Made by a program: the position numbers and the translations under genes. Shown here piece by piece: positions 1-64,000 of a stretch of DNA of 64,000 nt. The notes under the pieces were generated by a model. It did no database searches, was not told the DNA's origin, and saw only the letters and a list, made by a program, of their open reading frames with translations. Source of the stretch: Protula sp. h YS-2021 (Eukaryota > Annelida > Polychaeta > Sabellida > Serpulidae); the NCBI GenBank assembly GCA_949752745.1, contig OX457028.1, positions 6,816,095-6,880,094 of the forward strand, given 5' to 3'. Every line of letters starts with the position of its first letter. Within the stretch, counting starts at the first letter, position 1.

Positions 1-411
1 TTCCTCCATTTCGTACTGTGCTTCCTTCATATGGTACTGTGCTTTCACCATTTGGTACTGTGCTTCCTCCATTTGGTACTGTGCTTCCACCATTTGGTAC
101 TGTGCTTCCTCCGTTTGGTACTGTGCTTCCTGTATATAGTACTGTGCTTCCTCCATTTGGTACTGTGCTTCCACCATTTGGTACTGTGCTTCCTCTACTT
201 GAGGCTGTGCTTCCTCCATTTGTTGATGTGCTTCCTCCATTTGGTACTGTGCTCTCTCCATTTGGTACTGTGCTTCCTCCATTTTGTACTGTGCTTCCTC
301 TATATGGTACTGTGCTTCCTCTATATGGTACTGTGCTTCCTCTATATGGTACTGTGCTTCCTCTATATGGTACTGTGCTTCCTCCATTTGGTACTGTGCT
401 TTCCTTTGGTT
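1..411. repeat. 21-bp minisatellite
   Basis: About 19 tandem copies of a 21-bp unit (core GGTACTGTGCTTCCTCCATT with variants) run from the left edge, so the array may continue outside the window. The unit length is a multiple of three, so several frames stay open and read as a repeated heptapeptide of the type VLPPFGT. I see no splice sites or non-repetitive coding flank and treat it as non-coding; a repetitive coding exon cannot be excluded. Confidence 0.85.
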
Positions 412-1744
412 TTATGAGCACTCATTTTGGGCTTTCACGACATTTAACTAACTATATTAGTACTGAATGGACAGAGAGAAGTCTTTTTAGTACAAAGATC
501 AAGCAGCTGGGGAAAAAGAGTGATGTTGACACCTCGAGGAGAGCAGCATACCAGCAGCACCCCCACCCCCTCCCTCACCCTCTCACAGCAACGAGCCTCT
601 GATAGCGGAATACCATCACGACCACCCCCCTCCCAACCACCCCCCCCCCCTTACCCTCTCACAGCAACGGGCCTCTGAAGGCAACCTTACAATTTATTGC
701 TCAGTTCCGCAAATTCTGTCAAGATGCCTCAAGATGCTACCTATTTCCGTGATTACCGCTGGAAAAAAAATAGAAGCAGCCACAATGAAAAAAAATAAAC
801 AAACAACAACCACAACAATCCCATGTGTGATTACAGGGCATGCGAAATAACAAGCAGCTTTTATAGGACTTCTTTTTTTTTTTGTACTCTGCTCTTGCCA
901 CAGAAATCATTGATCTGGTAGAAGAAAGCGCGCACTGCCATTCTGCGGCTCAGTGATGCGGCGTCACTAATATAATTACAGAGCCAAGCAGCAAGCTGCG
1001 CCCCTTTTCAACAGCCTCTTACGCAACGACCCTGCCCCGTCTTCACTCCACGCCATAAATACCCACCGGTTGCTGGTGAACAAGATTTCAAAGCAATGCT
1101 TTCTACCATGCCCAGAGCTATATATATATATATATATAGTCTCGATTAAATCCCCTCCATGTACGGGATCCCCCAGCTGTGATATTTGACGGGTTGACTG
1201 AGCTTTTTGAGGGGCTCATCCACGCCAAGAACGTAACTGTAACATGTATTCGGGTTCTGAGAGTTCTTCAGCTATTCCCAACGACGTCAACCAGTGTGAC
1301 GTATAAACGTTACGTCATCAAACGTATAAACGTAGTGTGTTTCGCAAAGCGAGAACATTGACGGAACATATTCTGAAACTGATAGCTGTAGTTTTTGCCA
1401 TGCACCCCCTCCCCCCCCCCCCCCCCACCCTTCACCTGAACACTTGAAGCTTCACGCTACTGAAGCAGAACATCGCCTATTTATGTGTGCGCTTATCTGA
1501 GCAGCACTTTCAATCTTATCTGAGCAGTGTGCCGACAACAAACGGGTCGTGAGGGCTTCGCGTTTTACTCCTCCTCTGCTTAGCCTGTCTTTTCATTACG
1601 CTCTTCTGTGTTCCAGATAACTGGAATCAATGGTAGAACAAACTAGATAATTGACAGGGGGATGTCAATTTTTTACAGTTTTCTTCACTTATTTTCTTAC
1701 TCAATAACCTCTGCCGGCCCTTAAGGCGAACCATGCTTTGTTTG
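412..1744. other. No gene seen; low-complexity tracts
   Basis: Contains cytosine-rich tracts near 625-650 and 1388-1425, a short TA run near 1121-1138 and ordinary sequence. A short frame near 1171-1230 followed by a GTAAC donor-like site was considered but is not convincing. Confidence 0.6.
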
Positions 1745-1990
1745 TTGCCCGTCCTACACGCCTGAAGACCACACACGTGCTCATACGTCACGTGTCATAC
1801 AAGCCTAAACACCGCACACGTACTCCCAGGCCGCGTGTCATGCACGCCTAAACACCGCACACGTGCTCATACAAGCCTCAACACCGAACACGTGCTCACA
1901 AGCCGCGTGTCATGCACGCCTCAATACCGCACACGTGCTCAAAGACCGCATGTCATGCACCAACACCGCACACGTGCACACGTGCTCGAA
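1745..1990. repeat. About 43-bp minisatellite rich in CACGTG
   Basis: Five to six degenerate copies of a roughly 43-bp unit containing ACACCGCACACGTGCTC and GCGTGTCATGCACGCCT. The E-box-like palindrome CACGTG recurs in almost every copy. Confidence 0.75.
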
Positions 1991-2729
1991 TTCGTATATA
2001 TATGTATATATATATTCCAGAACAACGACGAATCATATTCTGGACTAGAGTTAGTCCCACTGCCCAGACAGCCCCGCAGTATGACATTTTATGATCTATC
2101 TGACAGCTTTCACTTAAGCACGAGGCTGGATGATTGCTATTGCAATCACACGTGATAAAGGAGCCCGCAGGACCAGCAGCTACGGGGTCTGTTGAGACTC
2201 CAACTGTCTATCAGTCTATGCCTACAGCGTTCTGTCTACAAAGACTTGATGTGATTTCACACACACACACTGCAACTGCTGTGTTAACATCGGATAGTTA
2301 CAGCTGGGGAGACCAAAAAAAAAACAATATCTCGATTGAGCCGTGTACGCAATGATGCACAGATTGTGTCCCACGTGACAACGCTTCAGGGAGCAGGGAC
2401 CCAGAGGGTATGTCTCTTAATAATGCATGTGTGAAAACACAAAGTGGGCGCGGGACAGGGCGGGCGGGAGGGGGAGCGGGGCGGGATATCAAGGAATAAA
2501 ACCACGTATAGGGAAGGTGTAATTCACTAAACGTTGATGAAATATTCATCAATGTCACCTTCTTTCTGCTTTTTGAAATTACAATTGCAATTGAAATTGC
2601 AAGCAACCATTTAACTAAACAAAGCCATGTCTGGATTTACCGGAAACCAGAATTACTGCTTTCCTTTTTTCCGTTCATTTCCATATCCCTTTATTCCCCT
2701 GCCATCTTCTCTTCCCCCCCCCCCCCCCG

Positions 2730-2760
<31 letters not shown>

Positions 2761-3376
2761 GTTTTTTTACCGTAGAAATACGCCACAAATTCCATTCACA
2801 TTTAGGCCCAATGTATAGAACCTTAAACAAACACCCTATTCCTTTAACTGACAGAACAGAGATGTCACGGGTGACACAAAGTACTTTACACACAGCTAAT
2901 CTATTCCGGCACAGGCTATGCTCAGCCGTAGAGGTCGGCTGTTGGACAACAACGATGCTCAGCCCCACTGTCACAGAGAAATGGGAGTGCTGGTAGTTTA
3001 TTTTAGAATACCTCAACATTTGACTTTATTCCGCAAATCAGAAAAAAAAACATCTAAATTCTCATTTGCTCGAGACATTTTTGTTTTACATAATGAACTT
3101 TTAAATACAAATCAAGATCCTCAATTTCTACTAATGTACTTTATAAAGCCGAGTAAAAGCAGTCAACGACATCGGTGCTACACTGTCACGAGACTACTGT
3201 CAACACAAAAGCTTTCGCCTGGGGGACGGGGTAGGGGTGGAGGCAATGATGTGACTTAATTGATCCAGTCTAGCCAATCAATCGCTTCCTAACCTGCAGC
3301 AAGTAGAAAACAGGCTGATCCGATCAAGCAGTCAATGCATCCTTAACGTGTCACTACTTCATCAACCAAGGCAAAG
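1991..3376. other. No gene seen; microsatellites
   Basis: Holds TA/CA-rich stretches, a C run followed by a CT dinucleotide run near 2716-2762, and unremarkable sequence. No splice-flanked coding segment or known protein motif was recognised on either strand. Confidence 0.6.
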
Positions 3377-3377
3377 A

Positions 3378-4919
3378 TCGGTCACCGTTAACTAGGTCAC
3401 TCTCCGGCCCAATCGGTCAACGTTAACTAGGTCACTCCCCGGCCCAATCGGTCAACGTTAACTAGGTCACTCCCCGGCCCAATCGGTCAGCGTTAACTAG
3501 GTCACTCCCCGGCCCAATCGGTCAGCGTTAACTAGGTCACTCCCCGGCCCAATCGGTCAGCGTTAACTAGGTCACTCCCCGGCCCAATCGGTCACCGTTA
3601 ACTAGGTCCCAATCCGACCCAATCGGAGACAGTTAACTAGGACACTTCCCGGCCTAATCGGGCACCGTTAACTAGGTCACTCCCCGGCCCAATCGGTCAC
3701 CGTTAACTAGGTCACTCCCCGGCCTAATCGGGCACCGTTAACTAGGTCACTCCCCGGCCCAATCGGTCACCGTTAACTAGGTCCCAATCCGACCCAATCG
3801 GAGACAGTTAACTAGGACACTTCCCGGCCTAATCGGGCACCGTTAACTAGGTCACTCCCCGGCCCAATCGGTCACCGTTAACTAGGTCACTCCCCGGCCT
3901 AATCGGGCACCGTTAACTAGGTCACTCCCCGGCCCAATCGGTCACCGTTAACTAGGTCACTCCCCGGCCTAATCGGGCACCGTTAACTAGGTCACTCCCC
4001 GGCCCAATCGGGCACCGTTAACTAGGTCTACTCCGGCCCAATCGGTCAACGTTAACTAGGTCACTCCCCGGCCCAATCGGTCAACGTTAACTAGGTCACT
4101 CCCCGGCCCAATCGGTCAGCGTTAACTAGGTCACTCCCCGGCCCAATCGGTCAGCGTTAACTAGGTCACTCCCCGGCCCAATCGGTCAGCGTTAACTAGG
4201 TCACTCCCCGGCCCAATCGGTCACCGTTAACTAGGTCCCAATCCGACCCAATCGGAGACAGTTAACTAGGACACTTCCCGGCCTAATCGGGCACCGTTAA
4301 CTAGGTCACTCCCCGGCCCAATCGGTCACCGTTAACTAGGTCACTCCCCGGCCTAATCGGGCACCGTTAACTAGGTCACTCCCCGGCCCAATCGGTCACC
4401 GTTAACTAGGTCCCAATCCGACCCAATCGGAGACAGTTAACTAGGACACTTCCCGGCCTAATCGGGCACCGTTAACTAGGTCACTCCCCGGCCCAATCGG
4501 TCACCGTTAACTAGGTCACTCCCCGGCCTAATCGGGCACCGTTAACTAGGTCACTCCCCGGCCCAATCGGTCACCGTTAACTAGGTCACTCCCCGGCCTA
4601 ATCGGGCACCGTTAACTAGGTCACTCCCCGGCCTAATCGGGCACCGTTAACTAGGTCACTCCCCGGCCCAATCGGTCACCGTTAACTAAGTCACTCCCCG
4701 GCCTAATCGGGCACCGTTAACTAGGTCACTCCCCGGCCTAATCGGGCACCGTTAACTAGGTCACTCCCCGGCCCAATCGGGCACCGTTAACTAGGTCACT
4801 CCCCGGCCTAATCGGGCACCGTTAACTAGCTCACTCCCCGGTCCAATCGGTCACCGTTAACTAAGTCACTCCCCGGTCCAATCAGTCACCGTTAACTAGG
4901 TCACTCTCCTACCCAATCA
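3378..4919. repeat. 35-bp satellite with higher-order structure
   Basis: About 44 head-to-tail copies of a 35-bp unit (core CGTTAACTAGGTCACTCCCC, then a GGCCCAATCGGTCAC-like half). A variant copy beginning GTCCCAATCC starts at 3606, 3781, 4235 and 4410. The pairs are spaced 175 bp (five units) and the pair itself recurs after 629 bp (18 units minus one base), so a block was duplicated as a higher-order repeat. Each unit carries the palindrome GTTAAC. Confidence 0.93.
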
Positions 4920-6939
4920 AAGTTATCTGACTGTATCTCACAGTCAATGTTTTTAAAACCGGCCGCCCTTGGGTACGGAGTTGGCAGGAAAAAGCATAAC
5001 CTAAACATGGAACAATTGAGGAAGATTAGACTGAACTCACTGCCCTTTTTTATACTCTCACTCCAATTTCCACATATACTTCCTCGATTAAAAATTAAGA
5101 GACATCCGGTCCACCTTTTGCCAAAGAATGGGCGGGAGAAGGGGATCCGAATGCGGGTGAGAATGTCCGTCAATTAATAAGTTTCTTAATCCTTTCTTAT
5201 ATAACCAGACGCGCAGTAATAAAATGCCTCGATCAGCCTTTCACCCCGACGGTAAGCTCCATTAATTAGCATCCGAAGGGGCTTCCTTTCATGGCCTAAA
5301 TTAAGTAAAGTTCGCACCGAAGCCAACCTGTCTGACTCGATGGCTAGAAATAATAAGCCACGACGTAGCCTTTTCTTTTCAAATAACAGCACCAAAGAGC
5401 ACTAAAGCAGATCGTAAAGCAAAAAAAAAAAAAAAAATCATTCCTTTATATGGCATGCTATGGTTTTACCTGTTCGTGCTCACGTTACGAAGTGTGGCCC
5501 AGTTTCCGGGGGTCGAATCGAATGGCGCCACATGTTTCCGGGGGTCGAATCGAATAGCGCCACATTAGCACATTAGCAAGGCTACGCGTAACTACACCGT
5601 CTGTAACATGCCACCCAGGGTATGTGAGAAGGGCTATTTTCAGCCACCACTCTAATCTCACACAGAACCCTTCCGTGAACCGCACAATGTAAACCACATC
5701 CTTCTTGACACATTAGGCGAGATTTACATGACGTCACACGGAAAATGTAAACCACTTTACACATTAAAGAGGCATGTTCAGATTTGTTTCATTAAATCAA
5801 GTATAAACTTGTCATCTCACGCCCTTCTTTTTAGCATAAGTGACGATTTCTCATTGGTTCTTCTATCTTCTTCTATTTTTGCTGAATTTGAGTGCAGTGT
5901 ATAAATCCACACCCTGAACTTCCGCTAAATCGGGGTTGGCTTTTATTTGACTAAAGTGGGCCGCCAAAACGATTCTGTGTATTTCCCATATCATATATTT
6001 ATAGCACATTTTTCTCATACATGTTGAATATGCAATGGCTTGGGGTCAAATATTTGGTGCAAATCCGGCGATGTTGGATTTAAATGGGTATGCAAGAGTA
6101 GCGGCAAGCAGTTCACCCGAGCCAGGTGGCGTCATATGCTCGTGACGTCATCCGCAGTACAATTGTCAAGAGTGCTGCGAAGCATGCAGTGTCTCAACGG
6201 GCACTAAATGACCAACGATGCCAGCTCATCAAGCATTCACCTCATCCAGGCCCGGAAATTTCCCCCAATAATTAGAAGTCGTTCTCCAATAATTGCTAAC
6301 AAACCCAGTCGTCAATATCTCCACTGTGGGCCACTTGATTACGTTTTGTCTTTAATGGGGCAGGATAAAAACTGTAAAAATGGCGCATTTGAAAAGCAGG
6401 CTTGCTCCAATGTGCCATATTGTATCGCGATTGCTACATCCTCGCCTCTCTTGCTTTTGTTTCCAAAGGGAGAAGGGACAGAGTGCTGGGTAAATATAGA
6501 CTCTAACGGTAGCTGGAAAAATGACATTATTGTTGGCGAAATCTAAGCACCCTGTAAATGGCCAGAAGGGCACTAGCTCCAGTCGTTTGTCAACATTCCC
6601 TATTTTATAACGCGAACACCTTTTCGACAGCCATATAAGAATGATATAACTATGTCGGGAATTTTTTTTTCTTTTTCGTGGAATTATAGTTAACTGACAT
6701 AAAATTTGCTTCAGTTTGCTAAAGAAATGTGTGTGCGGACTGATTTCTGCTTTGGTCTGCGGTGGAACAACATTAACGGCACTGCGGGGCTGACCGTTTT
6801 TCAGTCCTCACTACTTGAGTTTTCAGTCTCTGACATAAGGAACTAATTTGACCGAACATGCGCACTGTATCATGGGTACAAGTGAGAACATACCATTTGT
6901 CCCAAACAAACGGCAACTGTCCCAAACTGGATCACAGGC
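4920..6939. other. No gene seen; one 32-bp direct duplication
   Basis: Mostly unremarkable sequence. Positions 5503-5534 and 5535-5566 are adjacent near-identical 32-bp copies beginning TTTCCGGGGGTCGAATCG. An A run lies near 5420-5436. Open frames here are short and show no family motif. Confidence 0.6.
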
Positions 6940-7300
6940 AACAACTGTATTAGGGGTAACCACTGTATTACAACCGTAACGGGTAACCACTGCATTAGGG
7001 GTAACCACTGTATTACAACCGTAACGGGTAACAACTGTATTAGGGGTAACCACTGCATTACAACCGTAACGGGTAACCACTGTATTAGGGGTAACCACTG
7101 TATTACAACCGTAACGGGTAACCACTGTATTAGGGGTAACCACTGTATTACAACCGTAACGGATAACAACTGTATTAGGGGTAACCACTGTATTACAACC
7201 GCAACGGATAACATCTGTATTAGGGGTAACCACTGTATTACAACCGTAACGGGTAACAACTGTGTTACGTGTAACAACTGTATTATGGGTAACAAGTCAA
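6940..7300. repeat. 45-bp minisatellite
   Basis: About eight copies of a 45-bp unit built from two half-repeats, GGGTAACCACTGTATTA and ACAACCGTAAC. The unit is a multiple of three, which gives an apparent minus-strand reading frame of 15-residue repeats; this is a by-product of the repeat. Confidence 0.88.
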
Positions 7301-7689
7301 CATACCATTTATTCCAAACAAACGGCAACTCTCCCCGTTGGACATGAATACAGCGAGAAGAAAACGTTTTCAGCAACCGCTAAAATGTTTTAACACCTCT
7401 CAAATACCAGCTCTCTTTGGTTTTTCAGATGCACATTCTAAATGATCACATTTTGCTTATTTATGATTCCGAAGTGCAAAATGCAACTGTGGCAGTCAAT
7501 AATCTAGGTGTGTTTGTGGGGGGGGGGAGGGGGGAGGGGGGGAGGGGGAGGGGGGGGGAGGTCACAAGCTGCTTGCTTGTCTTTTTTCATGAATAAGTGT
7601 GTGTCATATTCGCATATTCGGGGACAATGTATTGTAGCAAGCACGGACCACAAGAGCGCAACACATTTTTCAGTCCCCCTCTAGTCACG
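7301..7689. other. No gene seen; G-rich tract
   Basis: A guanine-rich tract of about 45 bp (near 7516-7560) has several runs of four or more G on the plus strand and could form a G-quadruplex. Nothing else is recognised. Confidence 0.6.
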
Positions 7690-8557
7690 GTCAGAGGTTA
7701 TCCAGTAATGTGTGAGAGGTCATCCAGTTATGTGTGAGAGGTCATCCAGCCATGTCTTAGAGGTCATCCAGTCATGTGTTAGAGGTCATCCAAGCATCAT
7801 CTTGTTATGTGTTAGAAGTCATCCTGTGTTAGAGGTCATCTAATCACAGGGTTGAGATTTCGCGGTCGCCCGGTCGCCCGTGGCGACCAACTTTTGGCTC
7901 GGGCGACCAACTTTTTCGACTTGGTCGCCCGAGTGGCGACCAACTTTTTTCTGAGTATTTTCATGTAAATTTTGCAAAAATTGCGCCGGACGACTAATTT
8001 TTGTGCCGGGCGACTAACTTTTCAAAGCTGGTCGCCCGGAGGGCGACCAGAAAATTTTACGAAGTCTCAACCCTGTAATCATGTGTTAGAGGTCACCCAG
8101 TCATGTGTTAGAGGTCATCCAGTCATATATTAGAGGTCATCCAGTTATGTGTGAGAGGTCATCCAGTCATGTCTTAGAGGTCATCCAGTCATGTGTTAGA
8201 GGTCATCCAAGCATGTCTTAGACGTCGTCTTGTTATGTGTTAGAATTCATCCTGTCATATGTTAGAGGTCATCTAATCATGTGTTAGAGGTCACCCAGTC
8301 ATGTGTTAGAGGTCATCCAGTCATATATTAGAGGTCATCCAGTCATATATTTGAGGTCATCCAGTCATATATTAGAGGTCATCCAGTCATATATTAGAGG
8401 TCATCCAGTTATGTGTGAGAGGTCATCCAGTCATGGCTTACAGGTCATCCAAGCATGTCTTAGAGGTCATCTTGTTATGTGTTAGAAGTCATCTCGTCAT
8501 GTGTTAGAGGTCATCCACTCATGTGTTAGCGGTCATTCAGTCATATTTTAGAGGTTA
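7690..8557. repeat. 22-bp minisatellite
   Basis: About 29 degenerate copies of a 22-bp unit (core AGAGGTCATCCAGTCATGTG), interrupted once by a 229-bp inverted-repeat element at 7847-8075. Confidence 0.9.
7847..8075. mobile_element. MITE-like insertion inside the minisatellite
   Basis: A 229-bp segment begins CAGGGTTGAGA and ends with its complement TCTCAACCCTG; the terminal inverted repeats extend to about 17 bp. It is flanked on both sides by the hexamer TAATCA (7841-7846 and 8076-8081). The undisrupted array sequence at 8268-8300 shows the site without the insert, which supports a 6-bp target duplication. The interior repeats GGGCGACCA-type motifs in both orientations. There is no coding capacity. 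The superfamily is not certain; the CAGGG terminus is hAT-like, but hAT elements usually make 8-bp duplications. Confidence 0.8.
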
Positions 8558-8875
8558 CAGCGCAACGGCAACACGGCACACCTTCGTAAACTAAAATGTC
8601 CAGTTCAATTATCACAGGATCTTTACTGAATACGCGAATTTCATAGGACTTTTAGGAGAGTTGATTTTTAACCGTAATCAGGTGAGAACAAATGGCTGGA
8701 GTAATCCTTCGTCTCCTTCCCGTTCGTCCCACTCCAAAGGCGAATCACGTGGTTGTGACTTAAAGGGAAATGCGGGTATGTTACCGACAATTGACATTTT
8801 CTTCATACTTTCACAGTTTAATGCTTTGAGGGTATACATTTAAAAATTAAAAAGAACAAGTGGGTCAGTGAAACT
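8558..8875. other. No gene seen
   Basis: Unique-looking spacer between the 22-bp minisatellite and the pearl-like element; no coding or structural signal recognised. Confidence 0.5.
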
Positions 8876-10035
8876 GACTATGTCCCCCGCCGGCGTACAA
8901 TCCCAGTATTTGATTTTGTTAGGTTGGACTACAACCCTTCGTATCATATTCGTGAATTTTAAAATTCGAGCTGGGCCAATGTCCTTGGGCCAACATGGCT
9001 CATTTACAATACCAATTCTTATTACCACCCATACTACCTATGTGTATAACATTTTGCCAATTGTTTCAAAAAATGTAGGCTTGAGTGTGTTAATAAACTC
9101 ATTCCAGTATGTAAGGCTTGTGAAAATTTCTGAAGTTCAGCTGGGCCAATATCCTTGGGCCGACAGGGTTCATTTATAATACCGACCTTTGTTGGTTCCA
9201 ATACTTCCTATATCTAAAAGATTTCAACAATCGATCCAGAAATGTAGGCTTGAGTGTGTTAACAAACTCATTCAAATGAGTGAGGATTGGGAAAATTTGT
9301 GAAGTTCAGCTGGGTCAATGTCCTTGGGCCGACATGGCTCATTTACAACACCAAACCTTGTTGATTCCAATACTACTAATAGTAAAGATATCTTGCCAAT
9401 CGATGCAGAAATGTAGGCTTGAGTGTGTTAACAAACTCATTCCAGTATGTAAGGGTTGTGAAATTTTCTGAAGTTCAGCTGGGCCAATGTCCTTGGGCCG
9501 ACAGGGCTCATTTACAATACCGACCTTTGTTGGTTCCAATACTTCCTATATCTAAACGATTTCAACAATCGATCCAGAAATGTAGGCTTGAGTGTGTTAA
9601 CAAACTCATTCAACTGAGTAAGGATTGGGAAAATTTGTGAAGTTCAGGGGGGCCAATGTCCTTGGGCCGATAGGGCTCATTTACAATACCGATCCTTGTT
9701 CGTTTCAGTACTACCCATAGATGCAATATCTTAACAATCGTTGGAAAAATGTAGGCTTGAGTGTGTTAACAAACTCATTCGACTGAGTAAGGATTGGGAA
9801 AATTTGTGAAGTTCAGCTGGGCCAATGTCCTTGGGCCGACATGGCTCATTTACAATACCGATCCTTGTTCGTTCCAGTACTACCCATATATACAATATCT
9901 TAACAATCGGTGGAAAAATGTAGGCTTGAGTGTGTTAACAAAAAGGTGTCGACAGACGGACGGACAGACGGACAGACGGACGGACGGACAGACGGACGGA
10001 CAGACAAACCCGAAAACTATAGTCCCCCGGCGGGG
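8876..10035 (+). mobile_element. Pearl-like element with 169-bp tandem core
   Basis: Six copies of a core repeat are spaced exactly 169 bp: GTAGGCTTGAGTGTGTTAA-type blocks start at 9075, 9244, 9413, 9582, 9751 and 9920. The core is followed by a GACA/GACG tetranucleotide microsatellite (about 9950-10009) and an arm. Related motifs CTATGTCCCCCGCCGG (8878) and CTATAGTCCCCCGGCGGGG (about 10017) bracket the element. This order (arm, tandem core, ACGG-type microsatellite, arm) is the established architecture of bivalve pearl elements and related non-autonomous Helentron-like elements. There is no coding capacity, as expected. The family assignment rests on structure only. Confidence 0.7.
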
Positions 10036-10261
10036 AACTAACAAGTTTGTCCAAGGACAAAGTCCCAGCTTACGAAACGCAATAAGACCCATTCCAGCGT
10101 GCATGAGCGAAGGAATTTCCCTGAAATATCAAGCTTCAAAAGATGAGACGGCAAAGACCGATAAATGCATACAAAGATTTCTTTCCCAGAAAAATGGGGA
10201 ACAGATTTTTTGTATATCTGGTAGACTGGATAGTTTGCCATAGATACCTTCAAACAACGCT

Positions 10262-11152
10262 CGCATTTCGGACCAGTGCGCATATTTATGTAACTTGCCT
10301 CAATGCGCGGTTCTAATTCAGACAAGTGCGCATGTTTATTTAATTTGCGTTGATGCGCGGCTCTCATTTTGGAACAGTGCACATGTTTATTTAACTTAAT
10401 AAAGATTAATGCGCGGTTCTTATTCCAGACCAATGCGCATGTTTATTTTACTTTCGTACTTATTTTGGACAAGTGCACAAGTTTCCTTAGGTTGTCTTGA
10501 TGCGCGGTTCGCATTTCGGAAGAGTTTGCATGTTTATCTAACTTGCACGGTGCTTATTTTGGACGTGTGTATATGTTTATTTAACTTGCGATGGTGCGCG
10601 GTTTGCATTTTGGACCAGTGCGCATGTTTATTCAACTTGCGTTGATGAGCAGTTCGAATTTCGGGCCATTGCGCATATTTATTTAACTTGCGTTGACGCG
10701 CGGTTCGAATATCGGACCAGTGCGCACGTTTATTGAACTTGCATTGATGCGCGGTTCTTATTCTGGACCAGTAAAAATGTTTGTTTAACTTGCGTTGGCG
10801 CGTGGTTCACATTTCGAACCACTCCACACGTTTATTTAAGTGGCGTTGATGCGCGGTTCGAATTTCGGACCAGTGCGCATGTTTATTTAACTTGCGTTGA
10901 TGTGCGGTTGGCATTTCGGATCAGTGTGCATGTTTATTTACTTGTGTTGATGTGCGGTTCTTATTTCGGATCAGTGCGCATGTTTATTTACATTGTGTTG
11001 ATGTGCGGTTCTTTTTTCGGACCAGTGCGCATGTTTATTTAACTTGCGTTGATGTGCGGTTTGCATTTCGGATCAGTGCGCATGTTTATTTACCTTGCGT
11101 TGATGTGCGGTTCTTATTTCGGATCAATGCGCATGTTTATTTACTTGTGTTG
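10262..11152 (-). repeat. 51-bp tandem array, inverted copy
   Basis: About 17 degenerate copies of a 51-bp unit containing GCGCATGTTTATTTAACTTG and GTTGATGCGCGG. It is the reverse complement of the larger array at 47283-50070. The unit equals 17 codons, so apparent reading frames are repeat artefacts. The interval 10046-10261 is the flanking arm shared with 50080-50345. Confidence 0.9.
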
Positions 11153-11160
11153 TGTTGAGT

Positions 11161-11519
11161 TTTGGAACATCCTATCCAGAACACGGTACGATATTTGTCA
11201 AATAAAAATATATATGTAAAAACAGGAATTTTTCTCCAATTTAATTTGATATCAAAGAAAAGTAGAACTCCAAAATTTAAATAACGTCCTTTCTTATATG
11301 CACTTATCTCGAGCCTTTTGTTGCATACGATTACTTAAACGTGGATTCCTATCCAGGGTGGTACTAGGCCAGCGTTTAATTAAAAATCGATAAATGATCG
11401 GGTGAGGTATATCCAGACCGTGGATAGTCTACCCTGACAGGCGTACTTCAAATGCCCTGGTAAACTTCAAAGCGGGGGGTTCGTCAAAAATATGTGGACC
11501 CTAATTAATTTTAAATTGC
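11161..11519. other. Spacer, no gene seen
   Basis: AT-rich spacer between the 51-bp and 114-bp arrays; no feature recognised. Confidence 0.5.
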
Positions 11520-14500
11520 GTGGGAAAAATGAAAAAGAGGCTATCGACCACCCGAAAAATATCACATTTATCATATTGTCGGGTCATATAATTGCTTCCT
11601 GCACTTTAAAAGCGAAAATTACAACTTTCTTACATTATCGCCCACCCGAAAAAATATTATATTTATCATATTTTCGGGTCCTAGAATTGTTTCCTGCACT
11701 TTTAAAGCGAAATTACAACTTTCTTGCTTTACCGCCCAATATTCCCTGATATCGCCCACCCGAAATATATCACATTTATCATATTTTCGGGTCACAGAAT
11801 TGATCTCTGCACTTTTAAAGCGAAAATTACAACTTTATTGCATTATCGCCCAATGTTCCCTATTATCGCCCACACGAAAAATATCATATTTATCATATTT
11901 TCGGGTCATAGAATTTATTCCTGCACTTTTAAAGCGAAAATTACAACTATCTTGCATTATCGCCCAAAGCGTTCCCTATTATCGCCCACCCGAAAAATAT
12001 TATATTTATCATATTTTCGGGACATAGAATTGATTCCTGTACTTTTAAAGCGAAAATTACAATTTTCTTACATTATCACCCAATATTCCCTATTATCGCC
12101 TACACGAAAAATATCACATTTATCATATTTTCGGGTCATAGAATTGATCCCTGCACTTTTAAAGCGAAAATTACAACTTTCTTGCATTATCGCCCAATGC
12201 TCCCTATTATCGCCCACACGAAAAATATCATATTTATCATATTTTCGGGTCATAGAATTTATTCCTGCACTTTTAAAGCGAAAATTACAACTATCTTGCA
12301 TTATCGCCCAAAGCGTTCCCTATTATCGCCCACCCGAAAAATATTATATTTATCATATTTTCGGGACATAGAATTGATTCCTGTACTTTTAAAGCGAAAA
12401 TTACAATTTTCTTACATTATCACCCAATATTCCCTATTATCGCCTACACGAAAAATATCACATTTATCATATTTTCGGGTCATAGAATTGATCCCTGCAC
12501 TTTTAAAGCGAAAATTACAACTTTCTTGCATTATCGCCCAATGCTCCCTATTATCGCCCACACGAAAAATATCATATTTATCATATTTTCGGGTCATAGA
12601 ATTGATTCCTGCACTTTTAAAGCGAAAATTACAACTTTCTTACATTTTCGCCCAATGTTCCTTAATATCGCCCACCCGAAAAATATTATATTTATCATAT
12701 TTTCGGGTCCTAGAATTGTTTCCTGCACATTTAAAGCGAAAATTACAACTTTCTTGCAGTATCGACCAATATTCCCTATCATCGCCCATCCGAAAAATAT
12801 CATATTTATCATATTTTCGGGTCACAGAATTGATTCCTGTACTTTTAAAGCGAAAATTACAACTTTCTTACATTATCGCCCAATGTTCCCTATTATCGCC
12901 TACCCGAAAAATATCACATTTATCATATTTTCGGGTCATAGAATTGATTCCTGCACTTTTAAAGCGAAAATTACAACTTTCTTACATTATCGCCCAATAT
13001 TCCCTATTATCGCCCACCCGAAAAATATCACATTTATCATATTTTCGGGTCATAGAATTGATCCTTGCACTTTTAAAGCGAAAATTACAACTTTCTTACA
13101 TTATCGCCCAATGTTCCCTATTATCGCCCACCCGATAAATATCACATTTATCATATTTTCGGGTCATAGAATTCATTCCTGCACTTTTAAAGCGAAAATT
13201 ACAACTTTCTTGCATTATCGCCCAATATTCCCTATTATCGCCCACCCGAAAACTATCACATTTATCATATTTTCGGGTCATAGAATTGATTCCTGCACTT
13301 TTAAAGCGAAAATTACAACATTCTTGCATTATCGCCCAATGTTCCCTATTATCGCGGACACGAAAAATATCATATTTATCATATTTTCGGGTCATAGAAT
13401 TGATTATTGCACTTTTAAAGCGAAAATTACAACTTTCTTACATTATCGCAAAACGTTCCCTATTATCGCCCACCCGAAAAATATCACATTGATCATATTT
13501 TGTGGTCATAGAATTGTTTTCTGCACTTTTAAAGCGAAAATTACAACTTTCTTGCACTATCGCCCAATGTTCCCTATTATCGACCATCCCGAAATATATC
13601 ATATTTATCATATTTTCGGGTCACAGAATTGATTCCTGCACTTTTAAAGCGAAAATAACAATTTTCTTACATTATCGCCCAATATTCCCTATTATCGCCC
13701 ACCCGAAAAATATCACATTTATCATATTTTCGGGTCATAGAATTGATTCCTGCACTTTTAAAGCGAAAATTACAACTTTCTTGCATTATCGCCCAATGTT
13801 CCCTATTATCGCCCACACGAAAAATATCACATTTATCATATTTTCGGGTCATAGAATTGATTCCTGCAATTTTAAAGCGAAAATTACAGCTTTCTTACAT
13901 TATCGCAAAATGTTCCCTATTATCGCCCACCCGAAAAATATTATATTTATCATATTTTCGGGTCCTAGAATTGTTTCCTGCACATTTAAAGCGAAAATTA
14001 CAACTTTCTTGCAGTATCGACCAATATTCCCTATTATCGCCCATCCGAAAAATATCATATTTATCATATTTTCGGGTCACAGAATTGATTCCTGTACTTT
14101 TAAAGCGAAAATTACAACTTTCTTACATTATCGCCCAATGTTCCCTATTATCGCCGACACGAAAAATATCACATCATATTTTCGGGTCATAGAATTGATT
14201 ATTGCACTTTTAAAGCGAAAATTACAACTTTCTTACATTATCGCCCAAAGCGTTCCCTATTATCGCCCACCCGAAAAATATCATATTTATCATATTTTCG
14301 GGTCATAGAATTGTTTCCTGCACTTTTAAAGCGAAAATTACAACTTTCTTGCACTATCGCCCAATGATCCCTATTATCGACCATCCGAAAAAATATCATA
14401 TTTATCATATTTTAGGGTCACAGAATTGATTCCTGCACTTTAAAGCGAAAATTACAATTTTCTTACATTATCGCCCAATATTCCCTATTATAGCCCACCC

Positions 14501-15195
14501 GAAATATATCACATTTATCATATTTTCGGGTCATAGAATTGATTCCTGCACTTTTAAAGCGAAAATTACAATTTTCTTGCATTATCGCAGAATGTTCCCT
14601 ATTATCGCCCATCCGAAAAATATCATATTTATCATATTTTCGGGACATAGAATTGATCCCTGCACTTTTAAAGCGAAAATTACAACTTTCTTGCATTATC
14701 GCCCAATGTTCCCTATTATCGCCCACCCGAAAAATATCATATTTATCATATTTTCGGGACATAGAATTGATTCCTGCACTTTTATAGCGAAAATTACAAT
14801 TTTCTTACATTATCGCCCAACATTCCCTATTATCGCCTACCCGAAAAATATCACATTTATCATATTTTCGGGTCATAGAACTGATCCCTGCACTTTTAAA
14901 GCGAAAATTACAACTTTCTTACATTTTCGCCCAATGTTTCCTATTATCGCCCACCCGAAAAATATTATATTTATCATATTTTCGGGTCCTAGAATTGTTT
15001 CCTGCACATTTAAAGCGAAAATTACAACTTTCTTGCAGTATCGACCAATATTCCCTATTATCGCCCATCCGAAAAATATCATATTTATCATATTTTTGGA
15101 ACATAGAATTGATTCCTGCACTTTTAAACCGAAAATTACAACTTTCTTGCTTTATCGCCCAATGTTCCCTATTATCGCCCACTTGAAAATATCAT
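11520..15195. repeat. 114-bp satellite array
   Basis: About 32 head-to-tail copies of a 114-bp unit (blocks AAAGCGAAAATTACAACTTT, TTATCGCCCA, CATATTTTCGGGTCATAGAA). Spacing is 114 bp between, for example, 12961 and 13075. Blocks of three units (344 bp, with a 2-bp offset) are repeated nearly identically around 11850-12540, and longer blocks recur near 12700-12830 and 13950-14080, showing higher-order duplication. The unit is 38 codons, so plus-strand frames of up to 368 residues stay open without being genes. Confidence 0.95.
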
Positions 15196-15289
15196 AGATA
15201 TGACCCACTGACAACAAAATTACTGAAAAGTCCAACCAGAAGTACTTGCATGTAACATATTGTGCCCCTCTGCAAATTGAAACTTTGCT

Positions 15290-15900
15290 TTTTTAAGAAG
15301 AAAAATGGAAATTTCCAATTTTTTAAAAGCTGCAAACTTCGAAGCTCAGTAGATTCAAAAATAAGGCGAAATTCAAAAATTGAAAAATGTACTTTTTTCA
15401 CCCCTTAGTTCTAGTTTCTTCATAACAAATTTCGGAATCTTCCGATGAAAAATGAGGGACTAGATAGATTTTTCGTATTTTGCCGAAATTGGCAATAAAA
15501 TCGCCAAAAATGGTTTAAACCAAAAAATAAAAAAAAATTCCTAATGCAGTAGAAGGTTAAAAACTCGCGTTTAAAATTTGGTACGAATCGGATGAAAAAT
15601 AAAAAAGATATTCCACTTTAACTACTTTGTTAAGAAAAAAAAATGGAAATTTGCCAATTTTTAGAAGTTGCAAACTTTGAAGCTCAGTAGATTCAAAAAT
15701 AAGGCGAAATTCAAAAATCGAAAAAAGTACTTTTTTCACCCCTTAGTTCTAGTTTCTTCATAAAAAATTTCGGAATCTTCCGATGAAAAATGAGGGACTA
15801 GATAGGTTTTTTCGTATTTTGCCGAAATTGGCAATAAAATCGCCAAAAATGGTTTAAACCAAAAAATAAAAAAATTTCCTAATGCAGTAGAAGGTTAAAA
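15290..15900. repeat. Two direct copies of a 338-bp segment
   Basis: The sequence around CTAGTTTCTTCATAA is repeated 338 bp apart (15411 and 15749), each copy carrying GGAATCTTCCGATGAAAAAT and AAATCGCCAAAAATGG. The second copy runs directly into the hairpin at 15921. Confidence 0.85.
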
Positions 15901-15920
15901 ACACTTGCCCCCATCTGTAT

Positions 15921-15952
15921 AGCCCTGTTGGCTAAAAAGCCAACTGGGCTAA
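15921..15952 (+). other. Helitron-like terminal hairpin
   Basis: A palindrome with arms AGCCCTGTTGGCT / AGCCAACTGGGCT (one mismatch) is followed by CTAAAAA. Canonical Helitrons end in a short hairpin plus CTRR; here the hairpin directly abuts CTAA. It closes the 338-bp duplicated element upstream. Confidence 0.5.
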
Positions 15953-15959
15953 AAAAAAA

Positions 15960-16697
15960 AGACATCGGATCAAAAATGTAGGACGAGATACATTTTAAAT
16001 TTTTTTCTTCAAAAATTCCCCAAAAATTAAAAAATCACCCGATCGACTAGAAAAGCACAAGCCGTATGCACGACACTTTAGGGGTGCCTCATACCAAAAA
16101 TAAATCACATCGGGTCAAAAATGTAGGAGGAGACACATTTTAAATTTTTTTCTTTAAAAATTCCCCTAAAATTCAAAAATCACCCAATCGACTAAAAAAG
16201 CACAAGCCGTATGCACGACTCCTTAGGGATGCCTCACACCAAAAATAAATGACATGGAATCAAAATTGTAGGAGTAGATGCATTTTGAATTATTTTCGAA
16301 ATTTTTGCTTTAAAAATTCCCCAAAAATACAAAAATTGCGCGATCGACTAAAAAAGCACAAGCCGTATGCACGACCCTTTAGGGGTGCCTCATACCAAAA
16401 ATAAATGACATCGGGTCAAAAATGTAGGAGGAGATACATTTTAAAATTTTTTCTTTAAAAATTCGCCAAAAATTCAAAAATCACCCGATCGACTAGAAAA
16501 GCACAAGCCTTATGCACGACCCCTTAGGGATGCCTCACACCAAAAATAAATGACATCGGTTCAAAATTGTAGGAGGAGATGCATTTTGAACCAAAGTTTA
16601 CTAAATAAACAACTAACTAACTAACTAACTAACTAACGGACACCGCCCGCAAACCGATAGGAATACCCCAGCTTACGTGTAACGTAAGCTGGGCTAA
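15960..16697 (-). repeat. About 145-bp repeats ending in a hairpin
   Basis: Four copies of a 145-156 bp unit carry CACAAGCCGTATGCACGAC (16056, 16201, 16357, 16502). They are followed by an AACT tetranucleotide run (about 16605-16637) and a perfect hairpin at 16667-16693, with arms CCCAGCTTACG / CGTAAGCTGGG, then CTAA. The same series occurs inverted at 45545-47270. Confidence 0.8.
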
Positions 16698-17950
16698 AAA
16701 GGGAGGTGACCGATGTTAAAAGAGAAATAAAGATACTGAAGGGTAGAGTACTTTTACTGTGGAAACCATTGGGAAAACCAAGAAATTTCAATCAAAATGC
16801 AAAATTCACACATAATCACAATTGACAATTGCCTCATTTTTTCTCCTGTTTGAAGAACACGTCATCCGAAATGTTTTAAGCAAATAAAAACTAGACGTCA
16901 CCGTATCAATAACAGAATCATACAATCTTTTTGACAAAATCCCATTGCCGCAATGGTTAAATGGTGAAAACAGTGTAATGTGCTTTTAATGGGTAAGATA
17001 TCAACACAGGCCCTTCTAGGAACAAAATATCAACACAGACTGTTTCTGGACACGAGCCTATTTGTCTTTGAAAAGAATTTTTCGATCTGGACGGATTTAA
17101 TAGTTATTTATATCGTGTAAACATGGATTCAAACTCTGTGATATTCAATGTAATGCGTATTTCGGTCGCTAGATGGTACCAATAACCAGTGGAATTAATC
17201 GTTGCCGCCCTTCCCCCCCCCCCCCCCAGCACATACACAGCGCCCCTGTCTCTTTTTTTCGTACTTCTGTAAATATATGTATAACATCGTATTATTTAAA
17301 ATAAGAATTCTGAAGAATATGAAACCATCTATTTTTTTTTTTTTTTTTTTTTTTTGGTAGGCTTTTCCGGAATAGACTACCGATAAACTGAATGTCAATT
17401 GAGGATATGACTCTCGTTACAGCGCCTGTATAGTTTTTTTATATGCGGGACACAGAATCGTACATTGGTACATTTCAATGAATCAAACATTTTTTTCATT
17501 CTGATTAGAAGCGTTTTTTTCTAACAAAGATCCGAAGTACAAGTGTATAAATTTTCTATCGCGAGTGACTTTCATCATGACGCCAATACGTTAGCTAAGT
17601 ATTTCAGGGGATCGCGAGTCCATGTGATTTTCATCATGACGTCAGCACGTTTGCAAAATATTTTAGGGGATCGCCCAGTTCTTCACACAGATCTTCGCCA
17701 CTATCCATCAAATTCACAATTCCTCACATCAAAAGGCCTGAACGAAATAGGATCTTGTTATATGAATTGCAACATCCGCGTTCAAAGACCCGGAGGTGGA
17801 ATCGTACACCCCCTCCCCCCCCCCCTATATGGCGCCCTCAGAAAGCGAAGATAAGATAAGATAAATAGCTGTGGCAAGTCCAACTCCGCCAATCAGCACC
17901 CCTTTGTTTCTGTTTAGATAACAGACCTTTTTATGTGTGCGTGAACGAAT
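16698..17950. other. No gene seen; small tandem duplication
   Basis: Holds a C run (about 17212-17228), a T run (17331-17355) and two adjacent degenerate copies of about 63 bp near 17560-17670 (motif TTTCATCATGACG). A C run lies near 17812-17823. No coding segment recognised. Confidence 0.55.
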
Positions 17951-18524
17951 CCGGGACAGAAGGGCCCTGGACAAAAGGGCTTTGGGCATAAGGGCCTTTT
18001 CCCAAAAAGGCTTTTTCCAAAAGGGCCTTTCCCAAAACGGCTATAAATGAAAAGTTGGACAAAAGGGCCTTGCGATTTTTTTTGGATATGATTCTCAAAT
18101 TTATTTTAATTTTTCTTAACGTACATGAAGCCACCGGGACAAATTTTTGACTGTCCTTTATTACTTTGTATTATATCCATTGCTGTTGGCCACAGTTCCA
18201 AGTAAAGACCTCAAATTCAGAACTCCTTATATATCGGCAAGACACGCCAATATCATCCGGATCAGCGCGTGTGTTTAAACAGCACAGTGAAGAGGAACGA
18301 AACAAAGGACAGAGATTATCTTTTGTGGCACAATGACTTCGAAATTTGGCATCTAAAGACAGTGATGGGAAGTAATTGAAAGAGTCTTTGCAACGATTAA
18401 AACATCAAGGCAGTAATTGGTACCAACAGGGATTATCCTGTGGCACAGTGCTTCGGAAATCTCAACAGTGATGGGGAGTTATTGAAACAAAACATCAAGG
18501 CAGTTATCTGTATAAGCACAATGA

Positions 18525-18555
<31 letters not shown>

Positions 18556-18708
18556 CACTTGTTATTTTATTACATATTCCATTTAACAATTAAAACTCAA
18601 AATCCTAGAAAAAATTCCCAAGGCCTTTTTGACCAACTTTTCATTTAGGGCCGTTTTGGGAAAGGCCTTTTTGGGAAAGGCCCTTTTGTCCAAGACCCTT
18701 CTGTCTGG
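17951..18708. mobile_element. Inverted-repeat element with AAGGGCC-rich arms
   Basis: Arms of about 110-120 bp at 17951-18075 and 18600-18708 are inverted relatives of each other; each has the outer motif GACAGAAGGG and repeated AAAAGGGCCTT-type blocks. The 500-bp interior is non-coding and holds a T run at 18524-18555. The structure fits a non-autonomous foldback or MITE-type element. Confidence 0.7.
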
Positions 18709-18942
18709 AAACCGTGCGTGAACATATACTCTGTGAATTTGTGGACTTCAAACAAATCAAATTTACGCTGGTGTTAAACAATCCAAAACAAAATACTGGG
18801 ACCGACAAATGTAGCATAAATCAGCGCAACTCCCAAGTTATCCGAATATTTTCACCATTTGATGAATGCAAATCAATTCCGGACCAAAAAAATCTTCAAT
18901 TTAGCCGAACTCCAAATAAAGCGTGTTCGATTTAAACATTAC

Positions 18943-18997
<55 letters not shown>

Positions 18998-19550
18998 TCT
19001 ATGCTATATATACATAGGATGCGGATGACAGATCCTGAGTCACCACCGTGTTTTATTTCACACCGGATCTTCTTCTTCCTCATTGCAAAAAAAAGCGATA
19101 ACAGCCCGAAATAGGAGCATTTCTCACGACTCTTAAAACGCCAGCAACCACCGATACAGCGCACACGCTTATCTTCCATTATCTACAAGGGTTATCAGAA
19201 TTCCAAGGTCGCATTTTTTAGCAGACGTTATCAAAACTTAACTAAGTTTTGTTTATTCACCCGTAAGTCTTTCATATTTTTGAACGTTTATAACCAGTTA
19301 AAACTCTGGCAGGAATAGGCGAAGGATGCATACCACCCCCCCCCCCCCCGGGGAGGGCAGGAAAAGACACTGTTCTTGCTCACAGGCAATTTACTTCTGC
19401 CCCTGAAGTACCTTACGCCTTAAATGAAACTGATACAGCAGAGTATTTCCGGAATATCTCAATCTAACGGGAAGTTACCATTTCTTTTGATTCGATGGTT
19501 GCGCTTATCTGCCAATTTTTTCCCACTTGCAAACATAGTTTCACCTAAAA
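18709..19550. other. No gene seen; TA microsatellite
   Basis: A TA dinucleotide run of about 50 bp (18946-18995) and a C run (about 19335-19350) are the only notable structures. Confidence 0.6.
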
Positions 19551-19554
19551 CACG

Positions 19555-19821
19555 CTATATAAGACGTACCTCGGTGACCTTGACCTCCTCCGTCATGGTC
19601 AAGGTCAAAAACCGGAAGTTGACCATTATCTCAAAAACGGTTAAAAAACTGAATTTGATTATTTGAGATTACATTATATTCACTTCGATGTCCTTGTTCA
19701 TGATAATAATTCGGAAGCTGACAATTATGTGGAAAGACTGAAAAAAATGTGTCTTTGACGAGATAGATTGTACCATTGCAAGTGGGGGTCATTTCGCTAC
19801 GTGTAGCGAAATTCGGTCTAG
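19555..19821 (+). mobile_element. Helitron-like 3' terminus
   Basis: A perfect 9-bp-arm hairpin at 19791-19812 (ATTTCGCTA / TAGCGAAAT) is followed five bases later by CTAG (19818-19821) and then TTTTT. Hairpin plus CTRR followed by T is the canonical Helitron 3' signature. The 5' boundary is unknown; the start given is a guess that includes the local GGTCAAGGTCAAAAACCGGA motif. Confidence 0.6.
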
Positions 19822-21778
19822 TTTTTATTTACATTCTGACAATGAAACACATTATTATATGACTAGTCTGTGTCAGAAGATTTGATTGGCGGAGAACTGG
19901 TCAATAAATCTGATGTAAAATGAAAACTGGGACACTGAACAACAATTTTCCGTTGTTGACCGGTCTGCTCATGACCATTCTGTCGTGCATTTTGATTGGA
20001 TGTAAACCGGGAAAATCCGTGACGTCATACTAAAAGCAGCAAATGTGGTCTCGTATTGCCCCGAATGAAGTATCGTGGAATTATAAAACACATGAACGGG
20101 TGGACCTCCCGCAGCCTGTAGCACTGGTAGCACGAGTCTGAACCACACGAATGGGTGGACTGATCCGAGAAAACCCTCCCACAACATGCAGCATTGGTTG
20201 GCGAAAAAGGCTAAGGGAGGGTTTTCGGATCAGTCCAAATTCTGTGTTTTTTTCCATGATTTTTGGGTCAAATACATTCTCTTAAAATTAAGATAACCTT
20301 TGCACTTTTCTTTAATGTTTTCTGACCCGTAGTTGCAATTAATTGCAATTCCATTCAAAGCCAATCAAGGTAGAGTGAATTGCAATTGTTTGAAAAACAC
20401 AAGAAACGCAATTATACTCAGGCGACATAAACTATTATTGAATAATTTCTATGAAGCGTTTTGTGATTGTGACCAACTGCAACACCAGTAACGATTGATT
20501 TCCCTTTGATGTGTTACAACCCAAATTTGTTAGTCGGGGGTGTTAGCACGGGGGGTTTTGGCACGGGTTGGGGGTACTGGTCTCGGGGGGGGGGGGGGGT
20601 GGGGGGGGGGGGGGTCGGTCCTAGACCCTTCATATGATAAAGCAGATATCGACTGATCTTGAGCCAACCGGACACTGTCAAAAGGTTAACACTGCTTCGT
20701 GTTGACTCAATATCTGCATAAAAAGGCGGCAAAAAAAAAAAAAACAAACAAAAAAAAAACAGGAGATGCAAAATGAACCTCAAACCGATTATTCAATAAG
20801 CGTGTGCGTAATTACACCAAGTGCTTGTCACAAAAACTGTGTGCTCTGCAGAAATTTTAAGAAAATGAAATATGCAAACTGGGATTGGCTTTTTGGTGAA
20901 AGCCCGAGTGTGATATCTTCTTTCACTTCTGTTCATTGACCCGCACACCGACCCCCCCCCCCCCCCCCCCTCCCTGCCCCTCCCCACCCTTCCCGCACAC
21001 ACAAACAGACAATAATGGTTCTGCCGCCACATTTTATCCCACTCCCATACAACTTCGAACTGAGTTACGTCATAGATTGTTACGTCATAGATTGCATCGC
21101 ACGGCACAACAGCTCTGCCAATCACCCCGGTCAAGCGAGTAACCAACGGGCTATTGATAACCTTCTGACAAAACGGCTACACAACTTGAGGGAAGTTCAC
21201 AACAACAACAACAAAAAACTCGTCAAACGGTGTAAAGAGATGCCGGAAAGTTAAGCACCGACTCGGCTCCATTGTCAAAAGATAACGCCAGGTCCTGAGT
21301 ATACTATTCAAGTTCTCAAGCTGTGGAATAGGAGTTTTTGTTTCTTATCATTCTACACAATTACCTCTCTTTCTTTTTAAAAAAAAGGGAGCCTCTTCCA
21401 TTGTTTGCTGACAAATTACTTGAAAAAGCATACCACCATTTGAAGGCAAACAATTTGCTTCCCTCATGTGATACTTAACAACCTTGTCCATGTTAATACA
21501 GTTTTATACGATTCAACACCATGTTTTACAGCGAGAGAAAAAAGCTCGGCCCCTGAGCGTCAACTGTTTTTTCTCGACCAACAGCCACATCACACCAGAA
21601 GGCAGACAACATAAACCTCCAATTTAAATAAAACAGTAAACGAACGATTTGAGTGCTTTTAACGGCTTTTTTTTTATTAACAAAATGTCTTAAAGTAATA
21701 TTTATGAAAAAAAGACATCCGGACAAACATACAGATGCCCGTCTATATACACGCGTCTAATGTACACGTTTATACCGA
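19822..21778. other. No gene seen; G/C runs
   Basis: Contains the hairpin listed separately, a G-rich tract (about 20584-20614, plus-strand runs of 10 or more G), a C run near 20951-20971 and A runs near 20730-20760. No TTYH exon was found here although this interval lies 3' of the visible TTYH exons. Confidence 0.5.
20157..20236. other. Long stem-loop
   Basis: Arms at 20157-20180 and 20215-20236 (outer part GGACTGATCCGA / TCGGATCAGTCC) pair over about 22 bp around a 34-base loop. It may be a small palindromic transposon or an RNA hairpin; function unknown. Confidence 0.6.
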
Positions 21779-21992
21779 CACAGGGTTGGGTTTGTTACAA
21801 ACACGTGCTGTGTCAGTATTTGGCACGTGTCGTATCAGTAACCAACAGGTGCTGCGCCAGTATCCGACACGTACTGTGCCAGTAACCGACCCATGTTGTA
21901 TCAGTAACCGACACGTGGTGCGTCAGTAACGGACTCATGCTGCGTCAGTAACCTACACGTGCCGCGTCAGTAACCGACACGTGCTGAGCTAG
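21779..21992. repeat. 22-bp minisatellite beside the TTYH exon
   Basis: Nine to ten degenerate copies of a 22-bp unit (core CAGTAACCGACACGTGCTGCG). The array ends at the 5' splice site of the TTYH exon at 21997, so it occupies the very start of the next intron. Confidence 0.8.
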
Positions 21993-21996
21993 TTAC

Positions 21997-22108
21997 CTGG
22001 TACTGGATGTTATCCACGGTGTGTTGCGCATCTTCCGCAGCGCTCGTGAACTGATTTACCCCCTTCCGTGTTTCTTCATTGCCATAGTAACCTACCCCAA
22101 CAGAGGCT
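21997..22108 (-). CDS. TTYH exon with GYYGNEET motif
   Basis: 112 nt, phase 2 in and phase 0 out. The acceptor is TTTGCAG and the donor GTAACT. It encodes 37 full codons starting ASVGVGYYGNEETRKGV and continuing into a polar, probably extracellular helix. Alignment from memory with vertebrate tweety proteins (G-x-YGN-x-ET) is clear. Confidence 0.82.
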
Positions 22109-23672
22109 CTGCAAACGCCAAATATACACATTACCAGCCTACGGGACACCATGGACACGGGCATTGCGTCTTCATGGCGCTCTTATATTCTCCCCCCTCC
22201 CCACCCCCACCCCCTTTCTTCTTTTTTTATCGAGCACATGACTTTTTTTGGCCGAATCGTAAAATTTCATTGACGGAAAAGTGAGTGAGAAATACCAAGT
22301 GTCAAACAACAGAAGCTTTACGTCTCTGATGGTTGCTGGCAAACAATTGTAAACCCAAACCCAGGGAATTTCAGTAGTTTTTATCTCGCACCAGTTTATA
22401 GTGATGTAACGGTTTACCGTTTCGTTAACCATGAAGGTGGTGGTTCGGTTAAACCGAACCGTGCTCTGTGGAAAACCGCGGTTTATTTTAGTATTTTCAG
22501 TTTAGTATTTTAAGTAGTATTATGATATTCTCTTTTCCATTAGAACGTTTTGCGCTGCAACTTGATTTCTACTGTATTTCAAATTTTTGTTTTTCTCAGG
22601 ACCATTTTTAACTGCTATGAATGTTTCAGCTCACTATTTTAGCGCAGCATTATTTTACACTTCCAGATGAGTTCCTTTTTTAGTTAAGCAGCGTGTTTAC
22701 TTATCACTTTCTAGAATAAAAACAGAAAATTAATTGGGATATCTTTAATTTATATATATTTGCATGGTCTGAAAAAAAGCGAAACCGAACCGAAAAAACC
22801 GCGGATTTTTCTTTAAAAACCGAAACCGAACCGGACCCATCAGTGACGGATCACATCACTACCAGTTCACTAGTATCAACGGTTGAAGATAGGATTTTCT
22901 TCCTATGACTTGTAGCCGCGGGTTAACTTGTCTCAGGAACTACAAGATTTTGTCATACCCACCCGTGCCCTGTCTGCACCAGTTAAAACACTAGGTAATT
23001 TTTACTAACCGTTCGCAGACATATTGATCGTAGCCCGGGACAGTATAAATTTGTGCCAATCCCGCAGCCAGTCTACGCCACTTTATTATGTGTAATCAGC
23101 AAAACCCGCCCTACACGTGTTAAAAATAAGTGGGGCTTCACACATACAATCTATCTGTAACATTAGGATTATCATCCACCGATAACGGCACAACCACATA
23201 CTGCAGGCAAACAATCGATGTTACCCTAGGATGATCGTCCGTGGATAATGGTGCAGCCACACACTGCAGGCAAACAATCGATCTGTTACCCTAGGATTAC
23301 CGTCCGCCGATAACGGTACAACCACACACTGCAGGTGAACAATCCATCTGTAACCCTAGAATTATCATCCGCTGATAACGGTACAACCACGGTACAACCA
23401 CACATCTGTAATGCCAGGATTATCGTCCGTGGATAGCAGTACAACAACACTCTGCAGGCTAACCGTTGAGAGCATCGATGCGATGACGAATAAATTATGC
23501 TTCGAACTTACATGGTGAGAAAAGCTAATGTGGCCATAGTCCAGCGTAGGCAAGGTACTCGTTGCTTCTTCTCCACGTCTCGTTGGCAGCAACGATAGCA
23601 GAAGTACATGAGGAACAGGAGTAGCGTAAGCAGCAGCCAGAGCACAGGGATGGCCGCCCAAAACACGAGAAC
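21997..23672 (-). CDS. Tweety homologue (TTYH), partial, two exons
   Basis: The two exons (23672-23512, then 22108-21997) join in frame through a phase-2 intron: AT from the first exon plus A from the second makes an Ile codon. Together they encode about 91 residues: a first hydrophobic segment (VFWAAIPVLWLLLTLLLF), a Cys/basic cytosolic stretch, the start of a second hydrophobic segment, then the motif GVGYYGNEETRKGV, followed by a polar helix. This order and the G-[FY]-Y-G-N-x-E-T motif are characteristic of tweety proteins, plasma-membrane proteins linked to volume-regulated or calcium-dependent anion conductance. The N-terminal exon (above 23672) and everything after the extracellular helix (below 21997) were not identified. 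The intron between the exons contains a hAT-like MITE and a minisatellite. Confidence 0.8.
22399..22861. mobile_element. hAT-like MITE in a TTYH intron
   Basis: Terminal inverted motif TAGTGATGT / ACATCACTA at 22399 and 22861, with inverted internal blocks rich in AACCGAACC and CCGCGG. The flanking octamers are CCAGTTTA (22391-22398) and CCAGTTCA (22862-22869), an 8-bp target duplication with one mismatch, as expected for hAT elements. No coding capacity. Confidence 0.7.
23145..23460. repeat. 62-66 bp minisatellite in a TTYH intron
   Basis: About five degenerate copies carrying CACACTGCAGGCAAACAATC (CTGCAGG at 23201, 23263, 23329 and 23453), with GGATTATCGTCCGCCGATAA-type palindromic blocks. 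It ends about 50 bp from the splice donor of the upstream TTYH exon. Confidence 0.8.
23512..23672 (-). CDS. TTYH exon, first membrane segment
   Basis: 161 nt, phase 0 in and phase 2 out. The acceptor is CTACAG just above 23672 and the donor GTAAG lies just below 23512. It encodes one predicted membrane helix followed by CYRCCQRDVEKKQR, a Cys/basic juxtamembrane stretch typical of tweety proteins, and the first residues of the next hydrophobic segment (MATLAFLT). Confidence 0.82.
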
Positions 23673-24187
23673 CTGTAGCCAGATAGAAACAACATCATAG
23701 GTACGACATATTCCCGCAGCAACAGCAGTAAAATTGAACGAAATACACTTAAAGCAAATATATGTTAATGTAAAGTACACACAAAAAAGAAACAATGAAA
23801 CTTTGTCAATCCAGCTGGGAAAAGATATTGATTTCTAAATCAGCGATCTCATTACTGAAACAGAAAAGTTGAACAAAACCACTTCAGACACGTTTAATCT
23901 AAAGACGCATAACAAAGAATTAATTGGTGTATAACAAGAGCTAAATCAGCCAGTTTGATAATCTATCGAAGTTCCGTAACTGCTTACAAGTTCAAACTAG
24001 AAATGTGTCCGTTGGAACACGGATGTCCCGACCGAACTTCCATATGGTCTGGGCAAGTTAAAAAATGGAAGAGTATCTATAATTATAATTCAAATAAAGT
24101 CAAATTACCCTGCCAGCCAACAATCTGTTTTTTTTTTTTTTAATTGTGAATACCCCGCATTTCCTACTTTTTGAAAAATATGTTTAA
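23673..24187. other. TTYH upstream intron, nothing recognised
   Basis: No exon with the expected N-terminal tweety sequence was recognised here on the minus strand. Confidence 0.4.
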
Positions 24188-24949
24188 TGGTTTCATAAGG
24201 GTCTAGGACAGAACCCCCCGTGACCAAACCCCCCCGGACCAAACCCCCCCCCCCCCCGCGCGCATAACCCCACGATCGGACCACCCCCCCCCCCCCGACC
24301 TCTTAACCCAATCAAAATGCCAATATAATATGTCAAATTTAAACACACGTTTATTGCATCATGATTTTACGACTTGAGATGTATTTCACAGCATTTTGCA
24401 AAAGCTGTTTTACTACGATGACTACAACTGACTAATGTCAACAGTCACTGTTGGTTTAAAACTGAATATTGTGCGCTATTCCTCTGAGAAAATCTAAGAT
24501 GTTTCTGTTGCGAAAGTCACGAACAATGTCCCCTGTCCTATTTCCTAAAGAACAGGAATTCGCACTTCAGACGTTTTAATTGCAATCGACATACAGACTA
24601 CATGACAAGGGTGTAAATTGTACTTCAGATCCTGTGGTTCTAAGATGACAGAACAGGACACGGCAGAAGCTCTGATTGCATTTGAGATCAAAGCTCGTCA
24701 TCAAAGCTCGTCAGATAATACGACTGCAATTGTGTACCTTTCATACCTTTATAATCAGTAAAAATAAAGTAACGATTACCGAATATTGGAGCCTGCTTAA
24801 ACGTTCAAATATAATTGTTGGAGTGGGGGGGGGGGTATGGCCCTCTCCATATGGGGGGATTTTGGCATGGGGGGTTATGCGCGCGGGGGGTTAGGTCCTG
24901 GGGGGTTTGGTCCCGGGGGGTTATGTCCGAAACCCGTTTCATAAAACCT
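24188..24949. mobile_element. Inverted-repeat element with C/G-run arms
   Basis: The left arm (24188-24300) starts GGTTTCATAAGGGTCTAGGACA and repeats GGACCAAACCCCCC-type blocks. The right arm (24815-24949) is its inverted relative, ending with GGGGGGTTATGTCCGAAACC and then a TTTCATAAAACC block. The CGCGCATAACCCC motif also occurs inverted. The roughly 500-bp interior is non-coding. It is a probable non-autonomous element whose arms could form G-quadruplexes or a large hairpin. Confidence 0.7.
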
Positions 24950-27433
24950 TTATTTGATATATCACCTATGTTACTGCTTGATCTAAAAGGCCATTCTTAT
25001 GTTTTAACTGCTTTTCGGGTAGTTTTTTTGACTTCAATGACGCGCCGGTGGTTACAGATAGTGTTGAAAGTAAACGCAAAGGCAGCAAATACGCGAAATC
25101 ACACTTTCAAAATCCGGTGAGGTAAACTTGGATAAACCGTGAAATATCTTGTTAATGTATACTTCTTTGGCACATTTGTCAGAATTTTGGCTTAAATATT
25201 TTCTAAAAGCATTTATCATCTTTTTTACTGATGATACTCTGTCGTCTAATATTTCCCAAGGAATGCCAGTCATTGACTATCCGTTGCTTCCCTCTTTGAC
25301 AAAGTTATCCCAGTTGACCTGCATTACTTAGTTCGAACTGGGAATCTGAGACCTAACCGAGACTCATTCGTAATTAATTGCTGTTTTTTTTTTTTTTGTG
25401 TGACCCCGACATTTTTGCGACGTCTATTTTTCGACGTCTACATAAATCGTCAGAAAATAAATCGCTTGGATAATGATAACGAAAACCAACGCCACGTCTT
25501 AACAGCGTTTTAACAACTTATTTTCAACAAAGCATACCAAAAGCATGTTGCTTAGTTTTGATGTAACTTGGAACTTGGCATGACTTTTAACAAATATTTG
25601 ATTAACTAGGACTTTTAACAAATATTTTCTACAAAAATCTGAATTTTTCAGCGTTCTGACTCGTAGTTTTTTTGGTCCCAAGTGTAACTTCGGAAAACTG
25701 AAGTTTTCTAATAGCTTCAGTCTAGTTTTTAAGTTCCGATACTCGATGACGAAAACGCTGTGTCTATTTCAAAGTGATCTTCATGAATTGCTCCACTGAC
25801 TTATGTGTCCCAAGTTTTTTGTTTTTTTTTTTTTTTTTCGCTTCTCTGTTTATCCCCCCCCCCCCCCAAAAAAAAAAAAAACAAAAAAAACTGAAGTCCT
25901 CTTTTCTCGTAAATCTCGAGAGGGAAACTGAACAGGTGTATTTACACGGCTGCTTTTATACATGGGAACGGGGTCGAAATGAAAAGCCGGAAAATTTTAC
26001 CATACACGGGAATGGGGTCGAAAAAAAGTGGTCCATTTGGCAACAAAAAAGGCGGAAGATTCCCATGTATATGGTTTGCAGTCTAACGCGCAAGAAATTC
26101 CGTGCATTTTAATTCAACAATTCAGTTTCAAATACAGAATCGGTGGTTTCTGCGTTTTGTGTGCATTTCGACAACAGTCTGAGGATGCACTTAGAAAAAG
26201 CCTATTGCCATCTACTCGCATAGATTAATCACAGATCAAAAACAACCAATGTGAAAAGGCTCATAATATAGTTACAAGTACTTACTTCTCGGTATCGTTC
26301 ATCTTGCGGGTTAAATGATGAATTCACTTGATTGATCATTAAATCAACATGTGGGAAAGAATGAAAAAATTCCGTTAACCATGACACACTATACTTATTA
26401 TGATACACCATCGTTGCTAATATTCAAGTTTAGGTACTCGTATTAACGGTATTTCTTTTTAAGGGTGAATTCAGAAGCTGACTTCTCGATTAACAGTGGT
26501 TTTTGTCCATCCCTGCGATACGTTTATTGTTGCATGACATAGAACAACAGTCAGCATATATAACACAACACTAGAATATCATTAATTGATAACTTGTGCG
26601 GATTTACTTCCACATCTTTCTCCACAAAGGCCCTCATCCACTGTTTACATTTTATGGCGACATCTGGCGAATGAGCATTATCACCGTAAAATTCACAGAA
26701 TTTCAAAACTGGCTTCCGATTTTCAAATTTTAGTTCGACTGTTAGACTGGCTGTGACAAAGTTTCAGTGATTTGTCTACCCATCTCTCTATTAGTGAACC
26801 CAGGGGGAGTAGGCACATGCTATGGGATCAGTTACCATCCAAAAAAACGCAGAGAGGGGATAACTTTCAGTCCAAATGCTGTCAGCGCGGAGTAGCAGTT
26901 TCGCTTAAAAAAGAGAGATAAATTTCAATACTCCGCATTTCCCACAATAAGGTGTTTATTTCGGAATATCACTCCTCATTTGGTTGCAAAAAATAGGTAA
27001 TGTTTCAAAATAAGCACTTAGGTGTGGTTTCAATATTTTTGGACAGTCATCTGTGTGCCTATGCAAAGCAAATTCATACTCATGCCATTGGGAAGACAAC
27101 GATCCTGCTCTTAAGGCACCCGTAAACTCACCACTTAGACGCGTTTGCAAATAACAATTATGCAAACCACTATTTCCTGCTTCGGGTATTTCACCACCCT
27201 CAGCATTTATATGAAAGCGTGTTATAAACATTAATTGAATAGATATTTCACCACATGAGAATTCATCGAACCAGCAGTATCCTTATAGATGAGACGCATG
27301 GAGCGCTCAGAATTTAGATTTTCTTACTAATCATGAATAAGGTGAGAAATGATGCGAGTATAACCATTGGAACTGTTACTGTGTGAAATCAATAGTTCAT
27401 TCAGAAATAATTCAATTAATGGACCATAAGTAA
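24950..27433. other. No gene seen
   Basis: AT-rich sequence with T, C and A runs near 25385 and 25820-25885. A minus-strand open frame of 91 residues at 26956-27231 has no motif I recognise and no splice context. Confidence 0.5.
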
Positions 27434-27459
27434 CTAGAACCTCATTTCGCTAGCGAAAT
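27434..27459 (-). mobile_element. Helitron-like 3' terminus, minus strand
   Basis: On the minus strand a hairpin ATTTCGCTAGCGAAAT (27459-27444) is followed six bases later by CTAG (27437-27434) and then TTAC. This is the same hairpin sequence and spacing as the plus-strand terminus at 19791-19821, so both look like ends of one Helitron family. The element body above 27460 is undefined. Confidence 0.55.
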
Positions 27460-28234
27460 ATTAAACACTTGACAAAAATTAAAACATAAAAATACTTCCT
27501 TCAATGAGTTATTTCTTGAATAATATATTGTAAACAACACAGCTTGAATAAGTCTTATAAACCGAGTAGTGTTTGGTTTTGGTTGACTTAAGGTTTTATT
27601 GGCTGATCAGGCATACACCGTGTTATCTAGTTACGCAGTGAGAGCTCGCACAAAGCTAAGCAGCTGTGTGTTCTGTGCTATGCGATAAATGCTACGTATT
27701 GCAAAAATACACTCTATTCACATGGCATTTTTAACAAGAATACGAAACCGAAGGAGAAAAATAAAAAATGTCATGCACACGTTTATATTAAGTTCTACCT
27801 AAGTTCTACGTAGTGTCAGCTGAGTAGATGTCAAGAAAAAAAGATACCAACGGCTGCTCGCACAAATTCAGAAACACATTGCAAGCCAAATGCTTGTCAA
27901 GTGTTAATTATACAAATAATTGATGGATGTTATATTATCATCTACACCACAAACCTTTTCATCACGCTTTGCAATGCCACATTCAACATGAAGTCTACTA
28001 TTATTTAAATCTAAATTTTCTTCTATACTAGCATTAATATAAATTTGTATCTAGTACCTAATGGCAGTGTGTGGTCGATAGTCTACATTATAATTTTTTC
28101 TACAGCAGTTTGCGTTTGGGGTATGTAAAACCATTACAATGGAGAGAGACTACATTCACAAGAATGATCATGGATGATTGACATTTTTTCTATTTCTGAA
28201 ATATATCTTTTGTTTTGGCTTCTTTCACTGTCGT
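27460..28234. other. No gene seen
   Basis: AT-rich, possibly the decayed flank of the Polinton or the body of the Helitron-like element; no protein signature recognised. Confidence 0.4.
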
Positions 28235-28550
28235 TCACCTTCTAACAAGTTTCGTTGGTGTACTTCGTTTATCAATAGCCCCAACAGCTTCTTGAGCTGC
28301 ACAGCCAGTTACGACCTTAACCGCACTTTTGCAGCCTTGTCAAGGTGTGGTGCATCAGCTCTAACCGTAATAAGTACGGACTAGCTTTGCAAGCCACTGC
28401 ATCCAAGAACAAACCAATACAATCCCCATATTGTATGCGTGCAAAGTTAATTCCTTGCAAATCCCCACCCACTTGAAGGAAATGGTTGCGGTATGCAGAT
28501 GGATCGTGTCTGTCTGCTTTCATAAGGTTTTCATAATGCTTTTTGTCGAA
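28235..28550 (-). pseudogene. Polinton small capsid-associated protein remnant
   Basis: The minus strand encodes a glycine-rich stretch with HFLQVGGDLQGINF and RIQYGDCIGLF. This resembles the small virion or core-type protein that follows the minor capsid gene in Polinton/Maverick elements (YYxxQxGG...YQxGxGIG...F pattern). After about 50 residues the similarity shifts frame; the remaining part ends near 28235 (TPTKLVRR). It is a dead copy. Family assignment is from remembered patterns, so moderate. Confidence 0.5.
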
Positions 28551-28552
28551 AG

Positions 28553-29130
28553 TGAAGGTTACATATCACTTTTCCAATGAAACATCATGACCTGTGTCAT
28601 CCTTACTATTAATTTCTATCTTGTCAAATTTTGATGTATTAACAGGGACATTATGAGGTTCTTCAAAAGTTTTCATAATAATATCACCATCGTTAACCTC
28701 AATGGGAACAGAACGTAGTAAAGGAACATAATAATCTCCAACTACTTGTAGCTCGCATATACTGCAGTCTACATAAAGTGTACCAGATTGTTTATGCTAT
28801 TTATCACGTATAAATCCTAATATCTCAGCTAATCCAGTAGAAAAGACAATATCATAATCGTTTCCCACAATAAGAGAAACTCTTCGTCCAATATGATCAT
28901 ACTTTAACCGAATAGAGTTTTTAGTAATAGATCTTTGTAATTCTTCACTTATTGCAGTACATATTTCAGGTATAGATCAATAGTAACCATGTGGAATGGT
29001 AACTTCATATAATCTATTATCTAATGATGACCGATAATCAAGGGTATATTCCTTGTCTCATTGTCATCCATGTGAGTGGATATTGAATTTCAGCTAAGGC
29101 TACTGCATATTCTCCTTTCAAATATTACTA
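28553..29130 (-). pseudogene. Polinton minor-capsid (penton-like) gene remnant
   Basis: Several minus-strand segments match, in order, the conserved Polinton/Maverick protein with an N-terminal ALAEIQYP-type motif (about 29090), an IPxGYY motif (about 29000), a GLAEILGF motif and a VPLLRSVPIE motif (about 28720). They are separated by at least one frameshift and two in-frame stops (near 28978 and 28795), so the gene is inactive. In intact elements this protein is part of the predicted virion shell. It lies next to the small capsid-associated remnant and in the same orientation as the ATPase and integrase remnants. Confidence 0.55.
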
Positions 29131-29388
29131 CGCAATGTAAGGTAAAAACTTGTTGACACCATGATCACTAACTCGTGTATGCGCGTTGACGGACTGAATG
29201 TTTTTGCATTACTTTGTGCAAGGTGGGCGCCATTCAAATGACATGTAGTGCGCACGCTGTGTACGCCGCGTGCACGGTTCACATTGTCCCTATGCATGAC
29301 TTCTCCTTGACAACAAGCAATTACACATCTCATTGTTACAGGAATATGAGTTGTAGTTGACAACAACATAACTCTTTAAGTCATGTTA

Positions 29389-30190
29389 AAAATTCTCATC
29401 GTTCTGGAAACTGTCTTTGTTGACGCTGTTTTGTCTCTTTTGTAATATCTTCACGAGTTGTCTTTCTGCCAAAAATAGTTCTTGGAATATTAACATCTGC
29501 AATTTCCTGAATAAACTGCTACAAACCTCGTGCTGGCAGTTATCGTTCTTTTCTTGTACCAACAAATGCTTCTTTTAGTAAATCAATAATGTTGGAATTT
29601 TCAATTAAATCCCCAATTTTTAATACAAGTTCATTCTTATCTATTCATCTTGTACCATAGTTTTTATGTTCTGCTAGAAGTTCTGTTACTTGTGCATGAT
29701 ACATAGGCTGAAAATGTTAACTGTTGTTACTTTTCTTACTTTTTTGCAGCAACTGCAGCAGCAAACTTTTTTTGTTGCTGCGATTGAATTGTTTGTACAT
29801 GATGACCAAGAGGTTGAGGCATTTCAGTTGCAGTTTTCACGATTTCGTTTCTTTTCTCAAAGTGTATTCACTTTAGCTTTAATACTATTATTTGAAGGTT
29901 GACTTGATAATAATTTCTATATTCTGATTCAGGAATAACGACCATTTTCATTGCATGTTTTTTTAATAACAATTGAGCTAATAATGGAAGCACAATTCTT
30001 GCAATTGTTCCAATAAACCCACCTTACTGATTTATCAAAATCTTTTATGATTGAGGGAAATTGTCTTATCAGCCAGTTGTCGAATGTTTGTTTGTTGTTC
30101 ACGCATTAATTTTTGATACATATGTGGCGTCAACGGTGTGTTCCCTTGCAATATATTTAAACATATTTCAAACAAACTGACCACTTCATC
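29389..30190 (-). pseudogene. Polinton accessory protein remnants
   Basis: Broken minus-strand coding stretches: near 30040-30180 a basic segment of the pattern NxxxGNxPLT...RQLADK, near 29935 a VVIPESE motif, and near 29420-29690 a segment containing LVLKIGDLIENSNIIDLL and DVNIPRTIFG. These resemble the small basic and accessory proteins found between the ATPase and capsid genes of Polintons. Functions are unknown. Multiple stops and frame changes are present. Confidence 0.45.
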
Positions 30191-30194
30191 TTTT

Positions 30195-30720
30195 GTGGCT
30201 TACTTCTTCATATGCTTCAATTAAAAACTGAGATTTCCTTGAGTACATTTGTCGAGCCAATGTTGACTATCTCTTGGATTTTTAAACAGAATAATGTAAT
30301 GTGTATTTAAACTAATATTACGCATTTCCTTTCCTTGGTAAACCAGATTGTGCATGATGAAAATAATGCTTAGTTTTAATGGCTGGTTCCAATACTAAAC
30401 AATCTGGTCATGCGTTCAGCGCTGTGAGTTGTGGTGATGAGATCGTCAATAATAAGTAAGTTATTCTGTTTTGGATTGAATCGCTTTTCAGTATCTTTTG
30501 GAATATCTTGATGAAACGTCACTCTTTTCATATCTTTGTACAAGGGCTCAACCACAGCATAGAGCCATAAAACATGTTTAGGAAATGGTTAAATGATTTT
30601 TTGTTCAATGAGTGTTTTCACAAGAAATGTTTTCCACTACCTGATGGTCTAGAAACCAAGCATGTAAACGAATGCTTCACGGTGCTTGAATATCAGATTC
30701 TTTTACCCAGCTATTAAATT
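30195..30720 (-). pseudogene. Polinton packaging ATPase remnant
   Basis: On the minus strand a Walker A-like RPSGSGKH (about 30650) and, in another frame after a frameshift, a segment ending in Walker B LLIIDDLI (about 30450). These are followed by motifs typical of the FtsK/HerA-like (A32-type) genome-packaging ATPase of Polintons (NLVYQGKEMRNISLN, then LFKNPRDSQ). At least two frameshifts and several stops make it non-functional. It sits upstream of the capsid-type remnants and downstream of the integrase array on the same strand, as expected for one decayed element. Confidence 0.65.
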
Positions 30721-31174
30721 TCTTTGGCCACTTGACCACTTGACAAATAATTCTTTCACACCTCATCTTTTTCGTGTCTTCAAAACATTTCATTTTCAAT
30801 TTTAAATTTTACATGGTAACCCCTTTGAAATACATATTTCATGTTGACCAATGTTAAACTTAGAGGGTTTTGGCTTCTTCATTGATTTCAATTTCAATTT
30901 ATCTATATATATACAGGTTTCCACACTTTGGATTCAATCTTCTTGGTAATGTCTCCCGGTGATAATGCATTTTGTAAGGATCCATGAGACCTATGATTAT
31001 AATTGTAGACTAAGTCTTGTAAAATATCTTATATCGTTACGTTTGGCGATGTAGAAAATAGCGATACATCATTCTTTTGAGATGACATATGACTCTTTAA
31101 GCAAAGTTGGCTTTCGCCTCAGTCTTGATAGTATATGCATGAATGTCTTCTTTCTTTATAAACTGTCTTACCCA

Positions 31175-31675
31175 TCAGTTCTTAAATTCTGTTCCGTTAT
31201 CTAGCCTCAATGTTCTAGGTCTTATTGTTGTTTGTTGGCAAATCTCTTGAAAGGCTTGAATGACACCAGTATGACTTTTGTTTGGAATAATTTGTACCCA
31301 CGAGTGTTGGGACAAGACATCAGTGACAATTAGTAGAAAGTGATTACCTTCATTATTTTCTGCAATGTTGACCACATCTGCCAAGTCCACATCAAACATA
31401 TCATCAATGCCACGGGTAATAATACGCTGTCGTTTAAATTTATATTTCACTGGTTGAAGTAAACTAAAGCCATCTTGGTCTTGTAACCACTTTTTCACTT
31501 TGGAATTTGCTACAGGTTGTTTGTTTTGTTTCAGTAGTTTGTATAACTTATTATGTCTTGCAAATGCTCCAGTGATTCCACGTTTAAAGTAAATATTGGT
31601 TAAGTAGTCTTTCCACGTTACTGTAGCAACTTGAAATGAAACAAATGATTCACATAACAAAACTTTTATTGACAT
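31175..31675 (-). pseudogene. Polinton-type integrase remnant, array copy 1
   Basis: A 166-residue minus-strand frame with an LYKLLKQNK...VKKWLQDQDGF N-terminal stretch, then the retroviral-type integrase core: first Asp in DVDLADV, a central HFLLIVTDVLSQHSWV strand pair and second Asp in RLDNGTEF. It then stops (TGA). The reading continues past the stop as a recognisable C-terminal core, but the position aligned with the catalytic Glu (FA-stop-RV context, about 31096-31098) is TAA. The D,D,E triad is therefore incomplete and the protein dead. This copy has Phe in DMFDV and Thr in IVTDV. Confidence 0.8.
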
Positions 31676-33069
31676 GCAAATACGAATATTTTAGCAATTA
31701 AAAAACTAGTAAGAAGAGTATACTATGCACTACAATTCATACATATAAGCTTCAGTGCTCTTGAAACATTTTGCAATGTCTATATTCACTTCAACTCGTC
31801 CATTATTGAACATGACAAGCTCTGATATATCTGTTGACAGTGAAACATTATGTCATAGTGTGAAATAATTCTAGCAACTTCAACTAGCATGAGGTCAGCT
31901 GCCCAAATTGTATTGGCGTTGATAAATCCTGAAGCAATGTCAGATGTATTCTCTAGGAAATTCACCTCTTTACATTCATTTACAAAAGATTGAATAAAAC
32001 GATTTCTTGGAATTATCCTTCAAACTGCTACCCAGTGTTTATGCATTTTCTTCACTTCCAGTACCCAGTCAGATTAAAATAAACAGCCTTTGAAAACAGA
32101 AAGTCAATGCATCAAATGTTTCTATACGTCTGTTGAGATGATGACATGTTTCACTTTTCTTCTTCTTCCTGTAATATTATGACCATGTCATTTTTAAAGC
32201 GTATTCGTATATAAGTTCTTTTAAAATATCCGCCACTCTCCTTTTATTTCCTTTGATACAACTCACATAAGATTAAATTTACTGGAAAGAAAAAAAGATA
32301 TTGTCACCATGTCTTCAATATTTTAATGACAAGGTTTTTGCTACTTGCTAGCAGCTTTTTATATCTTACCTTGGAAATAAAAATTTTAATTTGAAGTACT
32401 TTCAGTTTCTTCTTCTTGACACAAAATTCGTATACAAGTCATCATGTGATTGTATATCCAATGTCATACACTGAACGTGGTGAAGTTGTAGCCTTTAGTG
32501 AGTTTATCATCCTATTGATACTGTAGACGCAATTCACCATCAGCTTCAATAACTTTTATGCTAAGATCTTCTGACACTTGAAGTTAAAATTCTGGTATTG
32601 ATAAAGATTTAAAATGATAATTCACGCAACTTGATCTTCAGGAGATAGAATATTGTCAATTCACTTGTTTGTGAATTAGTCATTTTTTATTTCAAAACAA
32701 AGCCTTAATTCCTTCCCAAACCTCATGAACACTGCATCAATATTCTTCACATGCGAAATTGCAACGCTCACCCTCCTTTAAAGACAAAATCCAGCTGAAC
32801 ACCTTGGTGGAAGAATGGTTCAAATGGGTTCATAGCATTGGTAATGTCTCCCGGTGATAATGCATTTTGTAAGGATCCATGAGACCTATGATTATAATTG
32901 TAGACTAAGTCTTGTAAAATATCTTATATCGTTACGTTTGGCGATGTAGAAAATAGCGATACATCATTCTTTTGAGATGACATATGACTCTTTAAGCAAA
33001 GTTGGCTTTCGCCTCAGTCTTGATAGTATATGCATGAATGTCTTCTTTCTTTATAAACTGTCTTACCCA

Positions 33070-33570
33070 TCAGTTCTTAAATTCTGTTCCGTTATCTAGC
33101 CTCAATGTTCTAGGTCTTATTGTTGTTTGTTGACAAATCTCTTGAAAGGCTTGAATGACACCAGTATGACTTTTGTTTGGAATAATTTGTACCCACGAGT
33201 GTTGGGACAAGACATCATTGACAATTAGTAGAAAGTGATTACCTTCATTATTTTCTGCAATGTTGACCACATCTGCCAAGTCCACATCAAACATATCATC
33301 AATACCACAGGTAATAATACGTTGTCGTTTAAATTTATATTTCACTGGTTGAAGTAAACTAAAGCCATCTTGGTCTTGTAACCACTTTTTCACTTTGGAA
33401 TTTGCTACAGGTTGTTTGTTTTGTTTCAGTAGTTTGTATAACTTATTATGTCTTGCAAATGCTCCAGTGATTCCACGTTTAAAGTAAATATTGGTTAAGT
33501 AGTCTTTCCACGTTACTGTAGCAACTTGAAGTGAAACAAATGATTCACATAACAAAACTTTTATTGACAT
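33070..33570 (-). pseudogene. Polinton-type integrase remnant, array copy 2
   Basis: Same 166-residue frame as copy 1, with substitutions such as Ser-Leu in place of Ser-Phe near the start, Cys for Arg before GIDDMF, and Asn in IVNDV. The downstream TGA and the TAA at the catalytic Glu position are shared. Confidence 0.8.
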
Positions 33571-34964
33571 GCAAATACGAATATTTTAGCAATTAAAAAA
33601 CTAGTAAGAAGAGTATACTATGCACTACAATTCATACATATAAGCTTCAGTGCTCTTGAAACATTTTGCAATGTCTATATTCACTTCAACTCGTCCATTA
33701 TTGAACATGACAAGCTCTGATATATCTGTTGACAGTGAAACATTATGTCATAGTGTGAAATAATTCTAGCAACTTCAACTAGCATGAGGTCAGCTGCCCA
33801 AATTGTATTGGCGTTGATAAATCCTGAAGCAATGTCAGATGTATTCTCTAGGAAATTCACCTCTTTACATTCATTTACAAAAGATTGAATAAAACGATTT
33901 CTTGGAATTATCCTTCAAACTGCTACCCAGTGTTTATGCATTTTCTTCACTTCCAGTACCCAGTCAGATTAAAATAAACAGCCTTTGAAAACAGAAAGTC
34001 AATGCATCAAATGTTTCTATACGTCTGTTGAGATGATGACATGTTTCATTTTTCTTCTTCTTCCTGTAATATTATGACCATGTCATTTTTAAAGCGTATT
34101 CGTATATAAGTTCTTTTAAAATATCCGCCACTCTTCTATTATTTCCTTTGATACAACTCACATAAGATTAAATTTACTGGAAAGAAAAAAAGATATTGTC
34201 ACCATGTCTTCAATAATTTAATGACAAGGTTTTTGCTACTTGCTAGCAGCTTTTTATATCTTACCTTGGAAATAAAAATTTTAATTTGAAGTACTTTCAG
34301 TTTCTTCTTCTTGACACAAAATTCGTATGCAAGTCATCATGTGATTGCATATCCAATGTCATACACCGAACGTGGTGAAGTTGTAGCCTTTGGTTAGTTT
34401 ATCATCCTATTGATACTGTAGACACAATTCACCATCAGCTTCAATAACTTTTATGCTAAGATCTTCTGACACTTGAAGTTAAAATTCTGGTATTGATAAA
34501 GATTTAAAATGATAATTCACGCAACTTGATCTTCAGGAGATAGAATATTGTCAATTCACTTGTTTGTGAATTAGTCATTTTTTATTTCAAAACAAAGCCT
34601 TAATTCCTTCCCAAACCTCATGAACACTGCATCAATATTCTTCACATGCGAAATTGCAACGCTCACCCTCCTTTAAAGACAAAATCCAGCTGAACACCTT
34701 GGTGGAAGAATGGTTCAAATGGGTTCATAGCATTGGTAATGTCTCCCGGTGATAATGCATTTTGTAAGGATCCATGAGACCTATGATTATAATTGTAGAC
34801 TAAGTCTTGTAAAATATCTTATATCGTTACGTTTGGCGATGTAGAAAATAGCGATACATCATTCTTTTGAGATGACATATGACTCTTTAAGCAAAGTTGG
34901 CTTTCGCCTCAGTCTTGATAGTATATGCATGAATGTCTTCTTTCTTTATAAACTGTCTTACCCA

Positions 34965-35465
34965 TCAGTTCTTAAATTCTGTTCCGTTATCTAGCCTCAA
35001 TGTTCTAGGTCTTATTGTTGTTTGTTGACAAATCTCTTGAAAGGCTTGAATGACACCAGTATGACTTTTGTTTGGAATAATTTGTACCCACGAGTGTTGG
35101 GACAAGACATCATTGACAATTAGTAGAAAGTGATTACCTTCATTATTTTCTGCAATGTTGACCACATCTGCCAAGTCCACATCCAACATATCATCAATGC
35201 CACGGGTAATAATACGTTGTCGTTTAAATTTATATTTCACTGGTTGAAGTAAACTAAAGCCATCTTGGTCTTGTAACTACTTTTTCACTTTGGAATTTGC
35301 TACAGGTTGTTTGTTTTGTTTCAGTAGTTTGTATAACTTATTATGTCTTGCAAATGCTCCAGTGATTCCACGTTTAAAGTAAATATTGGTTAAGTAGTCT
35401 TTCCACGTTACTGTAGCAACTTGAAATGAAACAAATGATTCACATAACAAAACTTTTATTGACAT
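34965..35465 (-). pseudogene. Polinton-type integrase remnant, array copy 3
   Basis: As copy 1 but split by an extra stop after VKK (Trp codon TGG changed to TAG at about 35274-35276), and Leu replaces Phe in DMLDV. These two changes are shared by copies 3, 4 and 5. Confidence 0.8.
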
Positions 35466-36859
35466 GCAAATAAGAATATTTTAGCAATTAAAAAACTAGC
35501 AAGAAGAGTATACTATGCACTACAATTCATACATATAAGCTTCAGTGCTCTTGAAACATTTTGCAATGTCTATATTCACTTCAACTCGTCCATTATTGAA
35601 CATGACAAGCTCTGATATATCTGTTGACAGTGAAACATTATGTCATAGTGTGAAATAATTCTAGCAACTTCAACTAGCATGAGGTCAGCTGCCCAAATTG
35701 TATTGGCGTTGATAAATCCTGAAGCAATGTCAGATGTATTCTCTAGGAAATTCACCTCTTTACATTCATTTACAAAAGATTGAATAAAACGATTTCTTGG
35801 AATTATCCTTCAAACTGCTACCCAGTGTTTATGCATTTTCTTCACTTCCAGTACCCAGTCAGATTAAAATAAACAGCCTTTGAAAACAGAAAGTCAATGC
35901 ATCAAATGTTTCTATACGTCTGTTGAGATGATGACATGTTTCATTTTTCTTCTTCTTCCTGTAATATTATGACCATGTCATTTTTAAAGCGTATTCGTAT
36001 ATAAGTTCTTTTAAAATATCCGCCACTCTTCTATTATTTCCTTTGATACAACTCACATAAGATTAAATTTACTGGAAAGAAAAAAAGATATTGTCACCAT
36101 GTCTTCAATAATTTAATGACAAGGTTTTTGCTACTTGCTAGCAGCTTTTTATATCTTACCTTGGAAATAAAAATTTTAATTTGAAGTACTTTCAGTTTCT
36201 TCTTCTTGACACAAAATTCGTATGCAAGTCATCATGTGATTGTATATCCAATGTCATACACCGAACGTGGTGAAGTTGTAGCCTTTGGTTAGTTTATCAT
36301 CCTATTGATACTGTAGACACAATTCACCATCAGCTTCAATAACTTTTATGCTAAGATCTTCTGACACTTGAAGTTAAAATTCTGGTATTGATAAAGATTT
36401 AAAATGATAATTCACGCAACTTGATCTTCAGGAGATAGAATATTGTCAATTCACTTGTTTGTGAATTAGTCATTTTTTATTTCAAAACAAAGCCTTAATT
36501 CCTTCCCAAACCTCATGAACACTGCATCAATATTCTTCACATGCGAAATTGCAACGCTCACCCTCCTTTAAAGACAAAATCCAGCTGAACACCTTGGTGG
36601 AAGAATGGTTCAAATGGGTTCATAGCATTGGTAATGTCTCCCGGTGATAATGCATTTTGTAAGGATCCATGAGACCTATGATTATAATTGTAGACTAAGT
36701 CTTGTAAAATATCTTATATCGTTACGTTTGGCGATGTAGAAAATAGCGATACATCATTCTTTTGAGATGACATATGACTCTTTAAGCAAAGTTGGCTTTC
36801 GCCTCAGTCTTGATAGTATATGCATGAATGTCTTCTTTCTTTATAAACTGTCTTACCCA

Positions 36860-37360
36860 TCAGTTCTTAAATTCTGTTCCGTTATCTAGCCTCAATGTTC
36901 TAGGTCTTATTGTTGTTTGTTGACAAATCTCTTGAAAGGCTTGAATGACACCAGTATGACTTTTGTTTGGAATAATTTGTACCCACGAGTGTTGGGACAA
37001 GACATCATTGACAATTAGTAGAAAGTGATTACCTTCATTATTTTCTGCAATGTTGACCACATCTGCCAAGTCCACATCCAACATATCATCAATGCCACGG
37101 GTAATAATACGTTGTCGTTTAAATTTATATTTCACTGGTTGAAGTAAACTAAAGCCATCTTGGTCTTGTAACTACTTTTTCACTTTGGAATTTGCTACAG
37201 GTTGTTTGTTTTGTTTCAGTAGTTTGTATAACTTATTATGTCTTGCAAATGCTCCAGTGATTCCACGTTTAAAGTAAATATTGGTTAAGTAGTCTTTCCA
37301 CGTTACTGTAGCAACTTGAAATGAAACAAATGATTCACATAACAAAACTTTTATTGACAT
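36860..37360 (-). pseudogene. Polinton-type integrase remnant, array copy 4
   Basis: Carries the same internal TAG (about 37169-37171) and Phe-to-Leu change as copies 3 and 5; nearly identical to copy 3 over the unit. Confidence 0.8.
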
Positions 37361-38754
37361 GCAAATAAGAATATTTTAGCAATTAAAAAACTAGCAAGAA
37401 GAGTATACTATGCACTACAATTCATACATATAAGCTTCAGTGCTCTTGAAACATTTTGCAATGTCTATATTCACTTCAACTCGTCCATTATTGAACATGA
37501 CAAGCTCTGATATATCTGTTGACAGTGAAACATTATGTCATAGTGTGAAATAATTCTAGCAACTTCAACTAGCATGAGGTCAGCTGCCCAAATTGTATTG
37601 GCGTTGATAAATCCTGAAGCAATGTCAGATGTATTCTCTAGGAAATTCACCTCTTTACATTCATTTACAAAAGATTGAATAAAACGATTTCTTGGAATTA
37701 TCCTTCAAACTGCTACCCAGTGTTTATGCATTTTCTTCACTTCCAGTACCCAGTCAGATTAAAATAAACAGCCTTTGAAAACAGAAAGTCAATGCATCAA
37801 ATGTTTCTATACGTCTGTTGAGATGATGACATGTTTCATTTTTCTTCTTCTTCCTGTAATATTATGACCATGTCATTTTTAAAGCGTATTCGTATATAAG
37901 TTCTTTTAAAATATCCGCCACTCTTCTATTATTTCCTTTGATACAACTCACATAAGATTAAATTTACTGGAAAGAAAAAAAGATATTGTCACCATGTCTT
38001 CAATAATTTAATGACAAGGTTTTTGCTACTTGCTAGCAGCTTTTTATATCTTACCTTGGAAATAAAAATTTTAATTTGAAGTACTTTCAGTTTCTTCTTC
38101 TTGACACAAAATTCGTATGCAAGTCATCATGTGATTGTATATCCAATGTCATACACCGAACGTGGTGAAGTTGTAGCCTTTGGTTAGTTTATCATCCTAT
38201 TGATACTGTAGACACAATTCACCATCAGCTTCAATAACTTTTATGCTAAGATCTTCTGACACTTGAAGTTAAAATTCTGGTATTGATAAAGATTTAAAAT
38301 GATAATTCACGCAACTTGATCTTCAGGAGATAGAATATTGTCAATTCACTTGTTTGTGAATTAGTCATTTTTTATTTCAAAACAAAGCCTTAATTCCTTC
38401 CCAAACCTCATGAACACTGCATCAATATTCTTCACATGCGAAATTGCAACGCTCACCCTCCTTTAAAGACAAAATCCAGCTGAACACCTTGGTGGAAGAA
38501 TGGTTCAAATGGGTTCATAGCATTGGTAATGTCTCCCGGTGATAATGCATTTTGTAAGGATCCATGAGACCTATGATTATAATTGTAGACTAAGTCTTGT
38601 AAAATATCTTATATCGTTACGTTTGGCGATGTAGAAAATAGCGATACATCATTCTTTTGAGATGACATATGACTCTTTAAGCAAAGTTGGCTTTCGCCTC
38701 AGTCTTGATAGTATATGCATGAATGTCTTCTTTCTTTATAAACTGTCTTACCCA

Positions 38755-39255
38755 TCAGTTCTTAAATTCTGTTCCGTTATCTAGCCTCAATGTTCTAGGT
38801 CTTATTGTTGTTTGTTGACAAATCTCTTGAAAGGCTTGAATGACACCAGTATGACTTTTGTTTGGAATAATTTGTACCCACGAGTGTTGGGACAAGACAT
38901 CATTGACAATTAGTAGAAAGTGATTACCTTCATTATTTTCTGCAATGTTGACCACATCTGCCAAGTCCACATCCAACATATCATCAATGCCACGGGTAAT
39001 AATACGTTGTCGTTTAAATTTATATTTCACTGGTTGAAGTAAACTAAAGCCATCTTGGTCTTGTAACTACTTTTTCACTTTGGAATTTGCTACAGGTTGT
39101 TTGTTTTGTTTCAGTAGTTTGTATAACTTATTATGTCTTGCAAATGCTCCAGTGATTCCACGTTTAAAGTAAATATTGGTTAAGTAGTCTTTCCACGTTA
39201 CTGTAGCAACTTGAAATGAAACAAATGATTCACATAACAAAACTTTTATTGACAT
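38755..39255 (-). pseudogene. Polinton-type integrase remnant, array copy 5
   Basis: Integrase part as copies 3 and 4 (TAG at about 39064-39066). The non-integrase part of this unit, however, resembles unit 1 at several sites (for example CTTCAATATTTTAATGAC near 39892 and ACTGAACGTGG near 40051), so the last unit is a mosaic. Confidence 0.8.
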
Positions 39256-40417
39256 GCAAATAAGAATATTTTAGCAATTAAAAAACTAGCAAGAAGAGTA
39301 TACTATGCACTACAATTCATACATATAAGCTTCAGTGCTCTTGAAACATTTTGCAATGTCTATATTCACTTCAACTCGTCCATTATTGAACATGACAAGC
39401 TCTGATATATCTGTTGACAGTGAAACATTATGTCATAGTGTGAAATAATTCTAGCAACTTCAACTAGCATGAGGTCAGCTGCCCAAATTGTATTGGCGTT
39501 GATAAATCCTGAAGCAATGTCAGATGTATTCTCTAGGAAATTCACCTCTTTACATTCATTTACAAAAGATTGAATAAAACGATTTCTTGGAATTATCCTT
39601 CAAACTGCTACCCAGTGTTTATGCATTTTCTTCACTTCCAGTACCCAGTCAGATTAAAATAAACAGCCTTTGAAAAAAGAAAGTCAATGCATCAAATGTT
39701 TCTATACGTCTGTTGAGATGATGACATGTTTCATTTTTCTTCTTCTTCCTGTAATATTATGACCATGTCATTTTTAAAGCGTATTCGTATATAAGTTCTT
39801 TTAAAATATCCGCCACTCTTCTATTATTTCCTTTGATACAACTCACATAAGATTAAATTTACTGGAAAGAAAAAAAGATATTGTCACCATGTCTTCAATA
39901 TTTTAATGACAAGGTTTTTGCTACTTGCTAGCAGCTTTTTATATCTTACCTTGGAAATAAAAATTTTAATTTGAAGTACTTTCAGTTTCTTCTTCTTGAC
40001 ACAAAATTCGTATACAAGTCATCATGTGATTGTATATCCAATGTCATACACTGAACGTGGTGAAATTGTAGCGTTTAGTAAGTTTATCATCCTATTGATA
40101 CTGTAGACACAATTCACCATCAGCTTTAATAACTTTTATGCTAAGATCTTCTGACACTTGAAGTTAAAATTCTGGTATTGATAAAGATTTAAAATGATAA
40201 TTCACGCAACTTGATCTTCAGGAGATAGAATATTGTCAATTCACTTGTTTGTGAATTAGTCATTTTTTATTTCAAAACAAAGCCTTAATTCCTTCCCAAA
40301 CCTCATGAACACTGCATCAATATTCTTCACATGCGAAATTGCAACGCTCACCCTCCTTTAAAGACAAAATCCAGCTGAACACCTTGGTGGAAGAATGGTT
40401 CAAATGGGTTCATAGCT

Positions 40418-41111
40418 TTGAAGTTATATACTGTTGAAGTTGGCCAGCATGCCAATATACTGTATAGCCATAGGGACAGGGGGGTCGAGCGTTCAGAAAT
40501 GACGTTGTACCCCTTCTGCATAACTTCTAATGTATTTTCTCTCCCCAATTTTCGACATGTTATAATCTGGATGGCGTTTTTGCACTTTATCATTTGGAAG
40601 TAATAGCAACTTTTGTTGCTTACATGTTGGCTCTTCCACCTTTCAACTAACATTGAAGGAGGTTCTGACCTTTCATAGCGTTACTGCTCTCTCTTCTGCT
40701 TGCTCTTCTTCTTCTTTGATCCTACTCCTTGCACCTTCTCCTAGATGAGGACAGAGGTGATGGGTATGATGTTACTTCCATTTCCGTGAATAACGTCGCA
40801 TTAGCTCCCGTAATTATATCACTTCCTGTTGTTATGGTTACCATATATAATTTCCAGCTACTCGGCTTCTGCTCCAGCAAAAATCTTGTTTTCATACTCC
40901 TGATAGACAGACAAATGGTTCGTGGACGCTCATTACATCTGAAATTAAATTTTATAAATGTCTTACAATGTTAATTTTGCCATTATAAATTTACGAAATG
41001 ATGCATAAATTACTGGACTCTGTGCAAACAAGTCTCGCGATAAACAGATAGAATTGCTAGCTTCTGTGCCACGCTGTTTTTGCCAACAAACTCAGTACTC
41101 AATTGAATGAT
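40418..41111. other. No gene seen
   Basis: Single-copy flank right of the array; no recognised protein or repeat signal. Confidence 0.5.
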
Positions 41112-42727
41112 CAGGAGTAGCAGGAAAACGGGGGCTCTGCGTCAATCAATCATCGTGTTGTCATCAGTCACATGACCAATTAAGCCTCGCCCATCGATTA
41201 AAGCTGTCAATCACGTGATTAATTAAGCCCCGCCCACTTTCTGTCTATCACCTGTCAATCATCGTGACGTCATGAAACACGTGACCAATGAAAAGCCAAT
41301 GAAATCAATGAAGAAAATGAAGCCCCACCCACTTTCTGTCGATCACCAGTCAATCATAGTGACGTCACACCCCCTCAAATCTATTTTTAGACTGCGAAAA
41401 TTTTACAACATTTATTTTTAGTAACTTTTAAAAAAGTAGATAACTTTTGTTATGTTCCACGGAATTGAATAGAAATTTCACCGTCTGATTCAGTTTTATG
41501 TCTAGCTTGACATAAAGTAGTCACAGGCTATTTACGCAGGTGGTTGTAAGCATAATGTTTATTTAAAGTAGTCACAGATTATTTGCACAGGTGGCTGTAT
41601 GCATAATTGTTTCTCCTCAAAATTTGAACTTTTAAAAAGTGATGAAGTCGATAACTTTCGTTATCGTTGACCGATTTGAATGAAACTTTTACTGTTTGAT
41701 TCATTTTTATGTCTAGTTTTGACATAAAGTGTCATAGGCTATTTGTACAGGTAGCTGCATGTATAATTGTTTCACCTTAAAATTTTAGCTTTTAAAAAGT
41801 AAAAAAGTGTATAATTTCCGTCATGGTTAACCGATTTGAATGAAAATTTCACAGTTTGATTCTGTTTTATGTCTATAAAGTGATTATAGACTATTTGCAT
41901 AGGTGGTTGTAAGCACTTTGTGGGTGAGAAGAGCAACATGTTGAACAACATGTTCAACATATTTAGCATGTTGAACAACAGCTTGTTGAACAACTTGTTA
42001 AACAATTGTTGTACAACAACTTGTTGAACAATACCATGACGTAATATTTTCTAAAAATAATTTGAACACGTCTTTGAATGGGCAGCTCATTCGAACGCCT
42101 CTTTGAATGGGTGTGCTCTTCTCACCCACAATGTGCTTACAACCACATATGCAAATAGTCTAGAATCACTTGATAGACATAAAACAGAATCAAACGGTGA
42201 AATTTTCATTCAAATCGGTTAACCATGACGGAAGTTATATACCTTTTTTTTACTTTTTAAAAGCTAAAATTTTAAGGTGAAATAATTATACATACAGCTA
42301 CCTGTGCAAATAGCCTATGACACTTTATGTCAAAACTAGACATAAAACTGAATCAAACGGTGAAATTTCCATTCAAATCCGTGGAACATAACAAAAGTTA
42401 TCTACTTTTTTAAAAGTTACTAAAAACAAATTTTGTAAAATTTCCCAGTCTAAAACTAGATATGAGGGGGGTGTGACGTCACTATGATTGACTGGTGATC
42501 GACAGAAAGTGGGTGGAGCTTCATTTTCTTCATTGATTTCACTGGCTTTTCATTGGTCATGTGTTTTTCATGACGTCACGATGATTGACAGGTGATAGAC
42601 AGAAAGTGGGCGGGGCTTAATTGATCACGTGATTGACAGCTTTAATTGATGTGCGAGGCTTAATTGGTCACGTGACTGATGACGCCGCGATGATTGATTG
42701 ACGCAGAACCCCCGTTTTCCTACTACT
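41112..42727. mobile_element. Large foldback (palindromic) element
   Basis: The left arm (about 41112-41995) and right arm (about 42060-42727) are imperfect inverted copies. Both start at the outside with AGGAAAACGGGGG, then TCTGCGTCAATCAATCATCG, a GTCACGTG-type block, CCCGCCCACTTTCTGTC, GTGACGTCA and AT-rich repeats of about 170 bp present two to three times per arm. The short centre is rich in AACATGTTGAACAAC palindromes and is bounded by GGGTGAGAAGAGC and its complement. No coding capacity; a target duplication was not resolved. Confidence 0.85.
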
Positions 42728-43285
42728 ATCTGGAGGTTTCCAGTTTATAATTGCTTATAATTATGAATGGTAATACTTAAATTTGTGTTCCCTTTTATTC
42801 ACATTTCAACCTACATATGTAACCTATCAAAATTGCATTTATGATTTATTTTGTACCTTTTTATGTATCAGCACAACAATACAACATTTATATGGACCAA
42901 GTGAATCAAGGATATACCATTCTCATCACCCATTTAAGAATATTTATGTTCCTTCTGCTAGCTGTTTAATATGATAGATTTATATGAATGATCTGTCCTT
43001 CAGATTTGCTAGCTAGAAGACAAAAGTTCACCACAAGGATGATTTGTTTCCTATTATCGGTTGCTTTCGATAGCAAGCTTGATTTTCTTGGAAGAGCGAA
43101 TGAATAGGCGGTCTTATTGAATTATAAAATTATACATACTCGAACGGATACAATGTTTTGTTTGTATTTTCGGCCATTTCTATCTAAATGAAGCAAATCA
43201 AAATATTTAGTTGCTGGAAATCATTCATAAACACCTGTATTGAACATAAGAATATTTACTGCATTATGATGTTTTATGAACACAG
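42728..43285. other. No gene seen
   Basis: AT-rich sequence between the foldback element and the LINE fragment. Confidence 0.5.
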
Positions 43286-43911
43286 AGCACACGCACACTC
43301 TGTTTCAGCAGTTGAAAATTTTAAAATTTTATGATTTGATAGATTTCAAAATTGCTGTTATAATGTTTAAGGCTTATAACCGAGAGCTACCCGAAAATAT
43401 TCAAAACCTTTTCTCTCTTCATGTTTCTTCTTGTGCTTATAGGCTCAGAAGTGAAGGTAGATTCAAAAGTCAATACGCACGTACGTCAGTCAAAGCGAAA
43501 TGTATCAGTGTTCATGGGATCAATTTATTTAATTCACTACCGTTTAACGTCATTAATGCACCTAATCTAGCCACGTTCAAAAGATCATATAAGACAGTTG
43601 TGTTTGAAACATATAAATTAAACTGTGTATTTGGTTGTTTCGGAACATATTTCAGAAAGTAAGGTATTAGTAAACGATTAATGCTTTTAATTTGCTTAAC
43701 CTTAAGAGTGTAAGTAGGCGATTCTATTCATAAGTTTTGTACTTTTACGAATCGCCTTTTCTATCTGTCCAGTGAAACTGTGAGTATTCAAGTATACGTT
43801 GCATTTATATGTATTTTGTCCTCGTAATGTGAATCTTTGGTGTGTACTTCTTGTTTTCTTGTATCATGTCCATGATCAGATGAATAAACTTAAATTGAAT
43901 TGAATTGAACT
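43286..43911 (+). mobile_element. 5'-truncated LINE, reverse-transcriptase C-terminus
   Basis: An open frame (ending at 43662) encodes LFQQLKILKFYDLIDFKIAV, followed by YNRELPENIQNLF, then HGINLFNSLPFNVINAPN and FKRSYKT. This is the well-known C-terminal tail of non-LTR retrotransposon polymerases of the jockey/CR1 group. About 245 bp of 3' UTR follows, ending in ATTGAATTGAATTGAA, a short tandem tail typical of such elements. The catalytic part is absent, so this is a dead 5'-truncated copy. Confidence 0.75.
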
Positions 43912-45544
43912 ATATGTGAAATTCGGGTGTTTGTGAAATTTGGTGTAGCCGAACATAAACTGAATCACGATTCAAGGTGAGTCATCCATTTTTGACGTCA
44001 AACAGGGTTTCCTGGTTGGGATTCCGCTGAAGTATTTTGAAAGTTATTCAAAAGTTTTGAAGTACCATCTTTAAATAATGTTTCTACTGAAATCTTTGAA
44101 AATCGTAGATTGTTGGAGGAGCTAATTGTGTACATCGAACGTGTTGTTATCTCATTTTAGTCGTTTGGATGTTCTTGGGAAATTCCTCGTAAACAAGTTG
44201 CTTGTGACTCTCCCGAACATTTCTGTGAGTCATATTACTGACGCGCGTTACTCACCAAATACAAATCAGTTGAACATTGTGGTAACAGTATTTCTAGTGG
44301 AGGGCTTTCGTGATGGCAGGTAAGGTGTTATATCACTGTTGTTATTTGTATTTATTTATTGGTGACTTGAATTTTTGTAACGAAATGGCTATTCACTAGG
44401 TTCGAAATCTTGATATACTTTTGTAAACTTCTAAAGTTTTTGACCTACCGGCATATATGAACACTTAGTGAGGCTGTATAAAATTAACCTCAAGCAGACG
44501 TCGGTCCCTCATACTTAGCATAATTAGCCAAATCACACTTTTAACTTTTGGTGAGATCAGCTGGGTATTCGCAAAATATCTTACGAGTGTACAACTGCAA
44601 CAATACTCTTCGAAGTTTTCATTATCTGCCTTTTGTTTTCGTTACAAAAATTTGTCGGTACTCCCCCCCCCCCCCCCCCCCCATCCTGAATTGTTCTTGA
44701 ACCCCCATGAACATCTCAGTGGTGGTGTGTACCCAAATTTTACCCCGATTGCTTGAGAAATTCCTGACCTACTTTAATGTATGCTTTCCTTGATTGAAAT
44801 CGAAAAGCACGGGACTGTGATTGGGCTTATCTCTGATTAGCTGACAACAAAATCGTCGGATCTCCTGAACGACACCATAACCAACCCTCTAAATTTTGTA
44901 GTGGAATATTATCCTTTGTATAAGCCGACCCTAATCTCAGACCCTACTCTTATGTCGGACCCTTATTGTAATCCCTAAAAATCTGAAAGTATATTTGGTA
45001 GTTAATGTGGCTGCGAAATGAGTCTGGAATCGAAAATACAGTCTTTGCAGTTAGCTTATCCTTTAATCCATTTGCACTGTCTGTATAGCATATGCCAAGT
45101 ATAGCAAAATAACCCAGGGCAAGATTCCAAACAACTTTCGTACTACACTTATTGTAGTACCAGAAATGGTGTCCGACTGCGGTCAATAGCTGGAGCTACC
45201 GCAAGCAGAATTTGTATTGGATTATGTTCCTATACAGCAGGCCTTTTGTAATTAAAGTTTTACCCAACCTATCATTTTCAAGCCAAAAAATTATTTGCTT
45301 CAAGGAATTGTAATTGGGAAGAAAGGTGAAAAAAAATGGAAAAAAAACACCTTTCGTCCTGGTAGAAAAGGTAGAAAGTTGGAGAGAAACATTAGGATGT
45401 ACTGGTTTGTGATAACGATTTGTCTTATTTTTGAAACTTATGTCACGGGTTCTTTGTATTTCTACCCCCTTGTGACATACTCCGGCAATCGAAGCTCACC
45501 AATTACACCATTCTGTTTGTTAGTGTTTACCTGATTGCCACTTT
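43912..45544. other. No recognised gene; C run
   Basis: Apart from the candidate exon at 44161-44319 this interval holds a C run (about 44663-44682) and unremarkable sequence. Confidence 0.5.
44161..44319 (+). CDS. Candidate isolated exon, unknown product
   Basis: 159 nt between a good acceptor (TCTCATTTTAG) and a strong donor (GTAAGG), open in one frame with phase 2 in and phase 2 out (52 full codons). It encodes a hydrophobic stretch LGKFLVNKLLVTLPNISVSH, then DARYSPNTNQLNIVV and VFLVEGFRDG. I do not recognise the family. A chance open frame with good splice signals is the main alternative. Confidence 0.3.
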
Positions 45545-45639
45545 TTAGCCCAGCTTACGGTACACGTAAGCTGGGGTATTCCTATCGGTCTGCGGATGGC
45601 GTCCGTTAGTTAGTTAGTTAGTTAGTTCGCTGTAAACTT

Positions 45640-47270
45640 TGTTTCAAAATGCTTCTCCTCCTACAATTCTGATCCGATGTCATTTATTTTTGGTGTGAGG
45701 CATCCCTAAGGGGTCGTGCATACGGCTTGTGCTTTTCTTGTCGATCGGGTGATTTTTTAATTTTTGGCGAATTTTTAAAGAAAAAAATTAAAAATGTATC
45801 TCCTCCTACATTTTTGACATGATGTCATTTATTTTTGGTATGAGGCACCCCTAAAGGGTCGTGCATACGGCTTGTGCTTTTTTAGTTGATCGGACAATTT
45901 TTGTATTTTTGGGGATTTTTTTAAGCAAAAATTTTGAAAAAAATGCATCTACTCCTACAATTTTGATTCGATGTCATTTATTTTTGGTGTGAGGATTTCC
46001 CAAGCGGTCGTGCATACGGCTTGTGCTTTTTTAGTCGATCGGGTGATTTTTGAATTTTTGGGGATTTTTTGAAGAAATTTTAAAATGCATCTCCTCTTAC
46101 ATTTTGGACCCGATGTCATTTATTTTTGGTATGAGGCACCCCTGAAGGTTCGTGCATACGGCTTATGCTTTTTTAGTTTATATTTTTGGGGAATTTTTTA
46201 AGCAAAAATTTCGAAAATAATTCAAAATGCATCTACCCCTACAATATTGATTCGATGTCATTTATTTATGGTGTGAGTGCATACGGCTTGTGCTTTTTAG
46301 TCGATCGGGCAATTTTTGTATTTTTAGGGAGTTTTTGAAGAAAAAAACTTCAAAATGCATTTCCCGCTACAGTTTTGAACCTTTTTTTTGGGGGGGGGGG
46401 GGGGGTTTGAGGCATCCCTAAGGGGTTGAGAATACGACATTTATTTTTGGTATGAGTGCATACGGCTTGTGGTTTTTAGACCATCGGGCAATTTTTGTAT
46501 TTTTAGGGAGTTTTTGAAGAAAAAAACTTGAAAATGCATTTCCTGCTACAGTTTTGAACCTTTTTTTTTTTTTTTTTTGGGTTTGAGGCATCCCTAAGAG
46601 GTTGAGAATACGACATTTATTTTTGGCGTGAGTGCATACGGCTTGTGCTTTTTAGTCCATCGGGCAATTTTTGTATTTTTAGGGAGTTTTTGAAGAAAAA
46701 AACGTTAAAATGCATTTCCCCCTACAGTTTTGAACCTTTTTTTTTTTTTTGGGTTTGAGGCATCCCTAAGGGGCTGAGAATACGACTTGCACTTTTTAGT
46801 CGATCCGACAATGTCTGTATTTTTTGGGAATTTTTGAAGAAAAACTTCAAAATGCATTTCCTCCTACAGTTTTTATCCTATTTCATTTATGTTTGCTATG
46901 AGGCATCCTTAGGTAGGTCTCGCATACGGCTTGTGCTATTTGACTCGACTTGGGAATTTTTGATTTCGGGGGGAATTTTTGATGAAAATACCTCAAAATG
47001 CATTTTCTCCGGCAGTTTTGATCAAACATCATTTATTTTGGGGCTGAGGCATGCTTAGGGTGTCGTGAATATGGCCTGTCTTTTTCAGTCGATGAGAGAA
47101 TTTTTGAAGAAAAAAATTCAAAATGCATTTCCTCCTACAGTTTTTATCAGATTTCATTTATTTTCGATATGAGCCGTCTCTAGGGGGTCATGCATACGGC
47201 TTGCGCTTTTTGAGTGAATTCGAAAACTTCTGAAATTTTTTCGGAATTTTTGAAAAAAAAAATTAAATGA
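45640..47270 (+). repeat. About 145-bp degenerate repeats
   Basis: CATACGGCTTGTGC recurs at 45719, 45864, 46013, 46154 and further, spaced 141-149 bp, with flanking ATGCATCTCCTCCTACA and TCATTTATTTTTGG blocks. Later copies are increasingly diverged and contain G or T runs near 46384-46405, 46561-46578 and 46738-46750. Confidence 0.8.
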
Positions 47271-47282
47271 ATCTCCTCCTCC

Positions 47283-50070
47283 AGCGCATAAACGCAAGTT
47301 AAATAAACTTGCACAGTAGTCAGATTTAACAACCGCACATCGACGCAAGTTAAAGAAACATTCGCAGTAGTCAAAATTAAGTACTCCGCATCAATGCAAG
47401 TTAAATAAACATGCGCATTGGTCCGAATTGTGAACTGCGCATCGACGGAAGATAAATAAAGATGCGAACTGGTCCAAAATAAGCACCGCGCATCAACGCA
47501 GGTTAAATAAACATGCGCACTGGTCCGAAAAAAGAACTACGCTTCGACGTAAGTTGAATAGACATGCGCAGTGGTCTGAAATGCGAACCGCGCATCAACG
47601 CAGCCTAAAGAAACATGCGCACTGGCCCGAAATGCGAACCGCACATCGAGGCAAATTAAATAAACATGCGCAGTGGTCCGAAATGCGAACGGCGCATCAA
47701 CGCAAGTCAAATAAATATGCGCACTGCTCTGAAATGAGAACCACGCGTCAACACAAGTTAAATAAACATGGGCAATGGCCTGAAATGCGAAGCGCGCATC
47801 GACGGAAGTTAAATAAACATGCGATCCGGTGCAAAATAAGCACCGCACATCAACGCAAGTTAAACAAACATGTGCACTTGTCCGAAAAAAAGAACCACGC
47901 ATCGACGCAAGTTGAATAGACATGCGCAGTGGTCTGAAATGAGAACCACGCATCAACGCAAGTTGAATAAACATGCGCAGTGGTCCGAAGAAAGAACCAT
48001 GAATCGACGCAAGTTGAATAGACATAAGAGTCGGGCATCAACACAACCTAAAGAAACAGGTATACTGGTCCGAAATGCGAACCGGATATCAACGCAAATT
48101 AAATAAACATGCACACTGGTCCGAATTGCGAACCGCACATAAGCGTAAGTTAAATAAACATTTGCACCGGTCCAAAATAAGTACCGAGCATCAACACAAG
48201 TTAAATAAACATGCGCAATGGTCCAAAATGCGAACTACGCATCAACACAAGTTAAAAAAAAACATGTGCGCTGGTCCGAAATGCGAACCGCCCAGCAACA
48301 CAAGCTAAATAAGCAAGCACACTGGACCAAAATAAGCACCTTGCATCAACGCAAGTTAAATAAACATGCGCACTATTTCGAAATGCGGACTGCCCATTAA
48401 CGCAATTTAAATAACATGCGCACTATTCAAAACAAGAACTGCGCATCAATGCAAATTAAATAAACATGCGCACTGGTCCAGAATAAGAACCACGCATCAA
48501 CTCAAATTAAAGAAATATGCGCATTGGCCTGAAATAAGAACCGTGCATCGACGCACGTTAAATAAACATACGCAGTGGTTCGAAATGCGAACTACGCGCC
48601 AACGTAAGTTAAATAAACATTTGCACTGGTCTAAAATAAGCACCACGTATCAACACAAGTTAAATAAACATTTGCACCGGTGCAAAATAAGTACCGATCA
48701 TCAACACAAGTTAAATAAATATGCGCAATGGTCCAAAATGCGAACCACGCATCAACACAAGTTAAAAAAAAACATGCGCGCTGGTCCGAAATGCGAACCG
48801 CACAGCAACACAAGCTAAATAAGCAAGCACACTGGACCAAAATAAGCACCTTGCATCAACGCAAGTTAAATTAAAATGCACACTATGTCGAAATGCGAAC
48901 TGCCCATTAACGCAACTTAAATAACATGCGCACTATTCAAAATAAGAACTGCGCATCAACGCAAATTAAATAAACATGCGCACTGGTCCAGAATAAGAAC
49001 CATGCATCAACTCAAGTTAAAGAAATATGCGCATTGGCCTGAAATAAGAACCGTGCATCGACGCACGTTAAATAAACATACGCAGTGGTTCGAAATGCGA
49101 ACTACGCGCCAACTTAAGTTAAATAAACATTTGCACTGGTCTAAAATAAGCACCGGCCATCAACGCAAGTTAAATAAACATGCGCACTTCTCCGAAATTC
49201 GAACCGCCCATCAACACAAATTAAATAGACATGCGCAGTAGTTCGAAATGCGAATCACGCTCCAACGCAAGTTAAATAAACATTTGCACTGGTCCAAAAT
49301 AAGCACCTTGCATCAACGCAAGTTAAATAAACATGCGCACTGGTCCGAAATTCGAACCGCGCATTAACGCAAGTTAAATAAACATGCGTAATGATCCGAA
49401 ATCCGAACTGCTCATCAACGCAAGTTAAATAAACATGCACACTGGTCCAAAATGCAAACCGCGCACCAACGCAAGTTAAATAAACATAGGCACACGTCCA
49501 AAATAAGCACCGTGCATCAACGCAAGTTAAATAAACATGCAAACTGGTCCGGAATGCCAACCGCGTATCAAGGCAACCTAAGAAAACTTGGGCTGTCCGA
49601 AATAAGTATGCTCATCAACGCAAGTAAAATAAACATGCGCATTGGTATGGAATAAGAACCGCACATCAACACAAGGTAAATAAACATGCGCACTGATCCG
49701 AAATAAGAACCGCACATCAACACAAGGTAAATAAACATGCGCACTGATCCGAAATAAGAACCGCACATCAACACAATGTAAATAAAGACGCGCATTGATC
49801 CGAAATAAGAACCGCACATCAACACAAGGTAAATAAACGTGCGCACTGATCCGAAATAAGAACCGCACATCCACAAAAGGTAAAAAAAAAAAACATGGGC
49901 CCTCGTCAGAAATGCGAACCGCACATCAACGGAAGTTAAATAAACATGTGCACTGTTCCAAAATGGGAACCGCGCATCTACGCGAAATTAAATAAACATG
50001 CGTACTTGTCTGAATAAGAACCGCGCATCAAGGCAAGTTACATAAATATGCGCACTGGTCCGAAATGCGA
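47283..50070 (+). repeat. 51-bp tandem array
   Basis: About 54 degenerate copies of a 51-bp unit (blocks CAACGCAAGTTAAATAAACA and TGCGCACTGGTCCGAAATGC). Exact 51-bp spacing is seen, for example, at 49315 and 49366. Larger duplications are evident: about 48160-48540 closely resembles 48660-49040. Frames read as 17-residue repeats on both strands and are artefacts. Confidence 0.93.
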
Positions 50071-50345
50071 GCGTTGTTTGAAGGTATCTATGGCAGACTA
50101 TCCTGTCTACCAGAGATACAAAAAATCTGTTTCCCATTTTTCTTGGAAAGAAATCTTTGTATGCATTTATCGATCTATGTTCTGGTCCGGTGCTAAATTA
50201 ATTATTGGGCTAGCTCTTTGCCGTCTCATCTTTTGAAGCCCAATTTTTTTCAGGAAAATTCCCGTGCTCATGCACGCTGGGATTGGTTTTATTGCTTTTC
50301 GTAAGCTGGGACTTTGTCCTTGGACAAACTTGTTCTAAACTTTTT

Positions 50346-52158
50346 CGGCTTATGGCATCATTGCAGGGCTAGTATGATTTAAATCAGTTGCAGACAGCGA
50401 TTCCTAGACGATTCGTACCCAAGTCTTTTCACACCCAAGTCGTTTCGTACCTAATTAGATGATTCGTACCGAAACTGGTTGGTCGATTCGTATCCAAAAC
50501 AACAGGGTAGGAAACGACCAGGCAATTCGTACCCATATTCTTGGTCGATACCCAATTGCTGACTTGTTTGTTTAGAGCATATTCTAACTGAACGTCAAAA
50601 ACATGAACCACTCAAAAGCCTGTTTCTGACCCCCTTTTAAGTAAAAAACGGATATAAACTGACTCTTTTTATTTTATTCACAATATTTGGTCTTTCTAAC
50701 AACTACACTTCAATCTAATTTTGATTATAAAGACTCATATTTTGTAAAATGCACAATTAAACTCACAAATAAAACTGAGTCATAAAACGGTATTTAGTTC
50801 ATATTCACAATTTTTATATTTCGACAATAACCTAACTGACACTGAATAATTCAATTCTTTTCTGGCAGTGTTCATTGCGATGAAAATGCAACACGTATTA
50901 ATACGAAAATGTTCTCCATTTTTTGCCTGTTTTTTTTCCGGATGTTTTCAATGTCCCGAAAAAATAGGTTTTTTCCAGGGAAAATTCCAACCCCGATGAC
51001 TAACTGCACAAAACTGATATCGGGATATTTAAAGCTCGGATTTGTGCAGTTTTAACTCCAGGCATTACTGAAATCATTTCTTCTTAAAGTGGAAAACTTT
51101 TCAAACTTGAAGCAGTAAAAATGTTCACTTAATTATTCTTTCAAACATCAGTAAGTTTCCTGCATTTTCTATAAATAAAAATGAAGAAAGTATTTCTACA
51201 GTATTTATACAGTATGGAAAAAACTGGGTAAAACCAACCTGGGAAGGACCTTGCCAACCCTGGTCTCTGGTCCAAAGATCTCTGCCCCAAATGTTACAAT
51301 TTCAGACATTCGCACTGAATGGTAAAAAAAAATTAGTTGGGCGAAAGTTTCTTTTTCAGTTTCTATGCTTTGAAAAAAAAAAAGCATAAAAAGGTCAGGC
51401 CAGGTGACATCACAACAACGAGAAGAAGTACTGGTTTACTAGGTATTGCTAGGGCAGAGATATGTTGCCAAAGTTTGTTTTGAGGGTTTCTGTTAAGTAT
51501 GTGTTAGTCATTAAAAAAATTAAAAAAAAAATATTTATTGATTTTTTATCATATGTAGACAAATATATATATTTAAAATAATAATATTAATCGTCGACCA
51601 TTTTACCCGGACTAAAATAGGATTACCACAAAATATAAAATATTACTGTATAACGTAGCATCCCTGAACAGCGTAGGCAGTAGAGGGTAAAAAAATGCTA
51701 AGATCCTTGAAAACTGGTGTATCAGCGCAGTTTAAACCCCGAACCCGACTGGCGTTTGTAGTGTCACATCCTGTCATTACCAGAACAATATAAATTCATA
51801 TTTACTACACTTCTTTTGTGTGTATGTCTGACTGTGTACAATTGTAAATGGGTGAGATAAGGATCACTGTCTTCGCGATAACAAGAATATCCCCTGTATG
51901 TCGCCTGCTTTTGAAGCTGTTAGTTAAGGAATTTTAGTGTATTGTCATATTAACGTGTATGATGCAGATATTGAAAACGAATCCATAACATTTGGGTCAG
52001 AAACATTTGGGCCACTTCAAAGACAAAAGTTGTTCCGGTTTTTAAAAATTGGTGGCATATGTTCCACCTTACGCATTTAAAATGTGTTTCGATCTGGCTT
52101 TGATCAAAGCATTTAAGTACATCTTAGAAAGATAGCTTTTGTTGTGTTTTGATTTCAG
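50346..52158. other. No exon recognised; short ATTCGTACC repeats
   Basis: Near 50400-50550 the motif GATTCGTACC recurs about five times within a probable small transposon remnant. A poor T/A-rich stretch follows. The exon preceding 52159 (which must end in phase 1) should lie here or further left, but I could not identify it. Confidence 0.45.
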
Positions 52159-52199
52159 AAAGCCCACCAGTTTTCACGTTGAAGTTGAATTCAACCGTG
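52159..52199 (+). CDS. Exon: Ig strand A ([13 protein letters not shown])
   Basis: 41 nt, acceptor GATTTCAG, donor GTAAGA; phase 1 in, phase 0 out. PPVF-x-x-KL is the usual opening of an I-set domain. The phase-1 entry means at least one more coding exon lies upstream. Confidence 0.7.
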
Positions 52200-55100
52200 G
52201 TAAGACATTTTCCTTGTATAGTCTAGTTGGTCTTATGGTTTGGGTTTTGAGTACGTATTTCGGGTGCTTTGCATTCAGGTGTCTACTTGTCTCGACGTCA
52301 AATTGCTCGTTTTTAGACCAACCGACTTCGACGGGGTGGTCTTATCATATCAATAGGGGAAGCGGGGCATCCGTCGTCTGTATGCACGTGTGCACGTATG
52401 TAAAATTTTACTTAAAATGCTTCTTCTTCCCCAGTTTTTGTTTGGATTCCTTTCAAATTTTCTACGAATGTTCTCGAGGTAGGCCTCTTCAAAATTACTT
52501 TTTTTTTACTTTTTTGACAATCTGCCAAAATTTGGCCAAATGGGGGCCATTTAAAATTCTGCTTGTTTTCAAAATGCTTTTCTCACAATTTTTATCATGA
52601 CTTCAACGGGGATGCGCGGGAATCCCACGCTTTTCGAAAAAAAAAACCGCGCAGATTTATGAGAGTAGTGCGAGAGTTTGAAATTATAGAAATATCAAAC
52701 GTATTTATATGTATTGTTTTTTTTTGTTTGTTTTTTTTTTTAACTAATATTACTCTTTCCCACACCATATCAGATTTGATGTGGTGTAGGTGCATATCCC
52801 TAATGTTTTTACTTAATTCATACGTATATCTCATTGTGCGTTTGATAAAACTTTGCAGACATGACGTATAATGTTTGGACTTAAATAAAAATAATAGGAA
52901 ACATAGGAAATTAGTCTACTATATAGATATGTATACCTATATATCCATCGTTTCAAAAGTTATTTATATTTCTAGCTGACCATTGAAAGCCTTTTTATGT
53001 TACAATGTATGAATATTTTGTTCTTATTAAACAGACAATTGATTAATATTGTCTAAACAACAAACCATGCTGCCTAGGAACATTTTAGGGTAGATATTGG
53101 GTTACGGTAATTTACTGTAAAATGCACACTAGTTATTAGGACTGATTTCTGTGATTTTTTGTGTGATGCCCCCGCGTGTTTAAACTGGGTATTTGTGGTC
53201 AAAAGAATAGCTTTTGCATGTAAAATTCTGAAAAATGTTATTTAAAAAGCTGAAATTACATGTACTGTTGTTTTCTTTCTTACTTCTACTTATTTGAAAA
53301 ATCCACAGCACATTAAACACGAATATAAATAACTTTTGAACCGATGTATATATGCCTATACATATGATCTCGCATTCTGATTCCAAATCCCGCGCTTTAG
53401 TGACACAGGTGCGGGGCTGCACGCAATTTCACGATTTTGCAGAAACAGTCCTGCTTCAAATTTATGAATGTTTCCCAGGAAGGCCCCTCGTGAAGAATTA
53501 CTTTTTTGACGATCCACCGAAAATTGGCTGAACGGATTTCATTTTAAATTAAGTGGTAGGAAATTGTCAAGATGCTGTTTCTGCTACAATTTAGATCGAA
53601 TTTCTTTCCAATTTGGGGCGATTGTTCCCCAGACGGTTCTGTTTTGAAAAAATACTTTTTTGTCGATCCGCTAAAAGTGGCCAAATGGAAGTGTTTGCAA
53701 TTTTTCGATAGCCAATTTTGTAAATGCTTCTACTCCCACAATTTGGATCAGTTTAAGTGTAAATTTTGTACGAATGTTTACTAGGTAGGCCTCTCTTTAA
53801 ATCTTTTGGCGACCCGCCAAAAATTGCCAAAAAAGTTTTTTTTCTGTAGTTAATTTTCCAAAGGTTTTTTCTTCCTTTCAATTTTGATCGGATTATCTTT
53901 AAACTTTGGATAAATGTTCACTAAGTTGTCCTGTCTTGAAAACTACTTTTTTTGCGACCCAACCAAAATGGGGTTCATTAAAAAAAAAAATAGCAGCCAA
54001 TTTTTGAAATGCTTCTTCTCCCGTAATTGTGACCGAATTCCTGTAAAATTTTGTGGGATTGTTCCCTAGATGACTCTCGAGAAAAATTACATTTTTTGAG
54101 GATTCTCCAAAAATTATCCAGTTGGCGGTATTTTCTTTTTGCTTTCCAAAATGCGTTGCCTGTTGCAGTTTGATTGGATTTATTCGAAATTTTAAATTAT
54201 TACTCTTCATGTGATGTTTCTTTTAAAGTCTTTTTTTTTTGCGCACCTCCAAAAATTGGCCTGTTGCCGCCGTTTGAATGTTTTAGGTGTCAAGTGTTGC
54301 ACAATAGGGTTCTGCTAGAAATAATTTTTTAGATCCGCCAGAGATTAGGCAATGCCTGCCTTTGAAAAATTTTCAGTGACCGGTTTTTAAAATATGACTC
54401 ACTTTTTATCAACAATAACAAGCCCATTGATACTTGATTCACTAGATCTCGGCTTGAGACTGTCCCTAAACCTTCTTGTTATTTTGAAATTGAATTGTTG
54501 CCTTTAAAGCTTGCACATTTGTGTAGGCGGATATCTGCGAAACCACGACAATTCGTCTAAGCGCAATGGGTGCGACAGTTAATCTAAATTTTATTCCACT
54601 ATTTTACAAAGTGCCTGTAGCGGTTGGGGGTTGTTGAAGGTCAGAATCCAAACCCACCTCTCTTATATCGTCTGGCTGTACCAAACAAGAGAAAATTATT
54701 CTAGCTTACTCAGTATCAAAAGAAATTGTATCAATATCAAAGGATGTCTGCGTTACTGGAATTTGATACCATCTGGCCACATGGAGATAATACAAAACGA
54801 AAGAGGAAAACCAAAAATTGCCCTTGAGGGATAAATGTATACAAAAAAGAATGGAAACAAAAGTTTCATTACATGGTACTGCGTAAGAAGCGGAGCGCTG
54901 GCAACAGCCCAAACCCAGTGACTAACGTTGTCTCCACCCCCCCCCCCCGCCCCCCCCCATACACACACATACTTTCGTTTTATCCACCTACGCGCAAGGC
55001 AAGAAATGTTACTTGGATAGAAATGAAATTTAGATGATTTGTCGTACCCATTACTTTTTGATGAATTGTCGCTAAGTAATTTGTCGCCAGATGAATTGTC

Positions 55101-55435
55101 GGGATACCGATATTTACGGTTAACGCCTGTTAGAGATACACCTTCACAGCGATTGGTTGTTTTCTTCACAGGAAGTCAATGAGAAGTCCACCTTAGTGTT
55201 AGAAGTCAAGGTCACTGGTAACCCAGAGCCCACCATCAAGTGGAAAAGGTGAGTGATTAGTATTCTGCTCCTGAAGTTGCCAAAAACACAGCAAAACTGT
55301 TTGAAACTGTAGCTCTGAATGTCATTTTCGTTATTTGTGAAGAATATCAACAACCAGAACGCACAAGTTCGATTTTCGTCAATGTGTTTTAATTACGTTC
55401 GTTTTTACTCCTTTTTCGATTCTTCTTCCCTCTCG

Positions 55436-55480
<45 letters not shown>

Positions 55481-58400
55481 TTTTCTTTTTTTTTGTTGTC
55501 TGCAAATCGTTTCCACGGATCTTGTCAAAAAAGCGAGCAACTAAATATTTGAAACTTTGAGGCGAAAAATGCCTTAAATGTTGTGTTTTATCGATAATAA
55601 TTTTACATCGTGTATAAGCGGCCAGTGTTTGTTTATGGGCTTTCAAATAAATCGCTTTTATGGAAGCAGTGTCTCTAAATTAGGCATTGTTTTATAGTGG
55701 GTTGGAGGGGGGGGGGGGGGTTCTGTATTCTTTGCGGTGTTCAGTCGAAGTTTCCCCCTCCTCCCCTACCCCCCTCAGTTGAGGTTATTGCGCTGAAATA
55801 TCAATCGTAGTAATCCGTTAAAAGTTTTGATTTATGTGAATGCTAACAATGTGGAAAGTTTTACTCTGTTTCTAAGTGTATCCCTGAAAAGAAGACTGCT
55901 CTACTTAACACATAGCAGTGACGTCACTGGTGAACAGAGGAGCATTTTTACAAGCAGTTGTTCTTCTCTTAGGGTCTAGAAAGCACCAACATCGAATAAC
56001 GTTTTTTTTTTTTTTTGTTTTTTTTTTTTAGAAATGGCAATGACTTGTCACCCTCAAACCGCGTACAGATGAACAGGGAAGGAAACGTGGCTACGCTCAA
56101 GGTAACATTTCAGTCTCAATTTGGGGTGAGATATTATGAGGTCATATTGTTGGTATCATCATCATCACCATCACCACCACCACCATCATCATCTACAGCT
56201 GTAGGCTATGCCTAATGCTCATGATAGTGGAAGGGTTGGCAACATTTGTTTCACTCTGTGTTTGTTAAAACCCCCGCATTTGTCATCAGAAGCTGGTCTC
56301 CATTACTTGCAAAACAACAAATATGAACTGACTCAGGATCTTTCATCAGATGTGAGGCAATCATATCTTTGAGTCATGAGTGACGCGAAATGAGTTGCCC
56401 CACGACAACTCATGTTCTGTCCTAACCCCGGATTCTAACTCCAAAAACGGATTCAGAGTTGTGCAACCAAGTTTATGCTGATTTTTTTTTTTTGTGGATG
56501 TGTGTACGTTATTTTTTTTTTTTTTTTTTTGTGGGTGTGTGTACGTTATTTCCCAAGATTAATTTGATCTTGGGGGTTTTCAGAAGGGTGTCGTTATGAA
56601 ATAGGTCATGTGACTTAACCTTGGGTCGCTAACGACAAGCGATTAGCTCTGTAGTGGATTGGAGGGCTGTGTGCCCGGTGTGTGGTTCGACTGACCGTGT
56701 GTTATGTGTCAGATAAGGAGTTCTCGGCTGGTCTTTAGGTGTCGTCTCCTGCTGCCTCTCTACTTAACGCTGCAGGCAAAGGATTCTAAAGACAGTGAAA
56801 CGGCTGGTAGATGGGGGGAGGGGAGGGTGGAGAGAGGACGGAAGGGGAAGAGGAGGAGGGGAGGGGAAGGGGAGGGTGGAGAGAGGACGGAAGAGGAAGA
56901 AGAGGAGGGGAGGGGAAGGGGAGGGTGGAGAGAGGACGGAAGGGGAAGAGGAGGAGGGGAGGGGAAGGGGAGGGTGGAGAGAGGACGGAAGAGGAAGAAG
57001 AGGGCAGGGAGAGAGAGAGGACGGAAGAGGAAGAAGAGGGCAGGGAGCGAGAGGACGGAAGGGGAAGAAGAGGGGAGGGAGAGAGAGAGGACGGAAGGGG
57101 AAGAAGAGGGGAGGGAGCGAGAGAGGACGGAAGGGGAAGAAGAGGGCAGGGAGCGAGAGAGGACGGAAGGGGAAGAAGAGGGGAGGGAGAGAGAGAGGAC
57201 GGAAGGGGAAGAAGAGGGGAGGGAGAGAGAGGACGGAAGGGGAAGAAGAGGGGAGGGAGAGAGAGAGGACGGAAGGGGAAGAAGAGGGGAGGGAGAGAGA
57301 GAGGACGGAAGGGGAAGAAGAGGGGAGGGAGAGAGAGGACGGAAGGGGAAGAAGAGGGGAGGGAGAGAGAGAGGACGGAAGGGGAAGAAGAGGGCAGGGA
57401 GAGAGAGAGGACGGAAGGGGAAGAAGAGGGGAGGGAGAGAGAGAGGACGGAAGGGGAAGAAGAGGGGAGGGAGAGAGAGGACGGAAGGGGAAGAAGAGGG
57501 GAGGGAGAGAGAGAGGACGGAAGGGGAAGAAGAGGGGAGGGAGCGAGAGAGGACGGAAGGGGAAGAAGAGGGCAGGGAGCGAGAGAGGACGGAAGGGGAA
57601 GAAGAGGGGAGGGAGAGAGAGAGGACGGAAGGGGAAGAAGAGGGGAGGGAGAGAGAGGACGGAAGGGGAAGAAGAGGGGAGGGAGAGAGAGAGGACGGAA
57701 GGGGAAGAAGAGGGGAGGGAGAGAGAGAGGACGGAAGGGGAAGAAGAGGGCAGGGAGCGAGAGAGGACGGAAGGGGAAGAAGAGGGGAGGGAGAGAGAGA
57801 GGACGGAAGGGGAAGAAGAGGGGAGGGAGAGAGAGGACGGAAGGGGAAGAAGAGGGGAGGGGGTGCAGTCGGAAGGGAAGGGAGAAGAGAGAGGACGGGG
57901 GGGGGGGGGAGGGAGGCGGAGTCGGAGGGATGGTAGTTAGAAGAGATATGCTCTGCAAAAGAAATAAGCGGTTCGTACTTTCGCCTTTCACGAAAAGTTT
58001 TTGCGTTTCGACTCAAGTCGATTGGGATCAAGGTAGAAATAAATAATACAGAAAAATATAAATAAGGCAAAAGGAAACAAAATTCCATTTTGCCAGAAGC
58101 ATATTTACAAGTTGGCTGTTGGAGGAGCTGAATAATGTGTTAAATGGTTTTTTAAAAGATCATGTAAGGCCTTTTGAATTGAAAGTGTGCATGTTGAAAG
58201 ATAATTAGAATTTTGATGTTTTCTCCTTATCATTATAATTTAAACCAAACAAAAAAAATGCAATCGAAACATCACCTCCATCGGAAAGATCCGAAAATAT
58301 GATTTAGCTTATGGAAGTCCTGAACGAAAGTGCCTGTGTACTATCTAGTGAGGTTAAAGAATGTTAAAAAATAAAGTGTGTAGATTCGATTCAATGAGTT

Positions 58401-61291
58401 ACAAATAAAAGTGGGTGTAGGCGGGGGGTGGGGGGGGGGGTGATGTCCAAGATAAGAGAATTCGCATATGTTTTTGCGGTAGACACCTTTTGTCGTTCTC
58501 ACTAAGATTCAGACTGACGATGTGCCCTTGTATGTTTTTAGGTGGCAGGGGTGCAGGTAAAGAACAGTGGCAAGTTCATATGTATAGCCGAAAACTCCGC
58601 AGGCCAGGCTAGCTGCGAAGCTGACGTCCAGGGTACGACAGTCTTTTTTTTTTTTTTTGGCCCAGTCGACTATTGTCTTTTGACTATATTCATCGCTCAT
58701 GGGGGCACTATGTTTATCACTTATGTGTATGTAAACAATTGTTTGAAATGCCACTTTTTCTGTATTGCGGAATGATCCCTGGGTAATCCTCCTTTCTTCT
58801 CTCTTTTTTTTTTTTTTTAAGGGATTTGGCCAAATTTAGGAATACAAGAAATGTTACTCTTTCTACAAGTCCGTCCTGACTTATCTTAAGAGAAGCATCA
58901 AAGAAATGCTGTTCATCCCACAGATCCTATCTTTTGATAGCCAATAGGACCTTACACCAATTGTAAATTTATTTTAAATTCATCGATTTCTCCTTTCACT
59001 TTTGTAATGTCTTTGCTTTTACGGCTGGGCATAATGTCCATGGACATTCTTGTTTTTGTTTGTTGCAACATTTTTTTTATAATAGAATTGTATCGAGACG
59101 GAGGGCTGACAGCGTGTAAAAAGGAGGATGGATTTGAATGGGTATAAAAACAGTAGCAACTTCTTATGGCAGCAAAGCGAAATCCTCACGAATCATCCGC
59201 GGATACGCAACGCAATTAAAAAGTGATATAAAATTGTGTTAGCGGGTTTCATTAAAACCAGACTTGATTAAGAGGCATGTTAAATTTAAAAAAAAAAATA
59301 GTCAGGGGGTGAATGAGAGAATCATGTTCTGTATTCTTAAGGGGTGCAAGGCGAATCTGATAGCCGCACCTTTTTAGTTTTTGCAGTGAAAAAGAAAGGT
59401 CCGAAGATAGTGGTACCGTCAGAACCGGCAAAGCCAACACAGTAGGTTTACATTCGAACCGTGGTGTTTTTGGGGTGAAACAGGAAAGATTTGTTTTCGC
59501 GTTAATCCGGTGAAATAGAGCTGTGGTTTTAATGTGTCGTCGGGTGTTTTCAAAAAAAAAAAAATAAATAAAAACATCTCTACTTGTATTGAGAGTTTTT
59601 TTTTTTTTTTTTGTATTGCAATTCACAATTGAAGCACAACTCCTAGTTCCCGGTTATCGTGGCACTTCTGTTGGTCGTGAATACGGCCGTCGGAAGTTCA
59701 CTGCGTATTACCAAAAAATCACGCCGCGTTAAGTATGAAAAAAAAAAAACCGTAAGTGGTTCCCTGACTCGCACCGCCTTTTAGCCGACAAGTTGTACCG
59801 GTTGTCCCGGGGCAGGGCAGCTACTGATTAAAAACCTTGAAATAATTAAGTTATTGTTAAAATACAGTGTGGCAAAATTAAGAAATCGTAAGATTTGTGC
59901 TAGTAACTGTAAGTTATACTTCAGAATATCTGCATTATTAATTGAAATTGGATAACCTGAAATACTTCCAGCTTTCCGATATTCATTGACCAAGCAAAAG
60001 ATGTAAAGGTGGCGAAAAATATTTTAAGGTAAACTAATGAAGGAGTGATATGTTGTTATTGTAGACCGCCACGGCCGGGGCTCGATTCCGAGGCGACCAT
60101 CACGATCGGCGACACGACAGTCGTCGTGAACGCGGCCGACCTGGAGATGCAGGAGCTTCTGGGTCGGGGTGCCTACGGGGTCGTCGAGCGCTACGTGCAC
60201 CGCCCCTCGGGCACCGTCATGGCCGTCAAGGTGCGTGACGCGCATGCGCGGCTTGTCGTTTTTTTGGCCACCAGCTGGAGCTTAAGGTCCCGTAGAGGGG
60301 GGGGGGGGACTAGAGATTTGAGTATTGTCTGTCTGCCAGTCCGTCCATCGTTGGCTGTTGCTGCCACCCTCATAATCCTTTTCCTGCGATATATTGGCAC
60401 ATAAATGACCTATAGTAGTGGATGGGTGCGCCTTATTTTTATTTTGACCTTGACCCAATTTCAGTGTCACACTGGTCGTCATCTTTGCTTTTTAAATTCC
60501 AGTTTTCAATTCCTTGCTGTCTTCTGTACTCTTTTATGACGAACCATTTATACATTTTTGTGTAGAGAATTGAAGTGTTATATATATATATGCGACATAC
60601 ATATATATATATGTTACAGGGAATCTGTGTAATTAGGGATTTCATGAAATCCGTAGGGAATTCGTGTAATGAATAAGCTCATGTTGATTATAAACGTATT
60701 TTGAAAAATTATCCATTCAGGAAGGCTGTTTAGTGGTTCTTCAAAACTATGTATCCCTTTTCACATCGAAAGGAATTGGAATTTATAACATTACCATCTA
60801 AAATAACAGAGTTGGCGTGAAATGTGACATAAGTTACAAAGGATAAAAATATCGCTAAATTCAGTTACTGAAGTATCTCATGAATGATTATTTGGCAACC
60901 GAGTGCTTTGAGTGTATTAATTCAAAATCTGTTATTAATTTCGGTAAAATACTACATTGCAGACATGAAAATTCTCATTAAAAACATCGAAATTGATTGA
61001 ACAAGTTATTACACGATTCCACTAGGGATTTCATGAAATCCCTAATTTCACAGATTCCCTGTAACATGTATATATATATGAGACACAGCCTTCACAAAAT
61101 TTACACAGTATAAACGTATATATTTGCAAGTGCGCTACGTCGTATTATTTTTGAAATGAGTCGAAAATGGACGGATCGGTAGTTATCAAAAATAGATGAC
61201 TTTTAACATTGTGCTATCGAGAATTCGGTTTTTAGTCCAGACAAGTTCTCAGAATCTATAAGGCTAGTGGTTAGAAACTTCATACAGATCA

Positions 61292-61366
<75 letters not shown>

Positions 61367-61701
61367 GATTGTTTTTCTGTCTTTTAGCTCGTCATTCTTC
61401 GTTTTCCTATTTGTTTCTTCAAACAAGTGCGTCCCACTATATCCTTCATAGCCTAAAACGAAACTGTAGTTGAAGATATATAAAATAATTAATAATAGAA
61501 GGAAAATTTACGCGAACTGTTTTTCGAAAAAAAAAAAGATGCGTTTCTCTCACGGCGTCTGGACTTCCTTCTCTGTGTCCTTTCTTTTTTTTTTTTTTTT
61601 TTTTTTTGAATGGAGACGGGTTGCGTAACTTGTATAATTTTAACACAAAGAAAATTTCCGCCAACTGTTTTTGGAAAAAAGCGCCGCGTCTGTGTGTGTG
61701 T

Positions 61702-61733
<32 letters not shown>

Positions 61734-63371
61734 GTGGGGTGAGGGGGTGGGGGGAGGTTGCGTCACTTGCAGAATTATTGACACAGAAACGCGTCTTTAC
61801 GAGATTAAGATAGTCATGCCACCCTGCTGATCGCTGGGGCTTTGCCGTTGTGAAATCTGTGAAATCAAGTCCTTTGTATCACCAGAAGTGATTGATGTTC
61901 TGCTGACGTTTTAGCCCCTTACTCGTGTTATCGGTTTTCATCTTTGGTCCCAGACATCAAGACTAATCCACACCGAATAAATAAAATAATAAAATGTGTG
62001 TTTATATTTATTGTTTATTTGTTCTTGTTTACTGTTTCAGCGTATAACACACACAGTAAACAATTTAGAACAGAAGAGATTGTTGATGGATTTGGATGTC
62101 TCCATGAGGACGGGGAAGTGCCCCTACACTGTCAAGTTCTTCGGTGCTATGTTCAGGGAGGTACGGTAGATGCTCACTAATGATAGAAATATACATATGA
62201 AAAAATGGAAACTTAAAAAGTTAAAAGGTGTCGGCGTAAATTTCAAGTGCTTGGACACATGGTATCAGGTGGCCTGCACCCCCCCCCCCCCGTCCCACGC
62301 AGACATACCTAGTTTCCCACTCTTTATACGCAGCGGGAGAAGGGGTTCCAAATTACAAATTCTGCAACTTAATAACCCCAGTGGTTAGGTCCGTGTAATG
62401 CGTTATATATGTTCGTGTTTTTGTGGGGAGACGTGTGCTGATACAGGTGATTCTTTCTGTATTTGCTGTTTAATGCGCTTTATGTGTTCGTGTCTTTGCG
62501 CGGAGACGTGTGCGGATACATGTAATTATGTCTGTATATGCTATGCAATGCGCTCTATGCGTTCGTGTCTTTGGGGGAGGGTGGATTACACAGATGGTTA
62601 TATCAGTGTATGAAGTGCGGTGCGCCATATGTGTTCGTGTGTTTGCAGGGAGACGTTTACTTATGCAGGTGGTTGCTTCCATGCCGTGCAATGCGTTATT
62701 ATGTTCGTGTCTTTGCAGGGAGACGTGTGGATATGCATGGAAGTGATGGACACATCTTTAGACAAATTTTACGAGAAAGTAGCGGAGAGAAATAAAACCA
62801 TACCAGAGCATGTCTTAGGCAAAATCGCCCATGCTGTACGTCACTCGCTGCGTTCTGTTCTATCTTAATTGATACTGATAATTTTTTTCAGGGTTTATCC
62901 CTATTTGCGGTGCTAGATTAAGTCTCTTATTTATGTGTGAATTAATGGACAAGAGTAAGTGCCTTCTGGGCGTGTTTACATTTTTACTTATATTTACGTG
63001 TATGGCAGTTGAATTCATTTTTGAAAAAATGTGAATTGGTAGTTGGGTCGAATTAAGTCTTCTGTTAAGAATGATACAGTGGAAATTACTGTGCGGACTG
63101 ATTAGAAGAAAAGTTATCGAATAAATGTGTTGGAAATTACTGTGCGAACTCCTTAGAAGAAAAGTTATCGAATAGATGTGTTCTATTTTAGGCTATCAGC
63201 GCGCTGCACTACCTAAAAGAGGAGTTATCGGTGATTCACCGTGACGTCAAACCATCGAACATTTTGATTAAAAAAACGGGTGAAGTAAAAATCTGTGATT
63301 TTGGCATTAGTGGCAATTTAGTGGATTCCGTGGCCAAGACGATGGATGCCGGCTGCAAACCGTACATGGGG
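52159..63371 (+). CDS. Ig domain fused to MKK3/6-type MAP kinase kinase, partial
   Basis: Nine exons (52159-52199, 55172-55248, 56032-56101, 58542-58632, 59387-59441, 60065-60230, 62041-62160, 62719-62835, 63192-63371) give 917 nt in one frame. Intron phases in order are 0, 2, 0, 1, 2, 0, 0, 0. Residues 1-93 form one I-set Ig module that enters and leaves in phase 1. Residues 94-115 are a Lys-rich linker with KKKGPKIVV, a MAPK docking-type motif. The kinase then has GRGAYG (glycine loop), MAVK (ATP Lys), HRDVKPSN (catalytic loop), DFG and the SVAKT activation-loop sites. MKK3/6 kinases phosphorylate p38 MAPK on Thr and Tyr. The C-lobe lies past the right edge and the start is not found. Two overlapping or adjacent transcripts rather than one fusion cannot be excluded without RNA. 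Confidence 0.7.
52313..54400 (-). mobile_element. Helitron-like repeat block in an Ig intron
   Basis: TTAG (52313) followed by a hairpin (52316-52341, arms GACCAACC / GGGGTGGTC) is, on the minus strand, a hairpin plus CTAAAAA, like the ends at 15950, 16697 and 45545. It is followed to about 54400 by degenerate repeats of roughly 150 bp (AATGCTTCTTCTCCC, GATCGAATTTCTTTCCAA and AGGTAGGCCTC motifs). The right boundary is uncertain. Confidence 0.55.
54401..55171. other. Ig intron, no exon seen
   Basis: Contains a C run (about 54937-54958) and, near 55025-55105, repeated GATGAATTGTCG motifs that look like a small transposon remnant. Confidence 0.5.
55172..55248 (+). CDS. Exon: Ig strands A'-C
   Basis: 77 nt, acceptor TTCTTCACAG, donor GTGAGT; phase 0 in, phase 2 out. 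It encodes [20 protein letters not shown] then TIKWKR. VTGNPEP-x-x-KW is diagnostic of I-set strands B-C. The usual B-strand Cys is Val here, as in many titin-like domains. Confidence 0.82.
55249..56031. other. Ig intron, microsatellite
   Basis: A CT dinucleotide run (about 55439-55471) followed by a T run, a G run near 55708-55720, and the long T-rich acceptor tract of the next exon. Nothing else recognised. Confidence 0.6.
56032..56101 (+). CDS. Exon: Ig strands C'-E
   Basis: 70 nt, acceptor in a long T tract ending TTTAG, donor GTAACA; phase 2 in, phase 0 out. It encodes [20 protein letters not shown] then TLK, a typical C'-D-E region (NGxxL...R...L). Confidence 0.78.
56102..56806. other. 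Ig intron, possible tRNA-like remnant
   Basis: Two adjacent copies of a TTTGTGGGTGTGTGTACGTTATT block (about 56470-56555), a CAT/CAC microsatellite near 56157-56195, and near 56641-56700 a weak tRNA-like pair of boxes (TTAGCTC..., GGTTCGACTGACC). Confidence 0.4.
56807..57930. repeat. 1.1-kb polypurine minisatellite in an Ig intron
   Basis: About 30 copies of a 34-36 bp unit (GGACGGAAGGGGAAGAAGAG then GGGAGGGAGAGAGAGA) plus an earlier section with longer variants. The plus strand is almost entirely A and G, with isolated C in GGACGG and GCGAG and a few T early in the array. All three plus-strand frames and two minus-strand frames stay open for about 380-440 residues; none is a gene. Confidence 0.95.
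57931..58541. other. Ig intron, nothing recognised
   Basis: AT-rich sequence with a G run near 58420-58440; the acceptor of the next exon is at 58540-58541. Confidence 0.5.
58542..58632 (+). CDS. Exon: Ig strands F-G
   Basis: 91 nt, acceptor TTTTTAG, donor GTACGA; phase 0 in, phase 1 out. It encodes [20 protein letters not shown], the F-G hairpin of an I-set domain (D/N-x-G-x-Y/F-x-C-x-A-x-N-x-x-G). The phase-1 exit completes a symmetric 1-1 Ig module. Confidence 0.82.
58633..59386. other. Intron between Ig and MAPK-docking exons
   Basis: I searched this interval for an ATG-containing first exon that would end in phase 1, which a stand-alone MKK gene would need, and found none convincing. 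I also saw no polyadenylation signal that would clearly end an Ig-only transcript, although reading through the 58632 donor stays open to a stop near 58773-58775. Confidence 0.45.
59387..59441 (+). CDS. Exon: MAPK docking-type linker
   Basis: 55 nt, acceptor TTTTTGCAG, donor GTAGGT; phase 1 in, phase 2 out. It matches both the Ig exon before it (G plus TG gives Val) and the kinase exon after it (CA plus A gives Gln). It encodes [17 protein letters not shown]. The basic cluster followed by hydrophobic-x-hydrophobic and the position just before PPRPGLDS mirror the p38-docking N-terminus of MKK3/MKK6. Confidence 0.65.
59442..60064. other. Intron, nothing recognised
   Basis: T-rich and A-rich runs (about 59597-59613, 59739-59750); no exon signal. 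Confidence 0.5.
60065..60230 (+). CDS. Exon: MKK3/6 kinase N-lobe start
   Basis: 166 nt, acceptor TTATTGTAG, donor GTGCGT; phase 2 in, phase 0 out. It encodes [16 protein letters not shown], then [18 protein letters not shown] and SGTVMAVK: the glycine-rich loop and ATP-binding Lys. LDS-x-x-x-x-IGD before the kinase domain is specific to MKK3/6. GC-rich compared with its surroundings. Confidence 0.9.
60611..61067. mobile_element. MITE with 45-bp terminal inverted repeats
   Basis: The left end begins ATGTTACAGGGAATCTGTG and continues AATTAGGGATTTCATGAAAT; the right end (61025-61067) is its inverse. Each TIR contains the inner palindrome GGATTTCATGAAATCC. The element lies within TA repeats, consistent with a TA target. 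About 457 bp, no coding capacity, located in the first visible kinase intron. Confidence 0.85.
61295..61363. repeat. TA microsatellite
   Basis: About 34 TA dinucleotides without interruption, inside the kinase intron. Confidence 0.95.
62041..62160 (+). CDS. Exon: MKK3/6 helix C region
   Basis: 120 nt, acceptor ACTGTTTCAG, donor GTACGG; phase 0 both sides. It encodes [20 protein letters not shown] followed by [14 protein letters not shown], the [14 protein letters not shown] signature of MKK3/6. Confidence 0.9.
62390..62735 (+). repeat. Tandem copies of the exon's own 3' splice site
   Basis: Four degenerate copies of about 75 bp precede and include the acceptor of the exon at 62719. Each has TGTTCGTGTCTTTG-like, GGAGACGTGTG-like and a following ATGCGCT block (starts near 62397, 62470, 62546 and 62620; the real site is the fifth). 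One upstream copy keeps a complete acceptor (GTGTTTGCAG at about 62639-62648) followed by GGAGACGTTTACTTATGCAG and then GT. Confidence 0.8.
62719..62835 (+). CDS. Exon: MKK3/6 hinge and helix D-E
   Basis: 117 nt, acceptor TCTTTGCAG, donor GTACGT; phase 0 both sides. It encodes [20 protein letters not shown] followed by [13 protein letters not shown]. The first bases of this exon and its acceptor are repeated several times in the upstream intron. Confidence 0.9.
63072..63180. repeat. 54-bp direct duplication before an exon
   Basis: Two adjacent copies of about 54 bp (GGAAATTACTGTGCG, then AGAAGAAAAGTTATCGAATA) lie directly upstream of the acceptor at 63191. Confidence 0.85.
63192..63371 (+). 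CDS. Exon: MKK3/6 catalytic and activation loops
   Basis: 180 nt, acceptor TCTATTTTAG, donor GTGAGT; phase 0 both sides. It encodes [32 protein letters not shown] and [10 protein letters not shown]. Catalytic Asp, Mg-binding DFG and both activation-loop phospho-sites (Ser and Thr in SVAKT) are present. The last codon is GGG (Gly), where most MKKs have Ala before Pro-Glu. Remaining exons lie beyond 64000. Confidence 0.92.
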
Positions 63372-64000
63372 GTGAGTTATCTCTGGTCTGGAAGCGAGTG
63401 TGCGACGGAACTCTGAATATGGGACCACCGGTTATACTGAAGTACTTTGGGTCGGTATTCCTCAAGCACTAAAATGCTGGTAGTAAGCATTAGTTTCTAA
63501 GGGTGGAGGGGGTGGGGTGGGGGTGACGGTTAGCTCATTTGGTTTGATCCATTAAACCCAAGGTCCCGGGTTCGAATCCGGACAGGGGTGCTAAACCGGG
63601 GATTGCCAGATCTAGGCAAGAAGTAGCGAGTCAGATCACCTATCACTGAATTCAAAATTACTGTGAATATGGGACCCGATTGACGGGATGGTCCTATTTA
63701 TAGAAAACAAGTACAAGAAGACCGTGGAAAAATTATCCTATTTTCGAGACGGTCTGTCCTATTTTCGAGACGGTCCTATTTGCGGGGGTAGCCGTTCCCA
63801 AAATTACGATGTATCAGAATCAGTCAAGTGGGAAGAAATTTGTTTCAAATGCAGTGTTATTTCTGTGTTAACGAGGCATGAGGTGCAAGGTTTAGTCGAC
63901 ATCAAGTGTTATCTTTTTTTGTTGTTGAAAAGACGCACAGGCATAAAAACCACGGTTACTCAGAGCAGAGAGGGGGGGGGGGGACAAAAAGTTACGCAGT
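63372..64000. other. Kinase intron up to the window edge
   Basis: Contains the tRNA-like sequence listed next and, near 63680-63790, two direct copies of a CCTATTTTCGAGACGGTC block. The next kinase exon (expected to begin with Pro-Glu-Arg) was not found before 64000. Confidence 0.5.
63523..63592 (+). repeat. tRNA-derived SINE or tRNA pseudogene
   Basis: TTAGCTCATTTGG resembles a pol III box A, and GGTTCGAATCC is a perfect box B about 38 bp downstream. The sequence between does not fold as a clean cloverleaf by eye, so a SINE head is likelier than a functional tRNA gene. Confidence 0.5.

Follow-up and report, generated by a model that had tools for sequence, protein, structure and literature searches.

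A probable in-frame union of an I-set Ig domain and an MKK3/6-type MAP kinase kinase in the annelid Protula

MKK3 and MKK6 (MAP2K3 and MAP2K6) are p38-activating kinases of the STE7 type, and MAP2Ks are usually put in their places by separate scaffolds. The combination of Ig domain and kinase is familiar among CAMKs and receptor tyrosine kinases; titin, twitchin, obscurin, SPEG and MLCK, which carry I-set Ig and a Ser/Thr kinase in one chain, have kinases of the CAMK/MLCK type. A MAP kinase cascade can also be held on titin by another protein, since FHL1 holds Raf1, Mek2 and Erk2 on titin N2B and so places the cascade at the sarcomere (PMC8553726).

We analysed a stretch of 64,000 nucleotides, hereafter the window, from the serpulid Protula sp. 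h YS-2021 (assembly GCA_949752745.1, contig OX457028.1, positions 6,816,095 to 6,880,094 of the forward strand). Nine exons on its plus strand, from 52159 to 63371, have AG/GT borders and matching phases at all eight junctions and join into a single open frame of 305 residues, just as a preliminary description of the locus had proposed. An Ig plus MKK3/6-type exon chain is present in this one open frame, which runs from an I-set Ig domain through a basic docking-like stretch into an MKK3/6 kinase and takes in its first two thirds. The locus resembles MKK3 and MKK6 in its best match, its SVAKT activation loop and its basic docking-like N-terminus, and it differs from them in having an Ig in frame ahead of the docking-like stretch, GPE in place of APE and a duplicated C-lobe exon; the usual single-domain layout of MKK3/6 is thus departed from, an I-set match (E 3.8e-23) lying in the same conceptual frame. 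With titin, twitchin, obscurin, SPEG and MLCK it shares I-set Ig and a Ser/Thr kinase in one chain, whereas here the kinase is of the MAP2K family and only one Ig was found. We think it likely, with fair confidence, that the locus is one gene, in which an N-terminal cytosolic I-set Ig is joined in frame to the one MKK3/6 that the genome search brought up. The Ig and the MKK3/6 probably form one unusual protein, and the balance of the evidence favours a genuine Ig-MKK3/6 gene.

The kinase is, by its sequence, an MKK3/6-type MAP2K. It enters through a linker exon (59387..59441, phase 1 to 2) that carries the docking-like stretch and aligns to the MKK6 N-terminus, and continues in four exons supported by the frame and by matches to PDB sequences: 60065..60230, with the Gly loop and catalytic Lys; 62041..62160; 62719..62835; and 63192..63371, with the catalytic loop and the activation loop SVAKT, ending in CKPYMG. 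The Pfam Pkinase match of the window frame scores 112.3 bits (E 3.4e-32), and the catalytic motifs and the S-x-x-x-T activation loop are intact. The best PDB match of the kinase part is MKK6 (3vn9, E 2.2e-84), ahead of MKK4 (1.2e-69), MKK7 (1.5e-46) and MEK2 (5.2e-37), which agrees with the p38-type assignment made before, and 138 of the 210 residues aligned to MKK6 ahead of APE are identical. Among the best 60 of 2015 PDB matches 57 are MAP2Ks, the last three are the STE20-type kinases STK3/STK4, and none is an MLCK or titin kinase, so that the difference in kinase family from the titin and MLCK types also holds. The docking motif noted earlier is best called putative: its KKKGPKIVV aligns with KKRNPGLKI of MKK6 and sits directly after the last strand of the Ig.

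The Ig is spread over four exons separated by three internal introns. The exon that starts the I-set domain (52159..52199, phase 1 to 0), also with AG/GT borders, has 41 bases and is too short to be scored alone; its support is its place in the joined frame. The second (55172..55248, phase 0 to 2) spans the canonical B-strand Cys position and scores 28.7 bits alone, the third (56032..56101, phase 2 to 0) scores 12.4 bits, under the inclusion threshold (E 0.049), and the fourth (58542..58632, phase 0 to 1), which ends the domain, scores 20.0 bits. Joined, they bear out the I-set assignment of the preliminary description: residues 3–93 match the Pfam I-set model over positions 1–90 of 90 with 81.8 bits (E 3.8e-23; cut-off 23.7). 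In a sequence search of the PDB, titin supplies the top two rows, and Robo, contactin and other extracellular Igs follow. The alignment places V at the B-strand Cys position, with the F-strand C and the tryptophan kept; the window Ig therefore does not have the residues for the canonical B-F disulfide, which is usual in extracellular Ig members, and two titin rows of the alignment are likewise without the B-strand Cys. Because Robo and contactin, which are extracellular, also match, a cytosolic origin of the Ig is tentative.

We then asked how MAP2Ks and Igs are arranged elsewhere in this genome of 863 Mb. Scoring 150 of 181 candidates gave 89 matches to the kinase part. The four at the top are the window locus itself, and no second MKK3/6 appeared among the genome matches inspected at that depth; weaker matches, some of 51–64% over 33–46 residues, lie outside the inspected set. 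Four further split MAP2K loci were found, which from their sequences we name MKK4-, MKK7-, MEK5- and MEK1/2-like. When 20–30 kb around each of these were compared with three Ig profiles, no ORF matched better than E 1.7; the DNA so covered ahead of the first kinase exon found was 10.4 kb (MKK4), 10.8 kb (MEK1/2) and 13.6 kb (MEK5), and at the MKK7-like locus, where the N-lobe exon was not located, it was 12.8 kb upstream. Comparison of the joined frame with genome contigs gave 16 loci, all of them bacterial records that match the kinase part only, at 27–40% identity; viral contigs gave no match to it.

Elsewhere in the genome the window Ig has its best match, 42% across 83 residues, at C7:49131284-49131532. 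This site lies in a tightly packed cluster of Ig matches, spanning roughly C7:48.92-49.26 Mb, that is presumably a titin- or twitchin-like gene. In many Igs of this cluster a single open frame matches the domain completely or almost so; the window Ig, in contrast, is cut by three introns, and a recent copy or exon shuffle from the titin-like cluster is therefore unlikely; exon shuffling, which had been offered as a way in which the fusion might have arisen, loses ground in this recent form. A search of the genome for the I-set family, in which the best 150 of 605 candidates were scored, does not list the window Ig, whose exons match singly.

If the exons are joined as we propose, the four upstream exons would place an extra N-terminal Ig directly ahead of the docking-like stretch through use of the junction from 58632 to 59387. 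The protein would presumably be cytosolic, and its dual-specificity kinase would dock on and phosphorylate its substrate, expected to be p38, as usual. The Ig could act as a protein-binding module and so hold the kinase on a partner in the cytoskeleton, the sarcomere or a scaffold; as its end adjoins the docking-like stretch, it may also affect docking. A short isoform without the Ig may coexist. The broader proposal, that the sole p38-activating MKK3/6 of this lineage is a covalent Ig-kinase by which p38 signalling is physically tied to contractile or cytoskeletal structures via a titin-type Ig, we put forward tentatively and hold to be on the doubtful side. If true, a MAP2K with its own Ig would give p38 signalling an anchor within the kinase itself, one gene could suffice to test how p38 is reached by mechanical or cytoskeletal stress, and the Ig-kinase combination would extend beyond CAMKs and receptor tyrosine kinases. 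The titin N2B-FHL1 scaffold (PMC8553726) reaches a similar outcome by another route: it brings a MAP kinase cascade to the sarcomere through a non-covalent link that serves the ERK branch via FHL1, whereas the Ig-kinase would provide a covalent link in the p38 branch. The preliminary description knew of no Ig-MAP2K fusion, and we found none described in the literature searched, a body of text with most subscription papers, supplements and database-predicted proteins outside its scope; the architecture is absent from the passages seen of PMC4883820, PMC2651890, PMC4177888, PMC3117856, PMC8553726 and PMC3039611. It may already stand among the predicted proteins of sequence databases.

Only the junction 58632/59387 bears on the fusion, since the other seven junctions lie within the Ig or the MKK and follow from homology. 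A phase match at this junction alone has a chance of about 1 in 3, and the genomic context is stronger evidence for the fusion. Ig and MKK lie 754 bases apart, within the range of the MKK introns (356–2221 bases). The genome comparison above adds that no second MKK3/6 appeared among the matches inspected and that no Ig stood out in the DNA compared around the four other MAP2K loci. We scanned the window together with 70 kb on its upstream and 30 kb on its downstream side, in all 164 kb with 5.2 kb of N, using an Ig profile built from 27 sequences from which the window's own Ig was left out. Only the pieces of the window Ig (28.7, 20.0 and 12.4 bits) topped the control scores, the best of which were 9.8 bits in a reversed copy and 5.9–9.1 bits in four shuffled copies; no second Ig piece rose above these controls in the 164 kb. 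Judged by a simple approximate matrix between 40000 and 69000, the donor of the fourth Ig exon is in the top 5.2% of 1709 GT sites and the acceptor of the linker exon in the top 0.2% of 1629 AG sites. The earlier argument from phase thus stands as far as compatibility goes; the phase-1 entry of the linker exon is no proof of fusion, because human MAP2K6 exon 2 is, we take it, likewise entered in phase 1, and because a split ATG is an option there. Upstream exons left of 52159 had been suggested as something to look for, and no start codon exon was found there. The region 1–52200 is overlapped by 120 ORFs of at least 75 residues; Pfam comparison of ten of these gave weak integrase-core and weak HELZ2 OB matches, both on the minus strand, and the other eight, like two ORFs further upstream, had no Pfam matches. 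No other owner for the Ig was recognised in this way, and an upstream plus-strand gene with short exons could have been missed; scoring by codon bias could not separate exons (ten known exons ranged from -2.7 to 17.3).

These observations can be set against the idea that Ig and kinase are two neighbours, the Ig a separate small or remnant gene and the MKK3/6 beginning with an upstream first exon of its own, perhaps non-coding; its start codon would then be either split at 59387 or carried by a short ATG exon at another place. Behind its AG the linker exon opens with TG, so that a preceding exon ending in A would yield a split ATG (ATG AAA AAG) and hence a short MKK3/6, in keeping with the shortness of canonical MKK3/6 proteins; the frame of the fourth Ig exon, moreover, stays open beyond its donor up to 58772, which would permit a read-through end. 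We nonetheless consider two neighbours unlikely, because the Ig is single and, with no other Ig piece in the 164 kb, has no evident gene of its own, because its distance from the MKK is intron-sized, and because no short ATG exon (7–250 bases, phase-1 end, donor score of at least 4) was found in the intron 58633–59386. The scan for short ATG exons covered that intron and 44000–52158, with splice matrices that are approximations; a candidate first exon of two residues in 44000–52158 (donor score of at least 7, phase-1 end) was not credited. The same split ATG at 59387 would serve a plain MKK3/6 as the main product, with the Ig exons confined to a rare alternative or read-through transcript and the Ig form having no separate role. 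That this is the only MKK3/6 found means that a plain form may be needed; against a rare and idle Ig stands the quality of the domain, which is well formed at 81.8 bits and free of stops, suggesting that it has been maintained, and we regard such a transcript as somewhat unlikely. This last explanation and the single Ig-MKK3/6 gene overlap on whether the 58632–59387 junction is ever used.

It could also be that the locus is decaying, with the kinase C-lobe broken in this individual or in the species, so that neither form would be a working kinase. The exons in question lie in the DNA beyond the downstream end of the window (segment L009, within which the following coordinates count). The next kinase exon is there in two versions, E10a (1321-1473) and E10b (2038-2182), and is followed by E11 (3685 or 3695 to 3759) and by the last exon, E12 (4583-4730), which carries the stop. 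E10b has two +1 shifts, and E11 has one when it is read from its first AG; the core of E11 is repeated in a C-rich tandem array; GPE stands where APE would be expected; and identity to MKK6 is lower in the C-lobe segment (52 of 107 residues) than in the preceding kinase part (121 of 171). All of this would fit decay, which we nevertheless hold to be quite improbable, given the intact catalytic motifs and activation loop and given that the single-base shifts in the C-lobe exons may be assembly errors. An alternative splice, in addition, leaves the single Ig-MKK3/6 gene with a complete frame: joined to E11 at the first AG, E10a runs into a stop, whereas the second AG, 10 bases further in, gives from E10a an unbroken Ig-MKK frame of 426 residues up to the stop codon. 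This frame, which needs both E10a and the second AG, the other routes being shifted, covers Pkinase model positions 3–263 of 263.

The MKK3/6 kinase exon that encodes the segment after the APE motif (GPE at this locus) is present in two versions in L009, the DNA downstream of the window. E10a lies at L009:1321-1473, which would be 65321-65473 if the window's numbering were extended, and E10b at L009:2038-2182 (66038-66182 on the same extension). The frame of E10a is open and its sequence divergent, with 22 of 48 residues identical to MKK6, the best solved-structure match of the kinase part; E10b is nearer to MKK6 than E10a is, at 26/48 identical residues when the count is read across its frame shifts, which are two +1 shifts within the exon. 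E10a and E10b are possibly mutually exclusive exons, or possibly one of the two copies is dying.

The next kinase exon, E11, opens a C-rich stretch (L009:3685-4395) where its core recurs near 3824 and 4040, and in part at 4363. The first E11 copy has two AG acceptors 10 bases apart, and the choice of acceptor sets the frame.

Tandem repeats also occur between and upstream of the Ig exons. A purine-rich 36-base repeat runs to about 25 copies within the intron that separates Ig exon 3 from Ig exon 4 (window 56966-57861), and upstream of the Ig exons lies an array with a 51/153-base unit (47285-50067). The 51-base unit is present in 40 copies across 48024-50066, and long open frames are carried by both strands of the array.

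Among other open reading frames, an integrase-like ORF on the minus strand is part of a unit that forms five tandem copies spaced 1895 bases apart (window 31175-39599); the one copy of the five that was scanned gave a Pfam rve match of 4.6e-4, which does not reach the cut-off. Three adjacent minus-strand ORFs at window 26956-28796 were also scanned against Pfam; two had no match and the third gave a weak match to the HELZ2 OB-fold (E 0.013). In L011, another stretch of DNA, long plus-strand ORFs at about 2650-6000 look like a putative mobile-element DNA polymerase.
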